From: Sphaerolaimus hirsutus
Lineage: Eukaryota > Nematoda > Chromadorea > Monhysterida > Sphaerolaimidae
NCBI GenBank assembly: GCA_964036195.1
Contig: OZ038451.1
Coordinates: 24,073,927 to 24,137,926 of the forward strand
Length of the DNA stretch: 64,000 nucleotides
Reading direction: 5' to 3'
Shown: in pieces, positions 1 through 64,000 of the stretch
Position numbering within the stretch: position 1 is the stretch's first letter
Layout: the number at the start of each line of letters is the position of its first letter
Notes under the pieces: generated by a model
Told to the model about the DNA's origin: nothing
Database searches by the model: none
The model's input: only the letters and a program-made list of their open reading frames with translations
Program-made: the position numbers and the translations under genes

Positions 1-483
1 CTGCCTAGCCTTTTGTTACTCTGTGAAGTTTTACGTGTGATTTTTATTGTTATTTTTCGTTGTTCAACACTCGCTTGTTGCAACTCCATATTTTCCTCCA
101 GTGTAAATATTCAATATTTATATGTACAGTAAAAATTTGAATATAAAAATCGGGCAAAACCGGTAGAATCAATTGGTTCAGTAGATTTTCCTTATCAGTA
201 GATTTTGAACCTCACAATGGCTAGATGCAGAAATGGCTGCATGGCGGTCAGAGGGGATAGTTAGGTAAATAAATGCGATGCTTCCAGGGTTGGCACGATG
301 TATCATAACGAATATCGACTATTTTTCCTATCGAATATCGGATATCGAGCATTTTGCCCACTGAATATCGATTGCGAAAGGTTATATATCGTCCTAACCC
401 TAAATCCCCTGAAACATTCATCTGAAATTCACCCAACCAGTAATCACGCTATTTGACCATAAACTTTCGAATAAAAAAACCAG

Positions 484-2133
484 GAATCGAACCGTCTCCG
501 GCAGTCGTACGGACTGCAAACGACGCGGCTGGCCGATCGAAACGAATTGGTCAATTTTCTGCGCAAAAATGAGATTTTTGACGAGTACGAGTTGGTTGGG
601 TTGACCGACGATGTGACCATTGATGAATTAATTGATAAAACTGCCATTGGCATTGGTTAGTGCTGCATGGTTTGCTGTGTGGAGCCGATATAATCGTGAT
701 TGGTGTTCCAAAAATGGGCGATTTTAAAAAAATATCGAGAATTTTTTTAAAAATATCATTTCTCTGTAAGCCGAAAATGGATAGCAACTCTTTTTTTCAT
801 AATCTAAAAGTATCTCTCAAAAAATACATACCTAATTGAATCTTTCTGGAAAAACTGCCGATTGCTAATCATGATTACACCCAAACCGCCTGTCCTGACA
901 ACCTTTTCCGTTGGGTGACTCTCACTACCTCTCCGAATGAATTTCTGTGGGACTTGGCAAAAATCCAAAAAAAAATTCAAAAATAAAAATCCTCCGCGTG
1001 ATAAAAAATTTCACACAAAAGCGACCAGCTAGTTTCCAAAATCGCGGTGCCCACTAAAATCAAAACAAATAAATCACAAAAAATCAGAGTTGTTAAAAGG
1101 TACGTACGTTTACTCGAAAAATACGCGTACGCGAGTACGCGGTAACTACATTTACATATACTTTTCAAAAAAATACCGTACGCACTTGTACGCGTACACT
1201 TTCAAAGCGTACGCGTACGGAAAATGTATTTATGAAAATTCAATGTGGGACATATTTATAAAGTAACTACACTGCTATGTATTCACAGAAGTGGTTCCAT
1301 TGAATATTTTAGATATGCGGGGGTAGTGACTTTAAAAATTTCAAAATTCGTAACCAAATCGAAATGGTAGTGGAGACAATGGATGTGGTAAACGAGTTGG
1401 GAGAACGATGATTTTTATCTCCTAGAAAAAAGAGACCTTGAAGACTATATAATCTGTCATTTGCTTATAGAAAAACATACGTTGTGCTGTACACGTATGA
1501 AAAAGTGCCCACTTTTACACATTCTATGAAGAAAAGTAGTCATTTCTACACCCACAAAAAAGTACCCACATTTACGCGTACGTACGAGTAAAAAAAAGTA
1601 TTTTACAAAAAAAACTTTACGTTTACATATACTTTTAAAAAAGTTCAGTAATTCTAACAACTCTGCAAAAAATCCCCCCCACCCCTCAGAGGGGCAACGC
1701 TCAGTGCGAGCACACGCCCTATGCGCCTCATGGGCCGACGGGGTGGTTGCCTGCGGCGACACCAACCGCCTGCTCAACGTGGACCAAGCCCTGCTGCACG
1801 CCTGGCGCCAGGTGCCAATCCCAGACCCTGTTAAATGCAATGTAAAATGTAAAATGTCATGCAAAGTGTCAAAAGTCATGCAAAATGCCCTGCAAAATGG
1901 TAACTAGGTTGCCATTTTGCAGGACATATATTTTCCATGACTTTTGATACTTTGCATTGCATTTGACATTTTACAGGGCATTTTACAGGGTCTGGGACTG
2001 CCCCCAGGTGTGCCACGTGTGTCAACAGTACGGCGCGGCGCTCGTGTGCCACGCCGATGATGACCAGTGCGCCAAGAGGTTCCATTTTCCGTGTGCTGTC
2101 GCTGCTGGCGCGGTTTTGGATACGCAGAATAAA
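484..2133 (+). CDS. KMT2C/D: KMT2C/D exons 1-3: pre-ePHD segment and most of extended PHD1
   Basis: Exon 484-655 follows a CCAG acceptor and reads ...FDEYELVGLTDDVTID..., which resembles the segment before ePHD1 in KMT2C/D. It ends in phase 1 at GTTAGT. Exon 1690-1811 continues with RAHALCASWADGV and LLNVDQALLHAWRQ, the H-x2-CA-x-W core of an extended PHD finger. Exon 2008-2133 gives CHVCQQYGAALVC and RFHFPCAVAAGA, the second zinc cluster. The finger closes in the next exon with FCAPH. In the family, ePHD1 with PHD2-3 binds chromatin and partner proteins. The intron 1812-2007 is exactly one transposable element. The first Cys pair of ePHD1 is not evident. A stretch reading NAQCEH in another frame near 1695 leaves room for a small sequence error. 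Confidence 0.85.
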
Positions 2134-5100
2134 GTTAGGGGGGTTTTGGTGGGGGTTTTCGATGTGAAAAGTGTGTGCGATGTACAGTTCATGGATGAAC
2201 ATGTGTGCATTTATTGCGATGGTTAAAGACAGGAAAAATGTTATTTTTAACGACTGCTTTTTTTAACAACAACGTTTTTTGAAAATAGAATATTTTTTTT
2301 TAACTGCCAACTATGGTTGGGTTTAGGGTTGGAAAAAAAACGTTTTTTTTAACTCGATGTTTTTTAAAAAAAACAACGTTTTTTTTTAAAAAGCTCCCAG
2401 ATATGACCTTGTGTCAACATATATAGGTATATCAGACAGTGGCAATACTCTGTGATGTTATATATAACCATATAATGGCTGTTGAGCCATGGAATAGCAT
2501 TATAAGTGGTGATTTGTGTCAAAAATATACATTTTTCGTCGACATATCGTTCCTATATCGCCTTATAGTCAAATGTTTGTGACTGCAGGTAAAGTTTGGC
2601 ATGGAATAGCGATGAAACAAGGTTATAAAAGGAGGTTGTTACTTTGGGAGTGAAGTTACACACTGTGGAGGTACATGGAAGCACATTACCTCAATATTAT
2701 ATTACTACACCGACATATGACGGCTTATTAACCCATGGTAGCATATATAAATGGATACTTTGATCCTAAAAATGCCACAAAACCAATGAAAACAATCACC
2801 AATGTCAATTTGTGTGTGAAATTGCGCGCTTTCGCGCGAAAATTTTGCAAAATACCTAGTGCTTTGTACTAAAAATTTCGGTCGATGTTTGTTTTTTTTT
2901 AAAAACATTACGGACGTCATGTTTTTTTTGTTTTTTTAAACGTTTTTTTTAATAAAAAACGTTTTTAAAAAACATCGGCCAACCCTAGTTTGGTTAACAT
3001 ATAAATATACAGGCATATCAGAGAAGCTATTATTGACATCTTTGATCCATATCAAAGTCGAGAAAAATTATTGAATCTTCTTCATCTAGAATTTTTCACT
3101 ACAATCTTAATCCGCGGCCACTCACTTTTAACCAAGTTATCAATTCCAACCATTCTCAGCGTGTCTTCTGCGCGCCGCACGCGGACACGGCTGGCCTGGG
3201 CCGGCTGCGCTGCGCCAAGTGCGACGAGGGCGGCACGAACCTGATAGCCGACCAACTTTTCTGCGCCGCCTGCTTCAACAGGTACCACGGCAGGTGCCTG
3301 GACATAACTCCCAGTTTCAAAGTGCGCGCCGGCTGGCAGTGCGCCGACTGCAAGTTATGTCAGCAGTGTGGGTCGGTTTGGGTTGGGTTTTTTGGGTCGG
3401 TGAAAGAGTGTTAAGATGTTCCGGTGGTAGATTCGGGTTTCTGGTTCGAAAATTTTGAAATGTGATTTAAATTAGTCGATGATGAGCAAATGGGGCGCCC
3501 TCTTCCGATGAACATGAATCAAACCCAAAAATATACCCTTCATGTGGACAAAGCCCCAACCTCTCTGAGACTGCCTTCCAATCTAAAAATTCCGACACAC
3601 TTAATCATATCCAATCCACCAATACTTCCATTTTCAACAATAAAAAATAAAAAATAAAAACACAGTTGGCCGGGCGATGGAGGTTCAAAAACGATGCTGG
3701 TTTGCGACGCGTGCCACAAGGCCTACCACACTTATTGCTGCGTGCCGCCGCTCAGCTCTGTGCCCAAGCACGCCTGGAAGTGCAAGGTGGGTCACTTGTA
3801 GCTTTTTTGTTGGAATACTTTTTTTTAAATTTGTGAAATTTTTGTATAAAAACTTGAATTAAAGTGTGTAAATGTATTTAAAAAGCCTGTTTAACCAGTA
3901 TTCAGGGTATTTATGGTAAACGTATATATATTTACGTTTTCGAAACTCTGATGGGAACGGATACTATTTTGCGGCCAAAACTTCCATGAACTGATGACAC
4001 ACTTGAGTTTACCGAAATGAACCCTTTTTTATCTCTGTCAAAAGTAGCTGACTTATTCCGTTAAACTTAAATACGTTCAAAGCTGATTGATTACCGTATG
4101 TCTTCGGAATACCCCCTCGTTTAACCACTCTCAAAATTTATACTCTGAAAAAGCAGACCCCCGGCGGGGGGGGGGGGGTAATTCGAGGAAATACGGTAGT
4201 TTTGGACATTTCTTCACACTCACATTCCTTCGTCCATTCGCAGCAATGCCGCCAGTGCGGCGACTGCGGCAGTCGGCAGCCGGGCGCCGGCCCCAGTTCC
4301 CGCTGGCACCTCAAGTACACCGTGTGCGACTCGTGCTACCAGCAGCGCAACAAGGGCCTCTTCTGCCCCGTGTGCCGCCGAGCCTACAGGCACCAGAAGC
4401 AGAAGCAGCTCAAACAGTGCAAGTCGTGCATGAAGTCAGTTGACATTGTTTGAAATGTCAACTGAGAACGCGCTCGAAGGTCTGAGTTCTCGCAGGCAAG
4501 TTCACTTCGAATGCGACCCGTCTGCGGCGAACTCGGGCGCCGACTACACGTGCCCGATGTGCAATCAAACGCCCGGCGCCCTGAACCCCGCCGGTGAGTA
4601 TTTGCAATTTTTGAGAGTAATTAAATGGTGTTTTTTTGAATACCACCATGTATTTGCTCGGAATTAATTCTCCGGGGAATTAATTTTTCCTCAGACTTTT
4701 TTGAGGGATTTTTCGTCAGACTTTTTTTGAGGGGGGGTTTTATTCAAAGGGTGGAATTATTATTTCGTCAAATTTTCTACCAAGTCATTCCACAAAATAT
4801 ACTTTATTTACACAATAACATGCAATTTTTGTTCAAATTGGACATAATAAATTGATCATATGCCTTAAGGGAGGGGGACTTATTCAATGGGAGGAATTAT
4901 TGTTCCTCACTCATTTTACAGGGGGGGTGATTATTCAAGCGAATACGGTATGCACCGAATACACCGGACACTTTGCAGGCATGACGGGTCCACAGGCGCA
5001 GCGCCTTATGCACGGATTACAGGCGAGCAGAGGTGATTTTAACGATGAAACTGAACCAGAGATGAAAAGGGTTCGTTTGTCAGCAGAGAAATTGGCATTG

Positions 5101-8100
5101 TGGAGTGTTTGATTAGTGGAAAGATCATTGTAAATATAGGGCACAGTTAAATCAATCTTAGAAGTGGGTTTGTCTCGGTTTTCCCAATAATCGTTTGAAG
5201 TTGTGGCTTGAAACAATACAGAAATGTCAAATGTATCAATACTTGTTTCTCACAATCAATATCGCACGCAGGAACCCGGAGTCGAAGGGGAACCGACCGA
5301 CTTTTCCCACGGCTTAGATGTGAGTTCCCCCATATCAAGACATCATCATTTCCGTCAACTCGCTCTCGATTTCGTCAACTCATTTGTTCGCGTACTCGCA
5401 GCCGCATCTGTTCGACATACCCGGCCGGTCGCCGTTTCTGCCGCGCGGCGGCGCCGCCTCGAATAAGGGCAAACGGCGGCCGGAGGGACGGCTAGCCTAC
5501 GGCGGCGCCGGCGCCAGGGGGAGGGGTGAGTCTCGGATTTTTTATTTATGCGTTTCATTTTTGATGAGAATTGTTTGTGGATTGGAAAAGTGCCAATGGG
5601 GGGGGGGGTTTAGCTGCGTAGTATTATTGTGGGGGGGGGGGCTTTTTCGTCGCTATTTTTGCGAATATGGGATGTGAATCAGACGTACCTAATGCTGGTG
5701 GATATTCAATGGGCGAGCATTTTTTCTCATCTCAGTCACGCGGCATATTTATTCCGAATGAGCTTTTTCGGAAGGATGTAGTAAATAAATGTTTGGTCTA
5801 CGCGCGCTGAAAATGGCAGCGCATAAGTCATTTATTTATTTATTTATCGAATATTTGTTGTTTCATGTCTTTATGCATTCGAAATGGAAATTCGAGTTAT
5901 AAATCAAAAATGTGCGAGTGTTCTAAATGCAATGCAATGCGTAATGCAATCTCGGCCCCGGCGCGCGCACGGTTTTTCATGAATTTATTATCGGCGCTAG
6001 GCGGACAATTTATGTGTGTGTGTATTTACTAACTGTATCTGTTCAGCGTTTGAATTGAACGAATAAATATTTACAATTAGCTCGCAGATTTCCGCGTATA
6101 CGCGCGTACAAACATTGAAAAATTTATTATTTCGCATACTGATAAACTTTCGCGTTCATTCGAACCGCAGGAGCAAATGTATTTATTCAAATAATATGTG
6201 ATATTTGTGTTACCTTTATACATATATATTTTGAGTGTTGTCTGTTGCTGAAAAAATTTAACCCAGAAATTCAACCGAGTATATGTTTATGCGGGGAGAA
6301 CCCAGAATTGAGATCAGTCAGATGTAAATGTTTGAATAAGTGTAAGCGTAGAATATTCAGCTGCCAGCTACATACTTGCATAATTTTATATTTTGACGGC
6401 TTTTCATGCGATTGAGCTGGCCTTTCCGAAACGTTTTTTTGAATATTTCCACGCCTCGCCTTAGATAAGCTTTTGAATATTTTCATACAGAAAATTGCAT
6501 TCGGTATTTTTCAATGATTTACGCACTCTGCGCATTTTTTTGGGCAAATACATTTTACATGTAGATCGCTTTTACATAAAACTCGGCAGACACATCACAC
6601 TTTGCATAGAAACCTACCATAAACCAACTGAATAATGAACCAAAATCATACGTTTTTTAATCATAATATCGCTTTTTAAATTATTATTATCGGTAATAAA
6701 AAATTACGAAATTTATCACAAGATTTTATTCACTAAATTACGGTAGGATTCTGCGCAAAGTATGCGCTCCACCCGGTACATTCACCCATCGATTCCCCCC
6801 CCCCCCACATCCATTTATCTTCACAGGGAAACTGGGTCGCGGCAGCGGCAAGGGTCGTCGCGGCAGGGCGGCCAGTTCCAGTTTAGCTGGCGCGTCGGCG
6901 GCTACAAGGGGCCTGGTGCGACTGCACGCCGACCGCGGCGGACACAGACAGGCTGCTATGCGGGCGTTGGCTAATTTTAGCAGCAATTGGGGTGGCAATA
7001 ATGGAGGTGTGTTGGTGGCGTTGGCTGTGGGGGTGGGGATTGAATGTCCACTGGGTATCCTATCTCTTTGCCCAGCTGTGGATGTCCAGCGGGAGTATCT
7101 TTTTATTTCTCTGCATCTCCGCTTGATATTCCTCAATTGATATTCCAGTTCCAGTTGAAATAAAAAATAATGATTCATGATTAAAAGTTGAATCAACTTT
7201 AGCTACTTTCAATAAACTAAATACCAATGTGTTTGAGAATGAGATGTCCAGCGGGTAAGAATGTCCCCAACTACTGTTGTCCAACAACAACCATCCAGTA
7301 TCCACCCTTCACCCACCCACAACTTAGGCAACGGCGACAGCGGCGGCGACAACACGGTCGGCTCGGGCAGCATCGCCGGGGAATCGGACACAAATTCAGC
7401 CGACGAAGGCGCCATGGGCGGGGAATTTGCGCTCGCCGGCGGCACCGGCGCAGGCAGTTTCGGTGGGCGCAGCGTGGCCAAAGATGTGGAGGAGTATGTG
7501 CATACTGTGGTGGTTGCCAAAGCGGATGATCAGTTCGTGTTTAGTAGGGTGAGCTTTTGGGGGTTTATTTTTTTGGGTGTGATTTTTCGACCCGATTTTG
7601 GGCCGTGTAAATGTGGCTACCTAAATGTGTTCTCAGGACATCTGCGTGATCTGCGGCAGCTTTGGAAAGGATGAAGAAGGGTTGTTGGTGGGCTGTTCGC
7701 AGTGCGGCCAGTGTTATCACACTTACTGCGCCAATATCAAGGTGCGTCCCATTAGTGCAGTTTTAGTTTGGAACGGAAACTTAACTACCGTATTTGCTTG
7801 CGTAATTCCCCTGGGGGGTAATTTTTAGAGTGGGGGGGCATTCGGGGGGGAGAAGGGGTTGTTCAATCGGGTTAATATTATTTCGTCATGATTTTCAAGC
7901 ATGATTCTATCAACTCATTTCACGAATATACTTTATTAACACAATAAGATGGCATTTTTTGTTCAAATTGTACAAAACAAATGCATCATATACCTTAAAT
8001 GGTATTATTCAAGGGAAAAGTATTTTTACTCACTCGTCCGACAGACGGCAATTATTCAAGGAAATACGGTACGTGAGAACGAAAGTTTCAAAAAAATACT

Positions 8101-11100
8101 GTAAGACTAATGTACACACATTACACAGTCGTTCACGAAGTTGGATTGGCAATTGTTCCAATCTTTTATTCCCAGCTTTAACTAGGCTATTCACATTGAT
8201 TTCCGTCCCTCTCCAAAGCCTTCACCCCCCCCCCCAATCCAGCCCTCAGCGGTAGTCCTGTCGCGCGGCTGGCGCTGCCTCGACTGCACCGTGTGCGAGG
8301 GCTGCGGCTCGGGCGGCGACGAGTCCCACTTGCTGCTGTGCGACGAGTGCGACGTGAGCTATCACAACTATTGTCTGCAGCCCCCGCTGGAGAAGGTGCC
8401 CGACGACGCGTGGAGGTGTAGATGGTGGGTTGGTGTGCAGTTGGAATGGAGTTTTTGGGTAGTTCACTGTGGAAATGGCACTCGAATGGCATCGTAGCTA
8501 TGCACAAAGCAGGGGGCGTTGCAGAACTGGACGGTGGAATGAAATCCCCTGCCCTGTTAAGTGTAAAATCATTGTGTAAAGTGTCAAATGTCATTCAAAA
8601 AAGGTTTAATTTTGAACTGAAAATTACTAAATGTGAAATCCTGAAAGGTGAAATACTGAAATTTTGCATGATAATAGATAAATTTGTATGACATTTTACA
8701 TAACATTTTAAACTCGACTTGCCATTTTACAGGACTCGGGACTGGCACCTGACTACCTGTTATTTAGAATGATAGTGTTTTGTAATGTAATTTTAATGTA
8801 CTAATTTTATCTTCAAACAACACCGTCAACAATTCCATAAAATTGTAAATCAGAAAATGCACCCCTCGATACTTTTTTTCAAGAAAATATCGAACCGATA
8901 CTGAACAGTATTCTTTTTATGACAAAAACCATGCACTAAATAAAAAATAAAACGCAGGTGCGCCGCGTGCGCTCGCTGCAAAGCCGCCTTGCCGGCGACC
9001 GGTCGAAATCAACGCCAAGATGGCCCGTTCAGTTTGTGCAATCCATGCGCCAGTCTCCGCCGCTGTCCGAAGTGCTGTATTTTTTATGGTGAACAGGAAC
9101 CGATCATCGAGTGCCAGACTTGCAAAAGGTGATTTTGGATATATTGTTTCTAAAAAAGTGGCTTAGATATAAACTGTTCTCCAACCCTAAATATACTTAG
9201 CGTACCGCGCAAAGTACGCGCTCAAAGTTACTTATGTCTTAGTCGATAACGCGCGTGCAGGATTCTTATGTAGGCACTTTCAGAAAAAGAAAAAGAAATT
9301 TAAAAAAGGGCGGAGTCGCGTACAACGTTTTTCCCGGAACGTTCTTTCTTTTTTCCGGACAATTTTTATTTTATAAATGATGACGTCATGATAAAGAGTT
9401 TCCTTCAGAATAATGCATAGCGTGCGGCCGCCGAGTATACATTTAAACTCTTCGCAGATGGATGCACACGAAATGCGAGGGTCTGCGCGGGGAGGAGGCC
9501 ATCGAAAACGCTTGCCACGTCGGTTTCCAGTGTTCTACGTGCCGGCCGGACGTGGCCGGCGTGAGCAACACTTGCGGCGGCTTCATGGGCGCCGGCGGCA
9601 TGTTCAATGGTCGGTTTGTGTGGCGGTTGAAGTGAATGCGTGTCGCCTCACGGAAGCCTGCTCGGCATATTTCTATGTTAATTATAGAAGTCCATTTCAG
9701 TGCGAAAAACAGGTGCAAAGCCAAAAAATTGCACTTTGACGAAATTTGCAAGCGGCACGTTACAGCGTCACTTTAGGTTCATCTGGTGCCACGCCAGACC
9801 CTGTAGAATGTGAAATGTCATGCAAAGGTCAAAAATCATGTAAAATGGCAAACTCGTTTGCCATTTTTCAGGGCATTTTGCACCACTTTTGACACTTTGC
9901 ATGACATTTTACAGGGTCTGGCAATGTCCGCAGTACTATTTCGAAACTGTAAGCCAGCTAAATTCGCACACAGCACCAAACGCAGAGCGCGCGGTCGAAT
10001 TCCTGCTGGACGGCGCGTCGGTGACCAAGTCGGGCATGGACGCGGTGCAGCGGCGCAAGTTGCGCGCGCCCTCGCCCGCCGCCGAGTTCGCCCAACAGCA
10101 ACAGCTGCAGCAGATGCACATGCGCGGCCCCATGCCCGTGGTGCAGCGCCGCGCGCTCAGTATGACCGTTGGCGGCTTGCCAGGGTCTTCTATGGGTTTG
10201 TTTTTCTTACTTTAAAGTCGATTATAAATTAAGTTTTCATGGTGTAGAATGAAGAAAAGAACGGGATAATAACTAAAAATAGATTAAAATGACCTGGAAT
10301 GGGTGAAAAGTAGCTGAAAATAGGCATGTAAGTACATAGCTATTTTATCCGAAAATATCGATTATGAAGTTTCGTTAACAAATGCGATTAAAAATGCAAA
10401 AATGTGAAAAATTTGAAGGTTTTGGGTGAAAATTTGGCAAAATCGCTCACTATGTTCACCATAAATGGAAAGATAGCTGAGCCAAGGGGGGGGGGTGTTG
10501 ACGGGGCCCCCGTTCACCGGGCTCCGTATACAATCCGCCCCCCCCCCGCTCAAAAATCCTGGCTACGTCCCTGGTAGTAGCCAAAATATTTTGCCAGGGA
10601 TAGATAGCTGAATGGCTTCCGTGCTATTTATATAGATAGATAACTGGCCGGTTTGGGGGGGGGGGGGGGAGTCTAATTCTTTATTCTCATGATGTGCGAT
10701 ACTCACTCCGTTCATGTTTGCATGCAGGCATGATGGGTCAATCGATCGATCAACAATCCGAAGCGATGCTCAGCGGTTTGGAACGGGAAGATGGTGAGTC
10801 AACTTATCTTGGTGGGAAAAAGTCCAATACTAAAAAGCCCCAAACTTCGCAGACTGCGCCCTGTCCCAATCCGTAGACGATCGCCAGTCTTCCATAGGCG
10901 AGAACGACTCGGAGTTGAACTTCTCTCAACAAAGTTGCGGCATGGCGTCGGTGTTCGGCGGCGCCGGCGTGCCCGGGTCCGTAGTTGGCGGCTTTCCAAC
11001 GGGCGCTTGGCGCGGTGCCAGGGGCGGCGGCGGCAGGGGCGGCAGGGTCAGCAAGCTGCACAAGATGGGCGTGGGCGGATTCGTGCTCAGGCCCAGCAGG

Positions 11101-14100
11101 CAGAGGCAGCTCGCTTTGGAGGCGGCCGCTAAAGAAAAGGCTATCCATATGGCTGCCATGGCGCAGCAAGGTCGGTTTTTTAGTTGCCATTTTTTTTGGG
11201 ATAAGGAAAACCAGTTTTTTTCTGCTTGGTTGATGTTTATGTTGTACGTGTGGACGGTGACTTTTTTTGCCGAAGTAAATTTAAAAAGGAGAAAAAGTAG
11301 TTTTTTATGCATTTGGAATGTTGAAAAAAATTTGTGTGAAATTTGACTTCTTGGTTGACACGAGTTGGTCAATCACAAAATAGCATGGGAAAATGCGTGA
11401 TTTTGAGGAAATCTCACTTCATATGATGTCAAAAATATAATAAAATGAAATCTCTCTGGAAATACCTTGAAAACATAAATACATTGATATTTTCTGACCT
11501 AAAAAAAATTCTTGCGATTTTTCCAATGCTAATCACAACCTAAACACCTAAAAGCGGTCTTCGAAAATCCAGGTCTCGCTGGCATGCCGTTTGACGGCAA
11601 CGACGATAATGACATGGATGGTGCTATGGAATTCGGTCCGGGCGGAGAGCTGCTTAAGACGCGCAAAAAACGCCGTTCAAAACGGTCTCAGCTGGAGGAT
11701 TCCTTCCCTAGCATTATAAAGGTACTTGTTGTTATAATTGTTACAGTCATGTGGAATTCTGTGTGATTTTGTGCACAATTTGAAGGTAGTTCTGAAATTC
11801 AGACATTTCAAATCATCACAACAGACGTTCCGGAGTTAAATTTACTGCAACCAAACTTCTCCATTTATGTCGACAAAATATTTATATAAAAAAAACGAAA
11901 GTATTTTTAATAGGTAATTTTGTATTTGCTATACATAATGCCACGCAAAACTATCGCCAAACCCCCCCCCCCCAAATTCCAGGAGCACTTTTTCGGCACC
12001 GACCAATTAACGGTAGCCGAGGCCACAATGAGTTCCACGCCCGCCGCCGGCCGCCTCAGTCCCAAAGTGGACGACGAGCGGATGGCCAGCGCCGACCAGG
12101 GCGGCTCCGGCGAGAGGGACGACTCGGTGCTCGGCGCCGGCGCCAGCGAGTTTCTGAGGAGGGTCCACGCGGCGCAGCAGCAGCAGCAGCAACAACAGCA
12201 GCAGCAGGTGTGGAGGGCGTTTTGTTCTTGTGTTTTGTGTGGTGGTTGGACAGTGTGGTTTAGACTGAAGGTTACCGTATTTTGGTGAATAAAGTTACGT
12301 GATAAATTAGGTTCGAAGTGTTTTGTACATTTGGATCAAAAAAATTGTTGGTTCGTTATTCAGACTGGATACGGTAGATTTCACTGTAATCTTTCCTGTC
12401 AGCAGACTAGCTGTCGTTTTAACTTCGCTGAGTTTATTCTCATCATTCTGTACGTCATTTTCACGCAGGCTTTGAACGCTTACGATGGCGGCGGTGTGAG
12501 TGATGAACGTTCGTCTGCCCACGGCAATGCCGCCGCGTAAGTGCACTGTTTTGAAGCAAAATTTTGATTTTTATTAAATTTGCATTTGTGCAATTTTTGT
12601 TTTGAAAATTGAAAATTTAATTTTTTGTTTTACTTTTCATCAAAATATTTTTTTTTTCTCCAGAAAATCAAAAAGTTTCAATTTTCATGTGCAAATGCAA
12701 CTTTGATTTTCATGTGCCACTGCAGGTCGGTTGGCGATGGGATGGACGACCAGGCGTTCATGCAAGTCATGAATGATATCGGCATGGATGGGCCCGATTT
12801 GTTGATAAAAATGTTGAATGAAGACGGCGGAAGTGATACCGATGGAGACATAAGAGATATCATCGGCGCCGGTGAGTACCTCAACGGAGTTATTCCCGTG
12901 CTGCTAATGTATTTTCATTTCAGACATTTAAAACATTTCAGACATCGACGAGGGTGACCCGTTCATCAGCAATCTGTCATCGGACGCTCCACCGCCGCCG
13001 CCGCCGGCCCCCCATTCCTCCAACCAACATGAAGCTGATCCGGTTGCAAATGTGCAACAGCACCCAGCGAGCACGCAGCAGCAGCAGCATCTGTTGCAGC
13101 AACAGCAACAGCAGCATCCATTGGAGCAGCAACAACAACAGCCAGTGCAGCAGCAGCAGCCAGTGCAGCCGCAGCAACAACAGCAACCTGTTCCTGCAGC
13201 AGTCCAACACCCGCAGCCCGTGCAGCACGTCGCCGCCATGGGCGTGGGTGTGATGCAGCAGGCTCAGATGGATCCGCAGGCGGTGCACCAGGCGCAGGTG
13301 TGTCTCGTTGACCTGGTGTTTTGACTTAACCTGGTGTTTTGGGTCGACCTGTGTACTGGGGTTTACTTTCGCCCGTTATTTTCAGGTTCAAGCGGCGATG
13401 CGCCAGCACCAAGCGCAGCTGCAGGCTATGCAACAGCAGCACCGACAGCAGCAGCAGATGCAAGCCGCCGCGGCTGCTGCAGCCGCCGCCGCTGCGGCCA
13501 CTGCGCAGCAACAGCAACAGCAATTAGTGCAGGCCCAACTACAACAGCAGCATCAACAACAACAACAGCTGCAGCAAGGCATTCAACAACAGCTGCAGCA
13601 GGGCATTCAACCACAGCCGGTGGTGCAGCGCCCGACCAATCTTCCATCTCACGAGGCGCCTTTGCACATGCAGCACATGCCCGGCCAAGTGCACGAGCAG
13701 CACGCGGCCATGTACGGCAGGCCGGCGGCCGCTATCCCGCAACAAGTGCAGCAGTGGCGAGCGGCGGAGCAGCCGAGCCCTATGCAGCAGGTTTGTTCGG
13801 CTAGAACCCGGTGCACAAGTAGCAATATCCGGTGCCAATGTAGACCCCGTGCTTAAGTACGGCCCCGTACTTGAAAACTGGGACATCATGGGCCAGCAGG
13901 CGTTCAGTATGGGGGGTTGGAGGGGGGGATCCCCCAAACGCTCCAGCTATCTACATATCTATCTAACGATGCTACTATGCTACTTGTGCACCGGCACAGG
14001 GCCCGTTTGTTCTTTGTCGGTTTGCAGTGAATTTACAACATTGCGAAATTGCGTGTCACAGGGGTATCTTGAATTTTGAACCTTCGAGCGGTTGGATAGA

Positions 14101-17100
14101 TAGCTGAGCGGCCTTGGTGATAGATAGATAGCTGGAAAAAATTTGCGGGGGGGGGGGGGTTGGGGTGGGGTTGTGGTAGTTCGATATATAGGCTATTTCA
14201 GGGTGTAGAAGGAAGAAAAGGGAGGAAAATCGCTAATAGTAGGTGTAAAATAGCTCAAAATGGGTATACAAGAGCATTTAGTACCAAAAATGAAACTAGA
14301 TGCTAGATGAAAATAGGTAAATAGGAACAAAATTAGTATTTTGGAGGAGAAAATGTATAAAAAAGTAGGAAAAATAGCGATGATTCGGGTATAGTTTCTC
14401 GAAAATCGCTCCAGATAGGTAGATAGCTGAACGTTTGGGGGGGGGGGGGTTAGGGGGTAGTAGCCCAAAATTTTGCTCCTGGGATAGATAGATAGCTGGG
14501 CGGTTTGGGGGGGGGGGGTAACCGCCATTCGAGACCCATGGCGTGTAATTACTGAGTGATGATTTGATGTGGCGACAATCTTTAAGTTGAGAAAATTGAT
14601 GAAGTTGACAAGTAAAAAGTTGAAAATGGCAATAGGCAATGTCAGGTTCTAGTTGTGTCAATGTCATGTCAGGTCGCTGGGATAAATAACGGGACAGTTT
14701 AGGGTGCCCGCATACTAAATACAATCAAATTTTGGATTAAAAAGCATCTCTCACCATCCCAGCAAGTGCAGCAGGCGCTGATCCCTCCCGCCGCGTCACC
14801 CGTCAACGCAACCTTCCCCGCCGCCGCCGTCGCCGCAGCTCAGGTGCAGCACTTGCAGCAGAGCCACTCGGAAACGAGTACGCCGCTCCTGCCGCCCGAC
14901 ACGCCCTCCAGAGTGACTGAGAGCCGCGCGTCCACTGAGGCGAGCGGCGGGCAAGCGGGCAGCTCCGGCGACCAGGATAAGATCGGCGAGCGCTGGGAGA
15001 TGGACGAGCCCCTGGGGGAGAATGCTACTATTGCGGCTGTGCTGCATGCTAATTTGAACGCGCCTCATTTGAAGTGAGTGAACCGGTTTTTTGTTTATTT
15101 TTGTGTGCTTAATTCTGTTGTCTTAGGTGTCCCTAAAATGGGTGATGTGTTGAAAATATGATAAAAATTATATCAGAAAATCTATCAAAAGTATAATATA
15201 ATTTGATCTCTCTCGAAAACGTGGAAAAATATTAAAAAAATATACATGAATCTTGTATTTATGAGGATTTTTATATTTTAGAAAATCAAAGAAAATCTCT
15301 CGAATAGAAAATATAATGAAATCTCTCTGAAAAATGCCGGAAAATATATAAACATAATATAAATTATAAACATGAATAAAAACATAAAATAAAAGAATAC
15401 TATTTCTTCTTGATATTTTTTAAACATAAATCTCCTTTTATGCTTATATAAATATAAGTTTTTTAAACTTATATAAAGAACTTATAAACTTATTAACTTA
15501 TAAACATATATAAATATAAGTTTTCTGGATCGCTAGTCGTGTTTCCCACCTCAATTTCCAACCAAATACACCCCCAAACCCCCCAGAACGTCCTTCCCGA
15601 ACTGGTCGGAGCGAGTGAAGCAGATCTCCAAGCTGTGGCGCTCATTGGACGCCACCGAGCGCCAGCGTTACGTGCAAATGGCCAGGGACAATAGAGCGCA
15701 GAACAAGGCTAGCCGGCCGCCGCGCGCAAACAAAGGGCAGGGCAGGGCGAAACAAAACCAGGCGGGTGCGGTCAGCGAGCAACTGGCGCAGGGGCTCGTG
15801 GACGCGCAGACGTTGGTTTTTGTGGGTGGTGCTAGCAGAGTTGTTAAAATACCGGTAGTTTTGGAAAGCGTAAGCGTAAGCGTAAATACACTTTCAAATT
15901 TTGAGTATGGTTACTGTAAGCGTAAGGTATTTTTAAAATACCTAGGAAAGCGTAAAAATAGCGTAAACGTAAAAAATTTTGAGAGAGTGCTCTTGCTATT
16001 GGGCATGGGAAAATACCCTCGCTTTCACATTTAGATCAATGCATAACAGCTTCTGTCCATTTTTGCTCAGTAAATTCTTATCAAATCAAGCTCTCGGTGA
16101 CATTTTTCGGATGTCCATTTGGTAGTCTGCTCTCAAAGCAATTCATCGGCAGCGCAGCGACACTTATAGCATCTTTTAACCCGGATTTTATCGATGGGAA
16201 AAACATCGTCGTTGAAACCATTTTTGGTCCCTACATGAAAATGTGTGAATGCTGCTGCAACGCTGTTGACCAGACATTCATATTGCGACACAATTTATAC
16301 ATGTGCCGCTATTTCCAGTGCAATACTGCACACATGCAGTCTCTATTTTTTTGTATTTTTTTCATTTTTTTGTTGTTTTAGACTTTTTCAAAAGCGTAAA
16401 ACTGGGCTATGTGAGAAGATTTTTTAACGCTTTTGGTATCTGGGTAATTTGGCCAGGAAAGCGTAATATAGCGTGAAGGTATTTTATGAAAGTGTAAGCG
16501 TGAGCGTAAGTATAAATACCCATTTACCCGGGTATTTCGGGTAAGCGTAAATACGCTTTCGCAACTATGGGTGCTAGATTCTGTGGATTAGGTGTGGGAG
16601 TGATGGAAATTTCTGGGGGATTTGTCGACTTCTTAAGCGATTACTTTCAAAATACTGCAAAATACGTACACCGAGTGGAGCGCATTCTTTGCGCTGAATA
16701 CTACCGTAATTTTATGAATAAAATTTGGTGATATATTTCGTAATTTAGAATTGCATGGTAAAGAAAATATTATGATGTATAATTTTTGGTTCATTGTGAT
16801 AAGTATAATAAGTGTGATGTCCGTCGAGAATAGTAAATAAATATTTTACTAAAATATTTCAACCGCAGTTTTTAATAAAAGAAAAAAGCATTTTAAAAAC
16901 CCTGTCAAACCCACGCAGCCCCATGGGGATGTCGGCCGGCACGCCGACAATGACCGAACAACAGCAGCAGCAAAGCATGGCTGCACTGGGCTTCAAGGTG
17001 CCGCAGACGCCGCGGCCCATGCAGTCGCCCGTTCCCGTGGTCGGCTCGACCATCGCACAGAACATGCAGCAACAGCAACTGCAGCAGCAGCAACAACAGC

Positions 17101-20100
17101 AGCAGCAACAGCTGGTCCAGCCGCAGGTGACTAGGGGTTTAACGGGATAGACTTTTCGGGATCCGGATCGGGTTTCGGGATCGGGATCGGAGTTTTGGAC
17201 ATTGTTCTGATATTGAAGGGTTTTCTCTTATTTGTCCAAAAATGGTTTAAAAATGGTATTAATTGGACACTGCAGGCTTCCGATCACATGTCTTATGCAA
17301 AAAAAATCATTTTTAAAACTTTTTTTTATCATTTCCATCATTTTCATGGATCGTGCGTAGGGTGTCAAAAAAGTTTTTTACGGAAAACGGAAAGGTAAAA
17401 AATTTTCACTTTACGGAAAACGGAAAGGTTAAAAAAAATTTCTGCGGAAAACGGAAAGGTAAAATAATTCACTCAGCGGAAAACGGAAAGGTAACAAAAA
17501 TTTATCGGCCGGAAAACGGAAAAATGAAATGCCGGAAAACGGAAAACGGAGAGCGAAATTTTCACGGAAACGGAAAAAAATAAAGTGAAATTTGCACGGA
17601 AATGAACAAATTTGCAGAAGACAAACCTGCATGCAGAAAACGGAAAATGCCAGAAAACTGAAAATCGAGCCAGAAAATGGAAAAATGGCCTGGAAAAATG
17701 GAAACGGAAAGGTAAAAAATCTTCAGCCGGAAAACGGAAAAATGGGCCGGAAAAACGGAAACGGAAAGGCAAAAATTCTCAGCTGCCGGAAAACGGAAAA
17801 CGGAAAGGTAAAAAAATTTTGGCTGCCGGAAAACGGAAAGGTAAAAAAATTTCTGCTCCCGGAAAACGGAAAACGGAAATGTAAAAAATTTTCCTGCGGA
17901 AACGGAAATGGAAATTTGACACCCTAATCGTGCGTGGTTGGAATTTGAAAATTTTCGGGATCGGGGTCGGGTACCGCAGAATCCCGAAATTATTCGGGAC
18001 TCGTCATAGGGATCCCCTTTCAACCTTACAGGTGACTACTGAGTTTTTTTGTCAAAAACTTTCGCAAATTCATTTTTCACACACTTCCACGCGAATGAAG
18101 GCGCCGATAGCTGCGAACCTCCAGCTGGAACAAGTGCGACTGCCGCAGCGGCCCGCTCATTTGAGGATGCCTACCGATGCGAGTTCTGTCGGCGCGCTCC
18201 AACAGCACCAGCAAATGATTCAGCAGCACCAAGTGGCGCAGCAGCCCGCTTCAGTCGGTGCCGTTTTCTGATGCATTCATTAGCCTTGGCAAACCCTTCA
18301 GGGAAATGTGTTTAAATTAAGTGTTTTAATAACTGATTTTAATTCCAAAATTGGTTTTCTGATTTTCGAATTTAGTTTTCGATATTTTTTCACAAAATTA
18401 TTGCATTTTCGTAATTTTCTGCTGCATTTTGAATAAATACAAGTTTGGCGCTCTTCGTAGCAGTTACCGCAGTCACATTTGCACATTCTACCGCTGTGAA
18501 TAATATACATGTGGAATTGATGTTTTGGATTGTGTTTCTGCATTTTATACGCATTTTCCACCAAAAATACGGAGTGAAAAATTCTAACTTTTCCCAATTT
18601 TTTCAACAAAAAGACTGTCTTGTCCGCCATCCTTACCATTCACTCCCCCATTCAATCAACCCTCACTCAGCCAACCCCTCATTCCCCCCCCCCGCAGCAA
18701 CCGCTGCCCATGCGGCCGACGGACCCCCTGTCGCAGGAGCTGCTGCAGCGCGCCCACCAGCTCGACTGCCAGCAGAAGGAGATCGAGCAGCGAGTGGCTT
18801 TGCTCAAGAAGCAGAAACGGCCGCTGGCGGCGCGCGCCCGACAGGCGAAGAAGGCTAGCGAATCTGGCGCGCTGCCAACCGAGCCGTTTACTGATGCGGA
18901 GGCGGTGGTGAGTGGGGTATGAGGTTGCTGATTTTGAAATTTATTTAAGGTTCAATGAAATATTTGTATTAGTCTTTCGTCTTTTTAGTCGTGAGTTTTT
19001 TTACATTTTCCCAGGATTTTTCATGAGATTTAATTGTATTTTCAGAGATTTTTACAAATATGTTTCAAAAATGAACGAATTTTCCAATCTTTTGTACGGT
19101 GCAAATGACACAGTAAAATTTCACTGTGGCGTACAGTTTGCCTGTGGCCCGTATATTTGTATCCCCCGAAAGCCACCAAATGGTATGCCAGACTATTACA
19201 TCTTCCAATCTTGTGTTCACAGGAGCTCCGTCGGTTAACCGCGGCAATTACGGCGGCCGGACGGCAGCTGGACGAAGTAAAGCGTCACGCGCGAGAGAAT
19301 GCCGCAAAATTGCACGATATTCAACAGACCAGAGGCGCTTTGGGCCCACTGACACCTGCCCTGGCCGCGCCGATATCACCGCACAAGCAGGTGTGAATTT
19401 AACGGATCCGTTCAATTACCGGATTTCTGCTAATAGAATGGTATTATCTTCAATGGTAGGGCACCTCCAGTAGAACGGCAGATTGTTGCTATTTTTAGCA
19501 CTCCGAAAACAATAGAACGGCAGTCTCCAATACGGCAGGTAAATATTACATTGGAAGAGTGCCAAAACACAAAATTATACAAAATGGATGGCGAGAAGAT
19601 TCAAGGCATTCAAATATTGATATTAAATAATCAATTGATGCGCTGATATTAAAACGTTGCTCAAGTTTCGTTAAAAATCAATCTGTTCAAATGAAAAATA
19701 TGTGAGAAAATAGTTTTAAAAATAAAACGGCAGCCTCCAATAGAACGTCGGGTAAAAATATTAACGAAAAAATAGAACTTTGATCTTCTATTCGAAGAAA
19801 CCCGGTAATGTCTTATCAATCCAAACATTTTCAACCCCATTCGCTACTCTCCCATTCCATCCGCAGCTATCGAGTCCAGCGGCATCAGTGTCGCCCAGCG
19901 CGGCTGGCTCATCTGTTCGTTATTTGCCGCCGACCGGCTCGCCGCTGCTCGACGCGGCCGGCAAAAAACGGCGGCGGCGACGCAAACGCGACGAGTTTGG
20001 CAATTTGGTGCCGCTGGATCCGGACTCGCCGCCCGGTTCCGGTGCCGGTGCCGGTGCTAATGAGGCGCTGTATTTTGGTGCGTCGTTGTTCTTACTCCTA

Positions 20101-23100
20101 TCCCTGCAGTAGGGTTTGGGCGATATATCGTGTCGATTATCGACTAATTTTATATCGATGATTTTGAAAATTATAGAATATCGACTATTTTCACATCGGA
20201 TATCTGACATTTTTCCCATTGGATAGCGATGGTCGATATCGATATCGAGTTTCAGAAAAAAATATCGAATATCGATACTCTTAGCACATCGATAGCATGT
20301 GTACTCTTTTATTCGGCTGCATAATGTCGTTCAAAAACTGATGCAGCGAGCGATTGGCCGCCGGTGGACCGCGATGCGTGTTTTATCCTCGACGAAATCG
20401 TTGATGAAGTTGTCAAGCGAGTCGACGGGCCAGCGGCCATGATTATTGGTGATACCATGATGTCAACCATCAAACGAATGGCCAGGTGAATGGTAACCAA
20501 AACATTCGGGTTGTCCTGCACCATGTAATGTGTGAAGTCAAGTGTCAAAGGTCATGTAAAATGACACAAAAAACCCCGGACGTTTGAAATTTCTTATTCT
20601 TATTTTGAATGAAACTTGAAGTATGAAACTTACGAGTGACAAATTTGTATGACATTTTACATTACACTTGACTTTGAACTTTACATGGTGCGAGACTGGC
20701 ACTAGATAATTGTTATTATTAAAATCATGTCAAACAAAATTACCCTGACTTTTGATACTTGTATGTTATTTATAGATTGTACAGTAATTTTCCATGGAAG
20801 GTGTTTATTTTCTAACACATTGACATTATTTTCTGATCGCAGACGCGCTCGTGTCGTGTCCGAATCTGAATCTGCTGACTGGAAGTTGATCGGGCTGAAA
20901 CGGCCGTTGGATTCAATCAATGTCGCTTCCAGGCCTCCTGTCAAAAAACGGCCGCGCAAGCAGAAACCCAAGGGACCACAGGATTTATTGCATTCGCCCA
21001 CCGCATCTGGACCGGTGCCAAGTTGGACATCTTATTGTCCCCTTACACGCCAGTTTTCAACGGAAATTTTGAAAACTCATAAATCAGTTTTGCATTTGAG
21101 TTTACCACAATGGGGTGTCTGTAAATTACAGTTGTCGAAAATCAAAACTCGTAGAAACTCAAATGCACTAAAAATTGATTAGCAGTTTTCAAAATTTCGG
21201 TTGAAAACTAAAAATCATTCACACCTAAACCCAAACCATCTGTCATAAAAATATCAGGTCTGAGTGCCGGTCTGTCCTTGTCTTCAGTGGGTCAAGTGGG
21301 CCACATGGGCGCGGTCACACCGAGCGACCCCCTGTCAGCGGTGCACACGCCCACGGGCATGCCCATCGGGTTTGCTGGCAAAACGCCAATGTCCGTGCCT
21401 TCGGGTCAGGTGCCCGGTGCGGCCAGTGAATACACTGGTTGGTTGAAACTGGGGTTGGAAAACAACAATTTTTTCAAACGCCGTGAAAAAAAATCAGTAT
21501 TCACCGCGTAATTTTTTTAAAATTTTCACTAATTTTTATCATTTATTTTTCTTAATTTTTTTGAAATTCATTTTTAAAATTTTTATTTTTTTAATCAGTT
21601 GAAAAAAAATCAAGGGCCTTCCAATGCCAAAGAATCTTTCAACCCTCAATCTACCATCTACCTTTCGCGCAGCGTTCGTGATGCGGCTGGCGGAGCGGCT
21701 GAAAATGGCGCCGCACGCGCGCATCGCCAGTCAGGAGCCGAAGGCGCGGCCCGACGCGCCCACATCCGCGGCCGTGGGGTTGGCGCCGCTGTCGCAGCAA
21801 ATGCTCGGGCCTAATATGACGTCATTGCCGCATCAACCTGGTTGGTGGTTGGCGCTGTAAATTGAATGATGTTTACTTTTAAGAAATTGACAATGTATCG
21901 CGTCAAATTAGTAATTTTTGATAAAAACACGGTTCAAATGGGATTGACTTTTCGGGATCGGGATCGGGATTCGTTTTTTGAGATTTCGGGATCGGGATCG
22001 GGTAATCTTTTTTCGATTATCTCGAGTAAAAGCCTCAGAGTGAGAGTAACTCGAGGTAATACTAATAACCGACTTAAATTTTGCAGAGCGGCCTCTATTC
22101 AAGGAATTTGAACTGTATGAAAGGCACAAAAATATTCGACTGGCATTTGTGGACGATTTCTATCGCAACGTGTTCGGCAATTCAACGTACCCACCCGAGG
22201 GCAGTTTTGAAGCTCTGGCGGAAAAAGTGAAAACAGAGGGCAGCATTTTGCCGAAAGAAGTTGCTTTGCTGAAGCCTCGACCTGATAAAATGCCGCCAAA
22301 GCCAAACTTGGAAATTCTTCGGGCATGGTCAGTGTTTCACTCCTTGTTTTCTGTCACTTGAGGTTTCTATCATCCGTCTATCTTCTGATTAATATTAATG
22401 TGTTTGAGAATTTTTTTAATATTGTTTAAAAAATATCAGACTATAAAAAAATATCGCATTTATATTTATTTAGATTTTCCCAGGTTTCACTGGAGAGATA
22501 AAATTATACTTATATTTTGATAACTTTTCATTTATCATATAATATTGGATGAAATGTTCTCAAAATCACCCATTTTTCAATGCCATTCGCAGTTACGGAG
22601 GGCGGCCCGAATCTCCAGTAGAACTCTTGTTCGATCCGCCACAGTTCTTCTCGGAGGAGGACCTACGACCTTTGGATTATCCGTCGCTGCGGCCGGCCGA
22701 CCTGCATTTGCAACTTACGGAAGGCCCCAACGCGGGCAGGGTGTCGCCTGGTTGGTTTACTCATAATTTATATTTCGGTTATCGTTTTTGCATCCGGGGA
22801 AGGCGGTCCCGCATCATGTAAAGTGTCATCCAAATTTGTCAAATGTCATGCAAAATGTAAAAACAAATTATTTTGATTGACACATTGCATAACATCTGAC
22901 ATGACACTTTACAGGGTGCTGGACTGACACCAGAGTTTATAAAACGCTTTTTGAATGTGGTCCATTTTTATAAAATTGGCGAAGGACATTGAACATTTGC
23001 CACGGAAAAAATAGTGTTCAAAGCAGATTGGAGGGGTGAATACAGTGACGGTCATTTTTCACACTTTTAAGCCGGTGGAATCACATTTCGAGAGCGGTTT

Positions 23101-26100
23101 CTCGGAAACAATTCTGCCCTCAACTTCTGTCATAAAAACACGTTGCCAAACAGTGGGGCGGGGGGTTGTGAAGCTTTTAAAGTTGACATAAATATTGACG
23201 AAATTTATGATTTAATAACTACATACTTTTTATAAAGTACACAATTTTTATGTAAAAATGCAAACATTTGTGACTTATTTATTTACTTAATTAACAATCT
23301 CCACAAGTCCAACCCCAATCCACCAGAATGGACGCCAACTGAAACAATTCCGCCACTACCTGCGGCCAACCGCCCTCAAACGCCCACCAAAGAAGACTGG
23401 CTTGCCCTGGCCAGACAAGAGGCGGACCAGCGCACCGTGCCCGTGGCGATCACGCTGAGCGTGAAGCACATGAACAACGTGCGCCACGTGATGAACACGT
23501 TGGCCGCGCTGTTGAACGTGACCGAGCCGATCGAGTACAAGGTCGAGTTGGAAACGCCCCCTGGCACGCCTAGGCCTAATGGTGAGGTGTTCTTGGGGCA
23601 CCCACGCCAACCCTGTGAAGTGTGAATGAAGTGTCAAATTTTGTGTATAATGTCAATTAAATTTTAAAAATTGTTACTGAAATTAGGATATTTTGCATCA
23701 CATTTGACACTTCACTTTACACTTTACAGGATAATTTATGGGACTGCCATCTTTTGTCACATTTGAGGCTGTTTCCTTCTTTTCAAATTACCGACTTATG
23801 TATCCAAATCATGTCAGATGAAATCGGAGTTGCGACAGACAGCGAGCAGCAGCCGTGCCGCGGCTGCGGGCGACTTATCACAGTGGCACAAGCGGGTGTG
23901 CAGCGGCGACTGGCCGAGATGGGCCTGACGCCACAGAATGAGGTTTGTGCACTTGAGGGCTGAAACTCTCGGTGCATCTAGACTCCCTGTGCATGTAGAC
24001 TCCCTGTGCATGTGTGCACCTGTGTTAGCGGTGCGGCGCGGCCGCAACTTTATTAATATGAACATGTATAAAAAACTTTTTCTTTATTTACCCCCCCCCC
24101 GTGGGATGTGTGCATTTGTAAATATTTTCGTATTTATATGCAAAATGAAAATTTCGGTATTGAAAATGAAAATCAAAGATTTCGATTTGCATATAAATAC
24201 AAAAAAAATATTCACAAATGCAAACACTAGTCGGAAATGTCAAAAATGTGGACCGAAATTTTAAATAACAAATTTCATGCAGCCCTCTGCGCCGCAAAGC
24301 GAACAGGTTGCACACATGCTATCTATCTATCTGGAGTGGTTTTTGAGAAATTTTGCCCCAATTTTCGCCAAAAATCACGAATTTTCGCACCTTTTTATAG
24401 GTTTTCACCTTCAAAATTGTGGTCTCCTGCTATATGCCTGTTTTTAGCCATTTTAAACCTACTTTGACCACTTTTAACCAATTATTAGCGATTTTTTCCC
24501 CTTTAGGCATTCTATGCACTGAAAAAGCCTATATACAGGGGTGGGCATCTTCAGTTACCGCTGGGAAAATGCGATAGATTGAGCTACGGTTGAGCTATCG
24601 GAATGAAATTTTAACACAATGGAGTAGACTCCATAGGACACCTATTCTGAAGTTTGCAACCCAAACGGCCACATTTTGGGTGAATAGTGGAACACACGGT
24701 TTTTAGTGTAATTTTGTGACTTGGCGTCACCCATAGGATAAATCGAGGGTGGCATTTGAGGGGGGGGGTCATCGGTCGTTGGTGTCGTCCCATTCTGTCG
24801 TACATCGGCCGATTTTGATGCCCTTTGAGTATGTTGTGGTCGCGCCTACTACCAAATTCTTTTTTTACTCGAATAGTCCCCCAGTCCCGAGATAAGGGAG
24901 GTGAAGTCACAAAATTACACTAAAAACTGTGTGTTCCACAACTCCTCCAAACTGTGGCCGTTTGGGTTGCAAACTTCAGCATAGGTGTCCTATGGAGTCT
25001 ACTCTATTGTGTTAAAATTTCATTGTGATAGCTCAACTGTAGCTCAAGCTATCGCGTTTTTCCAGCGGTAACTGAAGATGCCCACCCCTGTATTTTGCCC
25101 CCGCGAGCCTACATGCACTGAGAGTTTACGTGCACTGAGGCACAGGCTCCTTTTGAGTTGTCATTCTAATTATGCTTTTATGTTTTGTAGTTCTACGCTT
25201 TTACTGATTTTTATGTGCAGGACCGGGATGACACCGCGCTGTTTTGCATGCCGCGGTGTTTTTTCGACTTTGCGGCGGCGCATAAAGTTAACCTGAGCCA
25301 TAACGATTTGAAGGTTTCTTTCACATTTTTTATCCATTTTTCCTACTTAGCGGCATATGCGCTATGAACAAAACCACATCACCGCGCAGCTCGCATCCGA
25401 AAACCAGTCCTCCCTTAACTTGGACACTCGACGCAAACTGCAGTCGCTCCACCCCCGCCTGTTCGCCGTGGGCGGCCCCAATGCCGGCGAAACACCGGCG
25501 TCTATAACCGACATAGTCGATCGGGTGGCCGCGTCGGTGCTGCACCAAAATCAGAGCGCGCAGCAGATGGACGACGTGATCGACCGGGTTGCTGGGGGGT
25601 TGGCGCACGGCGCCGCCACGCTGCCCTACGCCGCCGCGCCCAGGTGCCAGTCCCAGACCCTGTAAAATGTCAAATGTCATGCAAAGTGTCAAAAGTCATG
25701 TAAAATGGCCGGTAAAATGGCAAACGTACGTTCGCCATTTTACCGGGCATTTTACATGACTTTTGACACTTTGCATGACATTTGACATTTTACAGGGTCT
25801 GGGACTGCCCCCAGGGAAGACTGCGTGCACGTGCGCGACCTGGCGCCCTTGCCCGCCAAGGACATGGACGCCATCGAGCTGCGCCAGTTGGAGCTGTGCG
25901 GCTACGGCTGCAGACGCGCTTCAGCTGATGGGCTGGCCGACGCTTCCAGTGCGCCCAGTGTCAGTGCCGTGCCACTGGTTAAGGGCCCTGCTAAGTGGAA
26001 GGGTGTCTTGTGGAAATTCACGGATAGAGAGCTCAGAGCTAGCTTTGATAAGCTTAGGACGGATTTGGAGAAGGTAAATTTGTATTTCAAATGGATAATA

Positions 26101-29100
26101 GTACTTGCCGTACCTAGGGTGACAATATAGTTTTTTTATGGGAAACAGAAACGTAACAAAAATTTCGCACTTGCCGAAAAACGCAAAAGGAAATTGGAGA
26201 GAAAAATATTAATTGTATCGAAACGGTGAAAATTTGCTGAATTTTTGGTAGAAATAGGAAAAAATTGCTGTAATTTTTTGCAAACTTGAATAATGTACAT
26301 TGTTGAAAAACCGGCATGCAAATTTACCAGTGGGGCTGAAACAGAAAGTTAAGCCAGAAAATGGAAAATAATTCGGAAAAAAAAACAGAACAAAATTGCC
26401 GGAAAATGGAAAATGAGGTGGAAAAAAGAAAATTTGTTGGAAAATGGAAGATGAGGCGGGGAGAAAAAAAAACAGAAATTGAGCCGAAAAATTTGACACC
26501 CTAAGTAACCCCTACCAGCTTGCAACCTCCACATACCCCCCCCCCCCCGCAGCTACTCACCGCGAACAACGCGATGCTGCAGTCGCCCTTGTCTCAGTCT
26601 ACCCGCTGCGAGGATCGCCGCCGGTGCGCCCTCTGCGATGGGGAAGGCGACGCCCCGGCCGGGCTGGCTGGACGGCTGCTGAATTTGGACGCCGCTAGCT
26701 GGATTCATGTTAATTGTGCGCTGTGGAGTAGTGAGGTGAGTGTTTGTTGTGTGTTGCGAGGTTTTGGATGTGATTTTTGGCGAGGGTCCACTGCCTGATG
26801 AAGGTGTACTCGATCACACAGCATTAAAATATTTGGGAAATTTGTATTTAAAATCTCAGAAAATATAGAAGATTTTTTACATTTTTTTGAATTTTCCGGT
26901 GAAATTTTATATTATTTTTGAGAGATTTTATATCAGAAAATCTCTCAAAAAGTAATATTTATATTCTATCAAGGCCTTTCAAAAGATTTTATTTTATTTT
27001 ATTTTTGAGAAATTCGTCCGAGAAATTTATATTTGATCATGTTATCCCAAAATCGCCCGTCTCGTCACCGCTAATCACACAGTCACACAGCCATAGTCTC
27101 TATTCTCCGCAGGTCTACGAAACCATGTCCGGCGCTTTAGTAAACTGCGAGGCGGCCGTGCGCCGCGCCAACGAGGTCTCGTGCGTGGAGTGCGGCCGCG
27201 TGGGCGCCAGCCTGTCGTGCTACACCGCCGCCTGCGACAACAAGTATCACATGCCCTGTGCGGTTCAGGCCAAGGCCGTTTTTCTCAGGGATAAGGTGTG
27301 TTCGATTGGATAATTCGATTTGATCAATCTTTGGTATTTCTATGGTTTTCACTGGTACCAGGGACGTACGCAGGATTTTTGAGCGGGGGGGGGATTGTAT
27401 ACGGAGCCCGGCGAACGGGGGCCCGCCCTAAAATTTGGCTCTATAGTAAAGGAATGAAGCCATGGCGCTGGCGCCATTTGTAGGCGCCAGCGCCATGGCA
27501 GTGTTGGCGTTGGCGCCAACGTCTACCATATAGGCAGGGACGTATCCAGGATTTTTGAGCGGGGGGGGGCTGTTTGTTTACGGAGCCCGGCGAACGGGGG
27601 GGGGGGCTCAGCCCCCCCCCTAAAATTTTACCTGTACAGTGGCGGAATGGCGCCATGGCGCTGGCGCCATTCGTAGACGCCACGCCATGGCGCCATTGGC
27701 GTTGGCGCTGGCGTCATGAACCGCTGATATGTATGTAAATATACATACATATGGAGAGATGGGCACGAAATTAAACGTACTTTACAGATATTTGAGGGTA
27801 CAGGTGCCGATTTTCCAATAATCCCGTGGACGGTGGAAAAATGCGCGCTCGCGCGCAAAATTTTTACATAGCACCTTGGGAATTAGTACCGAAAACGGCA
27901 TTTTCCTCGATTTTTTCCGGTCTCACCCGGGAACGGGGGGGGGGCTGCAGCCCCCCCGCCCCCCCTGGATACGTCCTTGCATATAGGTATCTATTTATAC
28001 CTATATATGGTACTAGGTCCGCTTTTGTCACTGTTGGACACTTTTCAAGTGCAATTTGACGTACATATCTGAAAATACATATTAAAGATTTGCGCGCCTG
28101 CGCGCCAAAAAAATTTTCAAAGTGCCCACAAGTTCGCCTCAGAAAAGTGCCATTTCTGGCAAATTTTTCTGTCCGGCCCGGGAACGGGGCGGGGCGGCCC
28201 CCCCCCGCCCCAGGGGTCTCCAGGATTTTGGCCCTCGCGGGGGCTGGATAGATAGCAAATCGCTCCTCCGGAGGGATAGATAGCTGGAAAAATTTTCTGG
28301 GGGGGGGGGCTGGCGGGGGCACAATATATAGGCTTTTTCAAGGTTAAGAAGGCAGAAAGGGGAAAAAATCGCTAATAATCAGTTAAAAGTAGCCAAAAGT
28401 AGGTACAAAATGGCTGAAAATAGGTATATAACTGTGTATATAACCGAAATACACGATTTTGAAGGTGAAAAACTATAAAAAGGTGCGAAAATTGGTGATT
28501 TTGAGCGAAAATTGGGGCAAAATTTCTCAAAAACCACTCCAGATAGATAGATAGCTGAGCGATTTGGGGGGGGGGGTCTTTGGGGGTAGTAACCAAAAAT
28601 TTTGCCTCGGGATAGATAGATAGCTGAGCGGCCTCCGGGATAGATAGATAGCTGGCCGATTTGGGGGGGCATACTTTCCCATATTTTCTATAGTTATTTT
28701 CGAAATAATCGAAAGTTGATGCGATGTAAATATATGATGTGATGATGTCGCCGAGCCCTAAGAAATATGAATAATATATTTAACAAATATTTGCATTTTC
28801 AAAAATAACAGACGGTTTTCTGCGCCGAGCACTGGCCCACTAATGCGGTTGCAAATCAGATTGAAGGTGGCCAAATAATCAGACCGCCCACAAACATGGT
28901 GCTGACAAAATTAGCCGTCCTTAGGAGAGTTTACGTTGAGAGAGATGAGAACAGACTTATCGCCAAGTTTGTCATTTTATTCATCGCATGATTTGTTTTG
29001 TTAGCTTTAAAATCTTCAAAAATTCTGAATTTACAGGCTATTCCAACAAGGCGACAGTGGAAATTTGGCGTTGCGCGCGGGCACATTGTTGCTGCATCAC

Positions 29101-32100
29101 ATTGGACAGCTACTGCCGCATCAACTCAAAGCATTCCACAACAGAGATTATATTTTCCCGGTACGAGTAGTTTTCCATAACCTTTAGAGCTTTTTAATAG
29201 CGACATCTGGTGCCACTCCCAGACCCTGTAAAGTGTAAAAGACACTGTAAAATGTCATGTGTCATGTAAAAGACCCTGTAAAGTGTCAAATGTCATGTAA
29301 AAGAACCCTGCAAAGTGTCAGGGGTGTCCAAATCTTGTTTTATCGCATCCAAATCTTACGTTTTTGTATCCAAAATAAAGATTGGGATACAACAAAAAAC
29401 ATAAGATTTGGATACGATAAAATAATATTTAGAAAATATGACATTTTACAGTGTCTGTGAGTGCCCCCTGGGCGGTGCTATCCACTGACCATCATCTTGT
29501 GATCACCGCGCAAAGACGGGTCCCCTTCTCTCAGTCTGGCTACGACGTGACGCGCATCTTCTGGTCGCCGAACAGCGCCAACACGCGCGCCCTGTACCGG
29601 TGCACGATCGGCGAGCGCGACGGCGCCGCCGGCCCGCTCTTCTCGCTCGCCTTCAAGCCCGAGCCCGACGTGGACCACGTGCTGCGCGTCAAGGAGAGCG
29701 GCGCCACGGCCGCGTGGCAGAACGTGCTCAATCCGTTGGAGCGGCTCAGGACCAGGCACAATCAGCTCAAGCTGTTTTCGAGGCACATGGCCGGCGAGCA
29801 CTTGTTCGGCTTGAATGAGAGCGCCGTGACTAAGATGATTGAATCCGTGAGTAGAGTGCTATAAATCTAAAGGGATTTATATTTACTTTTAAAAATTATA
29901 ATAATTTGTTTACATTTTCGCCGGGTGTTTCAGGAGAGATTCAAATATATTTATTAAATGAGGGAAAAAAAAATCAAAAATTCTCGCATTTATATTTATT
30001 TATATTTTCCCTGTTTTTTTCAGAGATATTAAATTACATTTTATTTCTGATATATTTGTCAGATTACATTTAATTATATTTTCTGAAAAGTATTTTTAGG
30101 TACATAGTTACAATAGTCTCACAACTTCAGGCGCACCCCCATCCTTCTCTCATCCCATCACACAGATGCCCGGCGTGGACACGTTGCTCACCTACCAGTT
30201 CAAGCACGGCGGCTCGCCGCTCATGGACCTGCCGCTCGCCGTCAACCCCAGCGGGTGCGCTCGCTGCGAGCCCCGTTTTAGAACCTATATAAAACAGCGG
30301 CCGCTGCCGCACTCGGCCGCGCTCAGTCCCAAGAGAAATCCTACACAACAGAATAAGGATAATAGCATTGGAGGTGGGTGGGCAGTGGAGTGTTTTGTTT
30401 TAGGATTGAGGTTTTTTTAAACAATTTTAACGTGAGCTACCGGAGATGGGAATAAAATTTCAAAACGATATCGTCGATTTCAATAATCGATAATCTTTAG
30501 GTATTTCGACATCGATACTCGTAAAAATATCCACATGGTTCCAACGGCTCTGTGTCTGTAGACATGTAAATTCGCTCAAGATGTAGGTACTGGTATACAA
30601 CGATGTTTATATCCCAAAATAGAAATTGCAAAAAAAGCAAAAAGGGTGAAAATTGGCAAAAAAATTTTTTAACAATTTTGAGTGAAAATGTGGAACAATC
30701 GCTCAAACCTGCTCCACGTAATTAGATAGATAGTGGAGCGATTTGGGGGAAATGCGAAAGTAGCAAAATAAAAATTTCTCAGAATACATAGATAGCCCGG
30801 AAACGGGTCTGCGGGGTGGATAGATAGCTGGCCGACTAGGAGGGGGGGGGCGTTAGGGGTAGGGTTCAAACGGGATCCCGATCCCGGATCCCGTGAAATT
30901 CCGGGATTTACCAGTCCCGATCCCGATCCCGAAACCCCAATCCCGATCCCGATCCCGAAATCTCAAAAATACCAATCCCGATCCCGAAAGTTTTCAAATC
31001 CCGATCCTGATCCCGAGAAACTCCCAAGTCCGGGATCCCGATCCCGGAAAAATTAGTGGAAATTATAAAAAGTGAAATAATGACGTTTTTGCATGCAAAA
31101 AAGTGGGTGCAAACCCCCAGCGTCAATTTTATGCCACTTTTCTGGCATCCAACAGTGTTTTGAGACCTTTATGAACAACTGTGAATGCCAGAAAAATGGC
31201 CAAAATCCTATCCCTAGAACCCAATCCCGATCCCGGAAAAATGCCTATCCCAATCCCGATCCCGATCCCGTGACCCCAATCCCGGCCAATCCCGATCCCG
31301 ATCCCGAAATCTCAAAAAACCAATCCCGATCCCGATCCCGAAACTCCAATCCCGATCCGGATCCCGAAATCTCAAAAAGTGAATCCCGATCCCGATCCCG
31401 AAAAGTCAATCCCGTTTGAACCCTAGTTAGGGGCACCTGCAACGTTTCCACATGTCCAGTGGGTTGACATGTCTAGGAAGCCTACGTCGGTTCCAATCTC
31501 ATCCATCACCCTCGTACAGGTCCCGTAGCCACCACGTCCAGTCAGCGGTCGGAGCGGGCGGCACGCAAAAGCACGGGCCCTCCGGCGCCGGCGCAGCTGA
31601 CGCACGCCAGCGAGTACCAGGCCATTTTGGCCGCCTACGGTTATGGTTGGATGGACCATCCATTTGTCGTTGTTTTGTGCATCCCCTTGCAGATTGTGGA
31701 TAAGCTAGTGCATTTGCGTGTGTAAAAAGAGTTGTGCAGAGTTGTAACTGGCCAGCTATTTCCAGTTTTATAATGTTATCGTTTCTTTGAATCAGCAGCA
31801 AATGCTTTCAAGGACGAATCTGATAAATACAATGGTGGCCTACACACTAGTTGACACATGTGTGTCAACTGGTCGTTGTTAAATCAAATTTCGGCATCGC
31901 GTATCGCAGAGCGATCTTTCAATGCACTTGCCGTAATATTTCAACGTTGCCCATGTGCATTTGGAGATCGCTCTGACACGTGAAGCCGAAATCAGAGTTG
32001 ACACGGATCAATAGACGCACCTGTGTCAACTAGTTTGCGGACCGCCAATAAAGCACTGATAGCACTCAAATACATGGTTACATTGGTTTACATATGCAAA

Positions 32101-33487
32101 TGTCTACGCTTGTGCACGTGCTGTGTTTTAATACCTTTGGTTACGGTATTTTTTGTCGCTCACAGGCTCACAGTACGAGGTGCCCACGTCGCAAAAATGG
32201 TCGCAATACAAGAAAATGAAAGAGGAATGGCGTAACACGGTTTATTTGGCGCGCAGCCGCATCCAAGGCCTGGGTTTGTTCGCAAAACGTCACCTGGAAA
32301 TGGGCTCGATGATTATCGAGTATATTGGGGAGTTGATCAGGAATGAGGTGCGTGCTTTTTTTTGCACGTTGGACAATTTAATGTATTTATCTGGAACGTA
32401 ACAACGGATCTGTGACAACTGTATCTGGCAGCGTAAATATAACTTATTTAAACAAAAATCTATCGGCAGAATCAGTCTGGATAATGAAGTGGTCGAATTG
32501 ATGTGAATATTGAAAGAGTGACCCTAAACAATCTACACTGGAAAACTGCAATTTCCAAAGCTAATCAATTTGTTTAAAACTCATTTTAAAGTTTACCAAA
32601 AAAGTAGTCCGTCAACTAGTTGACGGAAATAAAAATAATGATTGAAACTCAAGTGTGCTCAAAACAGATTTGTCAATTTTATCAATTCATGTTGTCAACT
32701 AGTGTGCTTAGGCCCAACAATGCATTAGTGTCAACCAATCCGCAGCTGGCGGAAGTGCGCGAGCGGCGCTACACGGCTCGCAACGTGGGCGTGTACATGT
32801 TCCGCATCGACTCGGAGAGGGTGGTGGACGCGACCATGGCGGGCGGGCCTGCGCGCTATGTGAACCACAGTTGCGACCCCAACTGCACCACTGAGTTGTT
32901 GCGGCTGAATAATGGAGATATCAAGATCATTATCAAGGCTGCTCGGCCGATTGGTAATAGTGAAGAGGTGAGTCGCCGTTTTACCGGTTTTCCTCGAATT
33001 ACCAGCAGGGGGGCTTATTTTTTCAGTGTAAAAATTTTGAGGGGTTGTATTATTTCATCAGAAATTTTTGAGAAGTTCGTGGTAAAGAATACGCTGTTAC
33101 ATATCCAAAACCGGTGATTAGTGTGACCAAATAGGATATATGTGGACTTATCAACGTACGCCGCTACACTAACTACTAGGTATATGTGTAGCTGTGATGC
33201 AAATTGGCAACAATTAATACATAATGTATTTACACTGCATGCATGATGTACATCATTCCAGCCCGGGGGTATTTTTTCCTCAGCTCGAAAAGACCTTTGG
33301 GTATTTCGGGATGGGGATATTTGGAGGAAATACGGTATTTCTATAACTAAGGGTCAAAATGTAAAATAAATTGCCATTTATTTTATTTTTTCAGCTCACT
33401 TACGATTACCAACTCGAGTTTGAGGATGGACCCAACAAGATTCCATGCATGTGCGGTGCGCCGAACTGCAGAAAATGGATGAATTAA
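484..33487 (+). CDS. KMT2C/D: KMT2C/D (MLL3/4)-type histone H3K4 methyltransferase, 5'-partial, about 53 exons
   Basis: The product would be the catalytic subunit of a COMPASS-like nuclear complex that methylates histone H3 lysine 4, mainly at enhancers. Domain order in the sequence matches KMT2C/D and no other KMT2: ePHD1-PHD1-3, PHD4-6, HMG box, coiled coil, ePHD2, FYRN, FYRC, Win motif, SET, post-SET. Exons placed: 484-655, 1690-1811, 2008-2133, 3160-3371, 3666-3786, 4244-4434, 4496-4593, 4979-5070, 5272-5319, 5402-5525, 6827-7006, 7328-7548, 7637-7741, 8243-8424, 8958-9128, 9458-9609, about 9974-10195, 10728-10793, 10853-11170, 11573-11721, 11983-12207, 12469-12536, 12726-12871, 12942-13297, 13386-13790, 14763-15073, 15587-about 15815, 16919-17126, 18101-18253, 18698-18907, 19223-19390, 19867-20077, 20347-20485, 20843-21021, 21258-21437, 21673-21840, 22087-22327, 22593-22750, 23327-23581, 23818-23942, 25221-25313, 25351-25643, 25815-26073, 26553-26735, 27113-27295, 28812-28966, 29037-29160, 29535-29846, 30166-30373, 31520-31645, 32166-32347, 32746-32967, 33395-33487. 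About 3,200 residues are visible, against roughly 4,900-5,500 for human KMT2C/D. The start lies upstream of the window. Phases agree at nearly every junction; exons 16/17 and 27/28 are unresolved. Confidence 0.95.
1085..1665. mobile_element. hAT-like MITE, CAGAGTTGTTA family, GTACGCG arrays
   Basis: Termini are CAGAGTTGTTAAAA and TTCTAACAACTCTG, with perfect 8-bp duplications CAAAAAAT at 1077-1084 and 1666-1673. Subterminal arrays are TACGCGTACG-type. The right end is 24 bp from the exon 2 acceptor, and the duplicated CAAAAAAT lies directly before its C-rich tract. Confidence 0.85.
1812..2007. mobile_element. Introner-like MITE forming the whole intron 2 of KMT2C/D
   Basis: The upstream exon ends ...CGCCAG and the element starts GTGCCAATCCCAGACCCTG; it ends GGGTCTGGGACTGCCCCCAG directly before the next exon. 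Splicing GT...AG at these points restores WRQ-VCHVC of ePHD1 in phase 0. The interior is a long imperfect inverted repeat built of TGACATTTTACA-like units. Both flanks carry CCAG, a possible 4-bp target duplication that also supplies the AG of the acceptor. The whole 196-bp intron is therefore the element. Confidence 0.9.
2324..2987. mobile_element. hAT-like MITE, TAGGGTTGG family
   Basis: Termini are TAGGGTTGG and CCAACCCTA, with duplications GTTGGGTT and GTTTGGTT (one mismatch). Subterminal DNA is runs of AAAACG/CGTTTT. The core has TATATAGGTATATCAGACA and GCGCGCTTTCGCGCGAAAAT. It lies in KMT2C/D intron 3. Confidence 0.85.
3160..5070 (+). CDS. KMT2C/D: KMT2C/D exons 4-8: end of ePHD1 and PHD fingers 1-3
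   Basis: Exon 3160-3371 finishes ePHD1 and encodes PHD1, with CAKCDEGG, LFCAACFNRYHGRCL and RAGWQCADCKLCQQCG. Exon 3666-3786 gives PHD2, with MLVCDACHKAYHTYC and HAWKCK. Exon 4244-4434 gives QCRQCGDCGSR, CDSCYQQRNKGLFCPVC and QCKSCMK. Exon 4496-4593, after a 61-bp intron, completes PHD3 with VHFECD and YTCPMCNQTPG. The Cys/His spacing and the RAGWQC and CYQQ signatures match KMT2C/D closely. Exon 4979-5070 is a short charged linker that must leave through donor GTTCGT at 5071 to keep frame. Read-through would stop at 5110, in TGTTTGA. Confidence 0.93.
4093..4198. repeat. TACCGTATTT palindromic element
   Basis: TACCGTATGTCTTCGGAATA at the left pairs with AATTCGAGGAAATACGGTA at the right. The element lies in KMT2C/D intron 5 and ends about 45 bp before the next exon. 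Terminal TA could be a TA target duplication. Confidence 0.7.
4649..4950. repeat. TACCGTATTT-family element, KMT2C/D intron 7
   Basis: The left end reads TATTTGCTCGGAATTAATTC and the right end ATTCAAGCGAATACGGTA. The interior has the TTTCGTCAAATTTTCTACC and ACTTTATTTACACAATAACATG segments typical of the longer subfamily. Confidence 0.7.
5272..7548 (+). CDS. KMT2C/D: KMT2C/D exons 9-12: basic and Gly-rich linker before PHD4
   Basis: These four exons (5272-5319, 5402-5525, 6827-7006, 7328-7548) encode low-complexity linker. Recognisable pieces are PHLFDIPGRSPFLPRGG, then a basic run GRGSGKGRRGRAAS that aligns with the KVGRGSG...KRRPRG stretch of human KMT2C. The end VVVAKADDQFVFSR sits exactly where KMT2C has a VVLFSSSDKF segment before PHD4. 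Splice phases run 0, 1, 1, 0. The linker is much shorter than in vertebrates, which accounts for part of the length difference. Confidence 0.85.
7637..9609 (+). CDS. KMT2C/D: KMT2C/D exons 13-16: PHD fingers 4-6
   Basis: Exon 7637-7741 starts PHD4 with DICVICGSFGKDEEG and CSQCGQCYHTYC. Exon 8243-8424 (acceptor CCAG before CCCTCAGCGG) continues with VVLSRGWRCLDCTVCEGCG and the PHD5 core LLLCDECDVSYHNYC. Exon 8958-9128 gives WCAACARCKA, LCNPCASLRRCPKC and IIECQTCKR. Exon 9458-9609 completes PHD6 with WMHTKCEGL and FQCSTCRPD. In KMT2C/D this triple finger reads histone H4 tails and supports nucleosome methylation. Phases 0-2-2-1 are consistent. The donor at the last exon is either GTCGGT (9610) or a downstream GTGTGG, which affects the next junction. 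Confidence 0.93.
7786..8071. repeat. TACCGTATTT-family element, KMT2C/D intron 13
   Basis: It starts TACCGTATTTGCTTGCGTAA and ends ATTCAAGGAAATACGGTA. The core is homologous to 4649-4950 (ACTTTATTAACACAATAAGATG). Confidence 0.8.
8541..8750. mobile_element. Introner-family MITE, decayed, KMT2C/D intron 14
   Basis: The left end resembles CCCTGCCCTGTTAAGTGTAA and the right end CATTTTACAGGACTCGGGACTGGCACCTG. The interior has diverged copies of the TGTCAAATGTCAT units and an A-rich centre. It lies wholly inside the intron and does not touch either splice site. Confidence 0.65.
9785..9933. mobile_element. Introner-family MITE at the 3' end of KMT2C/D intron 16
   Basis: The left end is GGTGCCACGCCAGACCCTG and the right end CAGGGTCTGGCAATGTCCGCAG, immediately before a sequence in the coding frame (YYFETVSQL). 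The element end may supply the acceptor for exon 17. Phase from donor 9610 instead favours CACACAG at 9973, so acceptor use is undecided. The hairpin arms are complete. Confidence 0.8.
9934..12871 (+). CDS. KMT2C/D: KMT2C/D exons 17-23: linker with conserved Gly-Gly-Phe and basic/acidic motifs
   Basis: Exon 17 reads AVEFLLDGASVTKSGMDAVQ, matching the TESGM region after PHD6 in KMT2C. Its start is either 9934, just after a transposon-derived CCGCAG, or 9974 after CACACAG; only 9974 fits phase 1 from donor 9610. Exon 10853-11170 has MGVGGFVLRPSRQRQ, matching the human GIGGFMVRQRSR motif. Exon 11573-11721 has KTRKKRRSKRSQLEDSFP, and 11983-12207 continues with EHFFGTDQL; together they match the conserved KRKNKLEETFP...FFG block. 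Exon 11983-12207 ends in ten consecutive Gln. Exons 12469-12536 and 12726-12871 are acidic, ending DGDIRDIIGA, comparable to the human DDDILGIISDDL region. Confidence 0.85.
12942..13790 (+). CDS. KMT2C/D: KMT2C/D exons 24-25: polyglutamine/polyalanine tract
   Basis: Exon 12942-13297 begins DIDEGDPFISNLSSD, then a proline run, then long Gln-rich sequence. Exon 13386-13790 is Gln- and Ala-rich (12 Ala in a row) followed by HMQHMPGQVHEQHAAMYGR. Both are in phase 0 or 1 agreement with neighbours. Gln tracts are typical of KMT2C/D linkers. The pure CAG/CAA runs make this a likely site of length polymorphism. Antisense frames across it are Cys- or Leu-rich shadows and are not genes. Confidence 0.85.
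13900..14530. repeat. GATAGATAGCTG-family element, KMT2C/D intron 25
   Basis: It has several GATAGATAGCTGNGCGGTTTGGGG blocks and the core GATATATAGGCTATTTCAGG, homologous to 28245-28680. It fills most of the intron between the polyQ and HMG exons. Confidence 0.75.
14763..15815 (+). CDS. KMT2C/D: KMT2C/D exons 26-27: HMG box
   Basis: Exon 14763-15073 ends with ERWEMDEPLGENATIAAV and NLNAPHLK. Exon 15587-about 15815 reads TSFPNWSERVKQISKLWRSL followed by DATERQRYVQMARDNRAQNK. This aligns closely with the KMT2C block KWEKEEALGEMATVAPV...FPDWTTRVKQIAKLWRK, the HMG box. The junction is phase 2 and in frame. The 3' end is uncertain. The donor GTTTTT at 15816 gives phase 0, whereas the next recognisable exon needs phase 2, so another donor or an unseen small exon is required. 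A hAT-like element (15836-16569) is inserted just inside the intron. Confidence 0.88.
15836..16569. mobile_element. hAT-like MITE, CAGAGTT family, GCGTAA arrays
   Basis: It starts CAGAGTTGTTAAAATACC and ends CGCAACTATG, with perfect duplications GGTGCTAG at 15828-15835 and 16570-16577. Both ends carry many GCGTAA/GTAAGC repeats. It sits about 20 bp after the end of the HMG-box exon. Confidence 0.87.
16919..18253 (+). CDS. KMT2C/D: KMT2C/D exons 28-29: Gln-rich segment
   Basis: Exon 16919-17126 reads MGMSAGTPTMTEQQQQQ, then FKVPQTPRPMQSPVPVVG and a run of Gln. The TPRP motif recalls the many TPRP repeats of the same region in KMT2C. Exon 18101-18253 reads APIAANLQLEQVRLPQRP and a Gln/His-rich tail. 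Its acceptor (GAATGAAG at 18093-18100) has a weak pyrimidine tract. Donor GTCGGT at 18254 gives the right phase. Confidence is lower because these sequences are of low complexity. The exon 27/28 phase conflict is described with the previous block. Confidence 0.7.
17358..17926. mobile_element. hAT-like MITE, TAGGGTGTCAAA family, CGGAAAA arrays
   Basis: It starts TAGGGTGTCAAAAAAG and ends TTTGACACCCTA, with perfect duplications ATCGTGCG at 17350-17357 and 17927-17934. Nearly the whole element is tandem CGGAAAACGGAAAGGTAAAA. A related decayed copy lies at about 26115-26503. Confidence 0.88.
18698..19390 (+). CDS. KMT2C/D: KMT2C/D exons 30-31: conserved coiled coil
   Basis: Exon 18698-18907 encodes LLQRAHQLDCQQKEIEQRVA, then LLKKQKRPLAARARQAKK. 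Exon 19223-19390 encodes LRRLTAAITAAGRQLDEVKR and HARENAAKLHDIQQTR. This matches the KMT2C segment with KSKKALSAKQRTAKKAGREF and VQKQLEQIRKQQKEH, a long amphipathic helix. Both introns are phase 0. The charged heptads and the KxxLxARxRxAKK core make the assignment firm even though identity elsewhere in this linker is low. Confidence 0.87.
19867..20485 (+). CDS. KMT2C/D: KMT2C/D exons 32-33: basic KKRRRRRKRDEFG motif and following segment
   Basis: Exon 19867-20077 contains GKKRRRRRKRDEFGNLVPLD and DSPPGSG. It corresponds to GKKKRTRKKKRDDD...TPHSDITAPPTPG in human KMT2C and would serve as a nuclear-localisation-type basic patch. Exon 20347-20485 (ASDWPPVDRDACFILDEIVD, then VVKRVDGPAAMIIGD) joins in phase 1 and ends in phase 2. 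I do not recognise a domain in it. An intron-resident MITE begins about 27 bp after this exon. Confidence 0.75.
20513..20703. mobile_element. Introner-family MITE, decayed, KMT2C/D intron 33
   Basis: The ends are TGTCCTGCACCATGTAATG and CTTTACATGGTGCGAGACTGGCACTAG. The arms contain GTCAAAGGTCATGTAAAATG and ATGACATTTTACATTACAC. It starts about 27 bp after the exon donor. Confidence 0.65.
20843..23581 (+). CDS. KMT2C/D: KMT2C/D exons 34-39: KR motif, LLFDPPQ segment and conserved beta segment
   Basis: Exon 20843-21021 has the basic patch PPVKKRPRKQKPKGPQDLL. Its donor is either GTGCCA (21015) or GTTGGA (21022); only the latter fits the next exon. Exons 21258-21437 and 21673-21840 are Pro/Ser-rich. 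Exon 22087-22327 has RPLFKEFELYERHKNIRLAF and LEILRAW. Exon 22593-22750 has YGGRPESPVELLFDPPQFFS, like the SPESVVGVE...P segment of KMT2C. Exon 23327-23581 contains VPVAITLSVKHMNNVRHVMN, aligning with ISVAITLHPTAAENISSVVA of KMT2C upstream of ePHD2. All junctions are phase 1 or 2 and consistent. Confidence 0.82.
22796..22933. mobile_element. Introner-family MITE, KMT2C/D intron 38
   Basis: It runs from GGCGGTCCCGCATCATGTAA to CTTTACAGGGTGCTGGACTGACACCAG. The hairpin arms carry ATGTCAT and its complement. It ends in CACCAG, an acceptor-like terminus, but the coding exon begins about 390 bp later. Confidence 0.7.
23595..23748. mobile_element. Introner-family MITE, KMT2C/D intron 39
   Basis: It runs from GGGGCACCCACGCCAACCCTG to CACTTTACAGGATAATTTATGGGACTGCC. 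It begins 13 bp after the donor and occupies two thirds of a 236-bp intron. Confidence 0.7.
23818..26073 (+). CDS. KMT2C/D: KMT2C/D exons 40-43: Cys pairs and KWKG segment before ePHD2
   Basis: Exon 23818-23942 has PCRGCGRLITVAQAGVQRRL and exon 25221-25313 has DRDDTALFCMPRCFFDF. Together they match WCCHCKVVILGSGVRKSF...DIVFCSNNCF of KMT2C, a split zinc-binding pair. Exon 25351-25643 is a linker with two related DRVA segments. Exon 25815-26073 contains AKWKGVLWKFTDRELRASFD, comparable to KWRGMKWKKWS. The junction 25643/25815 is AG|G in phase 2 and the intron between them is exactly one transposable element. All other junctions in the block are phase 0. Confidence 0.87.
24536..25090. mobile_element. 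Long-inverted-repeat element with TA flanks, KMT2C/D intron 40
   Basis: CAGGGGTGGGCATCTTCAGTT at the left pairs with AACTGAAGATGCCCACCCCTG at the right, flanked by TA on both sides. The arms stay similar for about 200 bp (TAGGACACCTATTCTGAAGT against ACTTCAGCATAGGTGTCCTA). There is no transposase, so it is non-autonomous; TA flanks suggest a Tc1/mariner-type mobiliser. Confidence 0.85.
25644..25814. mobile_element. Introner-like MITE forming the whole intron 42 of KMT2C/D
   Basis: The exon ends GCGCCCAG and the 171-bp intron runs from GTGCCAGTCCCAGACCCTG to GGGTCTGGGACTGCCCCCAG. Removing it gives AG|G and reads PYAAAPREDCVHVRD in frame. The two arms (about 80 bp each) are nearly perfect inverted repeats around a short spacer containing ACGTACGT, so the transcript would fold into one hairpin that brings donor and acceptor together. 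This is the least decayed copy in the window and so probably among the youngest. Confidence 0.93.
26115..26503. mobile_element. hAT-like MITE, TAGGGTG family, decayed
   Basis: It starts TAGGGTGACAATATAG and ends TTTGACACCCTA. The interior has degraded GGAAAA/GGAAAATGG repeats. No clear 8-bp duplication remains. Confidence 0.65.
26553..28966 (+). CDS. KMT2C/D: KMT2C/D exons 44-46: extended PHD finger 2
   Basis: Exon 26553-26735 begins the finger with RRRCALCDGEGDAPAG, then RLLNLDAASWIHVNCALWSS. Exon 27113-27295 continues VYETMSGALVNCEAAVRRAN, with SCVECGRVGASLSC and YHMPCAVQAKAVFLRDK. Exon 28812-28966 closes it with TVFCAEH and leads into VLRRVYVERDEN. The order C4-H-C2-H with ALWSSEVYE is diagnostic for the ePHD next to FYRN in KMT2C/D. 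Introns 1 and 2 are phase 0; the last exon ends in phase 2. All key Cys/His are present. Confidence 0.95.
27535..27979. mobile_element. hAT-like MITE, CAGGGACGTATCCAGG family
   Basis: It starts CAGGGACGTATCCAGG and ends CCTGGATACGTCCTTG, with perfect duplications CATATAGG at 27527-27534 and 27980-27987. G/C homopolymer runs lie under both ends. The core has GCGCGCTCGCGCGCAAAAT. A left-end fragment of the same family lies just upstream from 27359. Confidence 0.9.
28245..28680. repeat. GATAGATAGCTG-family interspersed element, KMT2C/D intron 45
   Basis: Blocks of GGATAGATAGCTGGNNGATTT followed by G runs flank a core with TATATAGGCTTTTTCAAGG and AGAAAATTTGCCCCAATTTTCGC-like sequence. Related copies: 10210-10680, 13900-14530, 24305-24535 (reverse orientation), 30600-30850 and 49150-49260. 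Confidence 0.75.
29037..30373 (+). CDS. KMT2C/D: KMT2C/D exons 47-49: FYRN, FYRC and WDR5-binding (Win) motif
   Basis: Exon 29037-29160 encodes LLLHHIGQLLPHQLKAFHNR and DYIFP, the start of FYRN. Exon 29535-29846 continues SGYDVTRIFWSPN, then the start of FYRC with EHLFGLNESAVTKMIES. Exon 30166-30373 has MPGVDTLLTYQFKHGGSPLM followed by LPLAVNPSGCARCEPRF. FYRN and FYRC fold together in the family. The GCARCEP sequence is the Win motif that docks in WDR5; the human proteins have GCARSEP, so the Ser is Cys here while the essential Arg is kept. Splice phases are 0, 0, 1. Confidence 0.95.
29209..29469. mobile_element. Introner-family MITE with inner insertion, KMT2C/D intron 47
   Basis: The left end is GGTGCCACTCCCAGACCCTG and the right end CAGTGTCTGTGAGTGCCCCC. 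Inside the arms is a second small palindrome, near 29328-29430, based on TCCAAATCTT...AAGATTTGGA, which looks like a later insertion. The intron acceptor (29534) lies outside the element. Confidence 0.75.
30860..31425. mobile_element. hAT-like MITE, TAGGGTTCAAACGGGATCCCG family
   Basis: Termini are TAGGGTTCAAACG and CGTTTGAACCCTA, with perfect duplications GTTAGGGG at 30852-30859 and 31426-31433. Each end carries arrays of CCCGATCCCGAT. The core has a segment with CAAACCCCCAGCG and TGGCATCCAACAGTG. It lies in KMT2C/D intron 49. Confidence 0.92.
31520..33487 (+). CDS. KMT2C/D: KMT2C/D exons 50-53: SET and post-SET domains, stop codon
   Basis: Exon 31520-31645 is a linker. Exon 32166-32347 encodes the SET start, with NTVYLARSRIQGLGLFAKR and MIIEYIGELIRNE. 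Exon 32746-32967 has GVYMFRIDSERVVDATMAGG and ARYVNHSCDPNC, including the NHSC cofactor-binding motif. Exon 33395-33487 has LTYDYQLEFEDG with the catalytic-site Tyr, and the post-SET IPCMCGAPNCRKWMN with three Cys, then TAA at 33485-33487. Every residue expected in an active H3K4 methyltransferase core that I can recognise is present, so the enzyme should be catalytically competent. Confidence 0.97.
31838..32040. repeat. CACTAGTTGACA inverted-repeat element, KMT2C/D intron 50
   Basis: CTACACACTAGTTGACACATG at the left pairs with GTGTCAACTAGTTTGCGGACC at the right. The interior has CGCAGAGCGATCTTTCAATG and its partner GGAGATCGCTCTGACACG. Confidence 0.75.
32980..33334. repeat. TACCGTATTT-family element, KMT2C/D intron 52
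   Basis: The left end is TTACCGGTTTTCCTCGAATTACC and the right end TTTGGAGGAAATACGGTA. It separates the last two coding exons of the SET region. Confidence 0.65.
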
Positions 33488-33905
33488 ATATACTGAAAAC
33501 ATTGAACAGTTGTGAAGCGACCGCGGTGGATAAAGTGTAAATATCTACATTTATCAGCGTTTTAGCTATCAACTTCGCAGTCTTTATTGTCCAGCAAATA
33601 TTTTTTCTTTTCCGAAGCACATGTATAAATGACGCATATTGTTTTTGTTTGTTCGTCGCAACAGGGACATTTAGATCTTTGCACCTTTTATGAATAGATA
33701 AACATCGATCTGATTGCATTACTTGAAATTTTTATATTCCAGCAGTTTATCAAATATACTTGGAATTTTCGTAGTGCTTGCAATTTTTATATATTTACCT
33801 ATATGCTGAGTTAATGTTCTTGTGTCTGTCCAATGTATCATTTGTGATGAATTTTTTCCAGAAATTTTCCATTTTTTTCATAATACACAGTGAAAGGGGG
33901 CAATG

Positions 33906-33997
33906 AGGGGACAGCCCCATACCCTGTAAAATTTCAAATAAAATTGAAAACAGAATATTACTAAAATTTCGACATTTTTCATGTGGGACTGGCCCAG
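33906..33997. mobile_element. Introner-family MITE, short copy, 3' of KMT2C/D
   Basis: It runs from GGGGACAGCCCCATACCCTG to ATGTGGGACTGGCCC. It is only about 92 bp, about 420 bp after the KMT2C/D stop codon, possibly within the 3' UTR. Confidence 0.6.
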
Positions 33998-34520
33998 GCA
34001 ATGGACAGCACTTGAGCTTGTTTTATTGTCCTCCAAACATGGTGTATATCATTACATTTTATGTAGATAGTTCTTATTTATGTGTTGTTAGACTCTAATG
34101 ACTTACTGCTACACGATTTTGGACCCGTAAAATTCAGATGTGTAGTTACACTACTGGAAAAATGTCTTAATCCTCCTGATCGGGAACCAAAAAATTCAAT
34201 GTCTCCCCGGCTAACGTTCAACCCGTGTCAAGATATACATGGGATGAATTCTTGTAGAGTAAGGTGCCTTAATGCCACATGCCGATTTTTAGGTTTCTGG
34301 GTGGTTTGCCGCTCGTTTGGCAGCGATCCAAAGTCGAATTTCCGGTGGAAAAAAGTCTATCCCTTATGCTAAAACGTTAAAACAAAGAACAAAACATGGT
34401 GAAACAAAGACAACAAAAGACTGCGATGCTATGTAAAAAAAACAATGCACTGCTCAAATATTTATCACTTTGCCAATTTGTATTCAAAATGGTATACGCT
34501 GTGGACTTTATACTCTGCAC

Positions 34521-34614
34521 TAGTGATGTGAAAAGCGCCAGAACTTTAGCACCAAGCGCCAATGGCACCAGAGCAAAATGGCGCCAAAAGCGCCATGGCG
34601 CTTTTACATCACTA
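34521..34614. mobile_element. Minimal 94-bp hAT-like MITE, TAGTGATG family
   Basis: It starts TAGTGATGTGAAAAGCGCC and ends GCGCTTTTACATCACTA, with perfect duplications CTCTGCAC at 34513-34520 and 34615-34622. It contains only the terminal repeats and a few GCGCCA units. Confidence 0.9.
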
Positions 34615-35440
34615 CTCTGCACTCACATTGATTTCGCATCATGTTCAAAATCGTCTGCCGTCGGTTGGCAGACAAATATAGACCCGACATATTTTTTCAA
34701 ATTTTTGAATTTATCAACAAAACGAAATGTTGGCACCGTGCCAGCTCACGACTGCGCATTGAGTGAAATGTAAAAAAGCAAGAAAAATCGCGGAAGGCAC
34801 TGCGTTAACGATATATTGACTATATACGCACTAGGGGGGCGATATTTCTAGTGTGGGTGGTTGACATAATTACCCCTCCTACGTATGAGTTTCACCCCTC
34901 AGTGACCCATATTTAATGTTTGGTTCACCATTGAACCAAAAAAAATCAAAAGGATAAAGACATTTTTCCAGGAGTGTATGTTAAAAATTCAAATGTCATT
35001 GGCCGCGAATTTCGGACGGACGCCAAATTTCCATTGCCCATTAATGATGTCAAACGCATTCTTTTGTCAACTGTTTCGTTCAGAAGAATTGTATATCAAT
35101 AAGTCACTCGAGGTTACAAAGTATACACCTGAGTAAACTGAATTACAATAAATCCATGCACCGTTGCATCCGGGAAATTCACTGCGATATTTATTCCCGT
35201 ATTAATTTACACGGCTTCCCAGAAGTCTTAACGGTCTCATATTCCGTTTTTGATACTTTTAAAATGTGAAAAGGGGTGATCACGTAACGACAAGCTGCAA
35301 GTTTTTTCTTCCAAAATGTTTGGTGCCTACTCTGAAAGCAATCGAATTCTTTCCCGGTCTGTATCGTTGGTAATCGCTCGTTTTGTAGGGTGTTGCGTGC
35401 GGACTCTGTTTGTTTTATTAGGTTCAGATTTAAGGTATTT

Positions 35441-35711
35441 TACCGTATTTGTTTGAATAATTCCCCCTTGAAAAATCCCCCTCTCGAATAAGGCATATAG
35501 CAAATTTATTTTGTGAAATTTAAACAAAAAAGCATATTATGTTGTTAAGCATATTTGATTAAACATGCTTAAACATTTGCATGAAACATGCTTAAACATT
35601 TGCATGAAATAATAAACCCTCTTGAATTATACCCCCTCTTCAATAGTCTCCCCTCAAAAAAGTTTGACGAAAAAATAATTCCCCGGGGGAATTATTCAAG
35701 CAAATACGGTA
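35441..35711. repeat. TACCGTATTT-family element, intergenic
   Basis: It starts TACCGTATTTGTTTGAATAATTCCCCC and ends AATTATTCAAGCAAATACGGTA. It contains an unusual direct duplication of CATGCTTAAACATTTGCATGAAA near 35570-35610. Confidence 0.8.
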
Positions 35712-36175
35712 GTTGCGAAATGGCCTGTCCCGCAACCTGTCAAATTGTGCTTGTCTGGGAAAGCTTCACCGACAAAAATTCCATGGTGCCCGATTTTCCC
35801 TCTTTCCGATAAAAAAAGTTGATAAAAACGCTGCCATGCATCTGCCTGCTCCAAGAGCTGGTTGCATTTGCGATTTCACAAATTTCACACAGCTTCAAAT
35901 CTTCGGTAAGCTGGGCGTGTATGTTTCTGTTACCACCTGACGTGGTATTGTGCCTACACACACTAGTTTTCACCGTGACTTCGTGTGAAAACTGAAATTT
36001 TTTCTAATGCAAATTAATGAACACGGTTGAATGATTAAATTTAAATTAAATTTGAATTTAAATTAATGAAAGTTAAACTTTGCAAATTTGAAAACTAAAA
36101 CACATAGCATACGATAAGAGTAGGCTGGATGTCGCCATGTCGCCATTTCAGTTTTCACACATGTCACGGCGAAAA

Positions 36176-36345
36176 CTAGTGTGTGTAGGGCCATTGGGCC
36201 ACACACACGCACTAGTTGACATCGACACCAAATGTCAACTGGTTCCGATCCCAAATCAAAGCTTGCATTTGACCGTCGTTCGTCCGCTCGTCAGCAAGCT
36301 TTGAATTGGGATCGAAATCGGTTGACATTTAGTGTCATAGTCATC
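36176..36345. repeat. CACTAGTTGACA element, intergenic
   Basis: It contains GCACTAGTTGACATCGACACC, then AACTGGTTCCGATCCCAAAT, and the complementary TTGGGATCGAAATCGGTTGAC. Related copies are at 56208-56482, 56765-56977 and 57914-58130. Confidence 0.7.
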
Positions 36346-37231
36346 TAGGGCTAATTCACAACGTTGGGGAATGGTATCACTCCAACATCCAAATTGTGTA
36401 AAACATATGAAAATTAAGCTAAAATCGTGCAAAATCTTCATTTGTATCTTTCAAGTCATTAGCTAAGAAAACGCACTGTCCTAAACATTCCGGAACTGTC
36501 CTAGGTAAATACATACATCGGGTTAACTACGAGAACGCTGAAACGATTGAAATAATTTGCCCATCTGGCGCGCTGTCACCAACGGGTGCTGCATCCAATA
36601 TAACATACGCCCTACTTTGACATAAAGTTAAACTGACATGCCACACATGTTTCTATGGTATAGCGTGAATCTGTCATGCTCGAAGGTGGAACTGGCACAC
36701 GCAGCGTGGAACTGACATGCCGTGCATGCGCCGCCTGTACTGCGTGATTTCTCAGTGTGTTGTCGTAATCAATTTGGATTTTCAATGCTTGAGATGATAG
36801 AGCTTTTACATGGGTTAAAATGTACATCATGTTTACAAGTTCTCTTTCAATACAAGCATCAGAGCACCAATGGTTGTAGTAAATAAAAATTTAGGTATCT
36901 AATCTACCTGGACTAGCTATGGAGAGGTAATAAATTCCATTCCATAACGGTCTCACACTGGGTATGTCAGTTCAACTTTCGGGTGTGTCAGATTCACTCA
37001 GATGTTAAAGACCCAAGCGCAGATGGTAGCATGTCTGAATAGGCAAATAGATGCGTGTAAGAATGATCACATTGACACAAGTTGTCCGTTGTATCATAGT
37101 GAACTGAGAAATCTACTGATTTACAGCAAAGGTGTGCAGAAGATTAGCAGAGGTGGGCTTTAAGATTAGCAGAAGTGCACCGTGGACCGGTTATGCACGC
37201 AGACAAGTGACCATTCAATTTGCTTGGCATC

Positions 37232-38058
37232 TAGTGATGGAAAAGCGCCAGAAAAAAGGGCGCCAGGCGCCAATGGCGCCATTCAGAAAGTGGGCGCCAA
37301 GCGCCAAGGGCGCCACAGAAAAAGGGCGCCATGTCGCCATTCGGACAGCGGGCGCCACGGAAAGAGGGCGCCATGGCGCCATTTGAAAAATAGGGCGCCA
37401 AGGGCGCCAGGATAAATAAGTGCATACAACACCCTGCGTATGCTAAAAGTGTTTCTACAGTACCCTAGTACATGCATACACTACTTAATTTGCGTTCTCC
37501 AGGGTGAAATGAACAAAGACAACACTAGCAACAAAAAAATTCAAGTAAAATTCACATGACAATTCAAACACAATGGATATTGTCATTTGACAACAATCCA
37601 TTCACTTCAAATTGACTTTTCCAATAAATGTCTACTCGAAATGGACAAAAAAAAACGGAATTGCAACGATTTGAATCCGTTGATTTATGATTTTGCAAGT
37701 TAAACGTTCCATCATTCTCGTCTTCTGTTCTGTCAGACACATCTGATGAACCGTTGCACAAAAGATTTATACCCACTCACACCACTTCGTCCATTTTTCT
37801 GGCGAATTCAGATCATCCATGAATGCGTTTTTTCATCCATGAATGCGTTTTTTTCCATTTATACATCACTCACCTTGAAACCCTGCTGGCGCCTTTTTGG
37901 CGCCCTTTAAAAGCAGGGCGCCACGGAAAAAGGGCGCCAAGCGCCATGGCGCCTCTCAGAATGTGGGCGCCACAGAAAAAGGGCACCAATGGCGCCATGG
38001 CGCGGCGCCCTTTGCCGCCCTCAAATGGCGCCAGCGCCATGGCGCCATTCCATCACTT
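37232..38058. mobile_element. hAT-like MITE, TAGTGATGG family, GGCGCC arrays
   Basis: It starts TAGTGATGGAAAAGCGCC and ends GGCGCCATTCCATCACTT, with perfect duplications TTGGCATC at 37224-37231 and 38059-38066. Dense GGCGCCA repeats flank a unique core. Confidence 0.9.
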
Positions 38059-38139
38059 TTGGCATCGCTTGGGTTTTCTTTTCAAAAGAATAGCAACGGC
38101 TGCATTTTCTTTTTCTAAATACAATACTCAGTACATGCC

Positions 38140-38480
38140 TGCCGTATTTACTAGAATAATGCTCCAGTCTTGAATAATTTCCCCATTTATAACCCCCCCC
38201 CCCCCCTGTTAGATGAGTGAGAAAATAATAACTCCCCTCGAAAAATTCCCCCTTGAAGCGTATTATAATTTTGTCGTGTATAATTTGGACAAAAATGGTA
38301 TGTTATGTTGTTAATAAAGCATATGTCATGAAATGGGTTGATAGATACATGCTTGAAAATTCTATCGAAATAATAATTCCTTGAATAATTCCTCCCTCGA
38401 ATAGCCCCCCCCCCCCCTGAAAAAGTCTGACTAAAAATAATTCAAATAATTTCCCGTTGGATTATTCGACTAAATACGGT
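38140..38480. repeat. TACCGTATTT-family element, intergenic
   Basis: It starts GCCGTATTTACTAGAATAATG and ends TTATTCGACTAAATACGGTA. The core is homologous to 7786-8071 and 35441-35711. Confidence 0.75.
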
Positions 38481-39632
38481 AGTTGTGATGTGGATGAAAT
38501 TTCAGCTTCACGCTGCACTTCATAATTCTGTGCCCTTTTTTTGTGCCTACCAAACCCATTTCTTTGTTCAGGGTCGTTGTCATTTGTCACAGTTCACTTA
38601 GGAACATAATCAGGACGTTTGTTTTCCTGTTAAGTAATCATCACACCGTATTGGTTTACTCCGACTGAGGGAGATCTTTGAATTGACTGGCATGCTTAAA
38701 GTACAGTTCCACCGGTAATGTCATGCTCAAATTGAGTAACCCCGCAGTACAAATGGGATGAACGTGGTATGCGAAATACAAAAAATTACATGCATGTGTT
38801 TGAATATCTAAATCCATAAATATCCAAATTTCACTCCATAAAAGAAAGTGCACAAATTGGTAGGTAAATGAAAGTTCCATTCCGAAAGTGTATTTAAGTG
38901 CCAAATACACAAACGTTTTATAGGTGTGGATTTGACATCCACACTCAGTTTTGTTCATATTCAAAAAAATGCATTATAGTCCCTAGCATACCAGTTACAG
39001 ATATACATTTAGCATAAATTGTAACGGAAAAAATGAAAACATTGAAAGTGCACACGCCCACCATGAAAAAACGGGGCATTAACATAAAAATTCCATCGGG
39101 GACCACCAAAATTTCATATCGGACGTACCGTACACATTACCGAAATCCACGGTTTCATTCTAAAAGTGCACATGTGCTCCTGAAAAGCCGGTCTGTCTCC
39201 CCATACAAAATCGACGTTCAATCTAAAAGTACCTAAATGGGTACCTACATAAATTGTCGTTTACGCACTTTTCGCCATTGGCTTTTCAGTGGTATTTTTA
39301 CGAATGTGATATATTAGGTGCAGTAGAATATCAGGAAAAACGTTGAATTTCAAACCTTCATATATTTATTTGAACTAATTCGGATGTATTGAAAAATCTG
39401 GACATAATAAATTCATTTACCAGATCAACAATGTTATAAATTCACTTGCCAGTACAAAAAAGTGTACAACAGCGTAAGGTGTAAGAAAAGTGCAGGACAA
39501 GCTTTGTTACTCAAACATGGCACCATCAGGCCATTGCCAAACTTAATTACGGTACATGATTTTGTTAATCAAAGTTTGTGGACATGTGTACTTTTGGAAT
39601 GCAGCTCTTCAAATGATGTACTTGAGGGTGCA

Positions 39633-39931
39633 CTGATACGCACATCTGCCTGTTACGCACATTTGCCCGTTTTTTCACTTGACACTTTTCCAAGTGATTT
39701 TCAGATATGATTGAAGTGAAAAACGCTGCGCAATGACATTAGTGAAAAACAGTGAAAAATGGCTATTTTTCACTGTTTTTTTCACTTGACACATTTTCAA
39801 GTGATTTTCAGATATGAGTGAAGTGAAAAAAGTTCACTAATGTCATTGTGCAACGTTTTTTCACGTTACTCATATCTGAAAATCACTTGAAAAAGTGTCA
39901 AGTGAAAAAAACGGGCAAATGTGCGTATCAG
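39633..39931. mobile_element. Palindromic element built from GTGAAAAA/CAAGTGATTTTCAGATATGA units
   Basis: The outer ends are CTGATACGCACAT and ATGTGCGTATCAG. Inside, CAAGTGATTTTCAGATATGA occurs twice in direct orientation and once inverted around a central CAGTGAAAAATGGCTATTTTTCACTG palindrome. Confidence 0.75.
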
Positions 39932-40165
39932 GCTTGCCCCGATGTACTTATGCAATGTGAACATGAGAAACTGGTGTAATTTATGCCGATTGTGTGGCCG
40001 GTCTAAATTGTGTGGCCGATCGAATTCACTGCGAAAGATCCCGGTAAATAGTTAAAGTAAGCCAATACGGTAATTTACAATTGTTTGTACCGTTCACGTT
40101 GGCCGTGTATTAAGATCACACACAACGTGTAGCCCTAAATCCATCGAGCAGTCAACCCCGCCCCT

Positions 40166-40350
40166 GGTGCCACTCCCAGACACTGTAAAATGTCATTCAA
40201 TCATCGTTCATTGGATGTTGTCTGCCCCGATCAATCAAGCAGGGTCCATTGTTGCCAGCAACGTTTGCCATTTTGCGGGACATTTGCCGTTTTGCATTTT
40301 ACATGACTTTTGACACTGCGTGACATTTTACAGGATCTGGAAGTGCCCCG
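40166..40350. mobile_element. Introner-family MITE 5' of the TASOR-like gene
   Basis: It runs from GGTGCCACTCCCAGACACTG to CAGGATCTGGAAGTGCCCC. The right arm has TGACTTTTGACACTGCGTGACATTTTACAG. It lies about 290 bp upstream of the proposed ATG; whether it is promoter, 5' UTR or an intron in the 5' UTR cannot be told. Confidence 0.75.
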
Positions 40351-40638
40351 TGAGCATGATTTCGATATTTTCATAACGTCACATTCCCGAAAGTTCGGTT
40401 CGGGGCTCTGTTTCAATGACAGTGTGGGCTTTTTTATGCTGCCTCATTATTGTGAAAAAGTTTTAGTATCCAATTCTTGTCTTTGTATAGATACATGCCT
40501 TTAAAATCAATAAGAACTTTTTGGCGCGTGCTACGCTGGTCCCATGTCCCGTCCATAACTTTTCTCGATGATCCATTAACGTATATTGCAACGTTTTACG
40601 ATAGCAAAAACGTAGCTCCCGGGCTAAATTTCAGCGCT

Positions 40639-41647
40639 ATGGCTTCGTCAGCGGCAAGCGCCCGCCGCCACGGCGTTTTTCTTGGCAAAATTCCAAAGAA
40701 GAAACAGGCGGCGCCGCCGCAACCGCTCGCATTTGAACCGACGTCGAAACCTGGCGCGCCTTCTGAATCACGTTAGAATCAATGCGCAGATCATTTGCGC
40801 CTTGGTGCTTCTGGGGGTTGCTGACTTCTGGGTCGCGGTCGGGCAAAAATCTGGGGTAGAATTTCTGGAGGGGTAACAGAATTTTATGTCTTCCCACTTT
40901 GTGTTTTGTTGGTCGATATATATAAATGTATGTTCTTAGATAGAGTTGGGTTCGGAGTTCCGGATTTTCATTTTTTACCGAATGGCTCCATGGTGCGGAA
41001 GTGTACGCCGCATGGTGTATTTTGTAAAGAATTGACAGTACTAGGACCGATTTACTTATAACATATCAGTGTGAAGGAAAATTGGCCTACATGTGCACCG
41101 GGTCTACATGCGCACCGGGTCTACATGCGCACCGACACAGACCCGTTCCTACATACCATTGTAAAATGTTCATGTCCCTTTTGCCCATCTAGATGCCCAG
41201 AATCGAACGCAGGTGCCGCGCCGCCGAACCGACAACCATGGCTGCAGGGGGTCCACGTGAAAAGCGACGAGTTTTCGCGAATGATGAAAGTCGTCAACGG
41301 CCAGCGGCCGCGCTACCACAACGTTTCGATGCACGTTGAAAAGTGCGAAAAAGTCATGGGCAACGAAACGTTGCAGCGGCGCTACGCCGAGCGCAAAGAG
41401 CACATGGAAAGTGCGGCTTCAAAGCATTTGCCGCCGGAAAAGGGCGGCAAGGGGTCGCTCAAGCGCGCTAAAATCTACGGGCGTGACGCGCTCGCGCGAG
41501 AAAGAAAAGTTGAAGCCAACGAGTATTATCTGGTTTTTCACGTGCCGAAAGACGGGCCTGAAGGGAACAGAGATGTGAGGCGGCAGTGTTTTGAGGGGGT
41601 TGAGATTGGGAACTTAGCGAGGTCTTCGATCGGCCATAGTGCTTCAG
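40639..41647 (+). CDS. TASOR-like exons 1-2: N-terminus and first half of pseudo-PARP domain
   Basis: Exon 40639-40771 ends TCA C|GTTAGA (phase 1) and exon 41213-41647 follows in frame. Exon 2 reads NETLQRRYAERKEHMESAAS, then ANEYYLVFHVPKD, RRQCFEGVEIGNLARSSIGH and SASG. DUF3715 has the same order: a helix with FxxKRxEM, a strand with YxFLL, then EGLxVG...LG. The exon stops at donor GTGAGT (41648) in phase 1. The next exon resumes 14.4 kb downstream with VVLSRQL. A short tandem triplication of CTACATGYGCACCGGGT lies at 41088-41140 in intron 1. Confidence 0.75.
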
Positions 41648-44600
41648 GTGAGTCCAGTGTTGTGCCGTCCCCGGTGTGCGTTTGTGTCGTCGTGAATCCT
41701 CGACTTTGTTCTCGTTTTCGTCACGAATACGCGAATCTCGTCACGGCGGCGTCAATCAAATCAAAATGTTTTTTTTTCTGCGATGTTGCCGCGCACACTA
41801 GTACACCACCGAAATTTGGCAAACTCCCAAGAGTCAGTTTTAAGCACACATGAGTTTACCACAATGAATTCTTCTTTATCGTCATTAACAGTAGTTGACA
41901 GACATATATTGTGATATACTCAAATGTGTTTAAAACAGATTTACGAGTTTCCTAAATTTCGGGGGTGTAAAAGTGTCCGCAGCGCTAATTCTGTAACGAT
42001 TGCGTCAGTCGCTCTGACGCTGGCAGGTTTTTAGTGCAGTTTTGTGCCTGCACAGGCTTGTTTGCAACTGAAAGTTCGAAAACTCTTAAATCGGCTCTTA
42101 TATGATTTGAGTTTGCCAGAATAAGCTATTTCCGATTAGGGTTCAAACGTGACCAGTTTTCGGGACCGGGACCGGGATCAGAATTTTTTAATGTCGGGAC
42201 CGGGACTGGGTGGTCGGGACCGGGACCAAGAATTTTTGAATGTCTGGACTAGGGTTCAAACGGGACCAGTTTTTCGGACCGGGACCGGGACCGGGACCAG
42301 AAATTTTCTAATGTCGGGACCGGGACCGGGACTGGGGGGTCGGGACCGGGTCCGGGACCGGGACTGGCTTTTTTCAATTGTCGGGACCGGGACCGGGACT
42401 GAGGGGTCAGGGCCGGGACTAGGATTTGCCAAACCATGTACCAGCATCGCGGTCTTGTTTGAACCTTGTTGGTACGGAATATCCAGCCAATGTTGTTCCA
42501 CACACCTCCACTGTGTGAAGGACCACGCTCAATGTATTAGCCTTTTCTTATACATTTTATTCAAGTAATGCCCCCCCCTAAATTTTGGCCCTATAGTTAA
42601 GAAATAGAGCCATTTGAAGGCGCCAACGCCATGGCAGTATTGGTGCTGGCATTGGCGCCAATGTCTACTATCTAGGTATCTTTATATACCTATAAATATT
42701 TCGTACTAGAATCATGTTGGGGATTTTTCTAACGCTGTTATATTACAGAAAAATATATGTAATCATTGGGTGTGTATTTGTGCGCTCGTGCACAAATTTT
42801 TTTTAGATGTGCCTACATAATCTTTAGAAAAGTGCCATTTCTGGCAAATTTTTTGAAAGGGTCATTAAAAATACGTTTTTCTGCATCCATTGTCGGGACC
42901 ACTATAAATATCCGGGACCGGGACCGGGACCGGGACTGGGTGGTCCGGACCGGGACCGGGACTGGCTTTTTTGAATTGTCGGGACCGGGACCGGGACCGG
43001 GACTGGGGTGTCGGGACCGGGACCGGGACCGCCCCAGTCCCGACTTTTTGCCGAACCATGTACCGGGACCGCGGTCCCGTTTGAACCCTAGTCTGGACCG
43101 GGACTGGGGTGTCCGGACCGGGAATGGGTTGTCAGAAATGGATTTCTCGGCAGAAATCAACACATATAATGCTATCCATAGCATCAAAAAGTACTGTCGC
43201 TTGCCTCGTATACCTGTATTTGTTGACTCGAGACTATATTTAGGCGGGTGGGAAAATTTTTGTAGAAGGGATGGAAAAAAGTACATTTTATCCATCCCTT
43301 TTCGGGACCACTAAAAACTTCCGGGACCGCGACTGGGTGGTCGGGACCGGGACTTGCTTTTTCGATTGTAGGGACTGGGGCGTCGGGGCCGGGACCACCC
43401 CAGTCCCGACTTTTTGCCGAACCATGTACCGGGACCGTGGTCCCGTTTGAACCCTATTTCCGATCCCGATTATCTTTAATTGATGGACGTCTCATCCCGG
43501 TAAATTCAAATGCGATTTAAGCCAGTTTTCAAAATTTCAGTTGAAGTGTCTATAGCGTCTATAGTTGACGTCTATAGCGCTGAATAATGCCGATCGTATC
43601 GGAGCGCAGTGCGTTGTATAATTTCGCATCTGCGCGTCCAAACGTTTCTGTGCATGAAATTAACTTATTAAATTAGTATTTAGCTCTTCAGATACAAGTA
43701 AAATACGCATTCCATAAATAATCCCTCCAAAGCTCAGCAAATGTGTTGTGCACGGATGTAGACCACTGTACGACCATAAACTTAAATTTGTTGTTTTTAT
43801 TGGAATCTAGTTCATTAGGAGAGGGCAGGTCTGTTATGGAGAGTTCTGTTTTGTTAGGGAGAGTATTGTTTTTATGCTTTTTCGTGCACAATTTAAATTC
43901 CCAGGTAATTACCAATTTCCCTTGCCTTGTGTATTCCAGTCATCTCATTTCCTTATTACCTTTATTTGAAACTCGGATAAAATTTTTCCTGAGATAGAAG
44001 AGATGCACTCAAATTTGGTGAAAATAACATCAAAAAAACAATTTATTAAAAAACAATGCTAATCACCCATGTGTATGCATAGTGTGACAGTCTATAGCAG
44101 TATACAATAGCTCTAAACCCGGGATTACAGCTCAGCGTTATTTGACATGTAATGATGACGTAAAATTATGTCATAAAATTGATTGCATCAAAATAGACAG
44201 GTAGAGCATTGAAATTTCAGAATTAGATAGTTCTAGTAATTGTGTCCCAAAAAAATTATTATTTAAGAAATAAGAATATAATAATTAAGAAAATAATTAT
44301 TATTTAATAAGTTATTAATTTGATGTCAACATTTTATGTCAAACATTTTACGTCAACAACAAAATTTTGACATAAAATTAACAACTACTTCAATAATGAT
44401 TATTTTACAAAAAAATTGGGACATAACACACAATTACTAGAACCATCTAATTCTGAAATTTCAATGCTGTTCCTTTGTCTATTTTGATGTCATTTCACAC
44501 CAAACGCCGCTGAGCTGTAATCCCGGCTTAAAATGGTCCATTTTCATATTGCATTTTTACTAAATCCCAGAAACAGACTTTTCATTGACTTCTGGCGCAA

Positions 44601-47600
44601 AACACTTTAATCTGACTAAACACTAGGGTTGGCCGATGTTTTTTTAAACGTTTTTTATTTAAAAAAAACGTTGTTTTTTTTTAAAAACATGACATCCAAA
44701 ATGTTTTTTTTTAAAAACATCGACCGAAATTTTTAGTACTAAGCACTAGGTATTTTGCAAAATTTTTGCGCGCAAGCGCGCAATTTCACACACAAATTGA
44801 CATTGGTGGTTGTTTTCATTGGTTTTGTGGCATTTTTAGTATCAAAGTATCCATTTATATATGCTACCATGGGTTAATAAGCCATCATATGTTGCTGTAG
44901 TATATAATATTGAGGTAATGTGCTTCCATGTACCTCCACAGTGTGTAAATTCACTCCCAAAGTAACAACCTCGTTTAATAACCTTGTTAGATCACTATTC
45001 CGTGCCAAACTTTACCTGAAGTCACAAACATTCGACTATAAGGCGATATACAAACGATATGTCGACGAAAAATGGATATTTTTGACACAAATCACCACTT
45101 ATAATGCTATCCCATGGCTCCACAGACATACTATGGTCATATATAACATCACAGAGTATTGCCACTGTCTGATATACCTATATATGTTGACACAAGGTTA
45201 TATCTGGGAGCTTTTAAAAAAAACATCGAGTTAAAAAAAACGTTTTTTTTCCAACCCTACTAAACACTCGCTAAAAAATCTCTCCATCTATCTTTTCTAG
45301 TCATACAGGCTCCAAAATATGCTGCATTTTATTTCCGGTTTGACCACTCTTTTGAAACCTCGGCCAATTGACACAGTAATCCACGATGTTTTGAACAATG
45401 TTCAATTTTGAGAATATAGTTTTTTCTACACAATTTTTCTAAATAATAATTTTCGCTTCTGCAGCGGTGTGAATAGTGGTTGGAACGGTATCACTTCTCG
45501 ACTTTTTTGTCGACGATCTATCTATTCCATATTCATTACCAAATTTTGGAATCGTTATTCACCGTGAAAATTTGAATGTCACCACTCGATTATACAATGA
45601 TCCCAGCAGACTCCGGCTGCCAATATAATGCAACTTGTACTCAATACATAGGCTTTAAATTCAATTATTGTCGGTGCTGGATGCTATGACTAGTGATGGA
45701 AAAAGCACCAGGACTTTGAAGCCAAGCGCCATGGCGTCTTTCCAATCCCCAGCGCCAGAGCAGGGCGCTTTTTGCTTTGGTGCTAGCGCCAGTGCCAGGC
45801 GTTTTGTTCCTGGCGTCACGGAATAATAGCGCCAAGTGCCATGGGGCTTTTCATGGATGTGGCGCCACGGCAAAGTAGTGCCAAGCGCCACGGCGCTTTT
45901 CCATCACTAGCTAGGACTATCCAATCATTTTCACTAGGTTCAAACAGGATCCCAGTTGAAGCGTCCGGTCCTATAATAGTCGATAACTCCAAAATGTTGA
46001 AAAGTGGTTAAGCACGGAAACGGCATCTAGATCTGCTCCCGCACATTTTTCACTTGATACTGAATTTTTATCGAGTTTCACATTTTAACACTTGGGATAA
46101 TTAGGACAATAGAAAATAATTACCAAGAGGTTTTTAACTCAATGCTGTATCATGATAAAAGTTGATAAGTCCACTCTTTTTGTGGAAAAAAACAGTAAGG
46201 AGTGGGTCAAGTATCTAGTATGCATGCCGACTTCTAAAACTTGAATTGTGAGTTCATAATTTGCCCATAAGGCAAGTTTATCGTGTCTAGGAACACAAAA
46301 ATTTGTCGCGGGCAAGATGTCAATAAGTACACTTTGTTTACTGGATTTCTTCCTGTATTGATTTTTGTTCCTGTCCAAATGTGTCCAAATTGTGTGAAGC
46401 CCACAGCTCTCATTTTAGAGCAGACCATGGGCGGAAAATTTAACACTTAATAATCAATATTTGGAACTTTACGATAGTCACGGAGCGCACCCGTTGGACG
46501 TGAATGATGCCATTTTCTCGAAATCGACTTTTTGGGGTTATCGACTTCTATAAGTAGAGATTCTATTCTATTCGAAATTGCTAACAAATGAAAGTCACGG
46601 TTTGTATCCTGCGAGTCCTGAATATGATCACTGAGAATTCAGTTGTGGTTAGTGACGTAAAAGTGTGAGTAGTGGCTAAGTTCGGTGTAATTTTTCACTT
46701 TACACGATATTCACATTTCGGAGTTTTAATTTCGTTCGCAGGTGATAGGGAGTTATGAGAATCACAGCATTTTGGATTTGAAGAATAGCACAGTGAAAAC
46801 AATATACTTAAATTCTAATGTTAATCTTAAGCACCGCGTACATCTCGATATTGAAACTAGATACCATACTTTCCTGAACGTTTCAACTCAAATCCCAATC
46901 CAATCCTAATAGGTATTTAGTATTTACAATCAAAAAATTCCGATAAAACAAACCCGTTTTAACCTTAACTTACCTAACTCAAATATTTATGTTTTAGGTC
47001 TCTCCATTGTTCCAGCTAGGGTTCAAACGGGATCCCGATCCCGATCCCGGATCCCGTGAAATTCCGGGATTTAGCAGTCCCAATCCCGATCCCGATCCCG
47101 AAACCCCAATCCCGATCCCGATCCCGATCCCGAAATCCAAAAATACTAATCCCGATCCCGATCCCGATCCCGAAAACTTTCAAATCCCGATCCCGATCCC
47201 GAGAATCTCCCAAGTCCGGGATCCCGATCCCGGAAAAAATAGTGAAAATTATAAACAGTGAAAAATGACATTTTTGCGTGCAAAAATGTGAACGCAAACC
47301 CCCAGCGTCCATTTTATGTCACTTTTCTGGCATCCAACAGTGTTTTGAGACCTTGATGAACAACTGCGAATGCCAGAACAGTGACAAAAATCTCTATCCC
47401 TAGACCCCAATCCCGATCCCGAAAAAATGCCAATCCGGATCCCGATCCCGATCCCGTGAGCCCAATCCCGGCCAATCCCGATCCCGATCCCGATCCCGAA
47501 ATCTCAAAATACCAATCCCGATCCCGATCCCAAAACCCCAATCCCGATCCCGATCCCGATCCCGAAATCTCAAAAAGTGAATCCCGATCCCGATCCCGAT

Positions 47601-50600
47601 CCTGAAAAGTCAATCCCGTTTGAACCCTAGTTCCAGCAAAGGGAAAAATTCATCGCAGTTTATGCCCCTTCCGAAAAATGATAAAACATAGGCCATACGC
47701 ACACTTTTTGATAACTGAATTGTTCAAAGCTGATTCAATTGTTCTCTTCCCAACACATTAGAACTACTGCCGACAGAGATAAAAAAAAAGATTTATGGTA
47801 AACAAGTATGTTCAAAACAGATTATCAGTTTTGAACATTTTTGTTGTAAACTACCGTATTTCCTCGAAATACTCCCAGGGGGTTTATTTTTTCAGAGTGA
47901 GAATTTTGAGGGGGGGGGGGGGGTAATTCGAGGTGGGTTTATTATTTCGCTAGAAATTTTGTGAACACCCAGTACTAATAACGTACGCAAATGTAGAAAA
48001 ATGCAACAAAAACCACCATGTATAAGAGTCTATAGCCTTATATAGGTATGTAGATGATATAAACCATGTTCTAACGTAACACAGTCATTGTTTTTAACGT
48101 GTGTTCTGCCTCTCCCATAGCTTTTGTCATCTACGTTCCCTATACACTGAATTTCGGGGTGGGGGTATTTCGAGGGGGGGGTATTAATTCATAGTGCCCA
48201 TTTCTGGGGGTAATTCGAGGAAATACGGTAGTGTGCGTAGGCACAAATTTGGCATGTTGAAGGATATGTATTTACTTTTCTTGTCACTCAGCTGCGGTGG
48301 ACATTTGCGCGCAGTGAACGTGTGCGCTCAGTGGACATCTCCATTTAGAGGGTGTCCGCGGTGCTGCCACATGGCACCACCATGCCGGCGCCATTGTCTG
48401 CAATGTCTACATATTTCTACCACAACCCCTGTGTGGCGTATTGTGGTTGTCTTCACTGTGTTTTCACAACAGTCTGTGGGTAGCGTGGGAGAAGCCACGA
48501 GCAGCAGCGACAGCAGCGCATGCACTCAGGATGTCCAGCGGGCGCATGCAAATGTCCACTGAGCACAAATGTTCAGGGATATTCACCCTTTTTCACATTG
48601 CTTAGGTTTACCAAGTAAAGTAAATGAGCAGAGTTGTTGACAATACATAACTTTTTCAGCGTGTGAATGTAAATTATCTTTTCTTTACTTTCTCCTTGAA
48701 GTGGACATTTTTTCTCATGAGTAAACTTGTAAGTCATTTCAATGTAAATAAGTCATTTTCTCTATTTTTAGCTCTTTTCCCTTTTTCCCTTTTATGCCTT
48801 GAAAAAAGCGTATTTAAAAGCCTATCTGAAATACGTTTTCTGTAATCGAGTACTTTCAAAAAGTAAAATTAAGTACAGTTACTTCTTCAGAGGAAATGTG
48901 AATGTATTGACTCAAGTATACGTATTTTTCAAGTAAACAAATGTTTTGACAAGTAGGTAAAAAAAGTAATGTTTGGGATTTGAAGTGTGTGTGTCATTTG
49001 TTCAATGTTACGTTATAGGCGTGTAATAGTAACTCTTCGTTTTTTACACTTTTTGTGTGTGTTTTTAAAGCAAACATTAAAGGGGAAATAAAGCTACAGC
49101 AGGCCCCATGACCCCAATATATCGAAAAAGATAAGGTGTCTTCTAGATTTTGACCCTCCTGGTGTTTGGATAGATAGCTGAGTGGCCCCCTTGATAGATA
49201 GATAGCTGGGAAAAAATTTGGGGGTGGGGGTTGAGGGGGTTATTTCCTATTATCCTGTCTGAATAATAAAGTATTAATATTTTTCCCTTAAATTTTGGTG
49301 GTTCATTGGGATTGTAAATGTATGTAGAGTTCACTGTGAAGTGTGCAGTCAGTGGACTATTTTGGCGCTGCACATTAGTTTACTACTGCTTGTAAACTAA
49401 CAATTTAGTAAACTGTTAAATGAACTTTAAATGGCACTTGATATCACTGGAATTCTTTTGAGTTTACTTTAATGTTCTTTAGCAACAGGTGACAGACAGT
49501 GAAAATAGCTAATTCCACTTAACTTGAATGCATACAAGGCTGATTGATGAGTTAACCAAATTTAAAAAAAATTATTTATAAACTAGTGTGTGCAGCAAAA
49601 TCCATTTTTCATGAATGCTAAGAAGTTTGTTTATAAGCGGCCAGTCTTGGCACGTGGACAACTTCGTCAAATAGTTTATTTCGCGACGCTTCTATTTTAA
49701 TTTTTTTTATTTGTAGCCGTCTCAAGTGTCATAGTTTTAACAGTGTAACAGTTGGGTCTGTCATTTGTCTTACCGTATTACCTCGAAATACCCCCATGGG
49801 GGTTTATTATTTCGCCAGCAAAATTTGAGGGGGGGTTTATTCGAGGGGGGGTCTTATTATTTCGTCAGAAATTTTCGTATGGATCGTAGTAAATAGTAGG
49901 CATTTGCATGCCCAAAACAGGTAATAAATGTGTCCAAACAAGATATATTTGGACATTATTTCCCCAGCCCATTTTGAGGGGGGGGTTAATTCAAGGGGGG
50001 ATAATTCGAGGTAATACGGTATTTTACTGTTGCCGATGTCAACATAAATACGTGACTCGTCGAGTTAATTTCATTTAAATTATTCTAGTTAACTTGAACG
50101 CATCATCGGCTCATATAGAAAATGTTCTCGTTTCTGGCACAAAACTATCAAACTCATGTTTCAAGTTTAAATTTATTGATTCAGGGCGCAGGAACTCGTA
50201 AAGTTGCTGCACTAGTGCTGGTACCGCATTTTTGCGCAAAGTTGAGGAAAGTTGTGCATGAATGTTCAATTTCGCAAAGTTGCGTGACTTTGAAACCGAT
50301 TTGCAAATGTGAAAAACTTCTATTTGTTGTAAATGCGCCTGCCGTCCAATTCAAAAAAATGAGGACAATAGTTGACGGATGACTAGTGAAATTTTAAGCA
50401 TTTCAGTGCCACTTGATATCTTGTACTGTTGAGATATGCATTCGGAAAGTCTTTATTGGAGTAGCTACAATTTAGGGATTAAAAACAGATTTTTTACGAC
50501 CCAGTTTTAAAAAAGACGCTTACAAACTCCGGCCACCCTTACCACATTATATTTGTTTACTAAGATACAGGGTGCGGCAATTTAGACCCATGCTCTAGAT

Positions 50601-53600
50601 TTCAAATAACTTGTCACTGGGTCGTCGGATTAACATCAAATTTTAGGTAAACATTAACAACTAAATAGGAAAGCATCCCTGAAAATATGGCTGCGATAGC
50701 TTCACGTTCTCAAGTTATTCATGCAAACGCGTAATTGTCACTTTAACCCCCCCCCCCCCCACCCCGTGATAGGTTTCAAACGGGATCCACTTTTCTGGAC
50801 CCGGATCGGGATTGTGAATGTTTTTTTTCTGTTTTTCTCTTTTTATTTTCGCAGCAGCATGCCAACTAATCCGCCTTACCGATAAGGAAATCGGCAGACG
50901 CTTGCGTAATTGGTTGTAAAGCAAGGTGGTAGAAAAGCAACAATTATTGGTGTTTGCATGAATAACTTGAGAACGAGTGGAGCTTTCGCAGCCATATTTT
51001 CAGGGATCCTTTCCTATTTACTTGTTAATGTTGACAAAATTTGACGTTAATCAAACCACCCAGTGACAAGTTATTCGAAATCTAGAGCGTAGGTCTATAT
51101 TACCGCACCCTGTATATTTTAAAGAAACTAGTCCATTGGATTAATTTTAGCAATTGAAAAGGTACCAGGGCTTCTGACCGTGACAGATTTCCACCTACGT
51201 TTGCTAGCGTTGCTTGGCCAAATGCCAAGCTGTCATTGGTGCCACTGCCATACAAAAATTCTGTCAGCTTTGTTCTCACGAATTTTTGTTAAAAATGTAT
51301 TTGTATTTGTTATGTCCAGTATTATTTTTTATTTTATAACACAAATCATAAAAATATTTATGACCCATGGGTAAATTGCATACTACAATAAAAAATAAGT
51401 GTAAATTGGCACAAAATATTGTGTGTATCTTACAATGAAAAGCACACCAAAAAACGTTCATTCATATCGGAGATGGAACTTTAGAGGGGTGCGTTTATTT
51501 CAATTTATACGTGCAACTCGATTTACGGGGTTGACCGTGACCGTGAGTAGGTAGTTATACTGTAATCTGGAGGTTTGTTCAAATTACTGAACTTTTAAAA
51601 GTAGTTGGGTATATGTAAAATACTTTTACTTACCCCGCAGTACAGAAGATATAGAATACTTTTTTGCCCGTATGCATAAGTACATTGAGTAAAATACTTT
51701 TTTCAGGGAAAATGTAAAAGCTAGTATTTTTCCCCAGAATATGTGAAAGTGGGTACTTTCTTCATAGAATATGTAAAAGTGGGTACTTTTTCATGTAAAA
51801 TGTCTGGTACACATAACATATGTCGTTTTTTAGTAGTATATTTAGTATTTCTGTAGGAAATGATATGATGAAAAAGCGAAAAATAGAAGAAGAAAAACAG
51901 CCAAAAATAGCTGGAAATAGGCAAATAACACATGAACTAGTGAATGTGAATGTTCAAATGGTCAAAAAGTTCGAAAAATCATGATTTTTATTGAAAAGAA
52001 GGGCGAAATTCCTAAAATGTTCTCACTTTTACGTTTTCTGAAGAAAAAAAAAGTATTTTACTCATGAGTAAAGGTAAAAAATTACGTTTACTGTATTCAG
52101 GGGGTGAGTAAAAAATGAATACTTTACGTTTACTTTTACTTTGAAAAAGTTCGGTACTTTTAAGAACTCTGGATCGCACCTCGAAACGAATTCCCATGCA
52201 TTTCCATGTCATGGTATTAATGAAGCGCTGATGACCTAAACTGAATAATTATCCCAGAGAAAGNNNNNNNNNNNNNNNNNNNNNNNNNNNNNNNNNNNNN
52301 NNNNNNNNNNNNNNNNNNNNNNNNNNNNNNNNNNNNNNNNNNNNNNNNNNNNNNNNNNNNNNNNNNNNNNNNNNNNNNNNNNNNNNNNNNNNNNNNNNNN
52401 NNNNNNNNNNNNNNNNNNNNNNNNNNNNNNNNNNNNNNNNNNNNNNNNNNNNNNNNNNNNNNNGTGCTTGAAAAAAGCCCCCAAATTTGTATAGTGCCCC
52501 GGAATTATACTCGGAGAAATACGGTAAATGTAAATACAGTTGAACTACTATGAAATCTGTGCACAACACGATACTCATGCAGTTCGTGTGGGGTGACAGA
52601 ATGATAAGAATTTGGCAGCCACGACTCTGAGCCTGAGGTCATTCAATTATTGATGAGAAGTCATCATTTGATGAGTGCAACTTCCACTTGGTTCACATTC
52701 TGCCACTTGAACACAGCCACTTGAACACAGCCACAATATTTGACATTGTCAACAATGTGGCGATGTCCAACGCCGGTACAGAATGTTTGTCTATAAGTGC
52801 ATCTACCGTATTTCCTCTAAATACCCCCCCCCTCGTTTGACCCCCCCCCCCCTCTCGGGACCACTATGAAACAATCACCCCCCCCCCCCCTCGAAATACC
52901 CCCCCCCCAAATTGAGTGTAAAGGGAACGTACATAACAATAACTGTAGTTTGTGTTCCGTGTACTGCAGAACACACGTTAAAACAATGTCGGTGTCACAT
53001 AGGGTTCAAACGATATGACTTTTCGATATCGATATTCGATATTTTTTCAAAATTTTCGATATCGATATTCGATATTCGATATTTTTTTCTGAAACTCGAT
53101 ATTCGATATCGATACGATATGGAACCTTGATATCGATATTCGATATTCGATATTGAAAAATGGTCGATATTCGATATTCGATATTTCGATATTTTTGATA
53201 TTCGATATTGCAATATGCGTTTGGTATAGCAAGGCATATTTCAAGTGACATATTGTATTTTCATGTGGTTGCACACATGTTTAATCATCTCTTTACTGAA
53301 ATGTGAATGGTACAAGTGTTTTTCACAAGCTTTACATCACTCAATGGTAGAAAATAGAAGAAAAACGTGATGAATCAAAGTGTATCAGACAAATAACAAT
53401 TGGTAGATATTACAGTTCATCCTTATAACCTAATTGCTTAAGGGCATGTTGCAAAAAAAAGTATATCAGCATTTTCTGGCTTCAAATTTAGCACTCCAAC
53501 AACAATGACATTATAAATACTGTACTTTTACTCATCAAATACAATACTATAAGCACATCAGATCAACCATAAACATCTCAAAATGAATCTGAAAAGTAAA

Positions 53601-56600
53601 TTTGGGGACACAATACAGGTTCGATATATCGAAAAAATGGTCGATATTCGATATCGATATTCGATATCGATATTCGATATTTTTTCAAAATTTTCGATAT
53701 CGATATTCGATATTTTTTCAAAATTTTCGATATCGATATTCGATATTCGATGTGAAAAAATGGTCGATATCCGATATTCGATACGATATATCGTTTGAAC
53801 CCTAGTGTCACATTAGAACAGTGTACATACCATCTACATACTAATATTAGTCTACAGAACCTTATAAATGGCGGTTTTTGTTGCATTTTTCGACGTCTGC
53901 GTACGTTTCAGACGACAATTTCGTACTTGGTTTTCAAAAAATTTCTTGTGAAATAATAACCCCCCCCCCCTCGAAATACCCCCCCTCGTTTAACCCCCCC
54001 CCCCCTCTCGGGACCACTATGAAACAATCACCCCCCGGGGGGTATTTCGAGGAAATACGGTAGGTAGGTATATCATAATAAATACTTGATCGTACATCGA
54101 AACGAATTCCCATGCATTTCCATGTCATGGGATTAATGACGCGCTGATGACCTAAACTGTGAATAATTATCCCAGAAAAAGTATTAATGGCAGCCATTTC
54201 GCGTGTATGACATTTAAATTGTGAACAACAGACATTTTTGGCGGAAATTTGTCGATTTGCCCTTGTACAATCAATCACAAAACATTGGGTTGTCACAGTG
54301 CACAGTGCGTAGCAATTATTAGCGGGTATTGTGCACTGCATACCAAAGTGCTTGCAACTACACCATGTTCTGCCACTGCGCTGGATGGAGATTGAAATGA
54401 AAAAACCGAATACCTAACTTGTTGGATGTGGTTGCCAATAGAATACCTGTTGTCGATGCAATATCAGTTATAATACAAAACGTTATGGATACTCTTCTGT
54501 GGATCATTTACTATATGGCAATTGACATCATTTCATTGACGTATTCACAAAAATTTAGGTGTATTTAGGTAAATGTACCGTAACGCGCAGTTTACATTCC
54601 TCTGAAATTTCTCCCATTTGTTTTGTCCTCTATTTGCCTGCTATTTTTTTTGTCACAGCAAATGCTTATCATTCATAAGCTTATTTTTCATTCTATAGAA
54701 TGTCGTCAATTTGACGGTTGTTATTATGTAATATGCGATACAGTTGACGATTGGTTCAATGTTTCCTATTTTATTCAAGAAAATATCAACCTAATTAAAA
54801 ATAGCGGGTAGTGGAATACAGAACATAATTTCATTTTCTGGGTTTACTAAATGCCAAACTTAACTATGCTACCGTAAATCATCGAATAAGACCCCCTTGA
54901 ATATCAGCCTCAGTTGAATCCCCCCCCCCCTGTTTGCTGAGTGAGGAAAGAATAAGTCTCCCCTTGAATAACTCCCCACACTTGAATAACTTCTCCCCCC
55001 CTCTATGAGTGGAAAAGATGTTTTTTTCGATCAAAAAAAAACCTAAATGAAGGTAGACAGACCAAATAAAGTACGTCTGCACTGCAAATGCAGTGCAGTG
55101 TGTGAAACGAAAAATACAAAGGAATACTAGCCTACATCACCCACGACAGATACATAATGTAATTCTGAAGAAAAAATAACTCCCCTTTGAATAACTCACC
55201 TAGAAAACACTGACGAAAAAATAACTCCCCTTTGAATAACTATCCTATAAAACACTGACGAAAAAATAACTCCTCTGGGGTCTTATTCGGGGATATATGG
55301 TAAACATTGAATTTAATGTGTTATTTACGCGCCGTATATTCTTGGGTCGCCCAAGAATCAGTCGCTTTTTTACATCAACATGGCATGTGTGAAAGTGATC
55401 AAAAGACAGAGCATGTGCTCAAAATAAATAGACGGTATGATCAACCTGCACACGTATAATACTGGTAATAATCATTTAAAAAGTACATATAATGTAGCTA
55501 CAATACAACTGAAGAATGCTATTGGAAGCGTATCGGAAAAGTTGTTTAAACAACCGGTCGACCCCGAATAACTTTTCCTTGAGTAACCTTCGTCAAAAAT
55601 TTATGTCTTAGAAAAAAAGCTTTCCTAGTCCGATAGACTTGTTCTATTTAGGATCCATTCGCTGTAATGTGCAGTGGGTAATTTTTAAATTTCCGGTTTG
55701 GCTGATAAAAATAACATTGTGTTAGAGACTAAGCGTGGAAATTCTAGCATCAAAAGATGCCCAAGTTACATATTCGACATGAACACATAAATAAATATAG
55801 GTAAACATAAATACATACATACATACTAAAAATGAACTGTACGCTATTGACCAGAGCGCAGAATACTGCTTATGCGCTTCATGCAAAGCTTTATCATTTG
55901 TATTTTTTGTGCTGTAAGTCAGAGTTTGGGAAGATTTAAGTGAATTCCGCCGTCTCCCCCGATACATGCACTAATTTTTCACGCACGATGATATGTAAAT
56001 TCAAATGCGACAAAATGTGTCATTAGGAGAAACTTGTATTACTAGAAAATTTGAACAAGCATTGAATTTTTGCAGGTGTGGTGCTGTCGCGCCAGCTGTC
56101 CTGCGTGTCCACGTCGCCGCTGGCCGACGGCGACTGCGGCATCGCCATCGTCTGCAAAGTGGCCATGGTGAATTTATTTTCCGCCGACGCGAACGTCCAG
56201 CCAAAATGGCCCTACACACTAGTTGACAACGACACCAAATGCAACTGGTTCCGATCCCAATTCAAAGCTTGCTGACAAAAGTAACACTACGCATTATTGT
56301 ATACACGTCACTTCATGCCGGCCTTATGCTTCATGCACATACCGCAATATTTCTTTCAACACCAATTCTACCTGCAGCATGATTCAACAGTGTCGCATTT
56401 GAACGTCGTTCGTCGGCAAACTTTGAATTGGGATCGGAACCAGTTGACACTTGGTGTCTTCGTCAACTAGTTCACGCGGGCCCAACCAACAACTCACTCC
56501 CCCCCCCCAGTGCCGCGAGTGCCACGTCTCACCAGTGTTCGACCAGTCGGACGGGACGCTGCCGTCGCCCGAGCACGACTGCCACACGGTCGACCCCCTC

Positions 56601-59600
56601 GTCCTGAGCAACTACGGCCGCGAGCTGGACAAGCTGCACCGGCAGCCATCGCAGGCCGACCAGAGGGTGGCTTTTGAGATGCAGACGGTGGGTTACTGTT
56701 GATTTATAACTAAAACTTTGATCGGTCGCACACTTTAAGGCGCATCACTTTAGGGCAGTTTTAGGGCCCACACACTAGTTGACATCGCAATTTCGTGTCA
56801 ACTGAATGTCAACTAAACAAAAAAATTTAAGCATAGCGCGTAAAACAGAGACAATGGAAATTGTGTTACTATTATGATGAACTGCCCTGCCACAGGAAAG
56901 TTGAAATCACATAATTAATCAAAAGTCAGTTGATTGAATAGAAGCGAATGTTCATGTAAACTAGTGTATGTGGGCCCTCAGGATCAGTACAAAAACACAT
57001 AGTCATGCATAATTTATTTTGAATCCACCTTGCACCGCAGCGTTACATCTACGAATTGGATCCGGACACGAATATCCCGGAAGAGCGACCGGGCCAGATT
57101 TTGCCACTTTTTGTACTCTACTGGAGGGCTTCGTCACCATACAAACTGACATTGTGCGTTGTGTTATTAAATATTTTTAGCGCCACTTATACAGGCAGTG
57201 TTCCTGTAAGTAGTGATGGAATGGCGTCATTTGAGTGGGCCGCGCCATGGCGCCTTTTTCCATGGCGCCAATTTTTGAAATGGCGCCATTTTTCCTGCTT
57301 TTTACCATCACTACCTCTAAGTACCTAATCGTGAACTTTTTCCTACAGCGCGCCCAGTCAGTGCAGTTCGGTGTGGAGCGGCCAGTTGGCCATCAAGCGC
57401 CGGCCCGACACCGTGGCCGTGTCCGTCATGTCGCCCACCATGCGCAGGAAGCTCACCGACTTGTAAATTACTTGTTTTGGCCAGGGGGATCTTCCAGACC
57501 TCTGGAAAAATGCTCTGTCAAATGTCGTGTAAAAAAGGAGTTTGCCATTTTACATGACTTTTTACACTTCACATGACATTTGACATTTGACATGACTTTT
57601 GGGACTTTGCATGACATTTGACTTTTTACAGGGCATATTGCATGACGTTTGATCTTTTGCATAACATTTGACATTTGACATTTTACAGGGCATTTGCCAG
57701 GTCATGTCAAAAATCCTCGCAAATGTGGCATCTCTCCTTTTCAGTGGCTCCAGCGGGCAGTTGACTTTGGAGTGCCTCATTCCAGCGGTTCACGTGGCGC
57801 TCGCCTGTCCTGAGGTGGCTGAATTGTGCCAATTGGGGTCGTTTGCTCCAAATCTCAAAACTCTCGATTCTAACTATTCTTCGTGGTGCGTCTGTGGCGC
57901 CGTGTCTTTGGTTTCCCACACACTAGTTGACATCAAAAAAATGTCAACTCAATTCAACTAGATTTTGATTAATTCTGTGATTTTAACATTCCTATGTGAC
58001 AGAGCATTAGGTTATTTTGGATAGTGACACTTGATTTTCATTGTTTATGTCAAGTGTCATACTTTTTAAAATTATTTGGTGGACATTCAGTTGACATTGT
58101 TTTGCGATGTCAACTAGTGTGTGTGGCCCCTTTGCGACATGATTTCTTTCTAAAATTCATTGTATTTCTTATCTAACATTACCAAATCATTTTCAGGCGC
58201 AATGTCGAGAAGATGACTTTTCCGGCGGACCCATTCAGGGGCAAGAAATTGCCCACGCTTCTAACTGCCTGGGTGATGTACAAAAATCACAATATTACGG
58301 ACGACAAGAAAGTTTGGACGCGCCTGCTCAACACAATGTCTAGCAAACGCCTGGTTAGATATATTGTCTTGGTGTGTAGTTAATATTTACCAACTGCCTT
58401 TGTCTGCTAAGCGAGGATCAAACTGACCTTCAATAACATCCAGGGAATGTGACTCATATAAATGTGACATAAAAACAGCAATTTCGAAAAGCATGTGGTG
58501 TACAACTGAAACAGACGCATATTGTTTTCTACGTATTCTCTTAAGTAGCATATAGCATCTTGATAAAAAAATTGCAATTACCTACTTCCCCTTTTTAATT
58601 ACTCACTGGTCGAAAAATTCCGACAGAAACAAACCCTCGGGGACTTATTTAAGTGCATACTTTAGCACCCTCTCCACCCTCCCCCATCCCCCAGGCGGCC
58701 ATAATCGACCTGGGCAACTGCGACCGGATGATCTGCGTGCCGCTGGGCTCGTGGCTGGCGCTGGCGGCGGGCGCGCCGCACGGCGGCAAGGAGTCTGACG
58801 CGTCGCGCGGCCTGCTCTGCCTCGCCTTCACGCTGCCCATGGGTATCACGGGCGGCGGCGGCAGCAGCGGACAAGTGCACCTGTCGTGAGTGCTTGTTGG
58901 GGATTGTTGTGCTTAGGGTTGAAAAAAAAACGTTTTTTTAACTCGATGTTTTTTTTATAAAAAAAACGTGTTTTTTTAAAAGCTCCCAGAGATGACCTAG
59001 TGTCAACATATATAGGTATATCAGACACTGGCAATACTCTGTGATGTTAAATATGACCATATAATGGCTGTGGAGCCATCGGATAGCATTATAAGTGGTG
59101 ATTTGTGTCAAAAATATCCATTTTTCGTCGACATATCGTTCGTATATTGCCTTATAGTCGAATGTTCGTGACCTCAGGTAAAGTTTGGCACGGAATGGTG
59201 ATCAAACAATGTTATAAAAGGAGGTTGTTACTTTGGGAGTGAAGTTACACATTGTGGAGGTACATGGAAGCACATTACCTCAATATTATATATTACAGCA
59301 ACATATGTCAGCTTATTCACCCATGGTAGCACATAGAAATGAATGTTTTGATACTAAAAATGCAACAAAACCAATGAAAACAACCACCAATGTCAATTTG
59401 TGTGTGAAATTGCGCGCTTGCGCGCAAAAATTTTGCAAAATACCTAGTGCTTAGTACTAAAAATTCCAGCCGATGTTTTTTTTTATAAAAAAAACATTTC
59501 GGACGTCATGTTTTTTTTTAAAAAAAAAACGTTGTTTTTTTTAAAAAAAAACGTTAAAAAAAAAACATCGGCCAACCCTAGTTGTGCTGCGTTGTGTTTG

Positions 59601-62600
59601 CGTTAGTGGTGCAGAGTTGGCGGTGCACCCGGTCAAGTGACCAGTTGTATTTTGGGCATTTCACATTCCGGTAGGATTCAGGGCATTGAAACTTTACACC
59701 TCCAGGGCGCGTTCCCACGCCCTGTGATGTGTATATTCAAGTGTGAAATGTCAATCAAAACAAAAACAAAGCTTTTATTACTGAAACTTCGACACTTTTA
59801 ATGACTTTACACTTTATAGGACTTTACAGTTTGCTGGATATAAAATTGGTCACTTGGTTGTTTGAGGAATCTTCCTCTCGGGGCAGTCCCACACCCTGTA
59901 AAGTGTAAAGTAAAGTGTCAAATGTAAAGTCAAGTGCAAAGTAAAGTAACAATTGTCATGACAAAAGTAAAGTAAAGTGTCAATTGTCATGCAAAGTTCA
60001 ATAATAAAATCTTTTCTTTTTTGTTTTGATTGACACTTTACTTTACATTTGACACTTTACTTTACACTTTACAGGGCTTGGGACTGCCACCAGTTGCAAA
60101 CTTTTCACAACATGAAAGGTTGCAAACTAGGAAAATATATTCACATATTCTGTTGAAAGCTTTTTATTCACCGCTCTTTTTTAACCTAAACGTAGGTCTG
60201 GATTCGTGAATGATCAAGACAGGATAGCTCAAATTGCGGCCGAAAATAACCGCCGGTTTGACATGCTAGCAAAATCGACGGAGGATTTCGCTCCGCCCCC
60301 GCCCGCCGCCCCGCCGAGGAGATTTCTGGCAACCAAAGATGTTAGCATTGAGAAGGTTTTATTTCATTTTTCATTTGGAAGCGGAGTCTAAGGCACTAAA
60401 TTTAACTTTGGTTTGATAATCATCCAAGCAAGGGTGTATTGAGTGTTGGTGGTGCTGATCGAATTTCAATTATTCAAAATTCTAATTGTCTGATATGAAT
60501 GACCAAAAATTTGCCATAAGACCCATGGAATCTGGCTACAGGCTATTAAATCCAACATTTTGGAATTTTGCAGTCTTTAACACAATTTTTAAGAGCAGAA
60601 ATCTACCAAAATAACGGCGTTCTGCTCAATTGTATTCTTTTAGACGCATCCACAGCAAAATCTCCAGCAAGCAATAGATCCATCCCCCGCAAACCACCAA
60701 CCACACTAAATATTTGATCGATTTCGTTTGAACCACCTTTACATCACACATCCATCAATATATTTATATCTGTAACTGCAGCCCCGTTTGCGACAGTGCG
60801 CCGAGCCCATCCAACAGCCAATTCCTATGGCTATCGATTCGCCCACGTCCGATCACGCAGAAGGTGAACTTTATCGACTTTTATCGATCTGCTTTTAATG
60901 ATATCGACAGTTTCTCGGTCGATGAAGGCACCCCGCCACCGGCGACATCGATGTCGACATCGACAACATTCGCCAAACCAGCGAGCGGCGGCGCGGCCGC
61001 GCAGCCGGTCGATTTGGGCGACAATGAAAAGTCTAAGAATGCAACCCCAGATGCTGCAGCTGATTCCGTCGCGGTAAACGCTGAAAAGGGGGCGGAGTCG
61101 ACAAAGTCGGGATCGAGCATGTCGATTGACACGTCGAGCGATTCGATACAGTCCCGCAGGTTTGCGAGCACGCGTTTTTCGGGGGGGGGGGGCTAGTTGA
61201 GAAGTGACAGCACAAGTGATAAGCTATGTAAGTTACTGACCGCACACTTCACCGTTACTTATGAAATTACCATATCCACCTGAATAAATGAACTTTTTTG
61301 ATGACAAACAATCTCTTCCACCGTCGGTGAACTTGGTTAGAGCACAATTTTTCATGTTAATTTATTCATCAAAATATGGTAACTTGCTCTGATAGATATG
61401 CGATTTAACCAGTATGATGAAAGCTGAATGTAACAGGTAAATTGCTCAGTGTCATTCTTATTGATAAGAAAAGTATGACAACAGATTTTGCCACCTTTCC
61501 TATCACATACAACTTAACATCCTTTCTTGTCACTTGCTCAACAATGTGAATAAATACTTTGCCCCAAACCGACCGTCTCATTTCATCCTTCCCAAACCCA
61601 CCGTCCCATTTTATCCGCCCACCCCGCAGGGACATGTACACGGCGTTGATGCGCGCCAGTTCAGCCAAGCGCCGCGCCGACAGGATGGACCGCGACGAGG
61701 AGCAGAAAAGCAGCGCGAAGCGGTTCAAAAAAGTTCTGCTCGATTTGGCCCTGCCGCGGAAAGCTGCCGATTTTGACGCCGATGGCGACACTGCGGGATC
61801 AGACAGCGCTAATGAGACTGAACAAAATGCTGGCGGAGGTAATTGACCTATACACATTTTTAGTTGACGAGCGAAGTTTTCGAAGCTGGGAAATATTTGT
61901 GTGGCAAACATATTTGAGTTTACCGGAATGAGGAGTCTGTCAACTACTTCTGATGGAGGTTTTGAACGAGAGGTATCCGTTACGGTCAACTCAAGTGTGT
62001 TTGAAAAAGGGTTATCAGTTTTGGTAATTTCGGTTGTCAACTAAAGTGTTTACCGGCAATCCCTTATTCACGATCTCCATCTGTGTAGTGATTTTTTAAT
62101 TGTATTTATTTATTAAAAATTATTATCCAGACGCGCCTTACGCACCTGAATCGCCGATCGCACCCGATCACCCACCAAAAAGTCAACGATCGTATAACCC
62201 CGAGAAAATCGACAAAATCAAGCACCATGTCAAGGAAAAAGAGAAAGCCGCTAAAGAAGCTCATGCGCAGAGGCAGCGTGATGTGGGTAACGGTGGAATG
62301 TTTTTTTCCCGAGGGATTACTACTAGGGTTGGAAAATAATCATTTTCTCTCAAATGTCGATCTAAAAAAAGTCAATTAAAAAAGTTTATTTTTAAAATAA
62401 AAATCAAATTTTTTTCAAATATCAGTTGAAAGATATCAAACGCCATCACTAATTACCACTACATAACGTTGATTGTATTCCTTTACAGAAAGCCGTCACG
62501 GCGGCTGACATCATGTCGCTCCTCCGAACCGGCGGCGGCGCCAAGCCGAAAATCATCCCCACCGAAAAAGTGGAAGACACCGAACCTCCAGAGCAGGGCC

Positions 62601-63603
62601 CTTCTACATCTCAGTCGAGTGGCAGCGCCAAAACGAAGGTCCCCCACCAAAACGAAGCTAGTAATGATTCGTGCACGAGCCCCTCATCCAGTTCTGGGGG
62701 CCGCGCCGGCTCGCCCGCTCTTCACAGCAGAAAATCAGATGAGCCTTCACGCGAGACTGTTGAGACCGTGCTCACTATGCATCGGAGTTAGTTTGTTACA
62801 GTGCCTAGTGCCAGTCATGTAAACCCGCTAGTCATGTAGACCCGCCAGTCATGTATTTTTGGAGGGATTGGCAGGGTATGTAAACCCTCACGCTAATTCC
62901 CTGTGCGGTGCTGAACCCCCCTAAAATACATGACTGGTGGGTCTACGTGACTAGCGGGTATACTTACATGGCCAGTAGGCCTACGTCATCGTTACTGGCA
63001 TTACAAAAATCTCGGGAGAAAATTAAGGATATAATAAAATATTTTACAACATAAGACCATTTTTAAATTATATTTGGGTTATGTCAGTGAGGTTGAATTA
63101 CATTTTTCGCAGAGAAAAGCGCATTCCTGTAATTTTTATGTTCTTCTAGTGTTTTTTTCCCAGAGAAATGTAAGCATATTTTCGATTTTAGGAATTCTCC
63201 GAGTTTACAATACATTCAATCATATTCTCTGCAAATAACCCAATTTTCAAACGCTAACCATAACACCTCTCTCCTACAATCCCAATCTGCCCCCTACAGA
63301 CTCCTCCTCCTCATCCGACGACGACGACGTAGTCATAATCGCATCGGCGCCCGGCTCGCCCGACGCGAACGAGGACCGCGGCGGCGACGCGACCCACCAG
63401 CCGGCCACCACCGTGCCGCTGGAAGCCACGCTGCACGTGCCGCCGCGGCAGAAAATGGAACTTGAGCTGCCGCGGCCGCAGCCGGAAGAACAGCTGCCGC
63501 AGACTGATCAGAAGCCTAATATTAGCGAAGAGATCATAAAAGTGGAGCCTGTTGTTGCGGAACAACCTCCGCGACCGCTGAGGACCAGTGGGGATGCGGC
63601 CAG
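40639..63603 (+). CDS. TASOR/TEX15-family protein (DUF3715 pseudo-PARP), candidate HUSH-complex scaffold, 3'-partial
   Basis: Sixteen phase-compatible exons: 40639-40771, 41213-41647, 56076-56167, 56511-56687, 57041-57153, 57349-57462, 57745-57885, 58197-58353, 58695-58885, 60196-60355, 60782-60863, 60928-61159, 61630-61838, 62131-62282, 62489-62786, 63300-63603. About 1,000 residues are visible; the gene continues past the edge. Residues about 60-330 resemble DUF3715, the catalytically dead PARP-like domain of TASOR, followed by a W-x-GQL module that may be the TASOR SPOC domain. In vertebrates TASOR, with MPP8 and periphilin, silences transposons and long intronless DNA through H3K9 methylation. 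The chosen start is an ATG in good context (GCTATGG) followed by GVFLGKIPKKKQ; the frame is open upstream to 40477, so the true start could be earlier or in an upstream exon. TEX15 is the main alternative family member. The family call is recognition by motif, not by a search. Confidence 0.75.
42137..43456. mobile_element. hAT-like MITE, GGGACC family, outer element of a nested pair
   Basis: It starts TAGGGTTCAAACGTGACC and ends GTTTGAACCCTA, with perfect duplications TTTCCGAT at 42129-42136 and 43457-43464. Its GGGACCGGGACC arrays are split by an insertion of the same family. Confidence 0.9.
42250..43090. mobile_element. hAT-like MITE, GGGACC family, nested inside its own kind
   Basis: It starts TAGGGTTCAAACGGGACC and ends CGTTTGAACCCTA, with perfect duplications GTCTGGAC at 42242-42249 and 43091-43098. 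The core contains TGTGCGCTCGTGCACAAAT and a small GGCGCCAACGCC block. Confidence 0.9.
44113..44530. mobile_element. CCGGGATTACAGCTCAGCG inverted-repeat element
   Basis: AACCCGGGATTACAGCTCAGCG at the left pairs with CGCTGAGCTGTAATCCCGG at the right. The interior is AT-rich with matching TAGTAATTGTGTCCC and GGGACATAACACACAATTACTA arms. Confidence 0.8.
44624..45259. mobile_element. hAT-like MITE, TAGGGTTGG family, inverted relative to 2324-2987
   Basis: It starts TAGGGTTGGCCGATG and ends CCAACCCTA, with perfect duplications CTAAACAC at 44616-44623 and 45260-45267. The core is the reverse complement of the 2324-2987 core, including GCGCGCAAGCGCGC. Confidence 0.9.
45691..45909. mobile_element. 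hAT-like MITE, TAGTGATGG family
   Basis: It starts TAGTGATGGAAAAAGC and ends CTTTTCCATCACTA, with duplications GCTATGAC and GCTAGGAC (one mismatch). GCGCCA/TGGCGC repeats lie throughout. Confidence 0.87.
47017..47629. mobile_element. hAT-like MITE, GATCCC family, second copy
   Basis: It has the same termini and core as the copy at 30860-31425, with perfect duplications GTTCCAGC at 47009-47016 and 47630-47637. The two copies are alike throughout, including the CATCCAACAGTGTTTTGAGA core. Confidence 0.92.
47854..48229. repeat. TACCGTATTT-family element, TASOR-like intron 2
   Basis: It starts TACCGTATTTCCTCGAAATAC and ends AATTCGAGGAAATACGGTA. G runs occur next to both ends. Confidence 0.8.
49773..50020. 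repeat. TACCGTATTA-family element, TASOR-like intron 2
   Basis: It starts TACCGTATTACCTCGAAATA and ends ATAATTCGAGGTAATACGGTA. The matching change (TTT to TTA on one side, AAA to TAA on the other) shows that the two arms have evolved together. Confidence 0.8.
50568..51112. mobile_element. CAGGGTGCGG inverted-repeat element with TA flanks
   Basis: It starts CAGGGTGCGGCAATTTAGACC and ends GGTCTATATTACCGCACCCTG, flanked by TA. Long arms contain AATAACTTGTCACTGGGT and its complement. A fragment of a GGATCC-type hAT lies inside near 50771-50830. Confidence 0.85.
52264..52463. other. Assembly gap of 200 N
   Basis: A run of exactly 200 unknown bases lies in the second intron of the TASOR-like gene, next to a half TACCGTATTT element (right arm at about 52464-52526). 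The true size is unknown, as 200 is a typical placeholder. Confidence 0.98.
52806..54062. repeat. TACCGTATTT-family element(s) interrupted by a GATATTC hAT
   Basis: It starts TACCGTATTTCCTCTAAATAC and ends TATTTCGAGGAAATACGGTA. The phrase CTCGGGACCACTATGAAACA occurs at both 52855 and 54006, so these are two related copies or one duplicated element, with the hAT at 53000-53804 between. Confidence 0.65.
53000..53804. mobile_element. hAT-like MITE, GATATTC family
   Basis: It starts TAGGGTTCAAACGATATG and ends ATCGTTTGAACCCTA, with perfect duplications GTGTCACA at 52992-52999 and 53805-53812. Its outer 12 bp are identical to the GATCCC family, but the arrays are TCGATATTCGATAT. Smaller relatives with ATCGATAT arrays lie near 285-405 and 20110-20295. 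Confidence 0.9.
54872..55303. repeat. TACCGTAAAT-family element, TASOR-like intron 2
   Basis: It starts TACCGTAAATCATCGAATAAG and ends ATTCGGGGATATATGGTA. It has internal direct repeats of AAAACACTGACGAAAAAATAACTCC. Confidence 0.65.
56076..57153 (+). CDS. TASOR-like exons 3-5: second half of pseudo-PARP domain
   Basis: Exon 56076-56167 encodes VVLSRQLSCVSTSPLADGDC and GIAIVCKVAM, equivalent to the GVYLSKxxDLL...GDLIIFKVMKG block of DUF3715. Exon 56511-56687 has CHVSPVFDQSDGTLPSPEHD followed by CHTVDP; the P-x-x-DCH triad is a TASOR signature. Exon 57041-57153 has RYIYELDPDTNIPEERPGQI, then LPLFVLYW, corresponding to the YYFYEYGF...RPRxVCP stretch. I place its donor at GTGCGT (57154, phase 2) rather than at GTAAGT (57206), because only phase 2 reads correctly into the next exon. 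Confidence 0.78.
56208..56482. repeat. CACTAGTTGACA element, TASOR-like intron 3
   Basis: CCCTACACACTAGTTGACAA and GTCAACTAGTTCACGCGGGCCC form the ends; TCCGATCCCAATTCAAAGCTTGC and TTTGAATTGGGATCGGAACC form the inner arms. It occupies almost the entire intron between two DUF3715 exons (56168-56510). Confidence 0.8.
56765..56977. repeat. CACTAGTTGACA element, TASOR-like intron 4
   Basis: GGGCCCACACACTAGTTGACAT is at the left and AAACTAGTGTATGTGGGCCC at the right, with a diverged interior. Confidence 0.75.
57211..57313. mobile_element. hAT-like MITE, TAGTGATGG family, TASOR-like intron 5
   Basis: It starts TAGTGATGGAATGGCG and ends TTTTTACCATCACTA, with duplications CCTGTAAG and CCTCTAAG (one mismatch). 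The left duplication contains a good splice-donor sequence (GTAAG) that is probably unused. Confidence 0.85.
57349..58885 (+). CDS. TASOR-like exons 6-9: W-x-GQL module, candidate SPOC domain
   Basis: Exon 57349-57462 reads SVWSGQLAIKRRPDTVAVSV, the W-x-G-x-L opening expected of a SPOC beta barrel. Exon 57745-57885 has GQLTLECLIPAVHVALACPE. Exon 58197-58353 has KMTFPADPFRGKKLPTLLTA, with WVMYKNHN. Exon 58695-58885 has AAIIDLGNCDRMICVPLGSW and GLLCLAFTLPMG, alternating hydrophobic strands as in the closing SPOC strands. Phases 2-2-2-0-2 agree throughout. The coordinates cover a complete domain of about 200 residues. The SPOC label is inference from position and strand pattern. Confidence 0.65.
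57484..57702. mobile_element. Introner-family MITE, rearranged, TASOR-like intron 6
   Basis: Many copies of TGACATTTGACATTTTACAGGGCAT occur in tandem on the right side, giving one long arm and a shorter left arm (GCTCTGTCAAATGTCGTG). The element fills most of intron 57463-57744. Confidence 0.7.
57914..58130. repeat. CACTAGTTGACA element, TASOR-like intron 7
   Basis: CCCACACACTAGTTGACATC is at the left and GATGTCAACTAGTGTGTGTGG at the right. The interior shows paired AAGTGTCA units. Confidence 0.8.
58914..59580. mobile_element. hAT-like MITE, TAGGGTTGG family
   Basis: It starts TAGGGTTGAAAAA and ends CATCGGCCAACCCTA, with perfect duplications GTTGTGCT at 58906-58913 and 59581-59588. It is nearly identical to 2324-2987 in the core. 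It begins 28 bp downstream of an exon of the TASOR-like gene. Confidence 0.9.
59704..59836. mobile_element. Introner-family MITE, decayed, TASOR-like intron 9
   Basis: It starts GCGCGTTCCCACGCCCTGTGATG and ends in CACTTTATAGGACTTTACAG. It lies 44 bp left of a second copy of the same family, giving a tandem pair. Confidence 0.6.
59880..60093. mobile_element. Introner-family MITE, TASOR-like intron 9
   Basis: It runs from GGGGCAGTCCCACACCCTGTAAAG to CTTTACAGGGCTTGGGACTGCCACCAG. The arms consist of repeated AGTGTCAAATGTAAAGT units. It ends in an acceptor-like CACCAG, but the exon begins at 60196. Confidence 0.8.
60196..63603 (+). CDS. TASOR-like exons 10-16: charged/disordered segment with SUMO-interaction-like motif
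   Basis: Exon 60196-60355 starts SSGFVNDQDRIAQIAAENNR. Exon 60782-60863 is Pro-rich. Exon 60928-61159 is Ser/Thr-rich and separated from the previous exon by only about 64 bp. Exon 61630-61838 has a helical, charged stretch ALMRASSAKRRADRMDRDEE. Exon 62131-62282 is Lys-rich (KIDKIKHHVKEKEKAAKEAH). Exon 62489-62786 is Ser/Pro-rich. Exon 63300-63603 has SSSSSDDDDVVIIASAP, a hydrophobic VVII core next to acidic and Ser residues like a SUMO-interaction motif, and IIKVEP, a SUMO-acceptor consensus. The exon ends in phase 2 at GTATTT; the gene continues beyond 64000. Confidence 0.72.
61860..62052. repeat. GAGTTTACC...AACTC-type interspersed repeat, TASOR-like intron 13
   Basis: It contains TTGAGTTTACCGGAATGAGG and a complementary half TCAAGTGTGTTTGAAAAAGG. 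Similar fragments lie near 3960-4090, 21075-21190, 34980-35140, 41850-41975, 47690-47860 and 49385-49560. I cannot define exact ends. Confidence 0.5.
62803..62985. repeat. Palindromic repeat with AGTCATGTAGACCCGC units, TASOR-like intron 15
   Basis: Tandem CTAGTCATGTAGACCCGCC units on the left are mirrored by ACTGGTGGGTCTACGTGACTAG on the right. It may be a small MITE. Confidence 0.6.
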
Positions 63604-63636
63604 GTATTTAATTAGTTCTTTGAGCATACTCACAAT

Positions 63637-64000
63637 CAGGGACGTATCCAGGATTTTTGAGCGGGGGGCTGCTTGTTTACGGAGGCCGGCGTGCGGGGGG
63701 GGGGCTCAGCCCCCCCCCCTAAAATTTTACGTACAGAGTGGCGGAATGGCGCCATGGCGCTGGCGCCACTAGTAGGCGCAACGCCATGGCGCCAGCGCCA
63801 TGGAACGCTGTATATGTATGTAAATATACATACAAATACAGCAAACAGCACATAATTGAGTATATTTATAATGATTTCGGCCACAGGGAGCAAATCCGCC
63901 GATAATACATGATGTCTGGCGAAAAATGCGCGCTCGCGCGCAAAAAAATTTTTACGCTGACGTTGAAAAAGTGGCATTTTCCGGCCACTTTCTGGTTTCA
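63637..64000. mobile_element. hAT-like MITE, CAGGGACGTATCC family, cut by the window edge
   Basis: It starts CAGGGACGTATCCAGGATTTTTGAGCGG like the copy at 27535 and includes the GGCGCCATGGCGC block and the GCGCGCTCGCGCGC core. The right end is outside the window. It starts 34 bp after the last visible exon. Confidence 0.8.

Follow-up and report, generated by a model that had tools for sequence, protein, structure and literature searches.

The origin of new introns has long been a question in biology, particularly where animals are concerned. Introners derived from DNA transposons were reportedly described from protist hosts by Huff et al. 2016; in these, the target-site duplication (TSD) is said to give one splice site and excision to restore the exon, as proposed here, and the elements are said to differ from the CWG family of the present study. 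A later introner paper reportedly deals with horizontal transfer. According to the sections of the survey by Gozashti et al. 2022 (PMC9860276) that were available, introners are short repeats that create introns by insertion into exons, and many of them carry terminal inverted repeats (TIRs) and TSDs. The same sections describe an aquatic bias and name introners in two animal groups only. Animal introners are rare but already published (PMC9860276); in the initial annotation of the present locus, they had been described as known in a few animal groups. One introner family of Chrysochromulina possesses its own 5' splice site and obtains the 3' one from the TSD (PMC9860276, Fig. 2C legend). Among transposons, the NuwaI group of PHIS/Harbinger elements has a 5'-CWG-3' TSD and TIRs that usually begin with GGG, and the available part of its description records the group in 16 animal genomes but in none of the other kingdoms (PMC4482050).

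In the present study, we analysed a window of 64,000 nucleotides from the nematode Sphaerolaimus hirsutus, in which the interval 25644-25814 had been proposed to be an intron made up exactly of a transposable element. The features of this interval are given below, in window coordinates.

25351-25643, + strand: upstream part of the host exon, an open frame following an AG at 25349-25350 (boundary set by eye)
25641-25643, + strand: left TSD, CAG, the final 3 bases of the upstream exon part
25644-25811, + strand: MITE of 168 bp, a near-perfect palindrome, with left end GTGCCAGTCCC (putative donor GT) and right end GGGACTGCCCC
25812-25814, + strand: right TSD, CAG, the putative source of the AG acceptor
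25644-25814, + strand: predicted GT-AG intron of 171 nt
25815-26073, + strand: downstream part of the host exon, followed by a GT at 26074-26075 (boundary set by eye)

The terminal sequences in direct reading were GTGCCAGTCCCAGACCC (25644-25660) and GGGTCTGGGACTGCCCC (25795-25811). The two inverted-repeat arms (25639-25727 and 25728-25816) were 89 nt each, 94% complementary and without a spacer, in line with the near-perfect arms noted initially. In the unspliced interval 25351-26073 there were two in-frame stops, both within the element. Removal of 25644-25814 cleared them and left 184 codons open across the junction ...AAPR|EDC..., which reproduced the uninterrupted frame (APR-EDC) of the initial annotation. 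Direct reading of the ends also bore out its coordinates and its placement of the intron start at the first base of a terminal repeat. The intron end had been assigned to the last base of the other terminal repeat, but this assignment was incorrect: the final CAG is the right TSD copy, outside the element, and therefore the predicted intron consists of the element (168 bp) plus the TSD (3 bp). The introner reading was retained in an amended form; the repeat, the frame restoration and the other copies argue for it, with the acceptor located in the TSD and not in the element.

The likeness to the NuwaI group lies in the CWG TSD and in the right TIR, which, read inward, begins GGGGCAGTCCC (GGGGCAG). 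Unlike the usual GGG start, the left TIR begins GTGCC (GTGCCAG), so that positions 2 and 4 differ and a donor GT is made. Splicing goes unmentioned in the available part of the NuwaI account (PMC4482050). In comparison with the Chrysochromulina family of Fig. 2C, the arrangement is similar in that the element here would carry the donor and the TSD would lend the acceptor; as described in the accessible sections, however, that family has a TSD of 4 bp and no TIRs, whereas here the TSD is 3 bp and mostly CWG and the element is a near-perfect palindrome (PMC9860276). Compared with the introners covered by those sections, the present family differs in having over a thousand exact left ends in one animal genome. 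A literature search at the level of titles and abstract openings found no CWG or Harbinger-type animal introner among the matches listed.

To determine the size of the family, the genome (348 Mb, 762 contigs) was searched. The exact 23-base left end occurred 649 times after CAG and 563 times after CTG, and the reversed control occurred 0 times in each case. Since the left end with CAG is found 649 times exactly and its reversed control 0 times, the repeat is not a product of chance. When one mismatch was allowed, the CAG left-end pattern gave 3160 occurrences, CTG ones included, and the reversed control again gave 0. The CAG and CTG left-end totals were similar (difference, P 0.015). With the intron as query, a DNA search listed 80 matches, in which about 40 scored places, out of 1827 candidates, appeared once in each orientation; with the self match excluded, these were 90-97% identical, some being shorter than full length, and the copy next to that at 25644 was 97% identical to it. 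Among 43 deduplicated CAG-left copies having a right end, the right flank was CAG in 35, and the other 8 right flanks were CAT, CCT, TCA, CCA, CCC, CTG, AGG and TAG. The flank pairs among copies were CAG/CAG, CTG/CTG, a few CAA/CAA or CAT/CAT, and some unequal ones. The 3-bp CWG TSD typical of NuwaI/PHIS elements was thus observed both in the copy flanks and in the exact CAG and CTG left-end counts. Ends of the hAT type (CAGTCCC termini with an 8-bp TSD) were ruled out by eye, as the flanks of the copy at 25644 and of the copies compared with it share 3 bp and not 8. The 21-base element end had no exact match in viral contigs.

Two further features of the flanks were observed. Five loci (L011, L012, L015, L026 and L032) had CTG on the left and CAG on the right, that is, mirror-image flanks, which possibly arose by conversion acting from one arm of the palindrome on the other, or which reflect bias in the search query, which ended in CAG. 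In addition, the element together with its flanks was common to L006, L009 and L010 (contig C4, 17.05-17.31 Mb), to L003 and L004, to L050 and L051, and to L074 and L075, as if these loci had been duplicated after insertion.

The host gene of the copy at 25644 appears to be KMT2C/D-like, an identity supported by ePHD, FYRN/FYRC and SET matches and in agreement with the initial annotation. The corresponding ORFs and the other family copies in the window are as follows.

1812-2004, + strand: second copy of the family (193 bp), flanked by CAG TSDs at 1809-1811 and 2005-2007, splitting an ePHD finger
26903-27313, + strand: ORF of the host gene with an ePHD match (zf-HC5HC2H)
29210-29467, + strand: third family copy, with CTG TSDs at 29207-29209 and 29468-29470, in the FYRN region of the KMT2 gene
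29442-29864, + strand: ORF of the host gene with FYRN (part) and FYRC matches
32620-33117, + strand: ORF of the host gene with a SET match
40167-40349: diverged family copy with unequal flanks (CTG/GTG), no recognised exon tied to it
59880-60090, - strand: diverged family copy with unequal flanks (CTG/GAG), no recognised exon tied to it

The domain order ePHD, FYRN/FYRC, SET is consistent with a KMT2C/D-type gene. Farther upstream, at about 1.7-2.2 kb, the strand of these ORFs carries another ePHD finger, and this finger, split by the copy at 1812-2004, is taken to belong to the same gene as the copy at 25644. The CTG..CTG copy at 29210-29467 lies inside an apparently normal intron (about 29161-29534, both ends set by eye) that separates parts of the FYRN domain, and is not an introner; the ORF downstream of it matched FYRN positions 34-58 of 60 only. 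Shorter fragments resembling parts of the element were also observed at 9794-9921 and 57544-57690. With the spliced exon around 25644 as the query, a search for proteins yielded no relative (0 of 444 candidates scored), and no homology was found across the junction of this KMT2 copy.

The element is very probably an introner, and would be a palindromic DNA transposon, non-autonomous and belonging to the CWG-target elements (NuwaI-like, PHIS/Harbinger), with splicing as the predicted mode of its removal. Insertion at CWG would duplicate the 3-bp target, and the ancestral left terminal repeat would at some point have gained a GT. In a copy that lies along the gene at a CAG target, the left CAG would serve as the exon end, the first bases of the element as the donor GT, and the duplicated right CAG, preceded by a short stretch of C (CTGCCCC), as the acceptor. 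The spliceosome would then remove the element and one CAG, and the original reading frame would be back. The other configurations of target and orientation would offer no such splice-site pair, and in the copies seen in them the coding-strand bias was absent. Selection against unspliceable exonic copies would therefore lead to a strand bias, with the class totals staying similar.

The donor of this predicted intron, GTGCCA, is weak relative to the usual metazoan consensus. A possible inner donor, GTAAA, was present 18 nt inside the element in 9 of 12 copies examined. Use of this donor (GTAAAA) with the outer acceptor would mean that each insertion adds six codons, and in 50 of 56 CAG..CAG copies the offset of the first GTAAA was indeed in frame; codons added by an introner have been reported for another family in the legend of Fig. 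2F (PMC9860276). We consider this alternative improbable. A common offset is also expected from plain conservation of the terminal repeat, the offset was 19 nt in one Na/K-ATPase copy, which amounts to a frame shift, and L020 had no inner GTAAA. In those copies, therefore, the inner donor cannot restore the frame or is unavailable.

If the proposed GT-AG pair is used, the coding frame should continue across the junction on the strand of the element. We scored this with a codon model that was self-trained on the ORFs of the fetched DNA, the tested locus being left out each time. After excision, the best of six frames was determined in 90 nt on each side, and cases with the same frame on both sides were counted, for which the chance expectation on one strand is about 55/12 = 4.6. 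In CAG..CAG copies, one best frame crossed the junction on the element's strand in 23 of 55 and on the other strand in 2 of 55 (23/55 against 1/12, P 2e-11; 23 vs 2 strand split, P 2e-5). When the join was shifted by 1 or 2 bases, the count on the element's strand fell to between 1 and 5 of 55. The results indicated that excision restored the pre-insertion frame in the copy at 25644 and in 23 of the 55 copies. A shared best frame was also seen among the 19 CTG-left copies, where 7 had one (4 on the element's strand, 3 on the other), and among the 7 CTG..CTG copies, where 4 had one (2 on each strand), both being small samples. For the CAG-left copies that lack a right CAG, 17 in all, the counts on the element's strand and on the other were 2 and 0 at the true offset, and 4 and 1 at offset -2. 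Because frame agreement also occurs in such background classes, the asymmetry between strands in the CAG..CAG class carries more weight as evidence.

The copies were drawn in part from 50 CAG pattern loci, taken from contig C1 in list order with genes ignored. The remaining ones came from the DNA search, whose query ended in CAG, and from chance finds in the flanks and the window. Before the frame test we excluded 5 of the 50 pattern loci that had no recognisable right end (L044, L055 and L086-L088), L035, and L008 (the same place as L001), as well as copies whose 20-bp left flanks were identical and chance finds that lay too close to the end of a locus. The codon model recovered the correct frame in 4 of 5 KMT2 exon pieces whose frames had been checked by hand; with loci not yet left out, the same model gave 24 of 50 (22 and 2 by strand). 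An earlier codon model was dropped, as it had collapsed onto 12 ORFs. Two simpler measures gave a weaker signal than the codon model: the spanning ORF was longer in the forward direction in 17 of 28 copies and in the reverse in 11 of 28, and the longest-frame test succeeded in 13 of 26 copies at offset 0 vs 6 and 7 of 26 when the offset was wrong.

The strand asymmetry also bears on whether the GT-AG sites drive removal at all. Inverted-repeat transposons are said to be removed from RNA by structure-guided excision, the so-called SOS splicing, which would act here through the hairpin, regardless of orientation and target. Together with its flanks, the RNA of the copy at 25644 folds as a single long hairpin in which the two ends of the copy meet (MFE -144.9 kcal/mol, 191 nt), and the weak donor would suit such a mechanism. 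Nevertheless, orientation-blind removal predicts equal strands, and we observed 23 vs 2 in the 55 CAG..CAG copies, with no strand excess in the CTG-left class (4 and 3 of 19). Hairpin-driven excision is thus rendered quite unlikely, and the preferred explanation is still removal through the predicted GT-AG pair.

Further evidence for this GT-AG reading was obtained from conserved proteins that continue across the junctions. At L065, a Na/K-ATPase alpha gene interrupted by two copies at conserved positions, a 178-bp copy interrupts SLAYEQ|AESDIM; the joined peptide matched the pump without gaps (E 5e-65) over residues 4-146, the junction lying after residue 66. The same locus contains a second copy of 236 bp at SLSQQ|GMTN, where the match was likewise gapless (E 9e-20, residues 2-67, junction after 35). 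The joined peptide of the 1812-2004 copy matched Pfam zf-HC5HC2H over residues 48-137 (E 2.8e-10), the junction lying after residue 80, and, across the junction, chains of PHF7 (E 3e-6), BRPF1 (2e-4) and KMT2D (5e-3). At L090, the match across the junction was to procollagen galactosyltransferase 1 (COLGALT1; E 2e-4), with gaps elsewhere and none at the junction. All four protein-crossed junctions had CAG on both sides and the copy on the gene's strand. With the right TSD, the L065 copies measure 181 and 239 nt, the 1812-2004 copy 196 nt and the L090 copy 180 nt, and retention would shift the frame in three of the four (181, 239 and 196 nt). The search for more introns bounded by this repeat, which the initial annotation had called for, thus produced predicted cases in the KMT2 gene, twice in Na/K-ATPase alpha and in a COLGALT1-like gene, the repeat ends marking the predicted intron ends in several genes.

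The Pfam comparison covered 30 peptides chosen after the translations had been read, with 10 from the first 28 pattern loci, 10 from the 17 that followed and 10 others. Matches above the curated cut-off were found for 4 of the 30 (two from Na/K-ATPase, one with the ePHD and one with a kinase domain), weaker matches alone for 3, and nothing for 23. The kinase match at L031 was not counted as junction-crossing, as it starts 5 residues before the junction; nor was the SIRT6 match at L066, which ends 8-9 residues before it. Two peptides of L005 look PTPMT1-like, which is our assumption. A comparison of the two with PDB gave no match.

Since random breakage would be expected on either strand, the frame test (23 vs 2) and the four protein-crossed junctions, all CAG/CAG and on the gene's strand with two in one Na/K-ATPase gene, leave very little probability for a recent, perhaps heterozygous insertion at 25644 that disables the gene without splicing, despite the young look of this copy (97% identical to the next), the missing homology across its junction, and the prediction of splicing from DNA sequence.

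Taken as an introner family, the CWG elements would have an unusually clear proposed mechanism. More tentatively, and as a possibility that we would put somewhat below even, CWG-target transposons may be pre-adapted as intron makers, in that an exon ending in CAG and an acceptor CAG are both supplied by their TSD. Through a change from GG to GT in one terminal repeat, what had been an ordinary palindromic MITE would then have begun to produce introns in great numbers in an animal, and its near-perfect hairpin may help to pair the weak splice sites. If so, the CTG copies, roughly half of the family, would constitute a built-in non-spliceable control. The two classes of target, one predicted to be spliceable and the other not, occur in similar numbers and provide a natural experiment on intron gain. 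Their comparison bears on the requirements of a newborn intron. Conserved genes are among the hosts (KMT2C/D, Na/K-ATPase), and the copy in a histone-methyltransferase gene makes the birth of a new intron directly testable.

The proteins that might mobilise these elements, in the NuwaI/PHIS case a DDE transposase plus a Myb/SANT protein, were also sought. The genome has 163 DDE_Tnp_4 matches; in the three copies read from these the ends were different, and none of the three was a partner with matching ends. One PIF/Harbinger element was rejected as the autonomous partner, as its ends differ. This different PIF/Harbinger (DDE_Tnp_4) element, seen at L092-L094, had over a hundred similar-scoring matches, and its three copies were 97-98% alike. 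Most of its matches were listed with four internal TGA codons, which perhaps reflect an intron in the transposase gene.
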